This document shows positions 1-64,000 of a DNA stretch of 64,000 nt, piece by piece. The notes beneath the pieces were generated by a model. It was not told the origin of the DNA. It searched no databases and saw only the letters and a list, made by a program, of their open reading frames with translations. How positions within the stretch are numbered: position 1 is the first letter of the stretch; every line of letters starts with the position of its first letter. The stretch comes from Rhodospira trueperi. GTDB lineage: Bacteria; Pseudomonadota; Alphaproteobacteria; Rhodospirillales; Rhodospirillaceae. The stretch spans positions 62,001-126,000 of the forward strand of contig NZ_FNAP01000007.1 of NCBI RefSeq assembly GCF_900101965.1, written 5' to 3'. The translations under genes and the position numbers were made by a program.

Positions 1-1219
1 CCATGGCCTTCGTCATGCCGTGCAGGAAGCGGTTGCGCTCGCGGAAGCGCTCCTCGATCAGCTTGCGCTCGGTGATATCGGTGCGGATGGAGATGTACTG
101 AAAGGGCGTTCCATCGTTGTCCAGAAACGGTACGATTGTCGCCGAGACCCAGTACGGCTGGCCGTTCTTGGCCCGGTTCTTGATCTCTCCGTGCCAGACC
201 TCGCCACGCGTAATCGTTTGCCAAAGCTGGGCGAAAAACGCCGCGTCGTGTTCGTCAGACCGAACCATGCGGTGGTTTCGGCCGATGATTTCGTCGCGAT
301 CATGCCCGCTGATGGCGCAGAACCGGTCGTTGGCATAGGTGATCGTGCCGTCCTTGTCCGTCGCCGTGACGATGGCGTGTTGGTCTAAGGCGAATTTCTG
401 GAATTCCAGGTCCCGCTTGACCTCTTCCAGGCGTCGGTTCGAGGCTCTCACCGAGCGCAGCATCCAGACGCCCGTGCCGACCACGAACAGGATCACGATG
501 CCGGACAGGACGACCCGCGCGAGACGGTACGCCTCGGTTCGTCGGTCGATATCGAGGTTCAGCGCGTTGAGGGTCCGCTGACTTTGAAAGAACAGGCGGT
601 TGGCGTTCTCGTTCATGCGCAGGAACAGCGGCGGCAGGCGCGCCATGAAGTTTTCGAGATCACGCTCCAACGCCAAGTAGGCGACCGCGTCGGACACCCG
701 CCCCAAGGAGTCGTGACGGTTCATCAGATCGATGAGTTCATCCGTCAGGTGCTCGACATCGTCCAGTTTGGGGGTGATCTCGATGACCTCAAGAACATAG
801 GGGAAATCGGTGTGGGTGGCCTCGTACGGGATGACGCGCTCCATGACGGCGCGCGATTCGATGTTCAAGCGTGTCTCGCGCCGGAGCACGCCACCATTGG
901 ACAGCACCTCCAGGGCCTCACGCAAATTCGCGACGGTGGACTCGACCTGCTCGCGCATCCACTCCCGGTCCTTGGCGTTGCGGGTGGCCGACGCAATGCG
1001 ATACGTCAGCGCCTCCAGGCGGACTAGGTCATTGACAATGACCTCGCCGATCAGCACCCGATTGCTTTCATTGCGGGCGCGGTCGTTCAGGTCTCCGATC
1101 AGGCTGGAGAACAACAGCTCGCCCCCGATCAGCGCCAACACGCCAACCACATAAACCACGAACAGGACGAACAGCGGCCGGGTGGAAATGCTGTCGGTCC
1201 GTTTGGCGCGCGATGGCAT
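1..1219 (-). CDS. PAS-domain membrane sensor (partial, C-terminus outside window)
   Basis: Reading the minus strand from an ATG at 1219 gives an open frame to the window edge (about 406 codons, no stop). The N-terminus has one membrane segment (about residues 13-38), then a periplasmic helical region, a second membrane segment (about 226-250) and a PAS domain with PAC tail (about 270-385, containing ATDKDGTITYANDRFCAISG and ending RTDITERK). This is the sensor half of a histidine kinase or diguanylate cyclase; the output domain lies beyond base 1. The start overlaps the stop of the upstream binding-protein gene (TGATG), so the two are translationally coupled and the lipoprotein may present a ligand to this sensor. 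Output type cannot be decided here. Confidence 0.8.
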   Translation of the reverse strand, partial: MPSRAKRTDSISTRPLFVLFVVYVVGVLALIGGELLFSSLIGDLNDRARNESNRVLIGEVIVNDLVRLEALTYRIASATRNAKDREWMREQVESTVANLREALEVLSNGGVLRRETRLNIESRAVMERVIPYEATHTDFPYVLEVIEITPKLDDVEHLTDELIDLMNRHDSLGRVSDAVAYLALERDLENFMARLPPLFLRMNENANRLFFQSQRTLNALNLDIDRRTEAYRLARVVLSGIVILFVVGTGVWMLRSVRASNRRLEEVKRDLEFQKFALDQHAIVTATDKDGTITYANDRFCAISGHDRDEIIGRNHRMVRSDEHDAAFFAQLWQTITRGEVWHGEIKNRAKNGQPYWVSATIVPFLDNDGTPFQYISIRTDITERKLIEERFRERNRFLHGMTKAM

Positions 1220-2079
1220 CAGTTGGCCACTCCGACTCGACCGTCCCGATCAAGAAACCCGAATGAGCGAAAGATGGCTTGGCCGCGCTCCGACGCCGCT
1301 AGGCCCATGAATCGGTGCGCCAATTCCGGGTGTGCCGAAAAGGTCAGCAAATTGATCGCCAGGATCTTGGGTTCAGCGAGGGCTGGGTCGATATCCAGCA
1401 CATCCAACTGGTCCCGGTTTTCGGGAAAGAAGGCGGTGGCGCGCCAGTTCATGATGAGGTCGGCGGCCCCGTCCAGGAGGAACTGGTTCAGGTTGCGGGA
1501 ATCCGTGGCCATGAAGCTGGTGTTGGCGAGGACATCGCGGTTGAGACCGGCCGCCTCCAAGACTCTCTGAGTTTCCCGGCCGATGCTGCCGCTCTGCGGG
1601 TTGGCGATCACCACCGATAGCGCCGGATCCGCCAGGGCGGCCAGATCCGCCGGAATGCGCTTTGGGTTGCCCTCCAGCACCAACAGGGCCGAGACGTTGT
1701 AACCGAGCTCGAAGGCCTCGCCCAGGAGCCCTTCCTCAAGGTTCCGCGTGCGATAGGACAGGGATCCGGGGAAATAGAGGTCACCCAGACGGTTGGCCTT
1801 CAGGCTCTTGTAAAGGTCTTCCGAACCGCCCTGGCTGATGGTGACCGTGGCGCCGGTTTCGGCTTCGAACACGGCGGCGACGGCGCGGATGGGATGCAGC
1901 ATCGTGATGCCGCAATAGATCAGCAGGTTAGCGTCGCTCGTCCGTGCCGCTTGGTCCACATCGTCATCGCAGCCGGCCAAAGCGAGCCCCATGGACACCA
2001 GAAGCAACACCAGAAGCCATGGACGCGCCTGGTGTGTCCCGCAGCGAGAGCGTCGGACATCACGCATGAGTCGAAACAT
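1219..2079 (-). CDS. ModA/PstS-like periplasmic substrate-binding lipoprotein
   Basis: 286 aa. The N-terminus has a hydrophobic stretch ending in the lipobox LALAGC, so it is probably a lipid-anchored periplasmic protein. The mature part starts LLIYCGITMLHPIRAVAAVF and continues with a serine-rich ligand loop (ISQGGSEDLYKSL), the pattern of molybdate/tungstate- and phosphate-type binding proteins. No transporter permease or ATPase is adjacent; instead the next gene is a membrane PAS sensor whose start overlaps this stop by one base. That arrangement suggests a sensory rather than transport role (inference). A GGGAGG ribosome site lies just upstream of the ATG. Ligand unknown; an oxyanion is the family's usual ligand. 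Confidence 0.8.
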   Translation of the reverse strand: MFRLMRDVRRSRCGTHQARPWLLVLLLVSMGLALAGCDDDVDQAARTSDANLLIYCGITMLHPIRAVAAVFEAETGATVTISQGGSEDLYKSLKANRLGDLYFPGSLSYRTRNLEEGLLGEAFELGYNVSALLVLEGNPKRIPADLAALADPALSVVIANPQSGSIGRETQRVLEAAGLNRDVLANTSFMATDSRNLNQFLLDGAADLIMNWRATAFFPENRDQLDVLDIDPALAEPKILAINLLTFSAHPELAHRFMGLAASERGQAIFRSFGFLDRDGRVGVAN

Positions 2080-2476
2080 GGACCCTCCCGCACTCCTGAT
2101 CCTGCTAGACCGGTCGACGAAAAGGATGACCTTTGTCGGCGGCCGGCCGGTGCGCTTGTGGTGTCGCTGGGTGGCACCCGCTTGAAAGCAACGTCGGGCT
2201 GGCGCCGCGACGCGGCGGAGGGCCTTGATCCTGACACGTCAGGACCAAAGCGGCTAGCATAAGGCGTCGTTGACATGGATCACACATCGTTCCGCTCATC
2301 CCCGGCCGCTGTCTGGTCGCGCGCACGTCAGCCAGGAGGCGTTCCGGCATGCTCCTGAGCGTGTTGGACTGTTCGTTCAGCGAGGTGGTCGCGGTCGGCA
2401 AATCCCCGGGGGCCACGGCGCCGAGCGGACGAACCGGTCATGGCGAGAGCAAATCCCGAGCGATCCGGACCGGATC

Positions 2477-2626
2477 GCGACGCCAGCTTTGACCAAATGG
2501 GGCCGTCGCCCACGGCGCCGATTCAAGGAGGGCCGCCCTTTGGGCGGTCGGGGCGGCGAAAAAAACAAAGACTCAACAACGCCGGCTGGGCGTCGTGAAG
2601 GCCGGACGAATCAAGTCTATCGTCGG
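2477..2626 (-). repeat. Dispersed mosaic hairpin repeat, copy A
   Basis: The reverse complement of this stretch closely matches 37663-37870. The best block (about 65 bp at 2562-2626) differs from the other copy at only a few positions, and both copies share the GGCCGCCCTTTGGGCGGCC-like hairpin, a GGCGCCG element and an end reading AGCTGGCGTCGCGA. A perfect 9-bp inverted repeat with a one-base loop (GCGATCCGG/CCGGATCGC, 2460-2478) adjoins it. This is a non-coding, interspersed REP-like element; family name unknown. Confidence 0.7.
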
Positions 2627-2640
2627 CCGGTATCAGCCCA

Positions 2641-2669
2641 CCGACGAAGCGGGTCACCCGTTTCGTCGG
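2641..2669 (-). terminator. Palindrome downstream of the ABC importer operon
   Basis: CCGACGAAGCGGGT and ACCCGTTTCGTCGG form a 14-bp stem with one G-T mismatch and a one-base loop, ending seven bases beyond the stop of the ATPase gene on the minus strand. No clear U tract follows, so it may act as a transcript-end stabiliser or a terminator without a classical tail. Confidence 0.45.
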
Positions 2670-2675
2670 GCGGGG

Positions 2676-3794
2676 TCAGGGCGTTTTGCGGTCGGGTTTC
2701 CGAGACGTGGCGGGGGATCTCTGGTCGGTGATCCGGGCGCCGTTCCGGAACACATGGGTGGCGTCGGCGTTCCAGGTCAGGCCGGTGGTTTCGCCCGTCC
2801 GCATGGCGGCGTCCGGGCCAAGTCGGGCCACCACAGGGTCGACAAGGCCCACGTCCACATGCCACAGCACCGACTCTCCCAGGTGCTCGATCACCTGCAC
2901 CGTGCCGGACAGGTGCCCGGCACCGGGCGCGCAGGGGGTGACGGCCTCCGGGCGTACGCCTACCTCGACCGCCATGCCGGGCGTCAGCCCGTGACCCGGC
3001 AGCGGAATCCGCCCGGCCTCGCCGTCCGGCACCGCCGTGTCGTTCCCGGTCACCGTCGCCGGCAGCAGGTTCATCGGCGGCGTGCCCAGAAACCGAGCGA
3101 CGAAGGGCGTGGCGGGCCGCGTGTACAGCTCCAGCGGCGGCCCGGCCTGCACCACCCGGCCGGCCTCCATCAACACCATGACGTCGGCCAGGGTCATGGC
3201 CTCGGTCTGGTCGTGGGTGACGTGAACCATGGTCGTGCCCAGGCGCCGGTGCAGCGCCGCCAGCTCGCGCCGCACCGACAGTCGCAGCCCGGCATCCAGG
3301 TTGGACAGCGGTTCGTCGAGCAGGAGCACCGCCGGATCCCGCACCACCGCGCGGCCGATAGCCACCCGCTGGCGCTGTCCGCCGGACAGGGCCGCCGGGC
3401 GGCGGTCGAGCAGGTCCTCCAGGTGCAGCATGCGGGCGGCCTCGTGGACCCGCGCGGTGATGGTCGCCTTGTCGCGGTGCCCGTCGCGGAGACGCAGGCC
3501 GAACGCCATGTTCTCGAACACCGTCATGTGCGGATAGAGCGCGTAGGACTGGAACACCATGGCCACGTCGCGCCGCTTCGGCGGCAGCGCGGTCACGTCC
3601 GCGCCGCCGATGCGGATGGTGCCGGCGGTGGGGTCCTCCAGTCCGGCCAACAGGCGCAGGAGCGTCGACTTGCCGCACCCGGAGCGTCCCACGATCACGG
3701 CATAGGCCCCGTCCGGCAGCGACACCGTCACCCCGTCCAGCGCCGTGACCGCGCCGAAACGCTTCGCCAGTCCGTCGATTTCGACCCCCGCCAT
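2676..3794 (-). CDS. ABC transporter ATP-binding protein, UgpC/MalK family
   Basis: 372 aa cytoplasmic ATPase energising the sugar importer encoded upstream. Visible motifs: Walker A GRSGCGKST (about residue 36), Q-loop MVFQSYALYPHMT, signature LSGGQRQR, Walker B VLLLDEPLSNLDA and the switch histidine in HVTHDQTEA. After about residue 240 comes the OB/TOBE-type regulatory domain typical of MalK/UgpC (GVRPEAVTP), so length and layout fit the family. The start at 3794 has a strong AAAGGAGG ribosome site. It is the last gene of a four-gene operon, 10 bp after the MalG-type permease. Confidence 0.93.
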   Translation of the reverse strand: MAGVEIDGLAKRFGAVTALDGVTVSLPDGAYAVIVGRSGCGKSTLLRLLAGLEDPTAGTIRIGGADVTALPPKRRDVAMVFQSYALYPHMTVFENMAFGLRLRDGHRDKATITARVHEAARMLHLEDLLDRRPAALSGGQRQRVAIGRAVVRDPAVLLLDEPLSNLDAGLRLSVRRELAALHRRLGTTMVHVTHDQTEAMTLADVMVLMEAGRVVQAGPPLELYTRPATPFVARFLGTPPMNLLPATVTGNDTAVPDGEAGRIPLPGHGLTPGMAVEVGVRPEAVTPCAPGAGHLSGTVQVIEHLGESVLWHVDVGLVDPVVARLGPDAAMRTGETTGLTWNADATHVFRNGARITDQRSPATSRKPDRKTP

Positions 3795-3804
3795 CGGTCC
3801 TCCT

Positions 3805-4623
3805 TTAACCCTTCACCGCCCCGGCGGTCAGGCCGGAGACGATCCAGCGTTGGAACACCAGCACCAACAGCACCATCGGCACGGTGACGATGACCGACGC
3901 CGCCATGATGCGCCCCCACGGCAGTTCGTGGGCGCTGGCCCCGGAGATCAGGGCAATGGCCACCGGCACCGTGCGCGTCTCCGCCGTCAGGGTGAACGTC
4001 AGCGCGAACAGGAACTCGTTCCAGGCGACGATGAACGCCAGCAGCCCCGTGCTCACCAGCGCCGGCCAGAGAACGGGCAGGAACACGCGGCCGATGATGG
4101 TCAGCGGGCCGGCGCCGTCCATGATCGCCGCCTCTTCCATCTCCTTCGGGATCTGGCGCACGAAGGTGGTCAGCATCCACACCGTGAATGGCAGCGTGAG
4201 CATGAGGTAGCTCAGCCCCAGGCCGGGCAGGCTGTTGTACAGGCCCAGCGAGCGGATCAGCAGGAACATGCCCGACAGAACCGCCACCTGCGGGAACATG
4301 GAGACGCTCAGCACGGTGCCCAGCAGCAGGCCCCGGCCCCGGAACGACACCCGCGCCAGGGCGAAGGCCGCCGTCACCGCCAGGGTCAGCGACATCCCCA
4401 CGACCCCGCCGGCCACGGCGATCGAATTCAGGATGTTGCGCGCGAACGGCTGCTCGGCGAACACGGCAGCGTAGTTGGTTCCGGTGGGGGTCTCGGGCCA
4501 CAGGCCGGGGGTGAACAGGGCGCTGCCCGTCTCCAGACTGGTCACCACGGCATACCCCAGCGGCCCGATGGAGACCGCCACGATCAGGACCACGGCGAGG
4601 GCGAACCCGGCGCGGGCGATCAT
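3805..4623 (-). CDS. ABC sugar transporter permease, MalG/ThuG type
   Basis: 272 aa inner-membrane permease with about six membrane segments. It carries the cytoplasmic EAA loop (EEAAIMDGAGPLTIIGRVFL) that docks on the ATPase, and the MalG-like C-terminal pattern ending in FQRWIVSGLTAGAVKG. The open frame continues far upstream, but the true start is the ATG at 4623, which overlaps the stop of the preceding permease gene (ATGA); the upstream extension merely reads through that gene in another frame. Second permease of a carbohydrate importer of the CUT1 family. Confidence 0.92.
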   Translation of the reverse strand: MIARAGFALAVVLIVAVSIGPLGYAVVTSLETGSALFTPGLWPETPTGTNYAAVFAEQPFARNILNSIAVAGGVVGMSLTLAVTAAFALARVSFRGRGLLLGTVLSVSMFPQVAVLSGMFLLIRSLGLYNSLPGLGLSYLMLTLPFTVWMLTTFVRQIPKEMEEAAIMDGAGPLTIIGRVFLPVLWPALVSTGLLAFIVAWNEFLFALTFTLTAETRTVPVAIALISGASAHELPWGRIMAASVIVTVPMVLLVLVFQRWIVSGLTAGAVKG

Positions 4624-5549
4624 GACCCGGCCTCCCGTTCGCGCAGCCGGCCGGCGGTCAGAATCAGCGCCGCCGCCAGGGCGATGACCAGGAACACCAG
4701 CGTCGCCGCCGCCGAGCCGCTGCCGGCCGACTGGAAGTCGATCAGCTCGCGCCGGGCGTAGACCGACATGGTCATGGTCGCCGGGCTGTTGGCGGTCAGC
4801 ACGTAGACCAGATCGAACACCCGCAGGGCGTCCAGGGTGCGGAAGACGATGGCCACCACCAGCGCCGGACGGATCAGGGGCAGCGTCACCCGAAAGAAGA
4901 CCCGAACCGGATGGATTCCATCGACCCGTGCGGCCTCGTAGATGTCGCGCGGCAGCATCTCCAGCGCCGCCAGCACCAGCAGCGCCATGAACGGTGTCGT
5001 CTTCCACACGTCCACCCCGATGACCGCGATCATGGACAGCAGCGGATCGGCCGTCCACGCCAGCGGCGCGTCGATCAGGCCCATCCCTTCCAGGGCCGCG
5101 TTCACGACGCCGAACTGATCGTTGAGCATCCAGGCCCACATCTTGGCGGACACCACGGTCGGAATCGCCCACGGCACCAGCACGGCGGCGCGCACCCAGG
5201 CGCGGCCGGGGAACCGTTGATGCAGCACCAGGGCCACCAAGACGCCCAGCACGGTCTCCAGGCTTACCGACGTGACCGTGAACACCAGCGTGTTGCCGAC
5301 CGACCGCCACCACTGCGGATCGACCAGGACGCCGAACGCCTGCCCGCCGTAGACGGCGTAGTAGTTCTCCCAGCCGATGAACGCCGCGTCGCCCGCGCCG
5401 GCCAGCGAGGCGTCGGTGAAACCGAGCCAGATCGTGCGTCCCAGCGGCCAAGCCGCCACGCACAGCAGCACCAGGACCATGGGCGCGATCAGCGCCCAGG
5501 CCTCGCGCACCCGCCGACGGGCGAGGGGAGTCGCGGCGCCCCGCTTCAC
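4620..5549 (-). CDS. ABC sugar transporter permease, MalF/UgpA type
   Basis: 309 aa, about six membrane segments, with the EAA loop EAARVDGIHPVRVFFRVTLP near residue 215. It pairs with the following MalG-type permease to form the membrane channel. Its start overlaps the stop of the solute-binding-protein gene by four bases and its own stop overlaps the next start by four, which indicates tight translational coupling. Family: CUT1 sugar importers (ThuF, AglF, UgpA). The exact sugar cannot be read from the permease. Confidence 0.92.
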   Translation of the reverse strand: MKRGAATPLARRRVREAWALIAPMVLVLLCVAAWPLGRTIWLGFTDASLAGAGDAAFIGWENYYAVYGGQAFGVLVDPQWWRSVGNTLVFTVTSVSLETVLGVLVALVLHQRFPGRAWVRAAVLVPWAIPTVVSAKMWAWMLNDQFGVVNAALEGMGLIDAPLAWTADPLLSMIAVIGVDVWKTTPFMALLVLAALEMLPRDIYEAARVDGIHPVRVFFRVTLPLIRPALVVAIVFRTLDALRVFDLVYVLTANSPATMTMSVYARRELIDFQSAGSGSAAATLVFLVIALAAALILTAGRLREREAGS

Positions 5550-6820
5550 CAGCCGCCGCGCTTGATCCGCTGCACGCGCGCGGCGATGGCCGCCACGCCG
5601 GCCGCGCCGTCCGACTGTCCACTGAGCACGCCGTGCACACCGTTGAAAAAGGCCGTGCTGACCTGATTGTATCGCGCCCCCGTGACCGTCGACGGCCGCG
5701 CCACGGCGGCGTCGAGCACAGCGCGCATGTCGGCCAGGAACGGCACCGCCTCCAGCACCTCGGGATCTGCGTACAGCGCCGGGCGGGAGGGATTGAACGA
5801 CCCGACGATGGCGCGGCGCTTCTGTTCGGCGGCGCCGGTCAGGTGGCGCACCAGATCCACGGCCGCCTCGACATGCGCCGAGTGTTTCGAGACCGCCAAC
5901 TGTGCACCGCCCAGGGTGGCTGCCGGCGCACCGTCCGGCCCGGCCGGCAGGGGAGCGACGCCGACCTTGCCCCGCACCGGACTGTCGTCGGACTGGGCCA
6001 GCGCCCAGGCATAGGGCCAGTTGCGCATGAACACGGCGCGGCCGGACTGGAACAGGCCGCGCGCGTCCTCCTCGGCATGGTTCAGCACGCCCGGCGGCGA
6101 GATGGTGCCCACCCAGCCGGCGGCGCGGTCCAGCGCGGCGGCGGCGGCCGGCGTCTCAAGGGTGATGGCCCCATCCGGCGCCACGAGGGTGCCGCCGCCG
6201 TGGCTGGCGACCCATTCCAGCGCGTTGCAGGTCAGGCCCTCGTAGGCGCGGCCTTGCCAGACGTAGCCCCACAGGTCCCCGGCCCCATCCGCCCGCTCGG
6301 CCGCTTGGATGGCGGCGGCGGTGTCGGTCAGCGCGGCCCAGGTGGCGGGCACGGCGCGGCCGTGCTTTTCCAGCAGGTCGGCGCGGTAGTACAACAGGCC
6401 GGCGTCGATGAACCACGGCAGGGCCACCAGACGGCCGTCGACGGTGTTGTTCTCGATCAGGACCGGCAGATGATCCCCGGCCGCGTCGCCCAGCGCCGGC
6501 CCCAGGTCCACCAGATGCTCGGCCAGCAGCCCGGGCCAGACCACATCAATCTGCAGGACGTCGATGTCGTCGGCGCCGGCGGACAGAAGCTGCTGATAGA
6601 GCCCCAGGCGTTCGGTGGCGGAATTGGGGATGGCCACCAGTTCAACGTCGTGACCGCTCTGCTCGGCCCAGGCGCGGACGCCGTCCTCGCACAGCGTGCG
6701 CTGCTCGCCGAGCGCACTGCACGCGATGCGCAGAGTCTCGGCCTGGACGGACGGGGCCAGCATCATCAGACCTGTGGCCAGCAGGGCGCGACCGACCCAC
6801 GGGCGTCCCATCGCGGACAT
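5546..6820 (-). CDS. Extracellular sugar-binding protein, ThuE-like
   Basis: 424 aa from the ATG at 6820, which has a GGGAGGGAATC ribosome site; a longer frame begins at 6910 but would place 30 residues before the signal peptide. The signal peptide ends near SVQA-ET. The mature protein is a family-1 solute-binding fold, with the conserved C-terminal stretch GSFNPSRPALYADPEVL common in trehalose/maltose/alpha-glucoside binders (ThuE, LpqY type). First gene of the operon binding protein-MalF-MalG-ATPase, so it delivers a sugar to this importer. Trehalose, maltose or sucrose is a family-based guess. Confidence 0.88.
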   Translation of the reverse strand: MSAMGRPWVGRALLATGLMMLAPSVQAETLRIACSALGEQRTLCEDGVRAWAEQSGHDVELVAIPNSATERLGLYQQLLSAGADDIDVLQIDVVWPGLLAEHLVDLGPALGDAAGDHLPVLIENNTVDGRLVALPWFIDAGLLYYRADLLEKHGRAVPATWAALTDTAAAIQAAERADGAGDLWGYVWQGRAYEGLTCNALEWVASHGGGTLVAPDGAITLETPAAAAALDRAAGWVGTISPPGVLNHAEEDARGLFQSGRAVFMRNWPYAWALAQSDDSPVRGKVGVAPLPAGPDGAPAATLGGAQLAVSKHSAHVEAAVDLVRHLTGAAEQKRRAIVGSFNPSRPALYADPEVLEAVPFLADMRAVLDAAVARPSTVTGARYNQVSTAFFNGVHGVLSGQSDGAAGVAAIAARVQRIKRGGW

Positions 6821-6947
6821 GATTCCCTCCCCTGTCTGTCGTTGGCGCATCACCCGACGCGCGGGTGCGATGATAGGACGCCAGACCTTCGGGGGAAACC
6901 GTCCGGTCACGGAGGTGAAGCGATCCGGGGCCGATTCGGGCGCGCCA

Positions 6948-7571
6948 CTATGCGCGTCGGCGCCGGCTTGCGCTGCTTAAGCTGTACAGGCAGCCGCAAT
7001 AGTCCTGACGGTAGAATTCCTCGCGTCGGGCGATGTCCAGGGCTCGGTCGACACCGCCGCCCTTGCGCCAGTCGTGATCCCAGTAGACCAGACCGTCATA
7101 AGGCGCGACGGCGCGGTGGGCACAGGCGTTGACCTGCGTCCGGTTCTTCCAGCGCGACAGGGCGAGGGACGATGTCAGGACCGGAAAGCCATGATCGTGG
7201 GCATGGCGTGCCGCGCGACCGAGGCGCATGTCGAAACACACGGTGCACCGTCGGCCCCGTTCGGGCTCGTCCTCCAAGCCCTTCGTCCGGGCGAACCACG
7301 CATCGGTGTCGTAATCGGCATCGACGAACGGCACCCCGAGGCGCTCGGCATAGCGCTTGTTCTCGTCCTTGCGCCGCCGGTACTCCGAGGCGGGGTGGAT
7401 GTTCGGATTGTAGAAGAAGACCGTATAGGCGATGCCGGCGGCGGACATCGTCGCCATGATATCCCCGGAACACGGCGCGCAGCAGGATAGGAGCAGCACC
7501 CGGGCTGCGGTACCGCCGGGCGGGGTCAGCCCGCGCGCGTCGTGCGGAGACCTGGGGGGTGGTTCAGGCAT
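6948..7571 (-). CDS. queH: Epoxyqueuosine reductase QueH
   Basis: 207 aa. QueH carries out the last step of queuosine tRNA modification, reducing epoxyqueuosine to queuosine in tRNA. The family's cysteine pattern is present: adjacent cysteines in [11 protein letters not shown] near the N-terminus, CTVCFDMRL mid-protein, and DYCGCLYS near the C-terminus, which bind the iron-sulfur and metal centre. [11 protein letters not shown] and the length also fit. A GGAG site precedes the ATG at 7571. It stands alone between the sugar importer and metY; no other queuosine genes are in the window. Confidence 0.92.
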
Positions 7572-7662
7572 CGGGTTTTCTCCGTGGCTTTCTGTGCCAT
7601 AGGGTCCGCGCGGCCCCCAACCTGTCCCTGCTCCGCGCCTGACGCGTGGCGATGCAGGGAAA

Positions 7663-7685
7663 GGCCCTCCGGTCGCCCGGAGGCC
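7663..7685 (-). terminator. Stem-loop after metY
   Basis: On the minus strand just past the metY stop lies a GC-rich hairpin, CCGGAGG paired with CCTCCGG around a four-base loop with one bulged C on one side, followed by a short T run. It is placed as an intrinsic terminator separating metY from queH. Confidence 0.5.
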
Positions 7686-7701
7686 CCCCTTTTCGAGCCG
7701 G

Positions 7702-8982
7702 TCAGGCCGGCACCGCCGCCAGCGCCTGTTCGACGTCGGCGATCAGGTCGTCGGCGCCCTCGATCCCGGCGGACAGCCGGATCATGTCCGGGCTGACCCC
7801 GGCGGCCGCCAGTTCCTCGTCGTTCATCTGGCGGTGGGTGGCGGAGGCGGGGTGCAGCACGCAGGTCTTGGCGTCGGCCACATGGGTGGCGATGGAGGCG
7901 ATCTTCAGCCCGGCCATGAAGGTCTCGGCGGCGGCCCGCCCCCCTTTGACGCCGAAGATCACCACGCCGCAGGTGCCGTCGGGCAGGTACTTGGTGGCCA
8001 GTTCATGCTGCGAATCGCCGAGCAGGCCAGGATAGCGTACCCAGGCGATCTTGTCGTGCCCCTGCAGATACTCGGCCAGACGCAGGCCGTTGTCGCAGTG
8101 TTTCTTCATGCGCAGCGGCAGCGTTTCCAGGCCGATGTTGAGCAGGAAGGCGTTCATCGGCGCCGGCGTCGCCCCCAGATCGCGCATCAACTGGACCACG
8201 GCCTTGGTGATGTAGGCCCCCTCCAGGCCGAAGCGCTCGGTGTAGACCACGCCGTGGTAGCTGTCGTCCGGCGTTGTCAGGCCGGCGAAGCGGTCGCCGT
8301 GGGCGGTCCAGTCGAACCGGCCGGAATCGACGATGGCGCCGCCGACCGCCGCCGCGTGGCCGTCCAGGTACTTGGTGGTCGAATGGGTGATGATGTCCGC
8401 GCCCCACTCGAACGGGCGGCAGTTGACGGGTGTCGCGAAGGTGTTGTCCACGATCAGCGGCACGCCGTGGGCATGGGCCGCCGTGGCGAACTTCTCGATG
8501 TCCAGCACGGTCAGCGCCGGGTTGGCGATGGTCTCGCCGAAGACGGCCTTGGTGTTGGGCTGGAAGGCGGCGTCCAGCTCTTCCTTCGAACAGTCGGGCG
8601 AGACGAAGGTGAAGGCGATCCCCATCCGCTTCATGGTGATGGCGAACAGGTTGTAGGTGCCGCCGTAGATGGCGGACGACGCCACGACGTGATCCCCACA
8701 CGACGCGATGTTGAACACGGCATAGAACGACGCCGCCTGCCCGGACGAGAGCAGCAGGGCCGCCGAGCCCCCCTCCAGCGCCGCGATCTTCGCGGCGACG
8801 CGGTCGGAGGTGGGGTTCTGCAATCGGGTGTAGAAGTAGCCCGCCGCCTCCAGGTCGAACAGGGCCGCCATGTCCTGACTGGTCTCGTATCGGAAGGTCG
8901 TGCTCTGGACGATGGGGATGTTTCTCGGCTCGCCGTTCTTCGGCTGGTAACCGGCATGCAGGCACTGGGTCTCGAGGTTCAT
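7702..8982 (-). CDS. metY: O-acetylhomoserine sulfhydrylase (aminocarboxypropyltransferase)
   Basis: 426 aa PLP enzyme of the Cys/Met metabolism (gamma-family) fold. It forms homocysteine from O-acetylhomoserine and sulfide. Visible: N-terminal [14 protein letters not shown]-binding lysine in [12 protein letters not shown] (around residue 210), the SSGQAAS phosphate-binding loop and the C-terminal [20 protein letters not shown]. The frame is open back to 9216, but the family start is [11 protein letters not shown] at 8982 with an AAGGA site upstream, giving the normal family length. No SAM-II-like riboswitch was recognised upstream. It feeds methionine synthesis, which may matter for the SAM-demanding betaine operon at 20-23 kb. 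Confidence 0.92.
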
Positions 8983-9471
8983 TGGCAGGATGTCCTTTCG
9001 GCGGTCGCCAGGATGAAGGCACGGATCAACGGCCGTCTTCGAGGGGACAGAAAGAGGCCCCGGAGTTTCATGGCGGGTGACAAGAGGGCCAGATGACACA
9101 CATGAACGCGGCGCGTCTACCCCGGGAAACAGATCGACCCACCATGGCAGGCGCGCCAAAAGGGTGGCCCCGGCACCCGCGATTCTCTGTGCGGGCGGAC
9201 CGCACCCGACAGGCATCTGATCAGAGCGGTTCCCTGGGAAGAAGGACCCCGCCGGATGGGGGGCGCGGCTCCGTCCGGAGCCAAGTCGTCACCCAACGGC
9301 CACTCAAGAACGGTGCCGGTCGGGCGGACAACGCCCGCCCGACAACGGGAGGGCGGAGCCGGGGGTCATCCCAAAATCAAACTCCGTTTGATCGGCCGAA
9401 CAGAATCGTCTCTCTGCCCCGACCTGTCCATCGATGGACCACCGGGCGCTTTCGCGGTCCAACGCGCCGGA
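8983..9471. other. Intergenic region, 489 bp, with three inverted repeats
   Basis: Between metY and the DUF2478 gene, both minus strand. It holds a 9-bp stem (GTCGGGCGG/CCGCCCGAC, 9319-9343), a 7-bp perfect palindrome (ATCAAAC tcc GTTTGAT, 9376-9392) and a 14-bp perfect palindrome (GTCCATCGATGGAC, 9426-9439). The last two could end the molybdoenzyme operon; the part nearest 8982 should hold the metY promoter. Open frames here lack ribosome sites and family resemblance. Confidence 0.5.
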
Positions 9472-10008
9472 TCAGGCCGTGGCCCGGACGTGGCGGCGCG
9501 GGATCGCCTCCAGCGCCCAGGTCCGCAGAGCCTGGAGATCGCTGGGCAGGCGGGTCTCGATACCACCGGCAAATGCCAGGAACGCGTCCCGGTTCAGGCC
9601 GTTGACCCCCAGCAGCACCGGGATGCCCAGGCACAGCGCCTCGCCGACGAGGTCGCGGAAACCGTGGCCCTCGGCCTCGTGCTTGCCGAACTTGTTGAGG
9701 ATCAGGAGATCCGGCCGGGGGGCCAGACGCTCGGCCACCGCGACCACGGCCGCCTCCAGCGCGTCGGCGTCCAGGCGGCACCCCCGCGCATGCGCGCCCC
9801 TCCACTGCGAGATGCGCATCACCGGGCCATCCGGCAGGACCCGGACGTCCATGTCGCACACCGGGCTGTCCGCCCGGTCGGTGTTCTGCTGGACCACGCC
9901 GGCCACGCGCACCCCGTCCCGTTGAAGATCGGCGGCCACGGTAGCGAGCAGGCGGTCGGCCGCGCCCCGGGTCTCGTTCAGCACATATCCGAGAGCGGGG
10001 GGGCTCAT
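9472..10008 (-). CDS. DUF2478 family protein (NTPase-like, molybdenum-locus associated)
   Basis: 178 aa from the ATG at 10008, which overlaps the stop of the Mrp-like gene (ATGA). The sequence (start PPALGYVLNETRGAADRLLA, middle LLILNKFGKHEAEGHGFRDL) fits DUF2478, a small family known from molybdenum transport and molybdoenzyme loci. The longer frame from 10053 lies inside the upstream gene. It is the last gene of the molybdoenzyme operon, so a role in cofactor delivery or maturation is likely but unproven. No catalytic mechanism can be stated. Confidence 0.75.
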   Translation of the reverse strand: MSPPALGYVLNETRGAADRLLATVAADLQRDGVRVAGVVQQNTDRADSPVCDMDVRVLPDGPVMRISQWRGAHARGCRLDADALEAAVVAVAERLAPRPDLLILNKFGKHEAEGHGFRDLVGEALCLGIPVLLGVNGLNRDAFLAFAGGIETRLPSDLQALRTWALEAIPRRHVRATA

Positions 10009-10958
10009 CGGGCGCCACCGGCGACGGCCGCCGCCGGATCGTCCGCCGCCCATCCGGCGACCGCCTCAATCAGCGGCGCGAAGGCCCGCGCGACGGCGCC
10101 GTCGGGGTGGTCCAGCACCGCGGGTCGACCGCTGTCCGACCCGATCGCCAGCTCCGGCGCCAGGGGAATGGCGGCGATCTTGCCGACGCCCTCGACCGCC
10201 AGCGCGGCGTCCAGACCGGCGTCCGGGAACACATGGAACGACCCGGAGCAGTGCGGGCAGACCACGCCGGCCATGTTCTCCACGGCGCCGATGATGGGCA
10301 GGGCACGCTCGGCGCAGACGCGCGCGGCCTTCAGGCTGTCCATCTGCGCCACCGCCTGGGGCGTGGTCACCAGCACGGCGGCGGCGGGCGGGCCGCCGTC
10401 GTCCAGCACATCGCACAGGGTGATCATCTCGTTGCCGGTTCCCGGCGGCATGTCCACCACCAGCGCGTCCAGATCCCCCCAGTCGAAGCTGCCCAAAAGG
10501 TGGTGGATGAAGTCGTGCTTGTAGGAATCGCGCCAGACGATGGGCGTGGCATCGTCCTCCATCAGGAAGGCCAGCGATCCGACGCGCAGCGGATGGGCGA
10601 TCCCGTCGGCCGCGAAGGTCCGCGTTTCCAACCCGGCGGCGGACAGCCGCACCCGGGCCCCGACCAGACCGAAGAAGCGGCTCTGGTTGGGGCCGTGGAT
10701 GTCGGCGTCGGCCACCCCCACGCGCAGGCCGCGCGCCGCCAGTCCGGCGGCGAGATTGGCGGAGACGGTACTCTTGCCCACACCGCCCTTGTTGGACAGT
10801 ACCACCACGACCTGTCCCACCCGGGACAGCCGCGCCCGCACCAGCGCGCGATCATGATCCGACTTGTCCAGGGGGCAGGACGGCGCGACGGGACAGAACG
10901 AACAGGCGTGATCCCGCCCGCAGGCCGACAGTGTGGTGGTCGGTTGCGTCGTGTCCAT
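10005..10958 (-). CDS. Mrp/NBP35-family iron-sulfur carrier ATPase
   Basis: 317 aa P-loop ATPase. The deviant Walker A SNKGGVGKST lies near residue 53, the DADIHGPNQSRFFG loop follows, and CPHC near residue 235 is the pair that bridges an Fe-S cluster between subunits in Mrp/ApbC proteins. Unlike most bacterial Mrp proteins it has an N-terminal cysteine set, C13-x5-C19-x2-C22-x5-C28, resembling the N-terminal cluster of eukaryotic NBP35. It sits four bases after the gamma-subunit gene, so it probably serves assembly of this Fe-S molybdoenzyme specifically (inference). Confidence 0.85.
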   Translation of the reverse strand: MDTTQPTTTLSACGRDHACSFCPVAPSCPLDKSDHDRALVRARLSRVGQVVVVLSNKGGVGKSTVSANLAAGLAARGLRVGVADADIHGPNQSRFFGLVGARVRLSAAGLETRTFAADGIAHPLRVGSLAFLMEDDATPIVWRDSYKHDFIHHLLGSFDWGDLDALVVDMPPGTGNEMITLCDVLDDGGPPAAAVLVTTPQAVAQMDSLKAARVCAERALPIIGAVENMAGVVCPHCSGSFHVFPDAGLDAALAVEGVGKIAAIPLAPELAIGSDSGRPAVLDHPDGAVARAFAPLIEAVAGWAADDPAAAVAGGAR

Positions 10959-10962
10959 CGGC

Positions 10963-11754
10963 TCAGTCCGCGCCCAGATCGAGCAAGATCCACCCGGTCG
11001 AGACGTTCTTCAGGCCATCGCGCTCGGCGTCGCTGCCTTGCCAGACGGCGAAGGCGACGGGCACCGACCCGCCCGTGTCGAACGTCACCTGATGGGGGCC
11101 GTTCGGCTCCAGCGGCCGCGACAGGACGACGGTCCATTCGTTCGGATCGTCGCTGTTCTCCACGTACTGTGACTCACCGGTGACCGGCTGTTCTTCCAAT
11201 CTGGTCAGGCTGCGCGCGCCGCCGGCGGCCAGATTCTCGAACGCGTCGGTGTCGGCGCGCCAGTACCAGATGTTCACCGGCTCATCCGGGCCGTTGCCCA
11301 TGATGTACGAGGTCGTGTCATCGCCCAGCGAGAACTGGACCGCGACGCCGTCCCGGAAGCGATCCCGCAGGGTGACGGTGTCGTGCGTGTCGTCACGCCA
11401 GCGCAGACGGACATAGAAGCGGTCGGACGTGCGGGCCGGGGTGAAGTACAGGGCCTGACCCTCGTCCGCGTAGTTGATCCGCAGACCGACCGACTCATGG
11501 ACGACGGGCGCGGGCGCGACATGGACCCGGTACTCGGGCAGGCGCTCCCAGATGACGTCATCGGGATCGTTGGTCGAGCGCAGATACACGTCGTCGGGGA
11601 TGCGCCCCACGGGAATTGTCTCGTAGGGCAGCACCCGGATGACGTTGGGTTCGGCGATGGTGACGTCATCTGCGGCAATGGCTGGAGCTGGGGCCAGTGC
11701 CGGCCCGACGGCCAGCAGGGTCAGGGCGCCCAGCGTGCAGGCAGTGTGTTTCAT
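10963..11754 (-). CDS. Heme b-binding gamma subunit of type II DMSO-reductase-family enzyme
   Basis: 263 aa with a cleavable signal peptide (ending AIAA-DD). It resembles DdhC/SerC/ClrC/EbdC, the periplasmic heme b subunit that passes electrons between the Fe-S subunit and a cytochrome. In that family the heme iron is held by one methionine and one lysine; candidates here are the Met in TSYIMGNG and the Lys in RDGLKNVSTGW. Its start overlaps the chaperone gene stop by four bases. The gene order alpha-beta-chaperone-gamma matches ddhABDC, serABDC and clrABDC operons. Confidence 0.85.
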   Translation of the reverse strand: MKHTACTLGALTLLAVGPALAPAPAIAADDVTIAEPNVIRVLPYETIPVGRIPDDVYLRSTNDPDDVIWERLPEYRVHVAPAPVVHESVGLRINYADEGQALYFTPARTSDRFYVRLRWRDDTHDTVTLRDRFRDGVAVQFSLGDDTTSYIMGNGPDEPVNIWYWRADTDAFENLAAGGARSLTRLEEQPVTGESQYVENSDDPNEWTVVLSRPLEPNGPHQVTFDTGGSVPVAFAVWQGSDAERDGLKNVSTGWILLDLGAD

Positions 11755-12497
11755 CCGGACTCTCCTGTGTCACCGGAGGTGCGGGGGGGTGCGGTCTCCG
11801 GGTCGCGGAAGGAACCGACCATGCCTTCCAGGTCGGCGACGCGGCGGCGGGATACGGATGCCAGCGCCGGGATCAGCGCCGCCAGCGTCGGGTCGAGGTC
11901 GTGGCCGGGGTGTTCGCGCAACTGGGCGGCGACCGTCGCCAGCGTCGGCCCCAGGAACCGGCCCAGCACATCGCGTTGCGCCCGCCGGGGCGGCGCGGGA
12001 TCACCGCCCCGCTCCAGGGCGCCGGCCTCCAGGTGGCAGAGCACGGCCATGAACTCCATCAGGCTGGCCACATGATCGGGCTCGTCGCGCCGCCCCTCGT
12101 CTCCGGTCGCGGCCTGCAACCCGAAGTGCCGGTAGAACGCGCTCAGGTTCAGCATGAACACCGGACGGGACAGGCCACCCAGCACCCCTTCGTGATCGCC
12201 CGCCATCAGCGAGGCCACGGGGCGGCCGTTGCGGCCGTGCAGGAAGGCGCTGATGTAGCCGGCCTCGAACGCGGTGAAATCGCCCGTCTCTCCGGCAGCC
12301 GGCGGCGCGTCGCCGTCGGTGGCGCGCGCCCAGGCGACGTCCAGCGCCTCCCGGTACGCGCCGGAGGCCAGCGCGGCATGGAATTCCGGCACCGGATGGG
12401 CCAGCGCCAGCGCCGACAGGCGCCACAGCGTTTCCCAGGCCCGCGCCCGCGACGGGCTGTCCGCGACGGCGGGCGGATCGGTTGTCAGGATCGACAT
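11751..12497 (-). CDS. TorD/DmsD-family molybdoenzyme chaperone (DdhD-like)
   Basis: 248 aa, all-helical cytoplasmic protein of the TorD/NarJ group. Such chaperones hold the alpha subunit until the molybdenum cofactor is inserted and the Tat signal is released. Visible: ETLWRLSALALAHPVPEF near the N-terminus and the EPDHVASLMEFMAVLCHLE helix, the conserved E-PDH signature. It lies between the beta and gamma subunit genes, three bases from the former and overlapping the latter, as in ddh/ser/clr operons. Confidence 0.88.
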   Translation of the reverse strand: MSILTTDPPAVADSPSRARAWETLWRLSALALAHPVPEFHAALASGAYREALDVAWARATDGDAPPAAGETGDFTAFEAGYISAFLHGRNGRPVASLMAGDHEGVLGGLSRPVFMLNLSAFYRHFGLQAATGDEGRRDEPDHVASLMEFMAVLCHLEAGALERGGDPAPPRRAQRDVLGRFLGPTLATVAAQLREHPGHDLDPTLAALIPALASVSRRRVADLEGMVGSFRDPETAPPRTSGDTGESG

Positions 12498-12500
12498 GGC

Positions 12501-13481
12501 TCATCCCACCTTGAACATGTCGGCGCGGCGATACCCGATCAGGGTTTCCATCAGCTCGCTGGCGCCGCTCTCGGCCTTCTTGCGGCGCTCGGCCGCCAGC
12601 GTCCCCAGCGCCTCCGAGACACCAGGGCCGAACAGCTTTTCGAGGTAGGCGAGGGGAATTCGGTCCTCGCCCGTGGGCTTGCCGTCGGGGCCGATCTTCG
12701 GCGGCGACAGCGGCGGCACATAGAACACGTTGGGCCGCGTGCCCCGGTCGGGATACAGCGGCAGCGCCACCTTGTATTTGTCCACGAGGATGTGGATGGG
12801 GCCGGCCTCGTCGTCGCGATAGCCGATGAAGCGGATGCGACCGGAACACTGGCTGGCGCAGGCGGTGGGCAGCCCCTTTTCGATACGCGGGAAACAAAAG
12901 ATGCACTTCTCGGACATGCTCGTCTGTTCGTTGAAGTACACCTTCTTGTAAGGACAGGCGCTGACGCAGTATCGATATCCCCGACATCGCTTCTGGTCCA
13001 CCAGGACGATGCCGTCCTCCTGCCGCTTGTAGATGGCGTTGCGCGAACAGGCCGCGAGACATGCCGGGTTCTCGCAGTGATTACAGAGGCGGGGCAGGTA
13101 GAAATAGTGCGTATTCGGGTACTCGCCCTCGCCCTGGTCCTCGTCCCAGTTCGCTCCCCAGGTGGGCTTGACGTTGGGACGCAGCCACGGATCCACGCCG
13201 TTCATCAGCGCTTCCTCGTAGTTGTAGTCCCAGGGAATCCCGTAGTCCTCGGCTCCGGGTTCCTTGCCAATCTTCAGCTTGCCGTTGCTGTCGAACCCGC
13301 CGCCCATATCGGCGAAATTCCGGGGATACCCGGTCCCGGGTTTGGTCTCGACATTGTTCCAGTACATGTATTCGCGGCCGTTCCGGTTGGTCCATTGCAT
13401 TTTGCAACCGGACGAGCAGGTATGGCAGCCGATGCACTTGTTCAGGTCCAGCACCATGCTGATCTGGCGTTTCACGGCCAT
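12501..13481 (-). CDS. Fe-S (beta) subunit of type II DMSO-reductase-family enzyme
   Basis: 326 aa ferredoxin-like electron-transfer subunit. Four cysteine groups are visible: CIGCHTCSSGCK (N-terminus), CNHCENPACLAACSR, CRGYRYCVSACPYKK and the pair SEKCIFC...CASQC. The third group has an aromatic in place of one cysteine, the NarH-type change that makes a 3Fe-4S cluster. It has no signal peptide and is expected to travel through Tat with the alpha subunit. Start MAVKRQISMVLDLNKC at 13481, 62 bp after the alpha gene. Confidence 0.92.
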   Translation of the reverse strand: MAVKRQISMVLDLNKCIGCHTCSSGCKMQWTNRNGREYMYWNNVETKPGTGYPRNFADMGGGFDSNGKLKIGKEPGAEDYGIPWDYNYEEALMNGVDPWLRPNVKPTWGANWDEDQGEGEYPNTHYFYLPRLCNHCENPACLAACSRNAIYKRQEDGIVLVDQKRCRGYRYCVSACPYKKVYFNEQTSMSEKCIFCFPRIEKGLPTACASQCSGRIRFIGYRDDEAGPIHILVDKYKVALPLYPDRGTRPNVFYVPPLSPPKIGPDGKPTGEDRIPLAYLEKLFGPGVSEALGTLAAERRKKAESGASELMETLIGYRRADMFKVG

Positions 13482-13543
13482 GCGTTGGGTCCTCCCTGGA
13501 TGCCCTGGGCGTCTGGGTTATTGTGGGGGCGAGCGCGGACCGG

Positions 13544-16279
13544 CTACGCCACCGGTTCGACGTCGACGCTGCTTTCGTGCGCGAGTTGGTTCGCGTTCCA
13601 CTTGAACAGCTTGAAGCCCAGGTGACCCCAGCCGCCGGCCAGTTCCAGCGGCTGCAACAGCGTCGCCATGGCGTTGTTCATGGGCTTTGCCTGCTCGTAC
13701 TGGTGCGGTTCCCAGCCGTGTTCCATCATCAGCGAGGTCTCCGGCAGGCTGGGATAGAACTTGGCCTGGGCGAAGAACTCGCCGGTGCCGTTGAACACGC
13801 GCACCTTGGCGCCGTCGGCGATGCCCCGGGCGGCGGCCAGGGTCGGGTTGATGTAGATGTTCGGCTCACCCCGTTGCAGGCGCATCATCCACTTGTTCGA
13901 CCGCCAGTTGGAGTGAATGCCCCAGCGGGTGTGCGGCGAGTAGAACGACAGCGGATAGCTTGACGCCGCGCGGCCGGCATGGTGGCGCGCCGTCGGCACG
14001 GTGGCCCCCAGGCGCACGAAGCTGGGGTGGTCGCAGAAGAAGGTCATGCGCCCGGTCAGGGTCTCGTAGGGCTTTTTGCCTTCGGTCTGGGCGACGAACG
14101 GGTTGTAGGGCTCATCCTCCGGGATCGGCTGGTTGGCGCCGCCCTCGGCCGTCATCACGAAGAAGCCACGCTCCACGCCCTCTTCCAGGGTGACGCCGCC
14201 CAGTTCGGGGCTGTTCTCCACCAGCCATCTGGTGGCGTCGTAATCGGTCATGAGCTGACCGCCCAGGGTGTAGTCGTCGTGGATGGTGTGCAGGTCGCGG
14301 GAGACCTCCCCATCCTGGAAGCCGGCCACGCCGCGCTTGATGGCCCGGTCCTGAATCTTACGGGTCAGGAGGGCCATGATGTCCCAGTCCGGCTTGGCCT
14401 CACCGATCGGGTCGACCGGCCGCGAGAAGACATTCATGAAGCGGTGGAAGCCCACTGTGCGCAGATCCCAGGCCTCGTAGTGGCTGGCCGCCGGCAGCAG
14501 GTAGTCCGCCCATTGCGCGGTGGAGTCCATGCGCACGTTGATGTCCACGAACAGCGCCTCAACCTCCTTGAGGATGCGCTCGCGGTACTTGTCGGCGAAC
14601 TTGTTGCGGCGGAACTTGTTGTCGGCGATGGAGATCAGGCCCTTCATGTCGCCGTGATACGGCATCCAGCCCTGACCGATGCTCTCGTCGATCATCTCCT
14701 GGAGGTCGTCGAGATCGAAGCCCACCCGCTCCTTGAGCTTGTCGTTGTCAAAGTGCTTGCGGGCGTGTTCCATCATGTGGCCGCGCTGGAACTCGCCCAG
14801 CCCGCCGGGTTCCAGGCGCGGCAGCTTCTGGAAGCCGAACAACGCCAGTTCCAGCCACTTGGGCTGGTTCCACGCGATCCACGAGGTATCGATTCCGCCG
14901 GTGCGTCCGCCGTGGCCGGTCAAGGCCAGCATCAGCGACTGCGCCCAACTGGTGTAGATGCCGTTGGAGTAGCGGCCGATGTTGAAGCCGTGCATCAGCA
15001 CCGCCTTGCGGGCGCCGGCGAAGCGGCGCGCCTCTTCGCGCACCAGGGCGGCACTGATGCCGGTTTCGGCCTCCGTGACCTCAGGCGCGAAGCGGGCCGC
15101 CTCGGCGCGGACGTTCTCGAACACCGTGGTGACCGTGATCCCCTCGACCTCGAACGTCCCCTCAAGCGCCGGGTCCACGCCATCGAGGGCAAGGGTCTTG
15201 TCCTCCGACCCCATGGACCCGCGCATGGGCACGGCGGCGCCGCTGTTCAGGTCCCAGTGATAGAACACCTGATCGGACCCGCCCTCTTTCAGGTCCGCCT
15301 CGCGCAGCAGCGTTCCGGTGTCCACGCGCACCAGCGCCGGCAGGTCGGTCTGCTCCTTTATGAAGTCCGGTTTGGTCAGGCCCTCCGTGATGATGACGTT
15401 CACGAAGGACATGGCCAGGAACGGGTCGCTGCCCTGGTGGATGGGCAGCCACAGGTCGGCGTGGATGGACGACGGGTTGTAGTCCGGCGCCACCGAGACG
15501 ACGCGGGCGCCGTTGTACTTGGCCTCCCAGATGAAATGGGCGTCGGGGATACGCGTGGCGTTCGGGTTGATCAGCGACATCATGATGTAGTCGGCGTCGA
15601 ACCACGCATCCGACGTGAAGCTCTCCAGCGGATTGCCGTAGGCCAGATGGGCGCCGGTGTTCAAATCACCGACGTCGGTGAAGATGTCGAGCTGCACGCC
15701 GCCGACCAGCGAGGCGAACCGATAGGGCGCGGCGAACCGCACCATGGACAGGTTGCCCGACCCGGTGTGGGTCATCAGCTTGCCGGGGCCGTGCTCGACA
15801 AAGATGTCGATGATCTTGTCGGCGATTTCCTCGGTGATCTCGTCCCAGGACAGCCGCTGCCACTTGCCTTCGCCGCGCGCGCCGACGCGCTTGAGCGGGT
15901 AGCGCAGGCGGTCGCCCTCGTACATCGCCGCCGAGTGGATGGACCCCTTCTGGCAGCCGCGCGGGTTGGCGTCCGGTACGGTCGGGTTGATCTGCGGATA
16001 CTGGCCGAGCTGCTCTTCACGCAGCACGATGCCGTCCTTGACGAAGACGTTGAAGGCGCAGTTGCCCTCGCAGTTGATGCAGTGGGCCGCCTTGCCGATC
16101 TTGTCCCAGGTGAACTCGCGCCGATATAGGTCTTCCCAGCCGCGATACGGGTACTCCTCGTTGAGGGTATCGTCGATCGGCTCCAGCCGGTTCAGCGCCC
16201 AGGCCTGGTTGCCGACCAAGACCCCGGCGCCGACCAGGGTTCCGCCCTTCAGGAAATCGCGTCGCCCGATGCGTTGCAT
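13544..16279 (-). CDS. Molybdopterin-containing catalytic (alpha) subunit, type II DMSO reductase family
   Basis: 911 aa from the ATG at 16279 (GGAGGA eight bases upstream); the frame extends to 16558 but the Tat signal RRDFLKGG at residues 6-13 fixes the start. The Fe-S motif H66-x3-C70-x3-C74 plus a later Cys in PRGCQKGS uses a histidine first ligand as in NarG-type enzymes. The stretch FTDVGDLNTGAHLAYGNP supplies the likely aspartate ligand to molybdenum, marking the type II subgroup: dimethyl sulfide dehydrogenase, selenate, chlorate and nitrate reductases, ethylbenzene dehydrogenase. The substrate cannot be decided from sequence alone; operon order ABDC fits DdhA, SerA or ClrA. Periplasmic. 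Confidence 0.9.
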   Translation of the reverse strand: MQRIGRRDFLKGGTLVGAGVLVGNQAWALNRLEPIDDTLNEEYPYRGWEDLYRREFTWDKIGKAAHCINCEGNCAFNVFVKDGIVLREEQLGQYPQINPTVPDANPRGCQKGSIHSAAMYEGDRLRYPLKRVGARGEGKWQRLSWDEITEEIADKIIDIFVEHGPGKLMTHTGSGNLSMVRFAAPYRFASLVGGVQLDIFTDVGDLNTGAHLAYGNPLESFTSDAWFDADYIMMSLINPNATRIPDAHFIWEAKYNGARVVSVAPDYNPSSIHADLWLPIHQGSDPFLAMSFVNVIITEGLTKPDFIKEQTDLPALVRVDTGTLLREADLKEGGSDQVFYHWDLNSGAAVPMRGSMGSEDKTLALDGVDPALEGTFEVEGITVTTVFENVRAEAARFAPEVTEAETGISAALVREEARRFAGARKAVLMHGFNIGRYSNGIYTSWAQSLMLALTGHGGRTGGIDTSWIAWNQPKWLELALFGFQKLPRLEPGGLGEFQRGHMMEHARKHFDNDKLKERVGFDLDDLQEMIDESIGQGWMPYHGDMKGLISIADNKFRRNKFADKYRERILKEVEALFVDINVRMDSTAQWADYLLPAASHYEAWDLRTVGFHRFMNVFSRPVDPIGEAKPDWDIMALLTRKIQDRAIKRGVAGFQDGEVSRDLHTIHDDYTLGGQLMTDYDATRWLVENSPELGGVTLEEGVERGFFVMTAEGGANQPIPEDEPYNPFVAQTEGKKPYETLTGRMTFFCDHPSFVRLGATVPTARHHAGRAASSYPLSFYSPHTRWGIHSNWRSNKWMMRLQRGEPNIYINPTLAAARGIADGAKVRVFNGTGEFFAQAKFYPSLPETSLMMEHGWEPHQYEQAKPMNNAMATLLQPLELAGGWGHLGFKLFKWNANQLAHESSVDVEPVA

Positions 16280-16396
16280 GTGTGTCCTCCCCATGTCTCG
16301 GGCCCGTGTCCCGGGCACCGTTCGGGCGCGGCCCGCCGATGCCTGATTTTGGGGAGGGACCATAGCGAAGATGCGGCCTTTAAAGGCTGCGAAGTT

Positions 16397-16422
16397 GTTA
16401 CTGTCTGTAAATGAGAAGTAAA
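16397..16422. promoter_or_regulatory. Direct-repeat operator candidate in the divergent molybdoenzyme/HK promoter region
   Basis: GTTAC (16397), GTAAA (16407) and GTAAA (16418) occur as direct repeats 10-11 bases apart, one helical turn, in an AT-richer patch of the 251-bp region between the alpha-subunit start and the hybrid kinase. OmpR-family regulators bind direct repeats with this spacing, and one is encoded by the divergent operon. Binding is inferred, not shown. Confidence 0.4.
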
Positions 16423-16530
16423 CGCAGCAACGCGCGGGCTTGGCGTTCGGGCATGGGCTGGTGTAATCGGGAACCGGGACAGCAACGATCCCGCCAATAA
16501 TCACGGGAGGGACGGCCGTTCTCGGCCGGC

Positions 16531-18957
16531 ATGACCATGATGGACCAACCCCAGGCACCAGAGCAGGTGATCGAGAACCCGCGCGGCGCCAGCGGTCCTG
16601 ACGTCGTTCGCGCCGACACCCTGGGTCGGTTCCTGGACGACCGCCAGGAGGATCTGGTGGACCGGTCCCTCGCCATCGCCAAGACCTACGGCTATGCGCC
16701 CCTCGCCACCACCATCCGCGCGGCGTGGGTGGAGGCGGTGCTGACCCTGTCGGAAAGCCTGTGCGCCGCCGTGACCCATGACCACGCCAGGACCGACGGC
16801 GAGGCTCTCGGCGCCCCCGTGGACCACGGCCTGGACCCGCGCTTCGCCCGGTTGCGCGAGGTCGCCCGCCGCCATCGCTCGCGCGGGATCACCGTGCAGA
16901 TGTTCCTGGGCCTGCTGAAGCACTTCCGGAACGTCTATTGCGGGGTTCTGGCGGACATGCCGGGCGCGGAGCGGACCCGCGCCGCCGTCATCGGCCGCGT
17001 GCGCGATTTCTTCGACGGCGCCGAACTGAGCGTCGTCGCCGACTGGGCCGTCGCCGGCAAGGGCGAGCGGCTGATCGAACTCCAGACCCGCACCCGGACG
17101 CTGGCGCTCGAAAAGGACCGCTACCTCGCCATCTTCGAGAGTCTGCGCTCACCCGCCTTCCTGTTCGACCGCGCCCGCACCCTGGTCAACGCCAACCAGG
17201 CCGCCGCCGAGTTGTTCCTGGGCGAGGCGGACGCCGGCGACATCACCTATCTGCGCCACATGCAGCAGCGGAAGTCCGTGCTGGAGACGATGCTCGCCCC
17301 CCTGGTCGACTCCGCGGGAGAGGGGGAACGGAGCGTCTGGCTGGAAACCGTGGAGGGGCCGCGCTGCTTCGACGTCCGCATCCGGCCTCTGCACGACGCG
17401 CTGGAGCGGACCACGCTGGGCCATGTGCTGCTGCTGAACGACATCACCGCCCACCGCCGCGCCGCTGAGGACGCGCAGCGGGCGGAACGCCAGATGTCGC
17501 GCTTTCTGGCCACCATGAGTCACGAGATCCGCACCCCCCTTCATGCCGTGCTCGGTGCCGTCGACCTGCTGCGCACGGCCGAACCGAGCACCCGCCGTAC
17601 CTACCTGGACGTGATCGAGGGCGCCGGGCAGACCCTGTTGCAGACCCTGAACGCCGTGCTCGACTACTCCAAGCTGGAGGACGGGCCGCCGGTGCCGCGC
17701 GTCGTGCCCACCGACATTGCCGCCGCGCTGGCGGCGTTCCGGCGCGTCGTCGTGCCCGTCCGGGCCGGGCAGGCGACTCGCCTGTCGGTGGAGATCGGTG
17801 ATGACGTGCCCGCGTGCCTGTACCTCGACTGGGCCATGACGCGTCAGGTGCTCTCCAACCTCGTTCACAACGCCATTCGCTTCGACGACGGGCGCGGTGT
17901 CGGCGTCCGCGTATCCGCTTCGGTCGGCCCCGACGGTGCCGGCGCGGTTCGATTCGAGGTCTCCGACCACGGCCCAGGGCTCCCCGAGGAGGACGCCAAG
18001 GCCCTGATCCAGCCCTTCGACAAGACCAGTGCCCGCTACACCGGCGCGGGCGGCGCCGGCCTGGGGCTGGCCATCTGCAATCGCCTTGTCAGGGCGATGG
18101 ATGGCCGCATTGGCGCCGAGACCAGCGACGGCGGCACCCTGGTCTGGTTCGAGTTGCCCTGCGGGACGGACGGCGCCGACGACGCCCTGTCCGATTCGCT
18201 GCCCCGCGCGGTGCCGGTCGCCTGGACGGAGGGCCAGCGCTGCCTGCTCGTGGACGACGACTGGAACTGCACCGTCATCACCACCCGCAACCTGGAGCAC
18301 CTGGGCTTCGTTGTCGATCATGCCGACAGCGTGGCCGCCGCCCTGGCCGCCGTCGAGGCCGGGGACTATGACGCCATGGTCGTAGACTACGTGCTGCCCG
18401 ACGGGAACGGCTCGGCCCTGGTCCGCGCCCTGCGCGAGCGCGGTGCCGTGGCGGACGCGCGCATCGTTGCCCTGACCGCCAACGTCGAGGTCGTCAACGG
18501 TGCGCGGGAGGTTCACGCCTTGTTCGACGCTGTGGTGGCTAAGCCCGCCGACCGGGCCACGCTGGGGCAGGCCCTGTTCGGCGCCGACGCGGCTGCGGCC
18601 GGTCTGGCCGACCGTGCGGCTGATCGATCCGCGCTTGAGGAACTGTCGCCCGACAGCATCCGCGCCATGGCGCAGGCCTTCCGGACACAATGGCGGGACT
18701 TTCGCGCGACCCTCTCCCGCCTGTCCGGAGACGACCCGCCGCCGCCCGGAACCATCGCCGATCTGGCCCACCGTCTGGCGGGCAGTTCCGCCCTGCTGGG
18801 CCTGCGCGACCTCGAAGAACCGCTGCGCGATCTGGAACACCGCTGCCGGGCCGGCGCTGGCGCCGGGGATATGGCCGACCTGATCGGGGCTCTGGACCGG
18901 GACCCGGTGAACAGTCCGTCGTGGGCCGCCATCGCGGCCGTCGTGGAGGGACCGTGA
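16531..18957 (+). CDS. Hybrid sensor histidine kinase (PAS-HisKA-HATPase-REC-HPt)
   Basis: 808 aa, no membrane segments, so a cytoplasmic sensor. Order: helical N-terminal sensory region (about 1-200), PAS-like domain (about 205-310), HisKA with phospho-acceptor H331 in MSHEIRTP, HATPase (DHGPGLPEE, GLGLAICNRLV), receiver domain with D619 in MVVDYVLPDG, and a C-terminal HPt domain with H747 in DLAHRLAGSS. This is a complete four-step phosphorelay in one chain (TorS/ArcB style). It is divergent from the molybdoenzyme operon and its stop overlaps the response-regulator start, so it probably senses the enzyme's substrate or redox state (inference). Confidence 0.9.
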   Translation: MTMMDQPQAPEQVIENPRGASGPDVVRADTLGRFLDDRQEDLVDRSLAIAKTYGYAPLATTIRAAWVEAVLTLSESLCAAVTHDHARTDGEALGAPVDHGLDPRFARLREVARRHRSRGITVQMFLGLLKHFRNVYCGVLADMPGAERTRAAVIGRVRDFFDGAELSVVADWAVAGKGERLIELQTRTRTLALEKDRYLAIFESLRSPAFLFDRARTLVNANQAAAELFLGEADAGDITYLRHMQQRKSVLETMLAPLVDSAGEGERSVWLETVEGPRCFDVRIRPLHDALERTTLGHVLLLNDITAHRRAAEDAQRAERQMSRFLATMSHEIRTPLHAVLGAVDLLRTAEPSTRRTYLDVIEGAGQTLLQTLNAVLDYSKLEDGPPVPRVVPTDIAAALAAFRRVVVPVRAGQATRLSVEIGDDVPACLYLDWAMTRQVLSNLVHNAIRFDDGRGVGVRVSASVGPDGAGAVRFEVSDHGPGLPEEDAKALIQPFDKTSARYTGAGGAGLGLAICNRLVRAMDGRIGAETSDGGTLVWFELPCGTDGADDALSDSLPRAVPVAWTEGQRCLLVDDDWNCTVITTRNLEHLGFVVDHADSVAAALAAVEAGDYDAMVVDYVLPDGNGSALVRALRERGAVADARIVALTANVEVVNGAREVHALFDAVVAKPADRATLGQALFGADAAAAGLADRAADRSALEELSPDSIRAMAQAFRTQWRDFRATLSRLSGDDPPPPGTIADLAHRLAGSSALLGLRDLEEPLRDLEHRCRAGAGAGDMADLIGALDRDPVNSPSWAAIAAVVEGP

Positions 18958-19697
18958 GCACCGCCCGCACGCCTCCCGCGTCCGCGCCCGAGGCGATGCC
19001 CGGCGATCTCGGGGATGTGCTGTGCGTCGAGGACGACCCGGTGGTGCAGATCGCCCTGGGCGATGTCGTCCGACGCGCCGGCGCCTGCCAGCACATCGCC
19101 GCGTCGGCCCGCGAGGCCGAAACGCACCTGGAGCGCCGCACGTTCGACCTGATTGTGCTCGACCGTCGCCTGCCGGACAGCGACGGGCTGCTGCTGATCC
19201 AGTCCATCCGGCGGTCCTCCGACTGTCCGGTGATCGTGCTGTCGCGGATGGGCGACACTCAGGACCGCATCCTGGGCTTGGGCCTGGGGGCGACCGAGTA
19301 CGTCACCAAGCCGTTCAGCCCGGCGGACCTGAGCAGCCGCATCCGCTTCATGCTGATGGACCGCGCCCGTCAGCGCGCCAGTGACCGCTCGCAGCCGATC
19401 ACGCGGGGACGGCTGTCGTTCCTGCCCGTGTCGCGCCGGCTGAGCATCGACGGCGCGACCGTCTTCCTGCCGCCCGCCGAGGCTCGCTTGCTGCTCGTTC
19501 TGCTGGAGAACGAGGGCGAGGTCCTGACGCGCGACGACCTGACCCAGGCCGCCTGCGGTCGCGACTGGAGCCCCGGCGACCGCACCGTGGACGTGCTGAT
19601 CGCCCGCCTCAGGAAACGCATTCCCCAGGACGTGGCGGAGATTGTCACGGTTCACCGGGCGGGATACCTGCTGACCATCGCCCCGGCCCACCCGTGA
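18954..19697 (+). CDS. OmpR/TorR-family response regulator
   Basis: 247 aa from a GTG at 18954 that overlaps the kinase stop (GTGA), with GGAGGG upstream; an ATG at 18996 is an alternative. The receiver domain has acidic pair E26-D27, phospho-acceptor D70 in LIVLDRRLPDSDG and the VTKPFSPADL lysine. The C-terminal winged helix (LLLVLLENEGEVLTRDDL, TVDVLIARLRKRI) is of the OmpR type. It is the output of the preceding hybrid kinase; the divergent molybdoenzyme operon is the obvious target. Confidence 0.9.
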   Translation: MSTARTPPASAPEAMPGDLGDVLCVEDDPVVQIALGDVVRRAGACQHIAASAREAETHLERRTFDLIVLDRRLPDSDGLLLIQSIRRSSDCPVIVLSRMGDTQDRILGLGLGATEYVTKPFSPADLSSRIRFMLMDRARQRASDRSQPITRGRLSFLPVSRRLSIDGATVFLPPAEARLLLVLLENEGEVLTRDDLTQAACGRDWSPGDRTVDVLIARLRKRIPQDVAEIVTVHRAGYLLTIAPAHP

Positions 19698-20214
19698 TCC
19701 CGGTGGAGGAGACGGAGTCGGCCGTCTTCGGGGCGGGGGCATCGTCCTTCGTCAACATGGCATATATTTTTGATGTTGAAGAGCGGCATTTCGCAATTTT
19801 AGGGATAATGCCGCGCGCAAAAGAATGACATTCTTATGGAATTCCCAGAAAAATAGGGGCCATCGGGTGGAACAGATTCCCCTTCTCGTGTAGCGTACGG
19901 ATGTCGATGGAGGCTGCGGGGCCGGCAACCGGCCCCTTGAACTGTGCCCCATCAAACCCCGCGGGGGCCAACCAAACCGGCTCCACGCATCTTCGGCGTG
20001 GGTTTCATGACCTTGCCGCGCGCCGCAGTCACAGCGGCGCGCATGGAACAACAGCACTGATGATCTGCTGCCGGAGCCGGGCCACCCGTCCGCGCATCCG
20101 AACGTTCCGAGGCTCGCGACCGACGGACCACTGTGTCAGGGGGCCGCCCCCGCCCGACCGACGGACAGTCGGTCGTCGGCGCGCGCCCCCGGCCCGCCAT
20201 GGAGAACGAGCATC
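19698..20214 (+). other. 517-bp region upstream of metK: AT-rich patch, palindromes, structured leader
   Basis: No gene is supported. 19758-19860 is unusually AT-rich and holds an 8-bp inverted repeat (GCGGCATT/AATGCCGC, 19784-19815) and a 15-bp palindrome (AAGAATG a CATTCTT, 19822-19836). Nearer metK are stable hairpins, including GGGGCCGG caa CCGGCCCC (about 19919-19937) and CCACGC/GCGTGG (about 19984-20002). A long structured leader before metK would suit SAM-responsive or salt-responsive control, but I cannot match it to a known SAM riboswitch class. Confidence 0.45.
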
Positions 20215-21390
20215 GTGACTGAGTCCTACATCTTCACCTCCGAATCGGTCGGTGCCGGTCATCCGGATAAACTGGCCGACAACATTTCCGACGCCGTCCT
20301 TGATGCCATCCTGGCCCGGGATGCGCATGCCCGTGTGGCCTGCGAGACCATGGTGAATACCGGCATGTGCATTCTGTCGGGGGAAATCACCACCACGGCC
20401 CATGTCGATTACGCCCAGGTGGCGCGGGACACGATTCTCGACGTCGGCTACGACGATCCCCGATACGGCTACGATGGGCGCTCGTGCGCCGTTCTCGTCG
20501 CGCTCGACAAGCAGTCCCCCGATATCGCCCAGGGCGTCAATGAGGGCGCGGGCCTCGACCTGGATCAGGGCGCGGGCGACCAGGGCCTGATGTTCGGCTT
20601 CGCCTGCCGCGAAACCGAAGACCTGATGCCGCTGCCGATCCAGCTTGCCCACCGCATGACGGCGCGGCAGGCCGAGGTGCGCCGGGCTGGCGCCCTGCCT
20701 TGGTTGCGTCCGGACGTGAAGAGTCAGGTCTCCGTGCGTTACGAGAACGATCGGCCGGTCGGCATCGACGCGGTGGTTCTGTCCACCCAGCACGACGAGG
20801 ACGTCACCCACGACACGCTGCGCGAGGCGGTGATCGAGGAGATCGTCAAACCGTGCCTTCCGGCCGACATGCTGACCGCGGACACCACCTACCACATCAA
20901 TCCGACCGGCCGCTTCGTCATCGGCGGCCCGGTGGGGGACTGCGGCCTGACCGGACGCAAGATCATCGTCGATACCTATGGCGGCATGGGCCGGCACGGC
21001 GGGGGCGCCTTCTCCGGCAAGGATCCGTCGAAAGTGGACCGATCCGCGGCCTACGCCGCCCGCTACGTCGCCAAGACGATCGTCGCGGCCGGGTTGGCCG
21101 AGCGCTGCGAGGTCCAACTCGCCTACGCCATCGGCGTCGCCCGGCCGGTATCGGTCAGGGTCGATACCTTCGGCACCGGCGCCATCCCGGAGGCGCGGAT
21201 CGAGGCGCTGGTCCGCGACCACTTCGATCTGCGGCCGAAGGGCATCATCGCCATGCTGGACCTGCTGCGTCCGATCTATCGCCCGACCGCCTCGAACGGC
21301 CACTTCGGTCGTCCCGACGTGCCGTGGGAAAAGACCGACCGCGCGGACGCGCTGGCCGCCGACGCGGGCCTCAAAACCGCCGCCGCATAG
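20215..21390 (+). CDS. metK: S-adenosylmethionine synthetase
   Basis: 391 aa. Makes S-adenosylmethionine from methionine and ATP in the cytoplasm. Family motifs: [20 protein letters not shown] near the N-terminus, [13 protein letters not shown] (about 120-132), [20 protein letters not shown]-like loop (here [20 protein letters not shown], about 261-280) and the C-terminal [14 protein letters not shown]. Start is a GTG at 20215 with GGAG ten bases upstream. It is followed after 21 bp by the betaine-synthesis methyltransferase, so this copy probably supplies the SAM needed for three methylations of glycine; a second housekeeping copy may exist elsewhere. Confidence 0.95.
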
Positions 21391-21411
21391 GCCGAACAGA
21401 AGGATTGCATC

Positions 21412-23091
<1,680 letters not shown>

Positions 23092-23121
23092 TCGACCCTC
23101 CGCGCGCGGCCCATCGCGGAC

Positions 23122-23186
23122 GGGGCGGACTCGCGCGGGCGGGTCCGCCCCTTGGCTTGGGGGCGGCTGTCTTTCGGCAGCCGCCC
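23122..23186 (+). terminator. Tandem stem-loops after the betaine operon
   Basis: Two strong hairpins follow the methyltransferase stop: GGGGCGGAC/GTCCGCCCC (23122-23151) and GGGCGGCTG/CAGCCGCCC (23161-23186). Neither has a long T run. They sit where the metK operon should end. Confidence 0.55.
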
Positions 23187-23206
23187 TCCAGGTGCGAACG
23201 GTCTCA

Positions 23207-25168
<1,962 letters not shown>

Positions 25169-25346
25169 GAGAACCTCTCCGGGTGATGGGCCGGGGCCGC
25201 GCCGTGGCGCCGGCGCGGTGCCCTGTTGAACGGCTTCATGGCCGCGATCACCCCCGGTTGTCCACCATAAATCGCCCCGCAGGCGCACCCGGGTGGGCGA
25301 GCGGGAACCGGCGCGTCTGACGGAATTGGTCGTGGCAAATCCTTCT

Positions 25347-25372
25347 GGAACCCGGCGGCTGTGCCAAGCGTT
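25347..25372 (+). promoter_or_regulatory. EcfG-type promoter upstream of DUF2267/UspA genes
   Basis: GGAAC, 17-base spacer, CGTT: an exact match to the EcfG (general stress sigma) consensus GGAAC-N16/17-CGTT. It lies 71 bp before the GTG of the DUF2267 gene in an intergenic region, oriented toward it. The sigma factor itself is encoded at 35165. Confidence 0.65.
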
Positions 25373-25442
25373 CCCTTCCGAGATCTCCGTTGAAAGGGCG
25401 ACCGCACAGCATCACCTTGCGGAACGGGAGGCCACAATCACC

Positions 25443-25860
25443 GTGACGCGTATTGATCACGCCTATCATGAAGCCAACATATGGCTGAACACGTTGGCCG
25501 AAACCCCCGGCATCGGCGCACAGGGCCAAGCCTATGGCGCCCTGCGTGTGGTGCTGCATCAGGTGCGCGACCGTGTCACCGTGGATCAGGCCGCGCACGT
25601 CGGAGGTCAACTCCCGACCCTGATCCGGGGCATCGACTTCGAGGGTTGGAAGCTGGCCGTCATCCCCACCCGGGAACGGTCCCTGGATACGGTCCTGGAG
25701 TCCCTCGGCGACCGCTTGGCGGATGTTCCAAAGATCGACGGTGAGGAGGCCCTGGTGGCTGAAAAAACGGCTCAACGACACGGAAATCGACCACATGCTC
25801 GCGGAGATGCCGAATCAGGTCCGCGCGCGCATTGAGGAGGCCGAGACGACCCGCCACTGA
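25443..25860 (+). pseudogene. DUF2267 family gene with a frameshift near its 3' end
   Basis: From the GTG at 25443 (GGGAGG upstream) the frame encodes a DUF2267 protein: TLAETPGIGAQGQAYGALRV, then the hallmark AAHVGGQLPTLIRGIDFEGW. After VAEK the frame goes off-family and stops at 25835. Removing one base from the six-A run at 25762-25767 restores RLNDTEIDHMLAEMPNQV and continues to a stop at 25858-25860, which matches the usual DUF2267 C-terminus (about 139 aa). So the gene carries a one-base frameshift, either a sequencing error in the A run or a recent mutation. Function of DUF2267 is unknown; it sits in the stress island behind an EcfG-type promoter and before UspA. Confidence 0.7.
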
Positions 25861-25907
25861 CGGCGGCTCCCGTCGTTCCCGTCCCCTCGATGTCAAAGGA
25901 GGCCAGC

Positions 25908-26321
25908 ATGTATTCCCGCATCATGGTTCCCGTCGATCTGGCCCACGGTGAAACCCTGCGTAAGGCCATGACCCAGGCCGGCGATCTCGGCCAGTATTAT
26001 GGCGTCCCGGTGAGCGTGGTCGCGATCACCACGGCGCAGCCCACCGACGTTGCCCGCAACCCGGAGGAGTTCGTCGATGAACTCACCGCGTTCGTTCAGG
26101 AGTACGCCGTGCGGACGGGTGCGCGCATGCAAGCGGATCCCATCATCAGCCACGACCCGGCCACCGATCTGGACCGCGTTCTGCGCAAGCGCAGTCAGGA
26201 ACTGGGGGCGGATCTGGTGGTGATGGCGTCCCACATTCCCCGCTTCCACGATTCCATTTTCGGTTCGCACGCCGGGGCCTTTGTACGCCACAGCGACGTG
26301 TCGGTGTTCGTGGTGCGGTAG
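25908..26321 (+). CDS. Universal stress protein (UspA family)
   Basis: 137 aa from the ATG at 25908, which has a perfect AAAGGAGG site; an in-frame upstream ATG at 25890 lacks one. It has the Usp fold pattern: IMVPVDLAHGETLRKAMTQA, then LGADLVVMASHIPRF and a C-terminal nucleotide-binding-like loop GSHAGAFVRHSDVSVFVVR, which departs from the strict G-2x-G-9x-G consensus. Cytoplasmic stress protein, 47 bp after the DUF2267 gene and probably co-transcribed from the EcfG-type promoter at 25347. Confidence 0.9.
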   Translation: MYSRIMVPVDLAHGETLRKAMTQAGDLGQYYGVPVSVVAITTAQPTDVARNPEEFVDELTAFVQEYAVRTGARMQADPIISHDPATDLDRVLRKRSQELGADLVVMASHIPRFHDSIFGSHAGAFVRHSDVSVFVVR

Positions 26322-26332
26322 GCCCCGTTCGG

Positions 26333-27157
26333 TCAGCCGACCGCCGGATCGTGATTGCCCGCGCCGCCGCTATCCATGGCGAGGCGGGCGATCAGGGGCA
26401 GGTGATCCGAGGCCACACGGGCCGGCCAACCGCGCCACGCCCGGGCCGAGACTAGGCGCGCGCCCGGGCCGGGCCAGACCTTGTCCAGCGGCAGCAGGGG
26501 AAGCGGGGCTGGCCACGTCCGCCGCCAGGGCGGACGCCCACCCAGCCGATCAATCAACGGCCGATAGGTGGGCGACGGCGGCCACATGTCATTGAAATCG
26601 CCGAGGACGACGGTCGCGCGCGGGGCTGCCTTGATCTCCACCTCCCAGGGCGTTCCCAAAAGGCTCGCCAGCCGTTCGGCCTGCCAGGCCCTCTCCGGGC
26701 CTGAAAGCCCGAAGTGGGTCACTACCACGCGCAGACAGCCCCGCGGCGCCTGGATCAGGGCGTCGATGGCCCCGCGCGGCTCGCGTCCGTCGCGGGCGAG
26801 GCTGAAGCGGCGCGCGGCGACGATGGGGTGGCGGCTGAGCAGGGCATTGCCGTAGCGCCGTCCGGCCCGCATCAGATTGGCGCCGGCGCGCGCCTCGCAG
26901 CCCAACGCGTCGGCGAACGTGGCCAGTTGGTCCACCTCCGACGGATCGCTGTCAGGCAGCACCGGCAGGACCGTCAAGTCCTCCAGGTCGGCGCCGCCGG
27001 GGCCGAGCACCTCCTGAAGCCCGATGATATCGGCGTCCAGCCCCCGCAGCACGCGCGCCACCCGCCCGACGTCGCGCCGGCGGTCGAGCCCGACGCAGGT
27101 ATGAACGTTGTACGTCGCGATGGTCAGCGTATCCGGGGACGAGGACAAGGTTGGCAT
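26333..27157 (-). CDS. Endonuclease/exonuclease/phosphatase (EEP) family protein
   Basis: 274 aa from the ATG at 27157; a start at 27184 overlapping the upstream gene is possible. The EEP metal-dependent phosphodiesterase motifs are all present: TIATYNVHTCVG (N-terminus), IIGLQEV (glutamate metal ligand), VVLGDFNDMW and the final SDHLPLIARL. Such proteins cleave nucleic acid or phospholipid/inositol phosphodiester bonds. It follows the PLD-VTT gene by a few bases, so both probably act in phosphodiester or membrane-lipid chemistry in the same operon. Substrate unknown. Confidence 0.85.
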   Translation of the reverse strand: MPTLSSSPDTLTIATYNVHTCVGLDRRRDVGRVARVLRGLDADIIGLQEVLGPGGADLEDLTVLPVLPDSDPSEVDQLATFADALGCEARAGANLMRAGRRYGNALLSRHPIVAARRFSLARDGREPRGAIDALIQAPRGCLRVVVTHFGLSGPERAWQAERLASLLGTPWEVEIKAAPRATVVLGDFNDMWPPSPTYRPLIDRLGGRPPWRRTWPAPLPLLPLDKVWPGPGARLVSARAWRGWPARVASDHLPLIARLAMDSGGAGNHDPAVG

Positions 27158-27164
27158 CACGGTT

Positions 27165-29420
27165 CTACCCCCGCCGCCGGACATCCGGCGCCTGGGTGCG
27201 CGCCGCGCGCCGCGAGACGGCCCTGAAGGCGACCACCAACGCCAGCAGGCCGGCCGCGATCAACCCGGCGCGCCATGGCGAACTCGCCTGGATCACCTGC
27301 CACAGCCCCTCGCCCAACAGACTCATCACCGCGATCCCCGGCACCATGCCGACCAGCGTGCCCCAGATGAAGACACGCCAGGACAGTCCGGCCGCCCCGC
27401 AGGCCAGATTGACCAGCGTGTACAGCAGCACCGGAACAATCCGAAAAAAGAGCACGGTCTTGAGGCCGTGGCGGCGCGCCGCCCGTATGACTCCGTCCAT
27501 GGGCTTGACGCGGGCCTGCAACGCCTCAAGCGCCGGGCCGCCGAGCCGACGGCCGATGGCGAACCCGGCGGCGGCGCTCGCCAACGCGCCCACGGTGCTG
27601 TAGACGAAACCGAGCAGCGGGCCGAACACCACCGCCATGGCCACGATCAAAGCGGTTACCGGTGCCCCCACCAGAGAGCCGCCCGCCATCAGGCCAATGG
27701 CGCCAACCGGCGCCAATGGGTGGACACGGATCGCCTCGACCCAGGCCGTCACCGCCTCGCGCGTCACCATGGCATGCAGAGGGGTCCCCTGCCACACCGC
27801 CACCACGAGGATGACCAGCGCCCCCAGCAGCAACACGCGCCGATACGGATGGCCCTGGGTTTGCCGCGCCACCGCCGTTCCCTCCGGAAAAAACACGCGC
27901 GGCAGGTCCCGGGCCGAGACCGGCGCCTCGAAGTCCCCCGGCACCGGATCGGGCAGCGCCTCAACCAGGTCCTCGGGCGCGTCGCCGCTGTCCACCGGTG
28001 CCAGTCCGCGTACGGCCGGATCGCCGTGGTGGTCGAGGACGGCATGGAGCGAGCCGGTCTCGCGCAGGGTGGCCCGCACCGTCTCGGGCGGGGTGGCGAG
28101 GTGCTCCCCCAAAAGGCGACACAGCACGGTCTCGATCAGAAGTGCCACGTCGGCGCCGCGCGACCGCCCGGTGTCCGGATCGGGCAACCCCGGCTCCAGG
28201 TGCAGATCCAGCTCGGTATCCAGCCCCATCGACCGGTTGTTGAGGTTGGCCGAGCCGTGACGCATGGCGATGTCATCCACGATCATCAGCTTGGTGTGGA
28301 TCTTCATCAGTCCCGACCCGCGCCCTTCCAGCACCGGCGTCACCACCCGCAGGCGCCCGTGCCGGTCGGCGGCGCGCAACGCCCGCAGCAGCCGCTCGCG
28401 CCCCACGCCCATGGTCGCGGTCTCCAGCCAGCCGTCCCAGACGCGCGGGATCACGGCCACCACCTCGGGTCCGTCCGCTGCGGCCAGCCGCTCGGCCAGC
28501 GTCTCGGCGACGAGCCGGCTAGTGAGGTACTGATCCTCGATGTAGATCCAGCGCCGGGCCGCGCGGATATCAGCGGCGATCAGACGGGCGATTTCGTCGA
28601 TGGCGGGGGCGTCGTCGTGGGCCGGCCGGGTCCGCGCCAAGGCCACGGGGAGGGATTCGATATCCGCTGGCACCGACGCGGGCCAGGGAGACGGCAGGTC
28701 GGGCGCCGGGGCGGGCGGCGCCGGCTCGTCCGTGACCCGCGCCCAGCGCGCGCGGATCATGGCGCCGAGGTTGGCCGCGACCGGCCCCTCCATCATCGAC
28801 TGCATGTCATGAAAGGGCGGATATGCCTCGCCGCTGGCCGACAGGCGACGGCGCGGGTCTTCCAGGCGGTGCTCGACGGTATCCCAGCGCGCCTGCGCCA
28901 GATCCAGCCCGCCCATGAAGGCCAGACGGTCGTCGATGACCACGATCTTCTCGTGGTGTGCCGAATCGACCGGTCCCGTGCCGTCCAGGCGCAAGGTCAT
29001 GCGCGGGTGCGGATTCCACTCCCGCCGCCACGCCGGCAGCATCTCCCGGTCGCTGGCGTAGAACATGGGGAAATCCCACAGCAGAACCCGCGCGACAAGC
29101 TCGGGGCGCGCCTCCGTCAGCGCGCGCAGCAGCGGCGCCAGCGTGACCGGCCAGCCGTCGTCCGGCGGCGGGGCGTCCGGATCGCAGAGGGGGACCGTGC
29201 TGGAGATGTCCCAGGCCACGATCAGAATCTGGGACCGCGCCGCGATCAGCGCCGCGCGCAGGGCGGCGAAGTAGGCCGCCCCGTCGATCAGGACCGCGTA
29301 CCGGTCGGCCCGCGTGATCCGCCAGCAGGTCTGGCCCGGTACGGCGAGCGGTGACACGCCGTCCCAACCGTCGAACCCGGCGATATCGCCCGTTGTTGAA
29401 CGTTCGTGATGATTGGACAT
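27165..29420 (-). CDS. Phospholipase D-like / VTT (DedA-type) membrane fusion protein
   Basis: 751 aa. The N-terminal about 500 residues form a PLD-superfamily enzyme with both HKD motifs, [11 protein letters not shown] (about residue 145) and HTKLMIVDD (about 375) followed by [10 protein letters not shown]. The C-terminal about 230 residues have five to six membrane segments with the VTT/SNARE-associated domain ([20 protein letters not shown] and the re-entrant [14 protein letters not shown]). This PLD-VTT fusion is known in proteobacteria and is thought to act on membrane phospholipids, possibly as a transphosphatidylase. ATG at 29420. It is divergent from the ATP-grasp operon, with a weak EcfG-like site (GGTT -10) in the shared region. 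Confidence 0.88.
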
Positions 29421-29489
29421 GGCAACACCCTACGGAACCCGCCCCGATTACACCAGTTCCAGGTTAGACGCGCCTCGCGCCGCCGTCAT

Positions 29490-29514
29490 GGAACGCATCC
29501 CTTGGACCGGCGTT
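29490..29514 (+). promoter_or_regulatory. EcfG-type promoter upstream of the ATP-grasp operon
   Basis: GGAAC, 16-base spacer, CGTT, intergenic and oriented toward the small ORF at 29558 and the ATP-grasp gene at 29700. Exact consensus match for EcfG-dependent general stress promoters. Confidence 0.65.
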
Positions 29515-29557
29515 GACTCCTTACTGGGGCCCACCTTGGCACACAGGAGGACAGACG

Positions 29558-29680
29558 ATGGCCAGATCGAGCGGGTCGCCAACTCCAATGGCACCAACTC
29601 CTATGGCACCATCGTCGGGGCGCTGGCCGTGCCCTTGCCGGAGGGTGGACCGGCGCGCTTCAGCGCGCCGCGCGGCGTAA
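29558..29680 (+). CDS. Candidate 40-residue small ORF behind an EcfG-type promoter
   Basis: A perfect AGGAGG seven bases before an ATG at 29558 opens a 40-codon frame ending TAA at 29678-29680. The peptide has a repeated PTPMAP element near residues 8-18 and an arginine-rich end. It lies 44 bp after an EcfG-type promoter and 19 bp before the ATP-grasp gene. No family recognised; it may be a leader peptide or chance. The strong ribosome site is the main argument for translation. Confidence 0.4.
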   Translation: MARSSGSPTPMAPTPMAPSSGRWPCPCRRVDRRASARRAA

Positions 29681-29699
29681 CGCAGGAGCACCGAATACG

Positions 29700-31040
29700 A
29701 TGGTCGAACCAGACAAGAGCGTCCAGACACCCGCGCCCGGTCGAGTGGTGCTGACCCACGGCCGCAGCCTGATGGCGCTCGCCGTGGCGCGTTCGTTGGG
29801 CCAGCGCGGGATCGAGGTGATCGGGTGCGACGAGACGCCGATGATGGCGCTGTCGTTCTCGCGGTATGTCACCCGCACCTTTCTTCATGACCCCAAGGGA
29901 CCCCACGGAACGGACCATATCGACTCCCTGGCCCAGGGTGTGCGGGACACCGCGCCGTCGGACGGTCGGCCCTATGTGCTCATGCCGATTCACGAGGACA
30001 CGCCGAACATCGCTGCCCGGCGCGATCTGTTCGAGCCTGTCGCCCGGGTCGCGGCGCCCACCATCGAAACCATCGACGCGGTGTTTCCGAAACACAATCT
30101 GGCGCGCACCTTGGAGCGTCTGGGCGTCGAGGCGCCACCGACGCGCCTTCCGGACTCCGCAGAGGAAGCCCGGCGCGCCGCGGAGGACATCGGGTTTCCG
30201 GTGTTCGTCAAACCGGCCTCGTCCACCGGCGGGCGCGGAATCGCGCGGGTCGAGGACGCCGCCGACATGGCGGAGGCGTTCGAGGCCGCGCGGCTGATCG
30301 ATCCGGACGGCACGGTGCTGGTCCAGGGCTTGGCCGACGGCGAAGACTACTGTCTAACCGCGTTGTACCAGGACGGCGTGCCCCGGGTTCACATGGCCTA
30401 TCGCAATCTGGAAACGTTTCCGGGGGCCGGCGGCTTCGGGGTGCTGCGCGAGACCGTCGATCCGGGTCCCATGCCGGCGGTGGCCGAGCGTCTGCTCGGG
30501 CCGCTCGGCTGGACCGGTGTGGTGCAACTCGATTTCCGTTGGGACGGAACAGCCGCCGGAACGCCGCGCCTGATCGAGGTCAATCCGCGCTTCTGGGGCG
30601 GGTTGTTCCAATCCATCGAGTCCGGCGTCGATTATCCGTGGCTGCTGTACCGGATGATGGTCGACGGGACCGTGCCGGCGGTGCCGGAGGTGCGCCTGGG
30701 GCAACGCACCAAGGTTCCGTTGGTGTGGATCCTGGGCGCCATCGAGGACCTGGCCGAGGACGGCGCCCGCTTCGACTCCCTTGAAGAAGCCTGGGCACGG
30801 GCGCGAACGGAAGCCCGCAGCGGTGGCTGGTGGCGCGCGCTGACCCAAATGGCCGGCGGTCTCGGTGATGCCCTGGTGCCGGCCGCGTCACGCCAGCGTT
30901 TTGAATCACGCTGGCAGCGCGCCGAGAGTGCCCGCTCGGAACTGTTCACCGCCGATGATCCGCTGGCCGGGCTCGGCCTGCTGTACGCGGTCGGCTCCCT
31001 GGTTCGAAACGGACGACTGCCGGAGGAGTTCTCCCGATGA
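29700..31040 (+). CDS. ATP-grasp domain carboxylate-amine ligase-like protein
   Basis: 446 aa cytoplasmic enzyme. The N-terminal PreATP-grasp part (VVLTHGRSLMALAVARSLG, about 14-33) is followed by an ATP-grasp core with FPVFVKPASSTGGRGIARV (about 160-180) for ATP binding and LIEVNPRFWGG (about 290) for Mg. Such enzymes join a carboxylate to an amine through an acyl phosphate, or form carbamoyl/biotin-type carboxylates. The stop overlaps the next start (ATGA), coupling it to a class I glutamine amidotransferase-like protein. AGGAG lies just upstream of the ATG. Substrates unknown; part of the stress island. Confidence 0.85.
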   Translation: MVEPDKSVQTPAPGRVVLTHGRSLMALAVARSLGQRGIEVIGCDETPMMALSFSRYVTRTFLHDPKGPHGTDHIDSLAQGVRDTAPSDGRPYVLMPIHEDTPNIAARRDLFEPVARVAAPTIETIDAVFPKHNLARTLERLGVEAPPTRLPDSAEEARRAAEDIGFPVFVKPASSTGGRGIARVEDAADMAEAFEAARLIDPDGTVLVQGLADGEDYCLTALYQDGVPRVHMAYRNLETFPGAGGFGVLRETVDPGPMPAVAERLLGPLGWTGVVQLDFRWDGTAAGTPRLIEVNPRFWGGLFQSIESGVDYPWLLYRMMVDGTVPAVPEVRLGQRTKVPLVWILGAIEDLAEDGARFDSLEEAWARARTEARSGGWWRALTQMAGGLGDALVPAASRQRFESRWQRAESARSELFTADDPLAGLGLLYAVGSLVRNGRLPEEFSR

Positions 31041-31780
31041 CCGACCATCTCCCGACCCTTGGCCGGCGCTGGCCCCGGATCGGTGTGACGGGATCGGCGG
31101 GGCGGCGCGGCGGACGCCTTTGGCCGCTGCACGCACTGTCCCTGTTGATGGCGGGGGCCGTGCCCCGCCGTCTCGTTCCGGGTGCGGACGTGGAGCAGGT
31201 GGACGACCTCGACGCCCTGGTGATCGGCGGCGGCGATGATATCGGCGCCTCCGTGTACGGCGGCGACGTGATGCTTGATGTGCGCATCGACCCGGCCCGC
31301 GATGCCTTCGAACTGGCGGCGCTGGAGCGGGCGGAGCGGCGCGGGCTGCCGGTGCTGGGGGTGTGCCGGGGCGCGCAGATGCTCAACCTGTCGCGCGGCG
31401 GGACGCTGCACCAGGATATGTACGCGGTGTATCGAGAGACGCCACGCCGACGGACCGTCCTGCCGCGCAAGCGGGTCGATGTGGCGCCGCGCACGCGGCT
31501 GCGCCGCCTGCTGGGCCGAGCGGTGACCGGCGTCAACAGCCTGCATCATCAGGCCGTGGACCGCCTGGGCGCGGGCGTGCGGGTGGCCGCGCGCGACCAG
31601 CACGGCATCGTCCAGGCCATTGAGGTGCCGGGCCGCCGGTTCTTTCTCGGTGTGCAATGGCACCCGGAGCTTCTGTTCTACCGGGGGCGTCAGGCGGGAC
31701 TGTATCGCGGTCTGGCGCGCGCGGCCCGTCGGCACCGCCGCCTCGCGGTGGGCCGGCATCACTCATCGGACGTGAGGTAG
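31037..31780 (+). CDS. Class I glutamine amidotransferase-like / gamma-glutamyl hydrolase (peptidase C26) protein
   Basis: 247 aa. Catalytic cysteine lies in LGVCRGAQMLN and the His-Glu pair in GVQWHPELLF, the C26/PuuD type of class I GATase fold; GGGDDIGASVYGG near the N-terminus is typical of the gamma-glutamyl-GABA hydrolase branch. Starts inside the stop of the ATP-grasp gene. A ligase coupled to a gamma-glutamyl hydrolase suggests making and trimming a gamma-glutamyl or other amide-linked compound, but no product can be named. Confidence 0.85.
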   Translation: MTDHLPTLGRRWPRIGVTGSAGRRGGRLWPLHALSLLMAGAVPRRLVPGADVEQVDDLDALVIGGGDDIGASVYGGDVMLDVRIDPARDAFELAALERAERRGLPVLGVCRGAQMLNLSRGGTLHQDMYAVYRETPRRRTVLPRKRVDVAPRTRLRRLLGRAVTGVNSLHHQAVDRLGAGVRVAARDQHGIVQAIEVPGRRFFLGVQWHPELLFYRGRQAGLYRGLARAARRHRRLAVGRHHSSDVR

Positions 31781-31783
31781 ACC

Positions 31784-32581
31784 ATGCCCGAAGATCAGAC
31801 TTACAGTCCGCAGACACCGGCGTTGCAGTACCGGCTTGGCGATTGCACGCCGGCCGAGTTGCTGGACCGCCCTGACCTGTCCCGGCGGGACAAGCTGGCG
31901 GTGTTGCGCCAGTGGGACCACGACGCCATCGAACTGATGGTGGCGGACGAAGAGAACATGGGCGGCGGGAACACTGCCTCGTTGTCGGACATCCGCGACG
32001 CCATCCGAAGCCTTCAGGACCCTCAAGGCGAGGGAGAGGGCACGGAGGATCGCAACGGCTCCACCGTCCGCGAGGTCATGACCACCCCTGTCCGAACGGT
32101 GCACTCCGACAACCGGGTGAGCGAGGTGGCCCGCCAGATGGCTGCGGACACTGTCGGGCTGTTCATCGTGCTGGATGGTGACGCGGTCGCCGGGGTTGTC
32201 ACGGATCGTGACATCGCCGTGCGGGTTGTTGGCGCCGGGCTCGATCCGGCCGCCCATCCCATCGCCGATGTCATGACGAACCGGGTCGTGGCGTGTTACG
32301 GCCGGGCCAGCCTTTCCGAGGCCGCCGACGTGATGAGTCGCGAAGGGGTGCGCCGCCTGTGCGTCGTGGACGACGAGGGCGCGCTGATCGGGCTTGTGTC
32401 GCTCAGCGATCTCGCGCTCGGCAGCGAGAGCGATGCCATGATCGGCCGTGTCCTGCGGGCCATCACGCGGGCGCCGGGATCGGGTCCGTCCATGGCGGGT
32501 GGGGTCACAAGCCGGCATTCCGAGACCAATCGACCGGGCGGACTGCAGGTTTATCACCTGCGTCCGAAAGTCGGCCCCTGA
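31784..32581 (+). CDS. CBS-pair domain protein
   Basis: 265 aa. Residues about 1-85 are an uncharacterised N-terminal segment (DKLAVLRQWDHDAIELMVAD) seen before CBS pairs in stress-related proteins. Residues about 95-215 form two CBS repeats (VREVMTTPVRTVHSDNRVSE, GVVTDRDIAVRV; IADVMTNRVVACYGRASLSE, GLVSLSDLALGS), which bind adenine nucleotides or NAD. Starts three bases after the GATase stop with GAGGTAGACC upstream, and is likely in the same stress-induced operon. Likely a cytoplasmic energy-state sensor. Confidence 0.85.
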   Translation: MPEDQTYSPQTPALQYRLGDCTPAELLDRPDLSRRDKLAVLRQWDHDAIELMVADEENMGGGNTASLSDIRDAIRSLQDPQGEGEGTEDRNGSTVREVMTTPVRTVHSDNRVSEVARQMAADTVGLFIVLDGDAVAGVVTDRDIAVRVVGAGLDPAAHPIADVMTNRVVACYGRASLSEAADVMSREGVRRLCVVDDEGALIGLVSLSDLALGSESDAMIGRVLRAITRAPGSGPSMAGGVTSRHSETNRPGGLQVYHLRPKVGP

Positions 32582-32603
32582 CCCTCGACGAGAGGTGATT
32601 TCC

Positions 32604-33999
<1,396 letters not shown>

Positions 34000-34019
<20 letters not shown>

Positions 34020-34464
34020 GTTCGGGCGGCGCGTCCTGCGTCGTGTCTTCGGAATCGCGCATGGCCGGGTGTCCCGTCGGCCGATCGCCGAGCCCGCGAT
34101 CCACCAGTCCGCGCAGCACCGGCGAGCGCATCAGCACCAGTGCTCCGGCCAGGATCAGGATGGCGCTGGCCTCGAAGAAGATGGCGCGCGGGTCCATTTC
34201 CTTGCTCTGCAGCACGATCAAGCGCGACAGCGCCGTCATGGCGATGAGGATCGGGTACAGGAACGCCGCCCGCTCGCGCGCGTAGTACACCTTCACCATG
34301 CTGAGAACCTCGGCGTAGAGGAACAGCAGCAGAATGTCGGCCAGGGTGACGGTCCGGTTCAGGTAGACGGCCCAGATTTCCAGGCCGACCGCTACGATGG
34401 TCATCACCACGACGAAGCCAAGCAGGATCCGCTCGGCCGCGCCGATCAGGTGCGTGGGACTCAT
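34000..34464 (-). CDS. psiE: Phosphate-starvation-inducible PsiE family membrane protein
   Basis: 154 aa from the ATG at 34464; the longer frame to 34695 runs through the promoter region. Four membrane segments with the PsiE pattern: LIGAAERILLGFVVVMTIVA, LLLFLYAEVLSMVKVYY and YPILIAMTALSRLIVLQSKE. Function unknown, named from phosphate-starvation induction in E. coli. Its 3' end overlaps fumC by 20 bp tail to tail. A minus-strand EcfG-type promoter at 34532-34556 sits 68 bp before the start, so here it is probably a general stress gene. Confidence 0.9.
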
Positions 34465-34531
34465 GCGTCGCCTCGCTGGGTCGGGTTTCGGGCTGTCCCG
34501 GTGCGAACCGCGCGCCGGGGCTCTGCGAGGA

Positions 34532-34556
34532 AACGCTTCTCCACCCGGTGGGTTCC
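34532..34556 (-). promoter_or_regulatory. EcfG-type promoter for psiE
   Basis: On the minus strand: GGAAC (34556-34552), 16-base spacer, CGTT (34535-34532), 68 bp before the psiE ATG. Exact consensus match. Together with 34651-34676 it forms a back-to-back promoter pair between psiE and nepR. Confidence 0.65.
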
Positions 34557-34650
34557 CGTCCCGGAGAGAGGGATGTTTCCTTCTTTTGGATGAGGTGGGT
34601 TGCACCAACGGAGAAACGCCCCAGATACTTGGTATGGTTGGACGCGCCAT

Positions 34651-34676
34651 GGAACGCACCCGCCACCGCAAACGTT
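34651..34676 (+). promoter_or_regulatory. EcfG-type promoter for nepR-ecfG (autoregulation)
   Basis: GGAAC, 17-base spacer, CGTT, 40 bp upstream of the nepR ATG. EcfG sigma factors are known to transcribe their own operon from such sites in Alphaproteobacteria, so this is the expected autoregulatory promoter. Confidence 0.75.
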
Positions 34677-34715
34677 TCGCTCCAGTGGGAGCCACGAGAC
34701 GGGTGGAGCGAAACC

Positions 34716-35069
34716 ATGTCGCACACTGAACGGAACCACGGTCGCTCCCATTGGGACCAGGCGGCCGAACGCAAGCGTGTCAACGGCGGCGGCAATGGCC
34801 GCGCGGACACCGGACTCACCATCGGGGCGGACGCGAAACGCCCCCCGTCTCCGCAAGGAGACCAGCACGTAACGTCTCCGCAAGGAGACCAGCACGTAAC
34901 GTCTCCGCAAGGAGACCAGCACGTAACGTCTCCGGACGGAGACGCCGGCCACGGCATCACAACGCACCTGAAACGGATGTACCGGGAGAGGGTCGAAGAA
35001 CCCCTGCCAGAGACCTTCCGCTCCCTGGTGCGGCGCCTGCGAAGCGCCAACGACACCCCTTCGGACTGA
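34716..35069 (+). CDS. nepR: Anti-sigma factor NepR with repeat-containing N-terminal extension
   Basis: 117 aa; NepR proteins are usually about 60 aa. The conserved NepR core is at the C-terminus (about 80-109: THLKRMYRERVEEPLPETFR), which clamps EcfG until phosphorylated PhyR displaces it. The N-terminal 80 residues are polar and low-complexity and contain three exact copies of the nine-residue unit SPQGDQHVT (45-71) plus a partial fourth (SPDGD). Start at 34716 follows GGAGCGAAACC; a frame open from 34548 would run through the promoter. Directly precedes ecfG by 95 bp. No phyR is visible nearby. Confidence 0.85.
   Translation: MSHTERNHGRSHWDQAAERKRVNGGGNGRADTGLTIGADAKRPPSPQGDQHVTSPQGDQHVTSPQGDQHVTSPDGDAGHGITTHLKRMYRERVEEPLPETFRSLVRRLRSANDTPSD
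34846..34943 (+). repeat. 27-bp in-frame tandem repeat inside nepR (3 copies plus partial)
   Basis: Three identical 27-bp units (34846-34872, 34873-34899, 34900-34926) and a 17-bp partial fourth. Each unit contains the inverted repeat GTCTCC-GCAA-GGAGAC, so the mRNA could form a row of identical hairpins; the partial copy keeps the stem with a different loop. The length (nine codons) keeps the reading frame, so copy number could vary without inactivating NepR. Exact identity implies recent expansion. Confidence 0.95.
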
Positions 35070-35164
35070 CGGAGCGAGCGATCCTCCGCTTTGTTTTCTC
35101 CGGACGGTCCCGAAGCGAGGCCGTCGGGCTCCGTGGCCGGTTCGACGAAAGAAAGGAGGCATCC

Positions 35165-35737
35165 ATGTCGTCCTTCAATCAGGAACTGACCGACGCCTTG
35201 CCCCACATGCGGGCCTTCGCGCATTCGCTGACCAACGACCGTGCGCTGGCGGATGATCTCGCCCAGGAGGCCGCGACCCGCGCGCTGGCCAACCGCGACA
35301 GCTACCAGCCGGGCACCAACTTCCGTGGTTGGGTGTTCACCATCCTGCGCAACGCCTTTTACTCCGAGCATCGGCGCAAATGGCGCAAGAGCGAGGAGAC
35401 CGACGAGGAGACCATGCTGTCCCACGGCGTGCCCAGTGGACAGCAGGCCAGTCTCGAACTCGACGATTTCAAGCGGGCCTTCGCCTGCCTGCCTGAGGAA
35501 CAGCGCGAGGCCATGGTCCTGGTCGGCGCGTGCGGGTTCGAATACGAGCAGGCCGCCGAGATCGCCGGATGCGCGCCCGGTACCATCAAGAGCCGGGTCT
35601 CGCGCGGCCGGCGCGACGTCAAAGCCTTGCTGGACGAGGATAACCTGGACCTGCCCCGGATGCCGGCCGGCAGGCCCGCGCCGCATGACGGCCTGATGGA
35701 GGAGATCGACACCCAACTTGGCTTGGCGGCGCAGTAG
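35165..35737 (+). CDS. ecfG: EcfG-type ECF sigma factor (general stress response)
   Basis: 190 aa. Sigma region 2 (about 10-75: RAFAHSLTNDRALADDLAQE, FRGWVFTILRNAFYSEHRR) and region 4 (about 100-150: FACLPEEQREAMVLVGACGF, IAGCAPGTIKSRVSRGRRDV) are joined by a short linker, as in ECF15/EcfG. AGGAGG precedes the ATG at 35165. EcfG directs RNA polymerase to GGAAC-N16/17-CGTT promoters and is held by NepR, encoded just upstream. Several such promoters lie within 10 kb on either side. An intrinsic terminator follows. Confidence 0.93.
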   Translation: MSSFNQELTDALPHMRAFAHSLTNDRALADDLAQEAATRALANRDSYQPGTNFRGWVFTILRNAFYSEHRRKWRKSEETDEETMLSHGVPSGQQASLELDDFKRAFACLPEEQREAMVLVGACGFEYEQAAEIAGCAPGTIKSRVSRGRRDVKALLDEDNLDLPRMPAGRPAPHDGLMEEIDTQLGLAAQ

Positions 35738-35763
35738 CGCCCGGACGGTCAATCCGACACGCA

Positions 35764-35795
35764 AAAGGGAGCGCACAGTGGGCGCTCCCTTTTTC
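35764..35795 (+). terminator. Intrinsic terminator after ecfG
   Basis: GGGAGCGC (35768-35775) pairs with GCGCTCCC (35783-35790), extended by four A-T pairs and followed by a T run at 35791-35795. Classical rho-independent terminator 27 bp after the ecfG stop. Confidence 0.85.
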
Positions 35796-35850
35796 TTGGT
35801 CGATGCTTCGCCGGCCCCGGCGCACGTCGGTGTCGCCTCTGTCGGAGCCT

Positions 35851-36426
35851 CTACCCGAACGTCCAGACGGCGAACCCGAGGGCGCCGAGAGACATCCCAA
35901 GGGCGACCAGCATCAGGGCTCCATCTTCGGCGAGAAGCGCCAGCCCGAAGACGGCAATTGCGAGGGAAGGCGGCCCCGCCCCGCCTGGAATGATCGCCAG
36001 CGGATACATCGACAGGGCGGTGATGATGATCATCACCATGGCCATTCGACGCCAGACATCGGTGGTGAATGTTCGTAGCCGAGGCTGAACCAACACACTG
36101 GCTCGCCGGGCCCACGGCCGCACGGCGGCGATGGCCTGTCGCGCGCGGTCGCTGCTGATTTCGGCCCGCCCCACGCGTCGCGGCAGGCGGGGCGGCCCGG
36201 ATCGCAGCAACGCCTGCGACAAGAACAGCGTCAGGGCGGTCGCCAGCACGATGCCGGCCCCGGGGATCCAGTTGACCGGCGAGAGCATCACCAGCCCGAT
36301 GGCGAACACCAGCGGTCCCTGGGCGCGCGGCCCGAAGGTCTCCAGGACGTCATCAAGGGATACGGTGTCGCGCTCTGCGGCGCTTCGGTCCAGCGTGTTC
36401 AGAACGCTTTCGACGGTCTGGGCCAT
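35851..36426 (-). CDS. ExoD-family membrane protein
   Basis: 191 aa with about four membrane segments in the C-terminal two thirds. Start VESVLNTLDRSAAERDTVSL and the VFAIGLVMLSPVNWIPGAGI segment match the ExoD (exopolysaccharide synthesis) family, first found in Sinorhizobium where mutants are altered in exopolysaccharide and alkali tolerance. Biochemical role unknown. Convergent with ecfG, transcribed toward its terminator. No clear EcfG promoter was found in the 150 bp upstream. Confidence 0.85.
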   Translation of the reverse strand: MAQTVESVLNTLDRSAAERDTVSLDDVLETFGPRAQGPLVFAIGLVMLSPVNWIPGAGIVLATALTLFLSQALLRSGPPRLPRRVGRAEISSDRARQAIAAVRPWARRASVLVQPRLRTFTTDVWRRMAMVMIIITALSMYPLAIIPGGAGPPSLAIAVFGLALLAEDGALMLVALGMSLGALGFAVWTFG

Positions 36427-36577
36427 TGTTTGTCTCCCCGTTCAACCGCGGGCGGCGAAACACCCCGGAGGGGCGGGTTCAAGAGTCGCGACACCGCGTT
36501 CGCGGTCGAGAGGTGCCCCCGACCGAGAACGCGGCGGTCCACTGGACGGCTGCCCACTGGGACGCGACAGGCGGCGC

Positions 36578-37159
36578 TCAGGTTCGCTCGCGAGCCAGCC
36601 CCAGCTTCAGCATCCAGCCGCCGTTGATGAGCAGCTCGGCGGCCACCAGGACGCCAAGCAGCGTCTTCGACAGGACCGGAATCGTGAACAGGATCGCCAG
36701 ACCGACGCCCAGACTGAGCAGACCGCTGCCCAGCGCCCAGGCCCACCCTTGTAGCAGGCGAACCGAAAACGAAAACGCGGCCTTGGCGAGACCCGAAGCG
36801 GTGAGGAGCAAGCCGACCAGCTTGGTCAGCGTCAGAGTGCCGGCCAGCGGCTCGACCAGGAACATCAGCCCCGCGCCGCCTGCGATCACGCCCAGAATCA
36901 GATGCCAGACGGATCCGCGTTCGCGATTGAACGGCAGGGCGTGCATCAACTCAAAGCCGCCGAGAACGATCAGCGACAGCCCAAGAAACCACTCGACGGC
37001 CGTCGTGGCCAGCCAGGGCAGGAAAAGCGCCGCCGCCCCGGCCAGCAGCGAGACGACGCCGATCCGGGTCAGGTCGCCCTGATCAACGCCCCAAACCCGT
37101 TCCTCTGGCTCGCCATGAAACGTGGGCTCGTCGGCGGTGGATGTCATGGAATGTGCCAT
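36578..37159 (-). CDS. HdeD-like DUF308 membrane protein
   Basis: 193 aa from the ATG at 37159 with AGGAGG eight bases upstream. About six membrane segments; LFLPWLATTAVEWFLGLSLI, GGFELMHAL and LLGVLVAAELLINGGWMLKL match the HdeD (acid-resistance membrane protein) family DUF308. Cytoplasmic N-terminus of about 40 polar residues. Role in acid/stress resistance is by family resemblance and by its position in the stress island. Confidence 0.88.
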   Translation of the reverse strand: MAHSMTSTADEPTFHGEPEERVWGVDQGDLTRIGVVSLLAGAAALFLPWLATTAVEWFLGLSLIVLGGFELMHALPFNRERGSVWHLILGVIAGGAGLMFLVEPLAGTLTLTKLVGLLLTASGLAKAAFSFSVRLLQGWAWALGSGLLSLGVGLAILFTIPVLSKTLLGVLVAAELLINGGWMLKLGLARERT

Positions 37160-37237
37160 TGGATCATCCTCCTGTTTCCGTCCCAACGCCCCGACGTCCG
37201 GGCGGGCCGGACGTCGGGTGAGGGAACACGCGGGCGC

Positions 37238-37543
37238 TTACCCGCGCTGATAGGCCTCGACAACCTTCTTGACCTTGTCGCGAGCCGCCTCGTAGCTGCC
37301 GCGCAGTTCGTTCGAGGCGGCGCTGCCGGCATTCTTCAGCTTTTCGGACTGGTCCTGGAAATCGGCCCAGGCCGTTTCGGCGAGGCGGGAGTCAACCTTG
37401 CCGTTGCCGCCGCCCGATGCTTCGCCGGAACCGCCGCCATTTCCCGTGTCGGAAAAGCTCTGACGCATGTCGTCCCACTTCTGTTTGAGGGCGTCGAAGT
37501 CGCTCTGAACGGCCTGCACATATTTGTTGTCTTGCATGGTCAT
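37238..37543 (-). CDS. Small helical stress-associated protein, family not recognised
   Basis: 101 aa from the ATG at 37543, with GGAGG six bases upstream; the frame is open to 37657 without a better start. Two amphipathic helical parts (YVQAVQSDFDALKQKWDDMR and ELRGSYEAARDKVKKVVEAY) flank a glycine/serine-rich linker (about 32-48). No signal peptide or membrane segment. Charged, heptad-like helices resemble CsbD or LEA-type stress proteins, but I cannot assign a family. Lies between HdeD-like and DUF1328 genes. Confidence 0.7.
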   Translation of the reverse strand: MTMQDNKYVQAVQSDFDALKQKWDDMRQSFSDTGNGGGSGEASGGGNGKVDSRLAETAWADFQDQSEKLKNAGSAASNELRGSYEAARDKVKKVVEAYQRG

Positions 37544-37662
37544 GGTGGTCCTCCATTTCCGGTTGCTGGTTGCGCGTTGGTTTTTCGGCGTTCGACGGTC
37601 CGCGACGCGTCGGCCGTGTCGCAGACGGCGCTCGCGGACGTCATTGGCGAGTGTCATGCCAA

Positions 37663-37918
37663 CCGACGATAGGATTGACTCGTCCGGCCTTCACGACGCC
37701 GAGCCGGCGTTGTTGAATCTTTGTTTTGCTCGCCGCAGCGCCCCTTCTGGGCGCGCGGCTCCGCCGCCCCGGCCGCCCAAAGGGCGGCCATCCTTAAATC
37801 GGCGCCGCGAAGCGGCGCCGTGGGCGCCGGCCCCCAGTCTGAAAAAGCTGGCGTCGCGAAGCGACGCCAGAGGCGCGCCGGCCGGCCGTCGAATGAAGTC
37901 AGGTCATTCGACGGCCGG
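37663..37918 (+). repeat. Dispersed mosaic hairpin repeat, copy B, ending in a 15-bp palindrome
   Basis: 37663-37870 matches copy A (2477-2626, inverted) and in part copy C (55682-55740). It is a chain of hairpins: GGCCGCCCAAAGGGCGGCC, GGCGCCGCGAAGCGGCGCC and GGCGTCGCGAAGCGACGCC. It is followed by a perfect 15-bp inverted repeat with a 7-base loop (37882-37896 with 37904-37918), the strongest palindrome in the window. The whole 386-bp gap 37544-37929 contains no supported gene; the palindrome probably ends the DUF1328 transcript. Confidence 0.8.
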
Positions 37919-37929
37919 TATCCGTGGCC

Positions 37930-38109
37930 TCAAGGCACCGGCGGGCGCCGGCCCGACATCACCGAGGCGACCACGGACACGGCGAACAGGATCAGGAACA
38001 CGAAGAAGAGAACCTGCGCGATGCCGGCCGCAGCCCCGGCGATGCCGCCGAAGCCGAAGATCGCGGCGATGATGGCCACGACGAAAAACATGATGGCCCA
38101 ACCCAACAT
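37930..38109 (-). CDS. DUF1328 small membrane protein (YtjA family)
   Basis: 59 aa from the ATG at 38109 (AGGAGG five bases upstream). Two membrane segments: [20 protein letters not shown] and [20 protein letters not shown], the full DUF1328/YtjA layout; the short GGIAGAAAG loop is conserved. Function unknown; small stress-induced membrane proteins of this family are common in general stress regulons. A degenerate EcfG-like site (AGTT instead of CGTT) lies on the minus strand at 38211-38236. Confidence 0.9.
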
Positions 38110-38454
38110 GGGAGCCTCCTGTTCGTTTGTGACGATGGAGCCGTCGGTGCCGCCAATGATGGGGCCAAAGACGGGACGCGACGGCCGCGCCACGGTGTGA
38201 CTGCATAAACAACTCCGAGCACCCCTGTCGGGTTCCGATGCCGCCAGCGATTTCGTTGCGCGTCTGTTGCGCGTGCCGCCGAGCGCCCGGGATTCGGGCC
38301 TGTCATTCGAATGGGCACTTCGCCCTCTCACGTCAGGGAGGGATTCGGTTTAGCTGGTTGAATGGTAATTGCTTTTCCGCCCGAGACAGGATGGCGGGGG
38401 ACGCCAGTCAGCGGGCAATTCGCGCCGTGACGTGCAATCGGGCGCGTTTTCACG
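38110..38454. other. Intergenic region between DUF1328 and DUF1523 genes
   Basis: About 345 bp between divergent genes with no supported coding sequence. It contains the promoter region of both genes; the plus-strand EcfG-type site at 38455 is given separately. Short frames here have no ribosome sites or family resemblance. Confidence 0.5.
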
Positions 38455-38479
38455 GGAACCCCAGGGCGGCACCGGCGTT
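38455..38479 (+). promoter_or_regulatory. EcfG-type promoter for the DUF1523 gene
   Basis: GGAAC, 16-base spacer, CGTT, 35 bp before the ATG at 38514. Exact consensus match in an intergenic region. Confidence 0.65.
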
Positions 38480-38513
38480 TCCGATTGGCGAAGCGAAATG
38501 AAGGAGACAAGTG

Positions 38514-38978
38514 ATGAAAGCCGACGATCCCGCTGGCACAAACGGTACCGCGACCATGAGTGCGGCCAACATGATGAAAGTCGGGCTGGGGCTGGTCCTC
38601 GTCGTCATTCTGGCATTCGTCTGGGTGCGTTGGGGACCGGGTTCCTGGGAGGTGCAGATCACCGGCACGACCGGTGACGGGCGCGATGTCCAATACCGCA
38701 TCGAGACGGTCTATGCCGGCACCGCCGACACACTGATCTTCAAGAACAAGGATGCCGGGTTCGCGCCCCCGTATTTCAAGTTCGATTCTGCGGACCTGCA
38801 ATCCGTGGCAAGCCGGGTGACCCGCGAATGCCCGCAAGAGCCCGTGATGGTGAACGGGTATGGCCTGCGCATTCCCTTCCTGGACATGTTCCCCAACGCC
38901 GTCTCGATTGACGCACCGGAGCGTTGCCTTAAGGCCCCGTCCGACCAAGGCGAGGGCGAAGTCACCGGGACCGGGTGA
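38514..38978 (+). CDS. DUF1523 family membrane-anchored protein
   Basis: 154 aa from the ATG at 38514 (AAGGAG upstream; a GTG three bases earlier is also possible). One membrane anchor (about 22-40) and a periplasmic domain with the DUF1523 hallmark APPYFKFDSADLQSVASRV followed by NGYGLRIPFLDMFPNAVSI. Function unknown. Sits 35 bp after an EcfG-type promoter and is followed after 59 bp by a small anchored helical protein, probably co-transcribed. Confidence 0.82.
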   Translation: MKADDPAGTNGTATMSAANMMKVGLGLVLVVILAFVWVRWGPGSWEVQITGTTGDGRDVQYRIETVYAGTADTLIFKNKDAGFAPPYFKFDSADLQSVASRVTRECPQEPVMVNGYGLRIPFLDMFPNAVSIDAPERCLKAPSDQGEGEVTGTG

Positions 38979-39037
38979 CATCTGTCCCGCAACCATGATG
39001 CGCGGGAACAAAGCCACTGCAAAAAGGAGACCCCGAT

Positions 39038-39277
39038 ATGAAACAGGCGCTGATGGCCATCGCGATCATTGTGCTCGTCGCCGGGGGCGTCATGGTCGGC
39101 ATGTCGTTGACTCAGTCGGATAGCGAGCAGGCCGGCGATCAGGCCCGGGATGCCGTCGAGGAGGTCGGCGACGCGGTCGAGGAGGCCGGCGAGGCTCTCA
39201 ACGAGGCGACCGAAGGGGCCGCCCAGAGCATTGAGGACGCCGCCCAGCAGGCCGAGGACGCTGCCGACGACAGCTAA
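39038..39277 (+). CDS. Small single-span protein with acidic helical tail
   Basis: 79 aa. Residues about 3-24 are a membrane anchor or signal (ALMAIAIIVLVAGGVMVGMS); the rest is an alanine/glutamate-rich helix with repeated E-x2-x-A patterns (AVEEVGDAVEEAGEALNEA), resembling LEA-like or apolipoprotein-like stress proteins. AAAAAGGAG lies upstream. No family recognised. Probably co-transcribed with the DUF1523 gene. Confidence 0.75.
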   Translation: MKQALMAIAIIVLVAGGVMVGMSLTQSDSEQAGDQARDAVEEVGDAVEEAGEALNEATEGAAQSIEDAAQQAEDAADDS

Positions 39278-39336
39278 GGCGTCCCACGATCCGCTTCCCG
39301 GGTCGGACCCCGCAGGGACGGGGCGGGAAAAATCCC

Positions 39337-39362
39337 GGAACCCGCTCCCCGGGTCCGGCGTT
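39337..39362 (+). promoter_or_regulatory. EcfG-type promoter for the glycine-zipper lipoprotein
   Basis: GGAAC, 17-base spacer, CGTT, 72 bp before the lipoprotein ATG at 39435. Exact consensus match. Confidence 0.65.
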
Positions 39363-39434
39363 CCCCATCAAGTCCGTCCGACCACGAAAGCTGTCGGACA
39401 TCCGTTCACCGGAAAGACCAATGGAGAGCATCCC

Positions 39435-39662
39435 ATGACTGTGCGCACGACCCTGGTTCTCGCCCTGGCCGCGCCGCTCGCCCTGGGCGCCTGTTCGAAC
39501 ATGACCGCCAGCCAGCAGAGCACCGTCAGCGGCGGCGCCATCGGCGCTGGTGTCGGTGCGGCGGGGGCCGCCGTTACGGGCGGCTCGGCGGCTGCGGGTG
39601 CGGCCCTGGGCGGTGCCGCCGGTGCCGCCGCCGGTTATCTGAAGGAAGAACTGCGCGACTAG
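39435..39662 (+). CDS. Glycine-zipper lipoprotein
   Basis: 75 aa outer-membrane-type lipoprotein: signal peptide ending in lipobox LALGAC, then SNMTASQQSTVSGGAIGAG and a glycine/alanine zipper (GVGAAGAAVTGGSAAAGAAL) that can form tightly packed membrane helices. Start ATG 39435 follows GGAGAG. Such proteins (osmotically induced lipoprotein type) occur in stress regulons. Behind an EcfG-type promoter. Confidence 0.85.
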   Translation: MTVRTTLVLALAAPLALGACSNMTASQQSTVSGGAIGAGVGAAGAAVTGGSAAAGAALGGAAGAAAGYLKEELRD

Positions 39663-39676
39663 GATGTGAACGACCC

Positions 39677-39702
39677 GGGCGGCTTCTTCGACGAAGCCGC
39701 CC
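39677..39702 (+). terminator. Stem-loop after the lipoprotein gene
   Basis: GGGCGGCTTC and GAAGCCGCCC form a perfect 10-bp stem with a six-base loop, 15 bp after the stop. A run of ten C (39700-39709) follows instead of T. Confidence 0.6.
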
Positions 39703-39844
39703 CCCCCCCGTCCTTCCTCTCCCCCCTCTCTCCCTCGCGCGCCCGTCCCCACGCCCTGTCCCGCAGGGGACGCGACACCGACGTTGTTTTCCAATCCATG
39801 CCGTCGCAGAGACCGCGCGCGCCGTTTCAAGGAGGAGACGACCC

Positions 39845-40807
39845 ATGAGCATGCCCAAGACGACCAAGCCCAAGATGACATTGGGCCGGCTTGCCGCCGG
39901 CGCCGCACTGGGTCTCGCCGTGGCCTCTCCGGCCCATGCCCTGTTCGGCTTCGAGGGCGTCAGGACCATGCGCGATGCCGACATCCCGGCCGATGCGCCG
40001 ACGTTCGAGGAACAGGCGATCCGCTACTACAAGCAGTTCAGTTTGTTCGAGGCGGACCGGATGGGCGATTGGTACGACGCCGAGCACTTTGCCGACAAGG
40101 GCATCGCCGTCGGACACGGCGAGGCGCCGAGCCCGGAAGTCGCCGCCGACCAGGGCATTACCGACCCACTCCATCTGGCGCGTCTGAATCAGGCCCGCGA
40201 GGCCCTGATGCATGTTCTGACCACGGATGGTCCCGACATCGCCCCCAAGGCGTCGGCCTTCGCGTTGGTGAGCTACGACTGCTGGGTCGAGCAGGTGCAG
40301 GAAGGCCACCAGCACCAACACATCGAGGCCTGCCGGACCCAGTTCCGCGACGCCATGACGGTGCTCGCCGCCCTGGATGCGGTGGACGATCCGTCCGTGG
40401 TGGCCGAGGCCGTGGTCTTTTTCGGCTTTGACGAGGCGACCCTGACGCCGGACGCCCGCGCCGTGCTGGACGAGCTGGAGGAGACCCTGGACAATCCGGA
40501 CTCGGTGGCGATGCGCGTGGTCGGGCACGCCGACCGCTCCGGATCGGCGGACTATAACCAGGCGCTCTCGGAGCGTCGCGCCGTGGCCGTGGCGGACGCG
40601 CTCACCAACATGGGCCTGACCGTGCGCGAGATCGACACCCTGGCCCTGGAGGCCCAGGGCGAGACGGCGCCGGCCGTTCCCACCGGCGACGGTGTGCGCG
40701 AACCGCGTAACCGCCGCGTCGTCGTACAGGCGGTGGGCCAATCGACGCCCGATGTCGTCGTCGTGGGCGCCAAGGACATGCCCGCGCTCGAGTCCACGCT
40801 CTGGTAG
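39845..40807 (+). CDS. OmpA-family C-terminal domain envelope protein
   Basis: 320 aa, AAGGAGGAG ribosome site, signal peptide ending near SPAHA. A central helical region (about 45-180) of unknown type precedes an OmpA-like peptidoglycan-binding domain (about 200-300: VVFFGFDEATLTPDARAVLD, VVGHADRSGSADYNQALSER, NRRVVVQ). Periplasmic or outer-membrane anchoring to the cell wall is the expected role. Last gene of the envelope-stress group. Confidence 0.85.
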   Translation: MSMPKTTKPKMTLGRLAAGAALGLAVASPAHALFGFEGVRTMRDADIPADAPTFEEQAIRYYKQFSLFEADRMGDWYDAEHFADKGIAVGHGEAPSPEVAADQGITDPLHLARLNQAREALMHVLTTDGPDIAPKASAFALVSYDCWVEQVQEGHQHQHIEACRTQFRDAMTVLAALDAVDDPSVVAEAVVFFGFDEATLTPDARAVLDELEETLDNPDSVAMRVVGHADRSGSADYNQALSERRAVAVADALTNMGLTVREIDTLALEAQGETAPAVPTGDGVREPRNRRVVVQAVGQSTPDVVVVGAKDMPALESTLW

Positions 40808-40911
40808 GCGGAGTGTCGCCTGTCCGAGCCTCGCGCGCCTCGGGTTGATCCGTGTGAACGGGTCGGCCCGGGGCGCGGTGTGTTCACCCCCCCATGCTCA
40901 GGTGATCGCCG

Positions 40912-41952
40912 ATGTTCGACGCGTTGTCCCTGCCCGTGGTGGTCGGGCTGTTCGCCGCCGCCGGCCTGACCATCGCCGTGCTCGGCGTGCGGTTGACCTC
41001 TCTGGCGGATCGCCTGGGAGACCGGACGGGCCTGGGCGAGGCCGTGGTCGGCGGTGTTCTGTTGGGGCTGGCCACGTCGCTGTCCGGAACGGTCGTGTCC
41101 GTCACGGCGGCGCTGGACGGTCGCGCGTCGCTGGCCTTTTCCAATGCCGTTGGCGGCATTGCCGCCCAGACCGCATTCCTGGCCCTGGCGGACCTTCTGT
41201 ATCGCCGCGTCAACATGGAGCACGCCGCCGCCGAACTGGCCAGCGTCGTGCAGGCCGCCCTGTTGTCCCTGTTGCTGGCGGTGGCCCTGCTGGCGGTGAC
41301 GGGGCCGGACATCGCCGTCCTTGGCATTCACCCGGCCTCACTGGCGCTGGTAATCCTCTATGTCCTTGGCACCCGCGCCACCGCGCGGGTTCGCCAACGG
41401 CCGATGTGGCACCCGGAACAGACCCGCGATACGCGGACGGACACCCCGGAGGAAAGCCCAGAAGAAAGCACGGGGGCGCGGGGCGGCATCGCCCCGCTGC
41501 TGGCGCAATTCCTGGGCCTCGCCCTGGTGCTCGGCGCGGCGGGCTGGCTCATCTCCAAGACGGGCGGACGGATGTCCGACATGCTGGGCGTTTCGGAAAC
41601 CGCCGTAGGCGCCCTGCTGACGGCGGTGACCACGTCGCTGCCGGAACTCATCACGACGCTGGCGGCGGTGCGGCGCGGCGCGCTGCAATTGGCGCTCGGC
41701 GGCATCATCGGCGGCAACACCTTTGACGTGCTGTTTCTGTCCGCCTCCGACGTGGCGTACCGCGACGGCTCGTTGTATCACGCCGTGGGTCTTGGCGATC
41801 TGTTCTGGCTGGTCATCGGCCTGACGATGACCGCCGTGCTGCTGCTCGGCTTGATCGTCCGGGAACGCCGGGGCATCGCCGGCATCGGCTTCGAGAGCGT
41901 CGGCGTTCTGGGGCTCTACGCCCTGGGCATCGCCGTTCAGGCGGTGCGGTAA
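40912..41952 (+). CDS. CaCA-family cation antiporter (Na+/Ca2+ exchanger-like)
   Basis: 346 aa, about ten membrane segments in two inverted halves separated by a charged loop (about 160-190, PEESPEES). The second alpha repeat is canonical (AVTTSLPELITTL, then GGIIGGNTFDV), but in the first the acidic residue is missing (ATSLSGTVVSVTAA where TSLPE is usual). The cation-binding glutamate of one half is thus absent, which may change ion choice or stoichiometry. ATG at 40912 follows AGGTGA. Confidence 0.85.
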   Translation: MFDALSLPVVVGLFAAAGLTIAVLGVRLTSLADRLGDRTGLGEAVVGGVLLGLATSLSGTVVSVTAALDGRASLAFSNAVGGIAAQTAFLALADLLYRRVNMEHAAAELASVVQAALLSLLLAVALLAVTGPDIAVLGIHPASLALVILYVLGTRATARVRQRPMWHPEQTRDTRTDTPEESPEESTGARGGIAPLLAQFLGLALVLGAAGWLISKTGGRMSDMLGVSETAVGALLTAVTTSLPELITTLAAVRRGALQLALGGIIGGNTFDVLFLSASDVAYRDGSLYHAVGLGDLFWLVIGLTMTAVLLLGLIVRERRGIAGIGFESVGVLGLYALGIAVQAVR

Positions 41953-41986
41953 CGGCGCGTTCGCCCTTGGCGCCCCACGAAAAAAC

Positions 41987-42008
41987 GGGAGCCGCGCGCG
42001 CGACTCCC
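41987..42008 (+). terminator. Stem-loop after the CaCA antiporter gene
   Basis: GGGAG pairs with CTCCC around an internal CGCG/CGCG stem, 35 bp after the stop and preceded by an A run. Placed as a terminator; the U tract is weak. The rest of 41953-42232 shows no gene. Confidence 0.5.
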
Positions 42009-42232
42009 ATTTACGGCGCGGTCGCGCCCGGCCTTCCTTCCGGATCAACGCCGGAGGGTCGGCCGGGGTCCATGGAGCGACGGAAAAAACGGGCGTCCCG
42101 AGATCGTGGCCGGGAGCACCTCCCGCGCCCATGACCTGGAACCGCTCGCAAACTCCCCATATGTGGACAGTGGGCGCCATCGTTCGCGGTGGCGCTTTCG
42201 GCGGACACGGACTCTTGCGGTGGGACAACCAG

Positions 42233-43216
42233 ATGCGGGATCGGGTGGTGGTGCTTGTGAACAGCGCGGCCGGTGCGTTCGTCGGCCAGCCGGAGGCGGC
42301 GCGCGCGCTCGCGGATCGGCTGGTGACGGCACTTGAACGGCACGGCCTGCCGGCCACCGCGCGCCTGGAATCGGGTGCGACGATGGCCGACGCGGCATGC
42401 GCGGCGACCGAGGCCGGCGCGCGGGCGCTGCTGGTCGCGGGGGGCGACGGCACCCTGGCGGCGGTGGCCCAGGCGCTCTGTGATGCGGAAACGCCGCACG
42501 ATCATCCCCCGCTGGCGGCGCTGCCGCTGGGCACCGCCAACCTGCTGGCGCGCGATCTGTCCATGCCGGAGGATCCGGAGGCCGCCATTGCCGCCCTGGC
42601 CGAGGGCGTGGTCGGCCGGATCGATGTCGGCCGGGTGAACGGTCGCGTGTTCCTGAACGCCGTGGTGCTCGGCCTGTTCGCCAACACGGCGCGCCAGCGC
42701 GAGCGTCTGCGCGGTGCCATGACACCGGTGCTTTGGGGACGGTTGGGGTGGCGCCTGCTGACGGCGGTGCGGCGCTGGCCGCGCCTGCGCGCCGTGCTGA
42801 AGACAGAGTCGGGCGTCCTGCGGGTGAAGACCCATGCCATGGTCGTGGCCGACAACGCCTATGCCGAACGGCCCGGCCTGCTGGTGCGGCGCGACAGCCT
42901 GGGACGCGGTGCCCTGGCCATCTATGTCATGAAGCACCACCGGCCCTGGCAGTGGCTGCGTCTGGCTTTGGGGCTCATGGTCTCGGGAACCTGGCGCCGT
43001 GATTCCGACATGCTGACGGCGGACGCCCGGCGTCTGACCGTGTTCGTGCGTCGGCGGGTGATCCGCGCCACCGTGGACGGCGAGGTGGTCCTTCTGCCGC
43101 CGCGCCTGCGCTTCCGCCTGTGGCCGGCCGCGCTGCGGGTCTGGGTGCCGGCCGAGGCCGTCCCGGTGCTGGCGCGGTTTGACGGAGCGGCGCGGGATCT
43201 GTTCAGGAGTGGCTGA
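42233..43216 (+). CDS. Diacylglycerol/lipid kinase family protein
   Basis: 327 aa from the ATG at 42233; the frame is open to 42131 without a better start. Motifs of the DAGK catalytic fold: VVVLVNSAAGAF, VAGGDGTLAAVAQAL (GGDGT nucleotide loop) and ALPLGTANLLARDL. The C-terminal half is the NAD-kinase-like beta domain (TVDGEVVLLPPRL). Phosphorylates a lipid or sphingoid-type alcohol at the membrane. Overlaps the metallophosphoesterase gene by one base (TGATG). Confidence 0.88.
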   Translation: MRDRVVVLVNSAAGAFVGQPEAARALADRLVTALERHGLPATARLESGATMADAACAATEAGARALLVAGGDGTLAAVAQALCDAETPHDHPPLAALPLGTANLLARDLSMPEDPEAAIAALAEGVVGRIDVGRVNGRVFLNAVVLGLFANTARQRERLRGAMTPVLWGRLGWRLLTAVRRWPRLRAVLKTESGVLRVKTHAMVVADNAYAERPGLLVRRDSLGRGALAIYVMKHHRPWQWLRLALGLMVSGTWRRDSDMLTADARRLTVFVRRRVIRATVDGEVVLLPPRLRFRLWPAALRVWVPAEAVPVLARFDGAARDLFRSG

Positions 43217-44049
43217 TGCGAACCCTGGCTCACATGTCCGATCTGCACTTCGGCGCCATTGATCCTGGAGCGGTGGCGGCCCTGGAGGCCGACGTCGCGG
43301 CCGTGGCGCCCGATCTGGTGGTGGTCAGCGGCGATCTGACCCAGCGCGGCCGCCGGCGCGAGTTTCGCGCGGCGAGGGCGTTCCTGGACCGGCTCGCCCG
43401 GCCCCTTCTGGTGGTACCCGGCAATCACGACGTTCCGGCATTCAACCTCGCCAGCCGTTTCCTGCACCCGTACCGGCGCTTCACCCGCCACATCACCGCC
43501 GACCTGTTCCCGCTGGTCGCGGACACCGAGATGGCGGTGCTTGGTCTGAACACGGCGCGGCGGGCGGTGCGTCACTGGAACTGGGCGTTGGGCAGCGTCA
43601 ACCGGCGCCAGCTTGCCCGGGCGGCGGCGGATCTGGCGGATTTCGGTTCAGACCGGATCCGCGTCGTCGTGATGCATCATCCCGCCGTTCTCCCGCCGGG
43701 ACATCGCCATGGACCGATGCTGTTCCATGCCGCCCGCGCGCTGGGGGCCTTCGCCGACAGCCGCGTGGATCTGGTGTTGAGCGGCCATCTGCACCGTGCC
43801 CATGCGGCGGTCGCATCCGTCCCGACGGCGCGGGGCAGCGCGCCGGCGTGGCCCATGGTCGTCGCCCAGGCCGGCAGCGCCACCTCCGTCCGGCTTCGTG
43901 ACGAGGCCAACGGCTACAACGTGATCCGCCTGCGGTCGCGTCCGCCCCGCCTGAAGGTGGAAACACGGGCCTGGACCGGCGCCGGCTTTGAGGCCGTTGA
44001 CACGCGCGCGTTCAACCGCGCGGACGGTTTGTGGACCGAGGCGCGCTGA
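43216..44049 (+). CDS. Calcineurin-like metallophosphoesterase
   Basis: 277 aa. Full dimetal motif set: D-x-H in MSDLHFGAI, SGDLTQRG, PGNHDVP, MHHPAVLPPG and GHLHRAH. Similar proteins hydrolyse UDP-diacylglucosamine, cyclic nucleotides or phospholipid phosphodiesters. Its coupling to a lipid kinase suggests a pair that phosphorylates and dephosphorylates membrane lipids (inference). Confidence 0.9.
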   Translation: MRTLAHMSDLHFGAIDPGAVAALEADVAAVAPDLVVVSGDLTQRGRRREFRAARAFLDRLARPLLVVPGNHDVPAFNLASRFLHPYRRFTRHITADLFPLVADTEMAVLGLNTARRAVRHWNWALGSVNRRQLARAAADLADFGSDRIRVVVMHHPAVLPPGHRHGPMLFHAARALGAFADSRVDLVLSGHLHRAHAAVASVPTARGSAPAWPMVVAQAGSATSVRLRDEANGYNVIRLRSRPPRLKVETRAWTGAGFEAVDTRAFNRADGLWTEAR

Positions 44050-44159
44050 GGCAGCCCGGCCGGGATGACGCAACCCGGTTCTGATCCCGGTGACGGTCCC
44101 GGTATCGGTGCGCGCCGAAGGTCGAACCCGACGCGGCCCCGCCGGGCGGCGCTGGGGCC

Positions 44160-44318
44160 ATGGTGGTCTCCCATGCCAACGACAGCGTCTTCTGGGTCGT
44201 GACCCAGTTCTCCAACATGGACGCCAAGACCGGTTACCGCCTGCAAACGGTTGGGACCCTGGTCGAGGGCACGGTGGAGGCAAGCGCCGTCATGATCATC
44301 GGGCTGTTCGCCCTGTGA
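44160..44318 (+). pseudogene. 3' remnant of a GntP-family gluconate/H+ permease
   Basis: A 52-codon frame to a TGA at 44316-44318 encodes AMVVSHANDSVFWVVTQFSN followed by TGYRLQTVGTLVEGTVEASA, the C-terminal end of GntP/GntT permeases; the family has about 440 aa. Upstream DNA (44050-44150) does not encode the rest, so only the last membrane segments survive. A decayed gene fragment; the only clear relic in the window. Confidence 0.75.
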
Positions 44319-44389
44319 TCCGCCCGGCCCCGGAGAGGCCGAGGCACGGCGTCTCGTTCACGACCTCGTCCCGCAACCTGAATATGGCC

Positions 44390-44767
44390 TCAACAGGACC
44401 GAGGCTCGTCCTCGGAGGGCGGCGCACACACCGTCGAGCGGGTCAGGAACCGCTTCTCGCGGCCGTTATCGAGGCTGAACTGGCCACCGCGCCCGGGCAC
44501 CACGTCGATGATCAGGTCGGTGTGCTTCCAGGCCTCGTACTGGCTGCCGGAGATGTAGAAGGGCATCCCCCCGATCTCGCCCAGCCGGACGTCGGCAGCG
44601 CCGAGCTTGAACTCGCCCTGCGGGAAGCACATCGGCGATGAGCCGTCGCAGCAGCCGCCCGACTGGTGAAACATGACTGGGCCGTGGTCGGCCACGATCT
44701 CCTCCAGGAACGCCAGGGCTTCCGGCGTGGCGGTAACCTTTCCGGTGGCATGAGTCGTCTGGTCCAT
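44390..44767 (-). CDS. DUF779 family protein
   Basis: 125 aa, with the DUF779 signature HQSGGCCDGSSPMCFPQGEF (paired cysteines likely bind a metal) and EAWKHTDLIIDVVPGRGG. DUF779 genes are commonly found beside aldehyde dehydrogenases of the ExaC/AldB type, as here (74 bp after it). Probably supports or tunes that enzyme; role not established. Confidence 0.88.
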   Translation of the reverse strand: MDQTTHATGKVTATPEALAFLEEIVADHGPVMFHQSGGCCDGSSPMCFPQGEFKLGAADVRLGEIGGMPFYISGSQYEAWKHTDLIIDVVPGRGGQFSLDNGREKRFLTRSTVCAPPSEDEPRSC

Positions 44768-44841
44768 CGAATCCTCCCTGCGCCGAAGGTATCGGGCGCG
44801 GCGCCCCGGTCGATCGAATCCGGCCGGGGCGCCGCCCGTTC

Positions 44842-46362
<1,521 letters not shown>

Positions 46363-46444
46363 CGTATCCTCCCTTTCTTCACGGTCTGTGTTCTTTCCGA
46401 ACCTTGGCGGTTTTTTCTTACGGTTTGCGGCGTTTCGCAGGCCA

Positions 46445-46478
46445 GGTTGCGGCGGCCGGTCCCGGGGCCGCCGCAACC
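46445..46478 (-). terminator. Stem-loop between the SDR and aldehyde dehydrogenase genes
   Basis: GGTTGCGGCGGCC and GGCCGCCGCAACC make a perfect 13-bp stem with an 8-base loop. It lies downstream of the SDR gene on the minus strand and probably ends the importer-SDR operon. Confidence 0.65.
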
Positions 46479-46555
46479 GACCGCGCGGATCCTCTGCGGT
46501 TCGCAGCGGCCGGGCAAGTCGTTTCTACAGCACAACAACGGGTCGTCGCATGATT

Positions 46556-47335
46556 CTAGATTTCCTGGAGCGCTTCCAGCGACTCCGGCAGAATCTGGCC
46601 GCCGTCCACCACGACCTGCTGGCCGGTGATGTAGCCGGCCTCGTCGGAGGCGAAGAACAGCGCGGCATGGGCGATGTCTTCGACCGAGCCCAGTCGCTTC
46701 AGCGGGATGGAGGCGGCCATGGTGGACAGGTAGTCCTCGCCGAGATCCTGCAGACCCTCGGTCATGATGTTGCCGGGCATGACGGCATTGATGGTGGTGC
46801 CGTAGCGCGACAGCTCCATGGCCGCCGTCTTCAGGAAGCCGAGCTGGCCGGCCTTGGAGGCGCCGTAATGCGTCCACCCCGGAAAGCCCGTGACTGGGCC
46901 GGTGATCGATGAGGTCACCACCACGCGGCCCTTGCCGGCCGTCTCGAAGTAGGGAATGCACGCCTTCACGCACAGGAACGTGCTCTTGAGGTTGGTGCCC
47001 AGCACGCGGTCCCACTCGGCCGGGTCCATGTCCACCATCTTGGACTGCGGGAAGATGCCGGCATTGGCGCACAGGATGTCGATGCCGCCGAACGTCTCGG
47101 CCGTGTGTGCGGCCATGGCCCGGACCTGATCCCAATCGGAAACGTCGCACAGATACATCTCGGCAGTCCCGCCGGCCGCGCGGATCTCTTCGACGGTCGC
47201 CTTGGCGTCGGCCTCGCCACGGGCGACGACCATCACCTTCGCCCCCTTGGCCGCGAACACCCGGGCGATGCCCTTGCCGATGCCCTTCGAGGCGCCGGTA
47301 ACGATGCAGCTCCGGCCGTCAATGCTGGTCAGCAT
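46556..47335 (-). CDS. Short-chain dehydrogenase/reductase
   Basis: 259 aa Rossmann enzyme of the classical SDR family: cofactor loop TGASKGIGKGIA (12-23), NAG in LCANAGIFP, catalytic Ser in VTSSITGP, YxxxK in HYGASKAGQ, and the C-terminal GYITGQQVVVDGGQ. Likely oxidises or reduces an alcohol/ketone. GGAGAG precedes the ATG at 47335. It lies 49 bp after the permease gene of the polyamine-type importer, so it probably acts on the imported compound. Confidence 0.9.
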   Translation of the reverse strand: MLTSIDGRSCIVTGASKGIGKGIARVFAAKGAKVMVVARGEADAKATVEEIRAAGGTAEMYLCDVSDWDQVRAMAAHTAETFGGIDILCANAGIFPQSKMVDMDPAEWDRVLGTNLKSTFLCVKACIPYFETAGKGRVVVTSSITGPVTGFPGWTHYGASKAGQLGFLKTAAMELSRYGTTINAVMPGNIMTEGLQDLGEDYLSTMAASIPLKRLGSVEDIAHAALFFASDEAGYITGQQVVVDGGQILPESLEALQEI

Positions 47336-47384
47336 GGCAATCTCTCCTTGTCGTTTGTCTCGGCGTCCGGATGTGTCTGGCGGC

Positions 47385-48191
47385 TCAGTCCGCAGCGTTG
47401 CGCCGCCACAGTCGCACCAGGGTGGGCGCCAGCAGGGCGACCGCCAGCAGCACCGCCGATGCAACCACGCTCAGCACACCCACCGTCGGCACCAACGGCG
47501 AATACCCGGCCACCATTTTGGCGTAGAGCCACTCGGGCAGCGTCGAGTCGGCCCCGGTGGTGAACAGCGACAGCGGGAAGTTCCCCCAACTCAGCAGGAA
47601 GGCGAACAGCCCGGCCGAAATCACACCCGGCATGAGGAGCGGAATGGTGATTTCACGAAGGATTTGCAGCGTCGAGCAGCCCATGTCGCGGGCCGCCTCT
47701 TCCAGCGTCGGGTCGAAGCTATAGGCTCGGATGGCGATGATCAGGGTGGCGATCGGCGAGATCCAGACCAGATGGGCGACCACTGCGGTATGCCACGACG
47801 GCACCACGCCGAGGGCGTTGAACCACATCAGCAGCGCGAGCCCGAGGACGGTCTGGGGGAAGAAGATCGGCAGCAGGATCAGCTTCTGAAACAGGCCCCG
47901 GAAGCGCCACTGGTAGCGCGCGAAGGCCAGCGCTCCGAAGAACCCGACGATCATGCTGATCACGGTGACAAGGCCCGCGACCTTGAGCGAGATCAGCAGC
48001 AGGTCGCGCACGGTGTCGCTGGCCATGGCCTCGGCGTACCAGCCGGTGTCGTAGCGCCGGATGGGGAAGCTCAGATAGCGGGCCTTGGAGACGGAGGCGA
48101 ACCCCACCGCCACCAGCGGCAAGTACAGGAAGCCGAGTGTCAGGATGCCGTAGAGCAGCAGACCGGCGCGGGATAGGCGCGAGGGTTCCAT
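47385..48191 (-). CDS. ABC transporter permease, PotC type
   Basis: 268 aa, six membrane segments, with EEAARDMGCSTLQILREITI as the ATPase-docking EAA loop. The start at 48191 overlaps the PotB-type permease stop (TGATG); the frame is open upstream to 48464 only because it reads through that gene. Second channel subunit of the polyamine/opine-type importer. Confidence 0.9.
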   Translation of the reverse strand: MEPSRLSRAGLLLYGILTLGFLYLPLVAVGFASVSKARYLSFPIRRYDTGWYAEAMASDTVRDLLLISLKVAGLVTVISMIVGFFGALAFARYQWRFRGLFQKLILLPIFFPQTVLGLALLMWFNALGVVPSWHTAVVAHLVWISPIATLIIAIRAYSFDPTLEEAARDMGCSTLQILREITIPLLMPGVISAGLFAFLLSWGNFPLSLFTTGADSTLPEWLYAKMVAGYSPLVPTVGVLSVVASAVLLAVALLAPTLVRLWRRNAAD

Positions 48192-49045
48192 CAGCGGCGC
48201 CTCCCCATGATCGCGTCCAGGTCGACCCGGTTGACGCCGACAATGGCGATGGCCCCGACGATGGCAATCAGGACCATCGCCAGGGCCGAACCGAGCGGCC
48301 AGTCCTGTCCGTAGGTGAAGGCGGTTTCCACCTCGTCGGCGATGACGATCACCGCCTGTCCGCCCAGCAGCTTGGATTCGGCGACGGCCCCGGTGGCCAG
48401 CACGAAGGTCAGCAGGCAGCCCACGACGATGCCCGGCGCGGCCAGCGGAAGGTCGATCTCCCACAGGATGCGGGCGCGACTGGCGCCCAGGTCGGCGGCC
48501 GCCTGGCGGGCGTCGTCAGGCACCATGGAAATGCCCTGCGCCAGCGGGAACAGCATGAAGGGAAGGTAGACGTAGACCAACCCGAACACGATTACCGGCA
48601 TGTTGTATAGCAGGCCGTCGAACCCGGTCCCGGTCCAGTGCCTCAGGTAGCCTTCGATCAGGCCGCCCTTCATGAGGGTCAGCACCCAGCCGAACAGCCG
48701 GATGTTCTCCGATACGAACAGGCTCATCACCACGCCGATGGTCAGAATCAGCGTGAAGCGCCGGTAGACCTTGGCCATGGCATAGGCGAGTGGCCAGCAC
48801 AGCACGAGCAGGATGAGGGTCGAGGCCAGCGCCATGCCCAGCGACCAGGCCAGCGACTTCCAGTAGCCCTGGCGGAGCAGCTCCGCGTAGGCCGAGAAAT
48901 CCGGCTGATGCCACAGATCGAACACCTTAGACGGCATGACGGAAAACCCCGCGACCACGGCGAGCGGTGCCAGGAAGCAGAGGCCGAGAAGCACCAGCAT
49001 GGGCGTGGCGGTCAGGGCGCCGAGGCGACGGTCGAGACGTTCCAT
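48191..49045 (-). CDS. ABC transporter permease, PotB type
   Basis: 284 aa with six membrane segments and the docking loop RQAAADLGASRARILWEIDL. LWHQPDFSAYAELLRQGYW is a PotB-type periplasmic stretch. Lies 15 bp after the ATPase gene and overlaps the PotC-type gene by one base. Family imports spermidine, putrescine, opines or other amine compounds. Confidence 0.9.
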   Translation of the reverse strand: MERLDRRLGALTATPMLVLLGLCFLAPLAVVAGFSVMPSKVFDLWHQPDFSAYAELLRQGYWKSLAWSLGMALASTLILLVLCWPLAYAMAKVYRRFTLILTIGVVMSLFVSENIRLFGWVLTLMKGGLIEGYLRHWTGTGFDGLLYNMPVIVFGLVYVYLPFMLFPLAQGISMVPDDARQAAADLGASRARILWEIDLPLAAPGIVVGCLLTFVLATGAVAESKLLGGQAVIVIADEVETAFTYGQDWPLGSALAMVLIAIVGAIAIVGVNRVDLDAIMGRRR

Positions 49046-49060
49046 TGATCGGGTCCCCGT

Positions 49061-50149
49061 TCAGTCGCCGTGAATGACGTGGCAGCGGTCGAGGGTCCAG
49101 CCCAGCGTGACCGCGTCGCCGGGCGCGCCGCCGAAGCGGTTCTCCCGCAGGGTCTCGACCGTCAGGCGCTGTCCGGACGGCCCTTCCACCTCGTACTGCA
49201 GGCGCGATCCGAGGTTGTACTCGGCGCGAAGGTGGCCGCCGATGGTGATTTCCGGGGCCGCGCCGCCGGCGTCCGACCGATTGACCATCGCAACGTTCTC
49301 GGGCCGCACCATCAGGGTACCGGCCTCGCCGGCGTGCAGGCCCAGCCGTGCGGCCACGGCGGGATCGAGCGCCAGGCCATCGGCCCGGATCACGCCGTCG
49401 TCGTCGGCCCGCACCGGGAACAGGTTCACCTCGCCCATGAACTCGGCCACGAAGCGGCTCACCGGACGGCTGTAGATCTCGTCGGCGGGTGCGATCTGTT
49501 CGAAGCGGCCGGCTCGCATGATGGCGATCCGGTCCGACATCGCCATTGCCTCCTCCAGGCTATGGGTGATGTAGACGAACGTCTTGCCGGTGCGGGCGTG
49601 GAGGTCCTTGAGTTCCTTCTCCAGCGTCTTGCGGAGGCGGAAATCGAGCGCCGACAGGGGCTCGTCGAAGAACAGGATCTCCGGATCGAAGGCCAGGGCG
49701 CGGGCCAACGCCACCCGCTGGCGCTCGCCGCCGGAACACTGGTGAATGCGTTTGGCGTAGTATTCGCGCGGCAGGCGCAGCAGGTCCAGCAGCTCCAGGG
49801 CGCGCTCGCGGCGCTGGGCGGGGTCGACGCCGGCGACCTTCAGAGGGAACTCGATATTGCGGCCCACCGTCATGTGCGGGAACAGGGCGAGGGACTGGAA
49901 CACCATGCAGGTGGGCCGCTTGTTGGCGGGCACGGTGTCGATGCGCTGGCCCCGCAGCCAGATGGTGCCGTCGGTGGGTTCGTCCATGCCGACGAACAAC
50001 CGGATCAGGGTGGTCTTGCCGCTGCCCGAGGGGCCGACGATGGCCAGGAACTCGCCCTCGCGCACCTTCAGGTCGATGCTGTGCAGGGCCGTGAAGTCCC
50101 CGAAGCGTTTGTACAGACCGGCAATTTGGAGAATGGTTTTCTCTGACAT
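49061..50149 (-). CDS. ABC transporter ATP-binding protein, PotA type
   Basis: 362 aa. Walker A GPSGSGKTTLIR (about residue 40), Q-loop MVFQSLALFPHMTV, signature CSGGERQRVALARA, Walker B ILFFDEPLSALDF, switch YITHSLEEA, then a TOBE domain from about 275 (LMVRPENVAMV). Energises the PotB/PotC-type permeases encoded next. Lies 140 bp after the binding-protein gene. Confidence 0.92.
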   Translation of the reverse strand: MSEKTILQIAGLYKRFGDFTALHSIDLKVREGEFLAIVGPSGSGKTTLIRLFVGMDEPTDGTIWLRGQRIDTVPANKRPTCMVFQSLALFPHMTVGRNIEFPLKVAGVDPAQRRERALELLDLLRLPREYYAKRIHQCSGGERQRVALARALAFDPEILFFDEPLSALDFRLRKTLEKELKDLHARTGKTFVYITHSLEEAMAMSDRIAIMRAGRFEQIAPADEIYSRPVSRFVAEFMGEVNLFPVRADDDGVIRADGLALDPAVAARLGLHAGEAGTLMVRPENVAMVNRSDAGGAAPEITIGGHLRAEYNLGSRLQYEVEGPSGQRLTVETLRENRFGGAPGDAVTLGWTLDRCHVIHGD

Positions 50150-50289
50150 CCAGGCGGGATCCCGAAGCGGCGAAGAAGGGGTGGTGTCTTGGACGACGGG
50201 GGAACGGCGGGGGACGGCGGCGCACCGCGTCCGGCTCCGGCCTCACGGGACGGAAGACCGGACGCGGCCGCGCGCCGGTGGGGCGGGGG

Positions 50290-51429
50290 TCAGCCCCGTT
50301 TGGCGGCGTTGTAAATCGTGGAGAGGTCGTCATACGACGCGACCACGTCGTACTCGACCGAGCGGTTCATTTCGTCCTCGAGGGTATCCCACTGGATGGC
50401 GTCGAGTTCGTCCTCGTCCCACTTCTCGAACACCGCCGGATCACCCATCTGGGCGACCGGGTTGTAGGTGCCCTCGGCAAATCCGACGGCCTTGCAGACT
50501 TCCGGCTCCTGCACGAATTCGAGGAAGTCCGCCGCCAGAGCGGAGGGATCGGGATTGTTGACCAGCGAGGTCAGCTCGATCCAGACCACGCCGCCCTTGC
50601 CGTTGATCGGACCCGACGCCGGCGTGATGCCGCGGATGTTGGTCAGGCCGTCCAGGCGGGCCGGGCTGGCGGTGTACGTGCCGCCAGTGAAGTAGGCGTC
50701 GATCTCGCCGTTGATCAACGCGGTGTTCATCGCCACCAGATCGTCGGACCGCAGCCGCGCGCCGCCGAAGATGGTTTCCGCCGTCTTGCGGAAGGTCTCC
50801 ATCCCGGCTTCGTCGATGGGGGCGAACGGGTTCTGGTCCCCGGTCAGGCACATGTGGATGATGTTCCAGTTGTCGTAGGTCAGGATGCCGAAGCGATCCT
50901 TCATCGCCGGGTCGAGGAACAGCTTCCAGCCCTGTTCCTCGGCGGTGGCGCGGCTGATCTTGTCGGTGTTGACCACGAACGAGAACGGCCCATAGCGTTG
51001 CGGCATGCCGATGAGGTTGCCGTCGTCGGCGAAGGCCAGCGGATAGGGCTCGGCGAACGTGGGCGACATGCGCTCGAAGAACGGCAGGAACCGGTCCTTG
51101 TCGAGCGGCTTGATCAGGCCCTCCGGATAGAGCCGTCCCCGCGCCCACGGCTGGTTGACGTTGATCAGATCCCAGACGTTCACCTCGCCGGCGCGCAGCT
51201 TGTTGATCATGTCCGGGTCGGACGTGCCGCTTTCCGCGCGCAACGTGGCGCCGGGGTGCCGGTCGCGAAACGGGCTCAGCACGTCATCCGTGTTGTAGCC
51301 CTCCCAGCACAGAATATTCAGCTGGTCCGTGCGCTGGGCGTGGGCGTGACGCAAAGGTCCCATCGCGGCCAAGCCGGCGATGGTGGCGGAACCCAGGGTG
51401 AAGGAGCGTCGGGACAAAGTCATGGTCAT
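50290..51429 (-). CDS. PotD-like periplasmic substrate-binding protein
   Basis: 379 aa from the ATG at 51429. Twin-arginine-like signal (LSRRSFTLGSATIAGLAAMG) cleaved near AHAQ; then LNILCWEGYNTDDVLSPF, the opening of PotD/PotF-type binding proteins. RYGPFSFVVNTDKIS and GGTYTASPARLDGLTNIRGI continue that fold. First gene of the importer operon and divergent from the APH kinase gene. Ligand not determined; polyamine or amino alcohol expected. Confidence 0.88.
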   Translation of the reverse strand: MTMTLSRRSFTLGSATIAGLAAMGPLRHAHAQRTDQLNILCWEGYNTDDVLSPFRDRHPGATLRAESGTSDPDMINKLRAGEVNVWDLINVNQPWARGRLYPEGLIKPLDKDRFLPFFERMSPTFAEPYPLAFADDGNLIGMPQRYGPFSFVVNTDKISRATAEEQGWKLFLDPAMKDRFGILTYDNWNIIHMCLTGDQNPFAPIDEAGMETFRKTAETIFGGARLRSDDLVAMNTALINGEIDAYFTGGTYTASPARLDGLTNIRGITPASGPINGKGGVVWIELTSLVNNPDPSALAADFLEFVQEPEVCKAVGFAEGTYNPVAQMGDPAVFEKWDEDELDAIQWDTLEDEMNRSVEYDVVASYDDLSTIYNAAKRG

Positions 51430-51546
51430 GGCAGGGCCTCTCCTGATGCAGCGGACGGAGGGACGGATACCGCGACGGTCCCGAGCCGGAACGCGCCGTG
51501 GCGGAGCAGGGCTTTTGACATGCATCCCTCAAAATCTCGGCGAACG

Positions 51547-51562
51547 CAACAGAAAAATGTTG
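51547..51562. promoter_or_regulatory. Inverted repeat in the importer/kinase divergent promoter region
   Basis: CAACA-gaaaaa-TGTTG, a perfect 5-bp inverted repeat with a six-base A-rich centre, about midway between the divergent starts at 51429 and 51630. Placed as a possible operator shared by both operons; the regulator could be the DeoR protein at 54042 (inference). Confidence 0.35.
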
Positions 51563-51629
51563 TAAGTTCCACATTCTGCCGTTACCGTCCGACGACATTC
51601 TTGGTGCGGTCGCCGATCCGGAGTTTCAC

Positions 51630-52625
51630 ATGGCGGGATTATACAACCACGAGTTCATCGAGGCGCTCCGTCGCGGCGCGGAAACCCTGACAGCGGCCTG
51701 GGGACTTTCCCCCCGCACCGAGGTCTCGCTGCTGACCATCTCCGAGAACGCCACGTTCCTGGCCAACGATCCGGACGAGGGGCGGCGTGTGGTCCTTCGC
51801 GTCCATCGACCGGGGTATCACACCCGCGCGGAGATCGAATCGGAGCTGGCCTGGATCACCGACCTGCGGACGCGGCAGGTCGTGGATACGCCGGAACCCC
51901 TGACGGTGGCCGACGGGGGGCACATCGCCACCTTCGATCTCGACGGCACCCATCGCGAGGTGGTCGCCTTCAGCTTCATGTCCGGCGCCGAGCCCGACGC
52001 CTCCGAGGATCTGACGGACGGCTTCCGCGCGCTGGGCGCCATCAGCGCCCGCCTGCACGACCACGCCCGGGCCTGGCCCCGGTCCGACGGCTTCGTGCGC
52101 AAGACATGGACCTGGGAAACCACGGTCGGCCCGGCGCCGCACTGGGGCGACTGGCGCGACGCGCTGGGCCTGAATGCCGATGGCGCGGCCCTGCTGGAGC
52201 AAACCAGCGCCGAACTTCGGCGCCGCCTCGACGCCTACGGCACCGCCCCGGACCGGTTCGGCCTGATTCACGCCGACCTGCGACTCGCCAACCTGCTGGT
52301 CGAGGGGGAGCGCCTCGGTGTCATCGACTTCGACGACTGTGGATTCGGCTGGTTCGGCTACGATTTTGCCGCCGCGATCAGCTTCCTTGAGCACGAGCCC
52401 TACATCCCGGCGCTCCAGGACGCCTGGGTCGAGGGATACCGCAGCGTCGCCCCTCTGGCACCGGAAGACGAAGCCCTCCTGCCCACCTTCGTGATGTTGC
52501 GCCGCCTGCTGCTGACCGCCTGGATCGCCAGCCATGCCGAGACCCCCACCGCCCAGGAACTGGGCGCGCCCTACACCCATGGCACGCTGACGCTGGCCGA
52601 CCGTTTCCTGACCTCGGCGGGCTGA
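51630..52625 (+). CDS. APH-family small-molecule kinase (aminoglycoside phosphotransferase fold)
   Basis: 331 aa. Kinase-like fold with catalytic loop LIHADLRLANLLV (about 210-222) and metal motif VIDFDDCGFGWFGYD (about 231-245). Homologous groups include homoserine, choline/ethanolamine and hydroxylysine kinases. One-base overlap with the next gene, a class III PLP enzyme; in animals hydroxylysine kinase and ethanolamine kinase precede PLP phospho-lyases of that class. Probably phosphorylates an amino alcohol taken up by the divergent importer (inference). Confidence 0.85.
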   Translation: MAGLYNHEFIEALRRGAETLTAAWGLSPRTEVSLLTISENATFLANDPDEGRRVVLRVHRPGYHTRAEIESELAWITDLRTRQVVDTPEPLTVADGGHIATFDLDGTHREVVAFSFMSGAEPDASEDLTDGFRALGAISARLHDHARAWPRSDGFVRKTWTWETTVGPAPHWGDWRDALGLNADGAALLEQTSAELRRRLDAYGTAPDRFGLIHADLRLANLLVEGERLGVIDFDDCGFGWFGYDFAAAISFLEHEPYIPALQDAWVEGYRSVAPLAPEDEALLPTFVMLRRLLLTAWIASHAETPTAQELGAPYTHGTLTLADRFLTSAG

Positions 52626-54016
52626 TGCCGGATCAGCCCCGGTCCGCCACGCCAGACCCCTTCCCTCGGAGCTATGACCCCATGTCCCCGACCATCCGTC
52701 CGATCCTGGACATGAACGCTTTCGACGCGACCCGGGACAAGGGGGCGGTCAGCGCCCTGCTGGGCCGCCGGCAACGCAACGTCGGGGCCGCGTCGGTCCT
52801 GTTCTACCGTCACCCCCTGGAAATGGCCCGGGCCAGCGGGTGTTGGATGGAAGCGACCGACGGAACCCGCTTTCTGGATTTCTACAACAACGTTCCCTCG
52901 GTCGGGCATTGCCATCCACGCGTGGTCGCCGCCATCTCGCGGCAGGTGGCGACGCTGAACATCCATACCCGCTATCTCAACCGGCCGACCGAGACCTACA
53001 TCGAGGCCCTCAAGGCCACTCTGCCCGATTCCCTGTCCAATGTGGTGCTGGCCTGCACCGGCAGCGAAGCCAACGACCTGGCCATGCGGATCGCCATGAG
53101 CGGGACCGGCGGCACCGGATTCGTGGTGACCGAGAGCGCCTACCACGGCAACACCTGGGCGGTGACGGACATCTCACCCTCCGCCCTGAAACAGGGCGCG
53201 CCGCCCCCCCATGTTTGCATGGTGCCGGCGCCTGGGTCGGCCAACTTCGGCGAGGACATCGCCGGCGGCTTCCAGACCGCCGTGGAGAAGGCGATCGTGA
53301 CGCTCGGCGAGCGTGGCCACACCCCGGCCGCCCTGATCTGCGATTCCATCTTCTCCAGCGACGGGGTGTTCGCCGATCCCCCCGGATTTCTGGCGCCGGC
53401 GGTGGAAACCATGCAGGCCGCGGGCGGCCTGTTCATCGCCGACGAGGTGCAGCCCGGCTTCGCCCGCTCCGGGGATGCCTTCTGGGGGTTCGACCGCCAT
53501 GGCGTGACGCCCGATATGGTCACCATGGGCAAGCCGATGGCCAACGGATATCCGATGTCCGGGGTGGCCACGCGGCCCGACCTTCTGGCCAGGTTCTGCG
53601 AGGGCGTCGGGTACTTCAACACCTTCGGTGGCAACCCGGTGGCCGCAGCCGCCGGGCTGGCCGTGCTGGAGGTGATCGAGACGGAAGGTTTGCAGGCCAA
53701 CGCCAGGAAGATCGGTCATCACATCATGACCCGCCTTGGGGAGTTGGTCGCGACGGACGCGCGGGTGACCGCCGTGCGCGGTGCCGGCCTGTTCATCGGC
53801 CTCGACCTGTGCCGCGACGGCGACCCGGACCTTCCCGATCCGGAACTGACCAGCACCGTCATCAACGGACTGCGTGACCGGCGTGTGCTGATCGGCGCCG
53901 CCGGCCGCTATGGCCATACCCTCAAGATCAGGCCGCCCCTATGCCTCACCAGGGATGAGGCGGACTTTTTCGTCGATGCGCTTACCGATACCCTTGCCGC
54001 GATCCCGTCGGCCTGA
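52625..54016 (+). CDS. Class III PLP-dependent aminotransferase/phospho-lyase
   Basis: 463 aa from an ATG overlapping the kinase stop (TGATG); an ATG at 52682 with GGAG upstream is an alternative. Class III fold: LDFYNNVPSVGHCHPRVV near the N-terminus, FIADEVQPGFARSGDAFWGF and PLP lysine in VTMGKPMANGYPMSG, FNTFGGNPVAAAAGLAVLEV. Closest described relatives are AGXT2 and the AGXT2-like phospho-lyases (ethanolamine-phosphate, phosphohydroxylysine). Operon pairing with a kinase favours the phospho-lyase reading, giving an aldehyde, ammonia and phosphate. Confidence 0.88.
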   Translation: MPDQPRSATPDPFPRSYDPMSPTIRPILDMNAFDATRDKGAVSALLGRRQRNVGAASVLFYRHPLEMARASGCWMEATDGTRFLDFYNNVPSVGHCHPRVVAAISRQVATLNIHTRYLNRPTETYIEALKATLPDSLSNVVLACTGSEANDLAMRIAMSGTGGTGFVVTESAYHGNTWAVTDISPSALKQGAPPPHVCMVPAPGSANFGEDIAGGFQTAVEKAIVTLGERGHTPAALICDSIFSSDGVFADPPGFLAPAVETMQAAGGLFIADEVQPGFARSGDAFWGFDRHGVTPDMVTMGKPMANGYPMSGVATRPDLLARFCEGVGYFNTFGGNPVAAAAGLAVLEVIETEGLQANARKIGHHIMTRLGELVATDARVTAVRGAGLFIGLDLCRDGDPDLPDPELTSTVINGLRDRRVLIGAAGRYGHTLKIRPPLCLTRDEADFFVDALTDTLAAIPSA

Positions 54017-54041
54017 ACGCCGCCAGCGGGCCGCCGGCCGC

Positions 54042-54866
54042 TCAGCCGGTTGGCGTGTTCAGGGTGGTGTGTGGTTTGGAACGGCCCGGATCCTCGCCGT
54101 CGAACTCCGCCACGACCCGCGTTCCGTCGGCGGCGATGGCCTTGGCCAGAGCCCCCTTCGGCGGAGTCTCGGTGACGAGAACGTCGATGTCATCCCAGTT
54201 CGCGTACCGGGCCGGAAAGGGCTCATCGAACTTGGAACTGTCGGCGACCACCATGACCTGGGCGGCCCGCCGCATCATCGTGGCGTAGACCTCGGCGGCC
54301 TCGATCAGGGCATCGCTGGCGCCATCCTCCTTCAGTCCGCTGGCTCCGAGGATGGCCCAGTCCGCCCGGAATCCCTCCAGGAAGCGCGCGGTCTGGGCGC
54401 CGTGCACGGCGCCTTCCTGGGCATGATAGACGCCCGGCGCCATCAGCACGGTGATGGTTGGATTGAGCGCCAGAACCGTGGCCACACCAAAGGAATGGGC
54501 CACCACGGTCAGGTTGTTCATCTCGAACGCCAGGCGCTTCGACACATGCACGGTCGTCGCGCCGGAACCGATCATGATGTGTTTCGCGCCGGCCAGGAAG
54601 GGAACCGCCAGGCGGGCAATGCTCTGGCGTTGAGGCACCAGCAGGGCGTGGCGCTCGTTCAGGCCCGGCTCAAGCGACAACCGACGCACGGCGCCGCCGT
54701 ATGTCCGGCTGATGAGGCCACGGCCCGTCAGGTCATCCAGGTCACGCCGGACCGTTTCCGTCGACACCCCGAGTTGCGCCGCCAGATCGCTGACCCGCAA
54801 GGTCGGTTGCGTGCCCAGGATCTCGAGGATCCGCCGCTGGCGTGCTGTTTTCTTTCCGATGGCCAT
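54042..54866 (-). CDS. DeoR-family transcriptional regulator
   Basis: 274 aa from the ATG at 54866 (the frame is open to 54962). N-terminal winged helix: RQRRILEILGTQPTLRVSDL and VSTETVRRDLDDL; then the DeoR sugar-phosphate sensor domain (MIGSGATTVHVSKRL, DWAILGASGL, MVVADSSKF). Usually a repressor released by a phosphorylated metabolite, which fits a neighbouring kinase product. Convergent with the PLP enzyme, divergent from the cysteine hydrolase. Confidence 0.9.
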   Translation of the reverse strand: MAIGKKTARQRRILEILGTQPTLRVSDLAAQLGVSTETVRRDLDDLTGRGLISRTYGGAVRRLSLEPGLNERHALLVPQRQSIARLAVPFLAGAKHIMIGSGATTVHVSKRLAFEMNNLTVVAHSFGVATVLALNPTITVLMAPGVYHAQEGAVHGAQTARFLEGFRADWAILGASGLKEDGASDALIEAAEVYATMMRRAAQVMVVADSSKFDEPFPARYANWDDIDVLVTETPPKGALAKAIAADGTRVVAEFDGEDPGRSKPHTTLNTPTG

Positions 54867-54964
54867 GAGCCTTACGCTACTCCTTCGGTCGCGCGAGTGC
54901 CAGTTGACCGTCGCTCCGTTCCCCCCACGCAACATCGCGGCATCCCTGGACGAAAGGATCATCC

Positions 54965-55636
54965 ATGAGTTGGAACTGGAAGACGGCCTACCGCTCTTTT
55001 TACTACGCGACCGCTCCCGAGCCCGAGGATCTCACGCTGGACCCGGCCGCCACTGCCGTGCTGGTCATCGACATCCAGAACACGTACGTCACCGAACCCG
55101 AAGAGCCGGCCGAGGCCGAGCGCTGGCGCCCGTTCCTGGAGCGCATGCGCGAGACCGTCATTCCCAGGACCGTGGCCCTGACCGAACGGGCCCGGCGGCG
55201 TGGGATCGAGGTGCTCTTCGCCCGGATCGCCTGCCTGACCGAGGACGGACGCGACCGTTCACTGAGCCAGAAGAAGCCCGGGTTCAACAACCTATTGCTC
55301 CCCAAGGCCGGGCACCCCAGCCAAATGGTGCCGGCCCTCACGCCGAAAGGCGACGAGATCGTGGTGCTGAAAACCACGGATTCCGCCCTCACGGGCACCA
55401 ACCTGAGGTTGATCCTTCACAATCTCGGGATCCGAACGGTCATCGTCGCGGGAATCTTCACAGACCAGTGCGTCTCCTCCACGGTTCGAAGCCTAGCTGA
55501 CGAAAGTTTCGAGGTCATCGTCGTCGAGGATTGCTGCGCGGCGGCCACCCAGGCCCTGCATGATCACGAACTGGCGGTGCTGAATATGATATACGCGCAC
55601 GTCGTGCGCCTGAGCGACCTGGACGTGCTGCTGTGA
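54965..55636 (+). CDS. Isochorismatase-like cysteine hydrolase
   Basis: 223 aa. Catalytic triad of the isochorismatase superfamily: Asp in AVLVIDIQNTY (about 36), Lys in VVLKTTDSALTGT (about 138) and Cys in GIFTDQCVSSTVRSLAD (about 170). Members hydrolyse amides such as nicotinamide, N-carbamoylsarcosine, ureidoacrylate or biuret. AAAGGATC precedes the ATG. Divergent from the DeoR gene. Substrate not determined. Confidence 0.88.
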   Translation: MSWNWKTAYRSFYYATAPEPEDLTLDPAATAVLVIDIQNTYVTEPEEPAEAERWRPFLERMRETVIPRTVALTERARRRGIEVLFARIACLTEDGRDRSLSQKKPGFNNLLLPKAGHPSQMVPALTPKGDEIVVLKTTDSALTGTNLRLILHNLGIRTVIVAGIFTDQCVSSTVRSLADESFEVIVVEDCCAAATQALHDHELAVLNMIYAHVVRLSDLDVLL

Positions 55637-55678
55637 CCCTGCCTTGAGTGCGGTGCGACCCTGCCTTGAGTGCGGTGC
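55635..55678 (+). repeat. 22-bp direct repeat, two perfect copies plus a start of a third
   Basis: Two identical 22-bp units at 55635-55656 and 55657-55678, then the first six bases of another (GACCCT). The first unit overlaps the TGA stop of the cysteine hydrolase. Directly abuts the mosaic hairpin repeat copy C. Confidence 0.95.
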
Positions 55679-55681
55679 GAC

Positions 55682-55740
55682 CCTGGCGTCGCTTCGCGAC
55701 GCCAGCTTTTCAGAAACGGGACCGGCGCCGCGAAGCGGCG
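55682..55740 (-). repeat. Dispersed mosaic hairpin repeat, partial copy C
   Basis: CTGGCGTCGCTTCGCGACGC followed by CAGCTTTTCAGA and the GGCGCCGCGAAGCGGCG hairpin is nearly identical to the inverted end of copy B (37800-37871). The gene-distal block present in copies A and B is missing here. Confidence 0.75.
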
Positions 55741-55742
55741 GA

Positions 55743-55774
55743 GGCGATGGAACGGACGAGTCCGTTCCATCGCC
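55743..55774. terminator. Perfect 15-bp palindrome between convergent genes
   Basis: GGCGATGGAACGGAC and GTCCGTTCCATCGCC separated by two bases. Lies between the convergent cysteine hydrolase and GntR genes and abuts repeat copy C. Likely a bidirectional terminator. Confidence 0.65.
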
Positions 55775-55782
55775 GACCGTTG

Positions 55783-56490
55783 TCAGGTCCCGTGGTCCGT
55801 CGCCAGCCCATCGGCTGGCACCGGCGTTGGCCCACAGAACTGTTCCTCATAATGCCGCCGCGCCGGTTGCATGTGGTCGATGCACTGGCGGGCCAGCGCG
55901 GTCAGATCCCCGGCCTTGAGGGTTTCGATCATGGCCCGGTGCTCGGCGCACGCCTGATCGAGGAAAAGCTGGTGTTTGAGCGCGTGTGATCGGACGCAAT
56001 GCGTCAGCGCATTCGAATATTCGATGGCCTGCACGAAATACCCGTTGGCCGTCCCCTGAAACAGGGTGTCGTGGAACGCCTTGTTCGCGTTGAACACGGC
56101 GACCAGATCGCGAGTCGCCACCGCCGCCTCGTGGTCCTTCTGCGTCCTTTCGAGATCCTGGATCCAGTCCGCGTCGTGCAGACGCCGGATGCGTAGCGCC
56201 GCCTCCCGGTGCAACACCTCCCGCACCTCATAGAGGTCCCGGACTTCGTCGCGGGTGTACAGACGAACCGAAGCCCCCTTGTACGGCTCACGCATAATCA
56301 TGCCGAGCCGTTCGAGCTCCATCAATGCGTCACGGGCGACATGACGCTTCACATGCATACCGTGCACGATTTCGTCTTCTGTCACGCGTTGACGCGGCAG
56401 AATGCGACCAAAAATGATCGCGTGTTCCAGCTCCCGAACTACGGCGGCGACTTTGCCGTGACTTGTCGTTTTCTCGCTCATAGACAGCAT
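55783..56490 (-). CDS. GntR-family (FCD domain) transcriptional regulator
   Basis: 235 aa; an internal ATG at 56481 is an alternative start and neither has a strong ribosome site. N-terminal winged helix (AIIFGRILPRQRVTEDEIVH, HVARDALMELERLGMI) and C-terminal FCD ligand domain with metal histidines (FHDTLFQ, H in CAEHRAMIETL). FCD regulators sense carboxylic acids. Divergent from the aldehyde dehydrogenase-TctCBA operon, with a matching operator-like palindrome between them. Confidence 0.9.
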   Translation of the reverse strand: MLSMSEKTTSHGKVAAVVRELEHAIIFGRILPRQRVTEDEIVHGMHVKRHVARDALMELERLGMIMREPYKGASVRLYTRDEVRDLYEVREVLHREAALRIRRLHDADWIQDLERTQKDHEAAVATRDLVAVFNANKAFHDTLFQGTANGYFVQAIEYSNALTHCVRSHALKHQLFLDQACAEHRAMIETLKAGDLTALARQCIDHMQPARRHYEEQFCGPTPVPADGLATDHGT

Positions 56491-56494
56491 TCAC

Positions 56495-56506
56495 ATTGTC
56501 AACAAT
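56495..56506. promoter_or_regulatory. Candidate GntR (FCD) operator
   Basis: ATTGT-CA-ACAAT, a perfect 12-bp palindrome five bases upstream of the GntR start and in the divergent promoter region. FCD-type GntR regulators commonly bind TTGT-N2-ACAA-like sites, so this probably controls both directions. Confidence 0.5.
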
Positions 56507-56628
56507 CCGGTCGACACCTTCGTCGGCCGAAAAGTCGATAAGATTCAACTTGCCCGTCGGCGCTCGCTCTGCCCCCTAATGGGCCATGAAATGGATGTGT
56601 CATATGGTCACAGTGAGGCAAAGGATAA

Positions 56629-58068
56629 ATGGTCACTCCGCTGTGGGTCTGCGGTCAACCCGAGATGACGGACGAAACCCTCGTCAGCATCAATCCGGCC
56701 GACGGGACGATCGCTGGGGAAGTCTGCATCGCCAGCCCGCGACTCGTCGATCAGGCCGTTCGCGCCACCCATGACGCTTGGCGCCGGTCCGACTGGCCGC
56801 ACCGCCTGCCGCACGAACGCGCGCGGGTCCTGGTGCGGGTGGCCGAACGGCTGGAGGCGGAGCGGGAGTCGCTGGCCGAGTTGCAGATGCACGACAGTGG
56901 CAAACCGCTCGCGGAATGCCGCAAAATGGTGACGACGGCCGCCGGCAGTTTCCGTTTCTTCGCCGCTGTCCTGGAGACCGAGGAAACCGAGGTCACACCC
57001 CCGCGCGGCTCCTACGTCTCGATGACCGTGGTGGAACCCTACGGCGTGGTGGCGCTCATCACGCCCTGGAACTCGCCCATCATGCAGGAGGCCCAGAAGG
57101 CCGCGCCGGCCCTGGCGACGGGCAACGCGGTCATCATCAAGCCGTCCGAAGAAACGCCCCAGCTTGCCTTTCACTTGGCCAGAATCTGTGCCGATGCCGG
57201 CGTGCCGCGCGAGCTCGTAACGGTGCTGCCCGGCACCGGCGAAACGACCGGCGCCGCCCTGGTCGCCCATCCGCTGGTGCGCATGGTGTCCTTCACCGGA
57301 GGGACGGAAACCGGGCGGGCGATTGGCGCCGTGTGTGCCGAACGCATCATCCCGGCGGCGCTGGAACTGGGTGGTAAAAGCCCGCACATCGTTTTCGCCG
57401 ACGCCGACCTGGACCGGGCCCTGGACGCCGTGGCCAGCGGCATCTTCGGTTCGGCCGGCCAGTCCTGCGTCGCGGGATCACGCCTGCTGGTCGAGGAGTC
57501 CATTGCCGAGCCCTTCATCACCCGGTTGGCCGAGCGCGCCGATGCCTTGCGGGTTGGACACCCCGCCGACCCCGCCACGCAGATGGGCCCGTTGGTCTCG
57601 CAGCATCACCGGGACCGGGTCGAGTCCTACATCCGCATCGGGCTGGAGGAGGACGGCGGACGTCTGCGCGCCGGCGGCGTCCGGCCGGACGACCCCGCGC
57701 TGGCAAACGGCGCCTATGTCCGGCCCACGGTGATCGATGGCGTGAGCAACGACGCCCGGTGCGCGCAGGAAGAGATCTTTGGTCCGGTGATCGTGTGCGT
57801 CCCATTCCGGACCGAGAACGACCTGATCGAGATGGCCAATGATAGCGTCTACGGCCTCGCCGCCGGGATCTGGAGCGGCTCGTTCGACCGTGCGTGGCGG
57901 GTCGGCCGTGCCGTCCAGGCCGGGTCGGTGTGGATCAACTGCTACAAGCAGTCCAGCATCTCCTCGCCTTTCGGAGGCTTCAAGGAAAGCGGCCTGCTGC
58001 GGGAGAAGGGACGACAGGGTCTCAGGCTCTACGGCGCCCTGAAGTCGATCTACCTTGGGTTGCAATGA
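56629..58068 (+). CDS. NAD(P)-dependent aldehyde dehydrogenase
   Basis: 479 aa with AAGGA upstream. Catalytic Glu in [13 protein letters not shown] (about 245), nucleophile Cys in SAGQSCVAGSRLL (about 282), NAD loop LITPWNSPIMQEAQKAAPAL. Belongs to the betaine-aldehyde/semialdehyde dehydrogenase-like group; substrate unknown. First gene of an operon with an epimerase, a TctCBA importer and an ATP-citrate-lyase-like enzyme, regulated by the divergent GntR; likely makes a di- or tricarboxylate in that pathway. Confidence 0.9.
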   Translation: MVTPLWVCGQPEMTDETLVSINPADGTIAGEVCIASPRLVDQAVRATHDAWRRSDWPHRLPHERARVLVRVAERLEAERESLAELQMHDSGKPLAECRKMVTTAAGSFRFFAAVLETEETEVTPPRGSYVSMTVVEPYGVVALITPWNSPIMQEAQKAAPALATGNAVIIKPSEETPQLAFHLARICADAGVPRELVTVLPGTGETTGAALVAHPLVRMVSFTGGTETGRAIGAVCAERIIPAALELGGKSPHIVFADADLDRALDAVASGIFGSAGQSCVAGSRLLVEESIAEPFITRLAERADALRVGHPADPATQMGPLVSQHHRDRVESYIRIGLEEDGGRLRAGGVRPDDPALANGAYVRPTVIDGVSNDARCAQEEIFGPVIVCVPFRTENDLIEMANDSVYGLAAGIWSGSFDRAWRVGRAVQAGSVWINCYKQSSISSPFGGFKESGLLREKGRQGLRLYGALKSIYLGLQ

Positions 58069-59141
58069 GTTCTAATCAACGACAATCGGACAGCATGAGG
58101 ACGGGACAGCCGATGCCAAATCATCTCGCGGGGGCTCGCATTCTGGTGGCGGGCGGCGCATCCCTGGTCGGCAGTCATCTCACGCGCGCGCTGCTGGAGC
58201 GGAACGTCGCAGAGGTGATTATTTTCGATCCGGTGGCCTTCGACGCCCAGGACTCGCTGGGTGATCTCAAACAGGACCCGCGCGTGCGCATGGTCAAGGG
58301 CGACCTGACCCGCCTGCCGCAGATCATCGACCATATGGACGGGGTCACCCGGGCCGTCAATCTGGCGGCGTTCATGACCATCGGCGTCTCGCGCGATCCC
58401 TCGGCTGCCCTGGAACTGAACATCCAGGGCCACCTTAATTTCCTTGAGGCGGCCCGCATGTGCGGTGTCGGCAAGGTCGTGCTGGCCTCCTCGAACGGCG
58501 TCTATGGATACGGGATCGGTGGCGCCGTCGCCGAAGACGAACCGCATCACCACAACGGCATCCCGCCGGCTGCGGCGATCTATGGCAGTTCGAAGATCAT
58601 CGGCGAGCATCTGTGCCGGATGTGGAAGTCCAAATACGGGCTGGACTACCTCGTGTTGCGGTTTTCGACGGTTTACGGGGAAGGTCAGCACTATCGCGCG
58701 GCCAACGCCTTGTACATCATCGAGACATTTGACCGTCTGATGGCTGGCCAGCCGCCGCAGCTGTTCGGCGACGGCAGCGAAAGCAAGGATTTCGTCTATG
58801 CCGGCGATGTGGCAACTGCCCTGTGCCTTGCGCTTGATGGCGACCAGACCGACGAGATCGTCAACACCTCGGGCGGTCAGGGCATTTCGACCAAAGACTT
58901 GGTCGACATGGTCTGCCGTGTGGCCGGCCGCCGAATCGACCCGGAATACGTAACCGAAAGCGGCCGCGTCCGTCTGCCCACCGGTCCCGGCCTGCACTTC
59001 ACCAACGCCCGGGCCAAAGAGGTGCTCGGGTGGGAGCCCCGGATGCCCCTCGAAGAGGGGATTCGGCGGCTCCTCAAGGATCACGTCCAGCGCAAGGGGC
59101 TCGACCCCGCGACCGTGCCGGACGCGACCCTCAAGGCATGA
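58065..59141 (+). CDS. NAD-dependent epimerase/dehydratase (extended SDR)
   Basis: 358 aa from the ATG that overlaps the preceding stop (ATGA); ATGs at 58095 and 58113 are possible starts. Extended-SDR motifs: ILVAGGASLVGSHLTRALL, ASSNGVYGYG, YGSSKIIGEHL (YxxxK) and FVYAGDVATAL. UDP-glucose epimerase-like sequence, but its place in a carboxylate catabolic operon argues for a free-metabolite substrate. No exact function can be given. Confidence 0.85.
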   Translation: MSSNQRQSDSMRTGQPMPNHLAGARILVAGGASLVGSHLTRALLERNVAEVIIFDPVAFDAQDSLGDLKQDPRVRMVKGDLTRLPQIIDHMDGVTRAVNLAAFMTIGVSRDPSAALELNIQGHLNFLEAARMCGVGKVVLASSNGVYGYGIGGAVAEDEPHHHNGIPPAAAIYGSSKIIGEHLCRMWKSKYGLDYLVLRFSTVYGEGQHYRAANALYIIETFDRLMAGQPPQLFGDGSESKDFVYAGDVATALCLALDGDQTDEIVNTSGGQGISTKDLVDMVCRVAGRRIDPEYVTESGRVRLPTGPGLHFTNARAKEVLGWEPRMPLEEGIRRLLKDHVQRKGLDPATVPDATLKA

Positions 59142-59180
59142 GTTGGACACGCGTCAAACACAATAGGGAGGAATAGACCC

Positions 59181-60128
59181 ATGCGTACAATCCGCACCGC
59201 CTTGCTGACCACCGTGGCGGCGATTGCCTTCGGGACGACCGCCCATGCGGAATGGCCGGAACAGACCGTCAACCTCATCGTCTCCTACAGCCCGGGCGGC
59301 GGCACGGACACCACCGCGCGCACGCTCGCCCCGCTGCTGGAAGAGGAACTCGGCACCGACGTCGTTGTCGTCAATCGGCCGGGCGCCGGCGGCGAAACCG
59401 GCCATACGGCCATCGCCACGGCCGAGCCGGACGGCTACACCATGGGCATTCTGAACATCCCACCGGCGATCACGATCCCGATCACCCGGGACGCCCGCTT
59501 CACGCTGGAGGACTTCACCCCCCTGGGCAATCTGATCCAGGACCCGTCGGCCTTTTCGGTGGCCAACGACAGCCCGTTCGACTCCCTGGCCGACTTGGTG
59601 GCTTACGCGAAGGAAAACCCGGCCTCGGTGACCGTGGCCATCACGGGCGTGGGCACGGACGACCACCTCGCCGTGGTCTACTTCGAGCAGGCCGCCGGCA
59701 TCGACCTGACCCCGGTGCCGTTCCCGGGCTCGGGTCCGGCCCGCATCGCGCTGATGGGCGGGCACGTGTCGATGGCCGCCATCAACCTGGGCGGCATGAT
59801 GCCGTACACCGACAAGGTGCGCATCCTGGCGCACCTGGGCGACGAGCGCACGGACCTTGCCCCGGACGTTCCGACCGTCAAGGAATCCGGCTGGGACGTC
59901 AGTATGAAGTCTGAGCGCGGCATCGTCTTCCCGGCCGGCGTGCCGCAGGAGGTCGTCGACAAGGCGGCCGCGGCGGTCGAGCGCGCGGCGACGTCCGACG
60001 CCTGGAAGGCCAAGCTCAACGAGCAGTTCACGGTCTTCAACTACATGGACGCCGATGCGTTCGCCGCGCATCTGTCGGATCTCGATACGTCCTATCGCGC
60101 GCTGTGGGACGAGAACCCCTGGCAGTAA
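59181..60128 (+). CDS. tctC: Tripartite tricarboxylate transporter substrate-binding protein
   Basis: 315 aa, signal peptide ending AHA-EW, AGGGAGG ribosome site. TctC/Bug family: QTVNLIVSYSPGGGTDTTAR, NRPGAGGETGHTAIA, PTVKESGWDV. Binds a carboxylate in the periplasm for the TctAB membrane carrier encoded next. Ligand type in this family ranges from citrate and tricarballylate to aromatic acids. Confidence 0.93.
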   Translation: MRTIRTALLTTVAAIAFGTTAHAEWPEQTVNLIVSYSPGGGTDTTARTLAPLLEEELGTDVVVVNRPGAGGETGHTAIATAEPDGYTMGILNIPPAITIPITRDARFTLEDFTPLGNLIQDPSAFSVANDSPFDSLADLVAYAKENPASVTVAITGVGTDDHLAVVYFEQAAGIDLTPVPFPGSGPARIALMGGHVSMAAINLGGMMPYTDKVRILAHLGDERTDLAPDVPTVKESGWDVSMKSERGIVFPAGVPQEVVDKAAAAVERAATSDAWKAKLNEQFTVFNYMDADAFAAHLSDLDTSYRALWDENPWQ

Positions 60129-60210
60129 CATCGGTTTAAGCCATGATGGCGGGCGCCCGACACTGCAGGCGCCTGCCGCTGGTTTCGGTCCATTCGCGCG
60201 CGAGGTCCCC

Positions 60211-60684
60211 ATGCGACCGGATCTCCTGACATACCTCGGGGTCGCGGCCCTGGGCGGCTATGCCATGGTCGAAGGCCTGCGGCTGGGCGGATCATCGGGT
60301 ATGTTCCCCGCCGCCCTTGGCATTGTCCTGGCCACGGCGGCCGTCATCGGCCTGGTTCGCGCATGGCGCATGTCCTTGCCGAAGCCGGCCGGACCCGACG
60401 CCGGGACTGACACGGGGGGCACGGACGACACGCACCCCAGCCTACACCCCGGCCGGGTCCAGGTCGTCGGACTGCTGTTGCTGGCCGGTTACGTCATGGC
60501 GGCGGAACACGTGGGCTTGCTGACGGGCGCGCTGCTGTTCATGCCGCTTCTGGCCTGGATCGGCGGGCACGAACGGCGTTTGCAGCGTCTGCTGCCCGTC
60601 ACCGTCCTTTTTGTCGGCGCGATGTACGTTGTCTTCTCGCTCCTCCTGCGGCTGCCTTTGCCGCAGGATGTGATCTTCGGATAG
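60211..60684 (+). CDS. tctB: Tripartite tricarboxylate transporter small membrane subunit
   Basis: 157 aa, four membrane segments, ATG at 60211 after GAGGTCCCC; the longer frame from 60055 overlaps tctC. Small subunit of the TTT carrier: YLGVAALGGYAMVEGLRLG, VVGLLLLAGYVMAAEHVGLL. Followed after seven bases by tctA. Confidence 0.88.
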   Translation: MRPDLLTYLGVAALGGYAMVEGLRLGGSSGMFPAALGIVLATAAVIGLVRAWRMSLPKPAGPDAGTDTGGTDDTHPSLHPGRVQVVGLLLLAGYVMAAEHVGLLTGALLFMPLLAWIGGHERRLQRLLPVTVLFVGAMYVVFSLLLRLPLPQDVIFG

Positions 60685-60691
60685 GCCCCTC

Positions 60692-62191
60692 ATGGACCTG
60701 CTTTTCGCCGCCCTCCCGCTGGTCCTGGACCCCGTCGTCGTGCTGTCGATGGCGGCGGGTGTGATCGCCGGGATCGTGCTCGGGGCGTTGCCCGGCCTGA
60801 CCGCCACCCTCGGAATCGCTGTTCTGCTGCCGTTCACCTACGGCATGCCGCCCATCCATGCCCTGGCCCTGATGGCCGGCATCTACAACGGCGCCATGTA
60901 CGGCGGCGCAATCCCGGCCATCCTCGTCGGCATCCCCGGCACGCCATCGGGCGTTGCGACCACCTTCGACGGGGTCCCCATGGCCCGCGCGGGCCAGGCG
61001 CGGCTGGCATTGCAGGTGGCGCTGGTTTCCTCGGTGATCGGCGCGATCCTGAGCGCCGTCGCCCTGATCATGGTGGCGCCGCTGCTGATCCGCTTCGCGC
61101 TCCAGTTCGGGCCGGCCGAGTACTTCTGGGTCGCCGTGTTCGGCCTTGTCTCGATCGCCGTCCTGATGTCGGGAGACCCCATCAAAGGGCTGGCGTCCGC
61201 CGTGATCGGCGTCCTGGTAGGGCTGATCGGCATCGACCAAATCAGCGGCCAGGAACGGCTGACGTTCGGCCTGGATGCCCTGGTCGGTGGCGTCAACCTC
61301 ATCATCCTGCTGACCGGGCTGTATGCCATCCCGCCAGCCCTCGACTTGCTGCTGGATGCCCGCCGCCGGGCCGCCGCCCCGGACTCGGCGGGCGCGGTCG
61401 ACGCCCGTGCCGGTCCGGCGCTGTCCCTGTCCCTGACCGCGCGCCTGGTGCCGACCTGGCTGCGGTCCGGCGTGCTCGGCGTCATCATCGGCATCATTCC
61501 CGGTGCCGGGGGGAACCTCGCCAGCTTCCTGTCCTGGACCCAGGAACGGCGTTGGGTACGCCACGACAACCGCTTCGGCGAGGGCGACCCGCGCGGCGTC
61601 GCCGCCTCGGAATGCGGCAACAACGCCGACAACGCGGCCGCCATGATCCCCGCCCTGACGCTCGGCGTGCCCGGAAACTCGGTGGCCGCCATGATCCTGG
61701 GCGGCCTGATGATCCACGGCCTGCAGCCCGGCCCGGCGCTGTTCCGCAACAACCCCGAGGTCGTCTACGGCTTCATGTGGGAGATGCTGCTGACCGCGCC
61801 GTTGATGCTGCTGATCGGCGCGATGGGCGCCGGCCTGTTCGCGCGCGCGATGCGGATCCCGCCGGCCCTGATGGCGCCCATGATCCTGGTGGTCACCACC
61901 GTCGGGGCCTTCGCCGCCCAGAACGCCATCGAGGATGTCTGGATCATGTGGGCCTTTGGCGTGTTGGGCGTTTTGTTGACACGGAGCGGATTTCCGTTGG
62001 CTCCGATCATCATTGGCGCCATCCTGGGGCCGATGGCGGAAGCCAATTTCCGTCGCGCGGTCCTGTTGATGAACATGGACGAGACCATTTTCGTCGGTTC
62101 GCCCATCACTTGGGCGCTGATCGCCATGACCGCGGCCGCCATTCTCGTTCCCCTGGTGCGTCGCTGGCGCGGCAGGCAGGGAACACAATGA
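60692..62191 (+). CDS. tctA: Tripartite tricarboxylate transporter large membrane subunit
   Basis: 499 aa, about twelve membrane segments. TctA hallmarks: GVIAGIVLGALPGLTATLGI, YNGAMYGGAIPAILVGIPGT, and GIIPGAGGNLASFLSW. Symporter channel driven by an ion gradient. The full TctCBA set imports a carboxylate that the ligase encoded next may activate with CoA. Confidence 0.93.
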   Translation: MDLLFAALPLVLDPVVVLSMAAGVIAGIVLGALPGLTATLGIAVLLPFTYGMPPIHALALMAGIYNGAMYGGAIPAILVGIPGTPSGVATTFDGVPMARAGQARLALQVALVSSVIGAILSAVALIMVAPLLIRFALQFGPAEYFWVAVFGLVSIAVLMSGDPIKGLASAVIGVLVGLIGIDQISGQERLTFGLDALVGGVNLIILLTGLYAIPPALDLLLDARRRAAAPDSAGAVDARAGPALSLSLTARLVPTWLRSGVLGVIIGIIPGAGGNLASFLSWTQERRWVRHDNRFGEGDPRGVAASECGNNADNAAAMIPALTLGVPGNSVAAMILGGLMIHGLQPGPALFRNNPEVVYGFMWEMLLTAPLMLLIGAMGAGLFARAMRIPPALMAPMILVVTTVGAFAAQNAIEDVWIMWAFGVLGVLLTRSGFPLAPIIIGAILGPMAEANFRRAVLLMNMDETIFVGSPITWALIAMTAAAILVPLVRRWRGRQGTQ

Positions 62192-62243
62192 TGCCCGACG
62201 CGCGCGCTCTTTCCCGGGACGCCACCGAAGAGGACCTCCGCCG

Positions 62244-63536
62244 ATGCAACTGACCGGACTCATGCATGGCGCGCGGTTGCTGCGCTACGTGGACTTTCCC
62301 GTGACCGAGGTGCTGGGCCCCGGCGCCAGCGAGGACGAGATCCAGGACCTGCTGGCCCGACACGGCACCATCTTCGTCAAGCCGATCTTCAAGGGCGGCG
62401 TGGGACGCAAGGGCAAGGCCGGCCTGGTCGGGCAGGCGCGCGACCTGAAGACCGCGCTGGCGGAGAAGGAGCGCCTGTACTTCGCCGAGCACCGCCATGG
62501 CACGACCCTGGCCAAGGCCAACGGCGTGACCTTCGAGGGCGCGGTGCCGGCCGAGCACGAGGTCTACTTCTCGATCACCGACGACACCCGCTACCGGGCG
62601 CCGACCGTGACCATCACCCACAAGGGCGGCGTCGAGATCGAGGAACTGAACAAGGGCGAGCTGGCCACCATCCCGTTCGAGGCGCTGACCGGCCTGAAGG
62701 CGTTCGTGGTGGCCAACGCGCTGTCCGACCTGGGCGCGCCGCGCGAGATCATCTCGCCGCTGGTGCAGCATCTGCCCAAGCTGTGGGACCTGTTCCACCA
62801 CTACGGCATGACGACGCTGGAACTAAACCCGATCCGCCTGCGGCCGCAACCGGGCGGGCGCCTGCTGCCGGTCGCCTGCGATTTCAAGGCCGGCTTCGAC
62901 CGCGACGACCCGCGCATGGCGCGCCTTGGCCTGCCCGCGCACCTGTTTGCCGGCGACGTCTCGGAGTTCGAGCATGAGGTGAACCAGCTCCGCACCTACC
63001 AGGGTCAGTCCGACGTGTTCGTCATCAATCCCAACGGCACCATTCTCGCGCCCACCTTCGGCGGCGGCGCCAACAGCCTGGTGACCGAGGTGCTGGGCGA
63101 GGCGGCCATTATCTCGTCGGACTTCGGCGGCAACCCGCCCTACGAGAAGATGAAGGACGTGGCGCGCATTTGCTATCGCCACTTCCTGCCGCAGACCAAC
63201 GTGCTGTTCATCATCGGCGGCAAGGCCAACAACACCGACATCCACGAGACCTTCCGCGCCATGGGCGACGCCCTGCGGGAGTTCTTCGCCGAGCGCGGGC
63301 CGACGCCGCTGCACGTGGTGGTCGGGCGCGGCGGCCCCAACCTGATCCGGGGCTTCGGCACCCTGGCCGAGACCTGCGACGCGCTGGGGCTGCCGTACCG
63401 CTTCTTCGGCTTCGACAGCGCCATCAGCGAGGTCGTGGCCTACGCCCGCAAGGTGGACGCGTGGATGACGGCCGGCGGCCGCGACGTGGTGGCCCGGCAC
63501 ATGGGCATCAGACCCAATCTCGAAACAAGCGCCTGA
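62244..63536 (+). CDS. ATP-citrate lyase / succinyl-CoA ligase-like subunit (ATP-grasp plus citrate-binding-like domain)
   Basis: 430 aa. N-terminal ATP-grasp_2 domain (about 1-230: IFVKPIFKGGVGRKGKAGLV, TTLELNPIRL) and C-terminal ligase domain (about 245-425: LAPTFGGGANSLVTEVLGE, NVLFIIGGKANNTDIHETFR) resembling the citrate-binding domain of ATP-citrate lyase. This is the ADP- or ATP-dependent acyl-CoA ligase fold (SucC, AclB, CcsB branch). Follows the TctCBA transporter by 52 bp, so it probably activates the imported carboxylate. The partner CoA-binding subunit starts 15 bp later. Confidence 0.82.
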   Translation: MQLTGLMHGARLLRYVDFPVTEVLGPGASEDEIQDLLARHGTIFVKPIFKGGVGRKGKAGLVGQARDLKTALAEKERLYFAEHRHGTTLAKANGVTFEGAVPAEHEVYFSITDDTRYRAPTVTITHKGGVEIEELNKGELATIPFEALTGLKAFVVANALSDLGAPREIISPLVQHLPKLWDLFHHYGMTTLELNPIRLRPQPGGRLLPVACDFKAGFDRDDPRMARLGLPAHLFAGDVSEFEHEVNQLRTYQGQSDVFVINPNGTILAPTFGGGANSLVTEVLGEAAIISSDFGGNPPYEKMKDVARICYRHFLPQTNVLFIIGGKANNTDIHETFRAMGDALREFFAERGPTPLHVVVGRGGPNLIRGFGTLAETCDALGLPYRFFGFDSAISEVVAYARKVDAWMTAGGRDVVARHMGIRPNLETSA

Positions 63537-63550
63537 TAGGGAGACGCAGC

Positions 63551-64000
63551 ATGTATCGTCAGGGCATCGAGGGGGTCAACTACTACCTCGGCATCCGGTC
63601 CCTGGAGCAGGTGGCGTCGCGGTCGGACCGGGTCTGCGTGCTCAACATCCTGGGCAACGAATCCCGCACCGTGACGCCGACCAGCCACGCCTTCTCCGGC
63701 GGCAACGTGGTGTTCGGCACCGCGCCGGGACGCGGCTCCCAGGTTCTGGAAACGCCGATCGGCGACATCCCGGTCTACAACAACGTCCGCGAGGGCCTGA
63801 ACGCCGGCCACACCTTCAACACCGGCGTGGTCTACCTGCCGCCAGCGGGTGTTCGTGATGGCGTGGCCGAACTGGTGCGGGTCAACCCGGCGTTGGAGAA
63901 GATCATCATCATCACAGAGAAGGTCGCGGTTCACGACGCGCGCGAGATCCGGGCCATGGCCCAGGCCAACGGGGTGGACGTGATCGGCGGCAACTGCCTG
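63551..64000 (+). CDS. CoA-binding/ligase subunit, ATP-citrate lyase-like (partial, cut by window end)
   Basis: 150 codons to the window edge without a stop. AGGGAG precedes the ATG. Sequence such as GIEGVNYYLGIRSLEQVASR, TPTSHAFSGGNVVFGTAPGR and IITEKVAVHDAREIRAMAQA, ending near VDVIGGNCL, follows the CoA-binding domain of the succinyl-CoA ligase alpha / ATP-citrate lyase family (compare IGPNCPG in SucD). Pairs with the preceding gene to form a two-subunit acyl-CoA ligase or lyase; the catalytic histidine would lie beyond the edge. Confidence 0.75.
   Translation, partial: MYRQGIEGVNYYLGIRSLEQVASRSDRVCVLNILGNESRTVTPTSHAFSGGNVVFGTAPGRGSQVLETPIGDIPVYNNVREGLNAGHTFNTGVVYLPPAGVRDGVAELVRVNPALEKIIIITEKVAVHDAREIRAMAQANGVDVIGGNCL

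What the first reader, a model, noticed from the sequence alone, without database searches (positions are those of the whole stretch)
25347..39362. A contiguous general-stress island with six exact EcfG promoters around nepR-ecfG
Six intergenic sites match GGAAC-N16/17-CGTT exactly (25347, 29490, 34556 minus, 34651, 38455, 39337), each 35-210 bp before a gene and correctly oriented. They serve DUF2267-UspA, the ATP-grasp operon, psiE, nepR-ecfG itself, DUF1523 and a glycine-zipper lipoprotein. The sigma factor thus sits in the middle of a physically clustered regulon, whereas EcfG targets are usually scattered. Two weaker sites (GGTT at about 29436-29460 minus; AGTT at about 38211-38236 minus) could add divergent promoters.
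Basis: partly seen in the sequence, partly recalled or inferred. Interest (0 to 1): 0.7.

Follow-up and report, generated by a model that had tools for sequence, protein, structure and literature searches.

The report
Clustered EcfG stress regulon lacking PhyR
A bacterium related to Rhodospira and Roseospira keeps a stress sigma factor in the middle of a tight cluster of genes that carry its promoter sequence, but seems to lack PhyR, the protein that normally switches this sigma factor on.

Summary
In detail: six exact GGAAC-N16/17-CGTT sites at the stated places, intergenic, correctly oriented, before the stated genes. Of 95 exact matches in the 4.21-Mb genome, 74 lie inside genes; 6 of the 21 intergenic ones fall in this 14-kb stretch. 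Six of 95 random positions in 14 kb has p=0.0016. Outside the island the matches look no more promoter-like than a reversed control. Relatives keep such a cluster with shuffled gene order, the sites staying before psiE, nepR, CBS-fumC, exoD, DUF1328 and the Gly-zipper gene.

Two corrections. Crowding of EcfG sites round nepR is a mild class-wide trend (40 regions, mean 2.3 sites against 0.35 by permutation), so this is an extended case. And the usual switch is incomplete: no PhyR was detected in six genus genomes and one sister-genus genome, while two genomes of another genus of the family carry phyR divergent to nepR-ecfG; here psiE holds that slot. How NepR is released is unknown. All regulation is inferred from sequence.

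The parts
25347..25372 (+). EcfG-type promoter, GGAAC-N17-CGTT
   Evidence: 73 bp before the assumed DUF2267 start
25446..25835 (+). DUF2267 protein (GTG start assumed)
   Evidence: PF10025, 2.5e-14, on the longer frame from 25293
25890..26321 (+). universal stress protein UspA
   Evidence: PF00582, 4e-14
26333..27157 (-). endonuclease/exonuclease/phosphatase family, probably behind PLD-VTT
   Evidence: PF03372; start from gene finder
27165..29420 (-). phospholipase D plus VTT membrane domain
   Evidence: PF09335, PF00614, PF13091
29436..29460 (-). weaker EcfG-type site GGAAC-N16-GGTT, divergent
   Evidence: 15 bp before PLD-VTT start; C/GGTT is in the consensus given in PMC4814048 (passage)
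29490..29514 (+). EcfG-type promoter, GGAAC-N16-CGTT
   Evidence: 185 bp before ATP-grasp
29700..31040 (+). ATP-grasp protein, first long gene of the presumed operon
   Evidence: Pfam ATP-grasp families
31037..31780 (+). class-I glutamine amidotransferase (Peptidase C26)
   Evidence: PF07722, 2.8e-44
31784..32581 (+). CBS-pair protein
   Evidence: PF00571; ortholog directly behind an exact site in G002 and G024
32595..34019 (+). class II fumarase FumC
   Evidence: PF00206, PF10415 on 32598-34019
34000..34473 (-). PsiE family protein, in the divergent slot where phyR sits in G031 and G012
   Evidence: PF06146, 8.2e-18
34532..34556 (-). EcfG-type promoter of psiE
   Evidence: exact site before psiE in 4 of 5 regions that have the gene, GCAAC-N16-CGTT in the fifth
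34651..34676 (+). EcfG-type promoter of nepR-ecfG
   Evidence: exact also in G002, G003a and G004 and in G001 about 300 bp before an assumed start; one mismatch (GCAAC) in G024
34716..35069 (+). nepR, anti-sigma factor, with a repeat-bearing N-terminal extension (start assumed)
   Evidence: PF18557, 31.4 and 34.2 bits against 25.7
35165..35737 (+). ecfG sigma factor (ECF15 type)
   Evidence: PF04542, PF08281; tree
35851..36426 (-). ExoD; exact EcfG-type site before the orthologs in G003a and G004 but none here
   Evidence: PF06055
36578..37147 (-). DUF308 membrane protein, no EcfG-type site found
   Evidence: PF03729
37238..37543 (-). small protein without a Pfam family, near DUF1328 also in G003a and G004
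37930..38109 (-). DUF1328 small membrane protein
   Evidence: PF07043
38211..38236 (-). weaker EcfG-type site GGAAC-N17-AGTT before DUF1328
   Evidence: orthologs in G003a and G004 have exact sites, the one in G003b has none
38455..38479 (+). EcfG-type promoter, GGAAC-N16-CGTT
   Evidence: 31 bp before DUF1523
38511..38978 (+). DUF1523 protein
   Evidence: PF07509
39038..39277 (+). small protein with acidic repeats; its ortholog in G003b has an exact site
39337..39362 (+). EcfG-type promoter, GGAAC-N17-CGTT
   Evidence: 69 bp before the Gly-zipper gene
39432..39662 (+). Gly-zipper lipoprotein; exact site 88 bp before the orthologs in G003a and G004, none in G001
   Evidence: PF13441, below cut-off
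39845..40807 (+). OmpA-family protein after the Gly-zipper gene, same order in G003a and G004
   Evidence: PF00691

Best explanation
The stretch is a compact EcfG (ECF15) regulon with its regulator in the middle. EcfG-RNA polymerase reads GGAAC-N16/17-CGTT promoters before its own nepR-ecfG operon (positive autoregulation) and before at least five neighbouring units: DUF2267-uspA; ATP-grasp/amidotransferase/CBS/fumC; psiE; DUF1523; and the Gly-zipper lipoprotein. Weaker divergent promoters may serve PLD-VTT and DUF1328. NepR holds EcfG inactive. In this genus and a sister genus PhyR, the antagonist that releases EcfG elsewhere, appears lost, and psiE occupies its usual divergent slot. Release must then use another factor, turnover of NepR, or a shift in the EcfG:NepR ratio. 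Shown here: site positions, enrichment, conservation with shuffled gene order, gene identities, no detectable PhyR. Inferred: transcription by EcfG, co-transcription within units, inhibition by NepR, any role in stress.
For: Sites and shuffles. Genome: 95 matches against 54 for the reversed pattern; 6 of 21 intergenic sites lie in 0.33% of the genome. No other of 360 box permutations matches the count in the cores of G000, G002, G003a, G003b and G004. Of 28 sites in seven genus and sister-genus cores, 26 are intergenic and 25 lie within 300 bp before a same-strand start (DUF2267 and nepR of G000 were added to the gene calls by hand). CBS-fumC lies behind an exact site in 5 of 5 regions although the genes between site and CBS differ. 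Consensus and an EcfG-type promoter before nepR-ecfG match published systems (PMC4814048, PMC7083833; passages). EcfG of g1, g20 and g8 form a clade with support 100/99. PhyR not detected.
Against: No transcript data. G001, same genus, has one site and little of the island; G024 has two. exoD, DUF308, the 37238 gene, the 39038 gene and ompA have no site with fewer than two mismatches in this genome. Outside the island exact sites show no promoter-like excess: 15 of 89 intergenic and 8 of 89 within 300 bp before a same-strand gene, against 8 of 30 and 3 of 30 for the reversed control, so a wider regulon is not shown. The NepR of G024 departs from the core motif. Absence of PhyR is absence in draft assemblies of 40-750 contigs; a PhyR-like protein of G017 scores only 68.8 bits with the profile, so a strongly diverged antagonist could be missed. 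HWE/HisKA2 kinases were not searched for.
Confidence: 0.7

Rival explanations
1. The canonical PhyR-NepR-EcfG general stress response is present, and PhyR is merely missing from the draft assemblies or too diverged to detect.
For: PF22233 alone missed a true PhyR in G236 that tblastn and the profile found. A PhyR-like protein of G017 gets only 68.8 bits with the profile, though 2.2e-33 with a full PhyR query. NepR is still present and its core is mostly kept.
Against: Not detected in six of six genus genomes (one of them, G005, also lacks a close EcfG) nor in sister-genus G024; completeness 88-99%. With a PhyR from G031 the best E in the six is 2.1e-8 to 2.0e-5, against 3.7e-117 in G012 (G024 was not in that call). 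The profile of 22 PhyR sigma-like domains scores 164-167 bits in G031 and G012 but at most 61 bits in the seven, where the best hits are EcfG, the second EcfG of G003, or frames similar to EcfG.
Confidence: 0.15
2. NepR is a remnant and EcfG is controlled only through its own transcription and other regulators; the cluster is a constitutive or growth-phase regulon.
For: No PhyR detected; the N-terminal part of NepR is unconserved and repeat-bearing; G024 departs from the core motif; a second ecfG in G003 has no nepR detected beside it.
Against: Five of six regions keep EPLPE[ST]F and the following leucines while the rest diverges, and nepR stays directly upstream of ecfG.
Confidence: 0.25
3. 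The motif cluster is a chance or composition effect.
For: Most of the 95 exact genome matches lie in coding DNA, and outside the island they behave like the control.
Against: Shuffles, permutations, scan statistic p=0.0016, and conservation before the same genes in shuffled order.
Confidence: 0.01

Closest known systems
PhyR-NepR-EcfG general stress response of Alphaproteobacteria (ECF15)
   Same: EcfG-type sigma factor, NepR directly upstream, an EcfG-type promoter before nepR-ecfG, the consensus GGAAC-N16/17-CGTT, stress-type genes behind such promoters.
   Different: No PhyR detected in seven genomes; its divergent slot is held by psiE; more neighbouring sites than in most regions sampled. 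Passages read say the three genes are generally at one locus (PMC4814048; PMC8103513) and that homologues are in essentially all free-living Alphaproteobacteria (PMC3892343).
nepR-ecfG/phyR locus of genus g8 (G012, G031, same family)
   Same: EcfG 61-64% identical and in one supported clade with the window's EcfG.
   Different: phyR is divergent to nepR-ecfG; 0-1 exact sites in the core.
Non-canonical EcfG copies such as EcfG2 of Rhizobium etli (PMC3892343, passages)
   Same: An EcfG-type factor partly expressed without PhyR.
   Different: R. etli has PhyR, and its second ecfG has no anti-sigma gene nearby; here the nepR-linked copy itself lacks PhyR.

Membership tests
EcfG (ECF15) sigma factor | sigma2 and sigma4_2 domains, nepR directly upstream | tested here: met
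EcfG (ECF15) sigma factor | groups with nepR-linked EcfGs | tested here: met
   tree of 54 rows (5 of 59 sources gave no row), clade g1+g20+g8 100/99 among nepR-linked rows; the root is for drawing only
NepR anti-sigma factor | PF18557 above the curated cut-off | tested here: met
   31.4 and 34.2 bits against 25.7
EcfG regulon | GGAAC-N16/17-C/GGTT promoters before target genes, including nepR-ecfG | tested here: met
   consensus from PMC4814048 and PMC7083833 (passages)
EcfG regulon | transcription depends on EcfG | not testable with these tools
   no transcript data
Canonical PhyR-NepR-EcfG partner switch | phyR at the same locus, divergent to nepR-ecfG | tested here: not met
   the divergent gene is psiE
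Canonical PhyR-NepR-EcfG partner switch | a PhyR anywhere in the genome | tested here: not met
   none detected in 6 of 6 genus genomes nor in G024; draft assemblies
Canonical PhyR-NepR-EcfG partner switch | HWE/HisKA2 kinase input | not tested

The most novel reading that the evidence does not exclude
In the Rhodospira/Roseospira genus and a sister genus the EcfG-NepR module has become independent of PhyR: a different, still unknown antagonist or NepR turnover releases EcfG, while the regulon has gathered round the regulator into a near self-contained, reshuffling gene cluster.
Probability: 0.3. Interest if true: 0.7.

Novelty: new variant of a known kind. Interest (0 to 1): 0.5.

Why it matters
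PhyR is described as the switch of the alphaproteobacterial general stress response. A lineage that keeps a NepR-EcfG pair and its promoters without detectable PhyR gives a natural test of how else this anti-sigma factor can be released. A regulon that stays clustered through gene shuffling gives a case for asking why sigma-factor targets gather round their regulator.

Tried and rejected
Distant targets: of 15 intergenic exact sites outside the island, 8 lie within 300 bp before a called same-strand gene. That is no more than in the reversed control (8 of 89 outside matches against 3 of 30), so none is claimed. Three looked plausible from their downstream translations: a SodC-like protein (L012), an encapsulated-ferritin plus encapsulin pair (L018) and an acylphosphatase-like gene (L014); these names are my reading and were not run against a library. 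L196 reads like a terminator palindrome. The home-made gene finder missed nepR and DUF2267 and may have missed other small genes; the nepR site itself was filed as 'intergenic, other' and I count it with the six.

Reversed-pattern control: places listed for 54 of 54, but only 30 of 54 classified by gene context.

tRNA-Ala at 34981-35072: minus strand inside nepR; Rfam at gathering thresholds found no RNA in the window; taken as a false positive.

Rarity of nepR without phyR: of 47 NepR-positive genomes among 241 sampled, 44 have a PF22233 match at E<=1e-3, but weak PF22233 matches can be ECF sigma factors. The three without are G000, G179 and G236. G236 has a PhyR. In one search G179 gave no hit above EcfG level; G101's best was 69.6 bits in a 227-residue frame, which I read as an ECF sigma factor; G252's nepR lies at a contig end. 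Only 17 genomes were tested with the profile. PhyR-less pairs may exist elsewhere, and I do not claim uniqueness.

Survey rows: 39 of the 46 other NepR-positive genomes plus G007, whose region is centred on phyR, not nepR. Not taken: G137, G143, G169, G175, G179, G252, G287. Three regions (G190, G234, G251) rest on NepR matches below the cut-off. Four regions are shorter than 14 kb and one is 16.6 kb because of contig ends. All 40 were kept in the counts.

The rivals concern different steps (PhyR detection, NepR function), so the odds do not sum to one.

Literature: searches of the held library showed, among the papers listed (20 of 38), none on a NepR-EcfG pair without PhyR or on EcfG in Roseospira or Rhodospira; most subscription papers are not held. 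Seen as passages only: PMC4814048, PMC3892343, PMC5830050, PMC8103513, PMC6599016, PMC7083833. All other papers only as search listings.
Full report
What was checked. One search finds eight exact GGAAC-N16/17-CGTT sites in the 64-kb window where shuffles average 0.93 (largest 5 of 100). The six end 31-185 bp before the assumed starts of DUF2267, the ATP-grasp gene, psiE, nepR, DUF1523 and the Gly-zipper gene. Pfam confirms the gene identities, with Gly-zipper below its cut-off. The two weaker sites are present.

Genome context. The window is C18:62001-126000 of a 4.21-Mb assembly. Its EcfG is 88% identical to that of an uncultured Rhodospira and 80% to that of Roseospira marina. By equal contig lengths, G002 is that Rhodospira MAG, G003 R. 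marina and G004 R. navarrensis (inference). The genome holds 95 exact matches, against 54 for the pattern read backwards. With a home-made gene finder 74 of 95 lie inside genes and 21 are intergenic; six of the 21 are in the island, 0.33% of the genome. Six of 95 random positions within 14 kb has p=0.0016; with 21 positions 0 of 20,000 draws did so. Outside the island 15 of 89 matches are intergenic and 8 of 89 lie within 300 bp before a same-strand gene, no more than in the reversed control (8 of 30 and 3 of 30 classified). So exact sites elsewhere look like chance: either the regulon is concentrated here, or its distant promoters are not exact matches.

Relatives. In 16-kb cores round ecfG, G000 has 6, G002 5, G003a 5, G003b (a second ecfG of G003) 4, G004 5, G001 1, G024 2, G031 0 and G012 1 exact sites (G012's core was 12 kb). 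In the first five no other of 360 permutations of the two boxes reaches the observed number. Of 28 sites in the seven genus and sister-genus cores, 26 are intergenic and 25 lie within 300 bp before a same-strand start (two genes of G000 added by hand). Gene order differs, yet sites stay with genes: psiE has an exact site in 4 of 5 regions and GCAAC-N16-CGTT in the fifth; the Gly-zipper gene in 3 of 4; exoD in 2 of 3; DUF1328 in 2 of 4, plus the one-mismatch site here. GCAAC is named as one of the two commonest -35 boxes in Sphingopyxis (PMC7083833, passage). CBS-fumC follows an exact site in 5 of 5 regions: directly in G002 and G024, behind exoD in G003a and G004, and behind ATP-grasp and amidotransferase genes here; for the last three this assumes co-transcription. 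Promoter sequences that keep their genes while the order changes are the strongest sequence evidence that they work. For scale, a 320-bp stretch holds an exact site by chance in 1.1% of draws and one with at most one mismatch in 7.8%.

Is clustering unusual? In 40 other regions (39 round nepR of class members, one round phyR of G007; most 20 kb) the mean is 2.3 sites against 0.35 by permutation. Within 1.5 kb of the locus 53 sites were found where permutations average 2.5; farther out 38 where they average 11.5, and no other permutation reaches 38. Twenty-one of 40 regions have no distal site and 2 of 40 have five; this genome has four. The island is an extended form of a class-wide tendency, and the statement that targets are usually scattered is only partly right.

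PhyR. Passages read say that ecfG, nepR and phyR are generally at one locus with phyR divergent (PMC4814048, PMC8103513) and that the three are in essentially all free-living Alphaproteobacteria (PMC3892343). In G012 and G031, genus g8 of the same family, phyR is divergent to nepR-ecfG. In the window's genus it was not detected. PF22233 gives nothing in five of six genomes and only the second EcfG in G003. The PhyR of G031 as query gives best E values of 2.1e-8 to 2.0e-5 in the six, the listed matches lying in the receiver part (the list was cut), against 3.7e-117 in G012. A profile of 22 PhyR sigma-like domains scores 164-167 bits in G031 and G012 but at most 61 bits in G000-G005 and G024, where the best hits are EcfG or frames similar to it. 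A limit: a PhyR-like protein of G017 scores only 68.8 bits with that profile, so a very diverged form could escape it. The divergent slot holds psiE, with its own exact site, in G000, G002, G003a and G024; in G004 one gene intervenes, and G001 has no psiE there. G005 has no close EcfG either. EcfG of g1, g20 and g8 form one clade (100/99), so loss of phyR in g1 and g20 is the simplest reading; branching inside the clade is not resolved.

Mechanism. Most likely EcfG drives its own operon and the neighbouring units, and NepR restrains it. Five of six regions keep the EPLPE[ST]F core of NepR while the N-terminal part diverges; G024 departs from it. I think NepR still works. What releases it is not known: an unrelated antagonist, proteolysis of NepR, or a shift in the EcfG:NepR ratio through autoregulation. 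None of these was tested.

Verdict. Observation confirmed; interpretation partly supported; a new variant of a known kind. The clustered regulon alone is of moderate interest; the undetected PhyR raises it.

Noticed in passing
window 23241-23334: A 94-base run of C with one interruption (38 + 55 C), read as poly-glycine at the 3' end of a CitMHS/TrkA-C transporter gene on the minus strand. No other run of 14 or more C or G was in the sequences held. Assembly artefact or unstable tract; not resolved.
   Followed up: partly
window 34846-34943: 3.6 copies of a 27-base repeat inside the 5' part of nepR; the three full copies hold TCTCC-GCAA-GGAGA, a possible hairpin, and encode SPQGDQHVT. The string was found only at this locus in the sequences held.
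   Followed up: partly
window 29558-29680: A 40-codon reading frame with an AGGAGG ribosome site, 43 bp behind the 29490 promoter and before the ATP-grasp gene, with a PTPMA repeat. Possible leader peptide.
   Followed up: partly
L034 and L079-L080 (G003b): Roseospira marina has a second ecfG with DUF308, DUF1328 and a PLD-like gene nearby, three intergenic EcfG-type sites, and no nepR detected beside it.
   Followed up: partly
L018 1501-1525: An exact EcfG-type site 121 bp before what reads like an encapsulated-ferritin and encapsulin gene pair; not above chance on its own.
   Followed up: no
L316 (G179) and L307, L314 (G101): Two other sampled genomes with a NepR match (G179's below the cut-off) and an EcfG-like gene but no clear PhyR in the profile search, so PhyR-less pairs may be more widespread.
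   Followed up: partly
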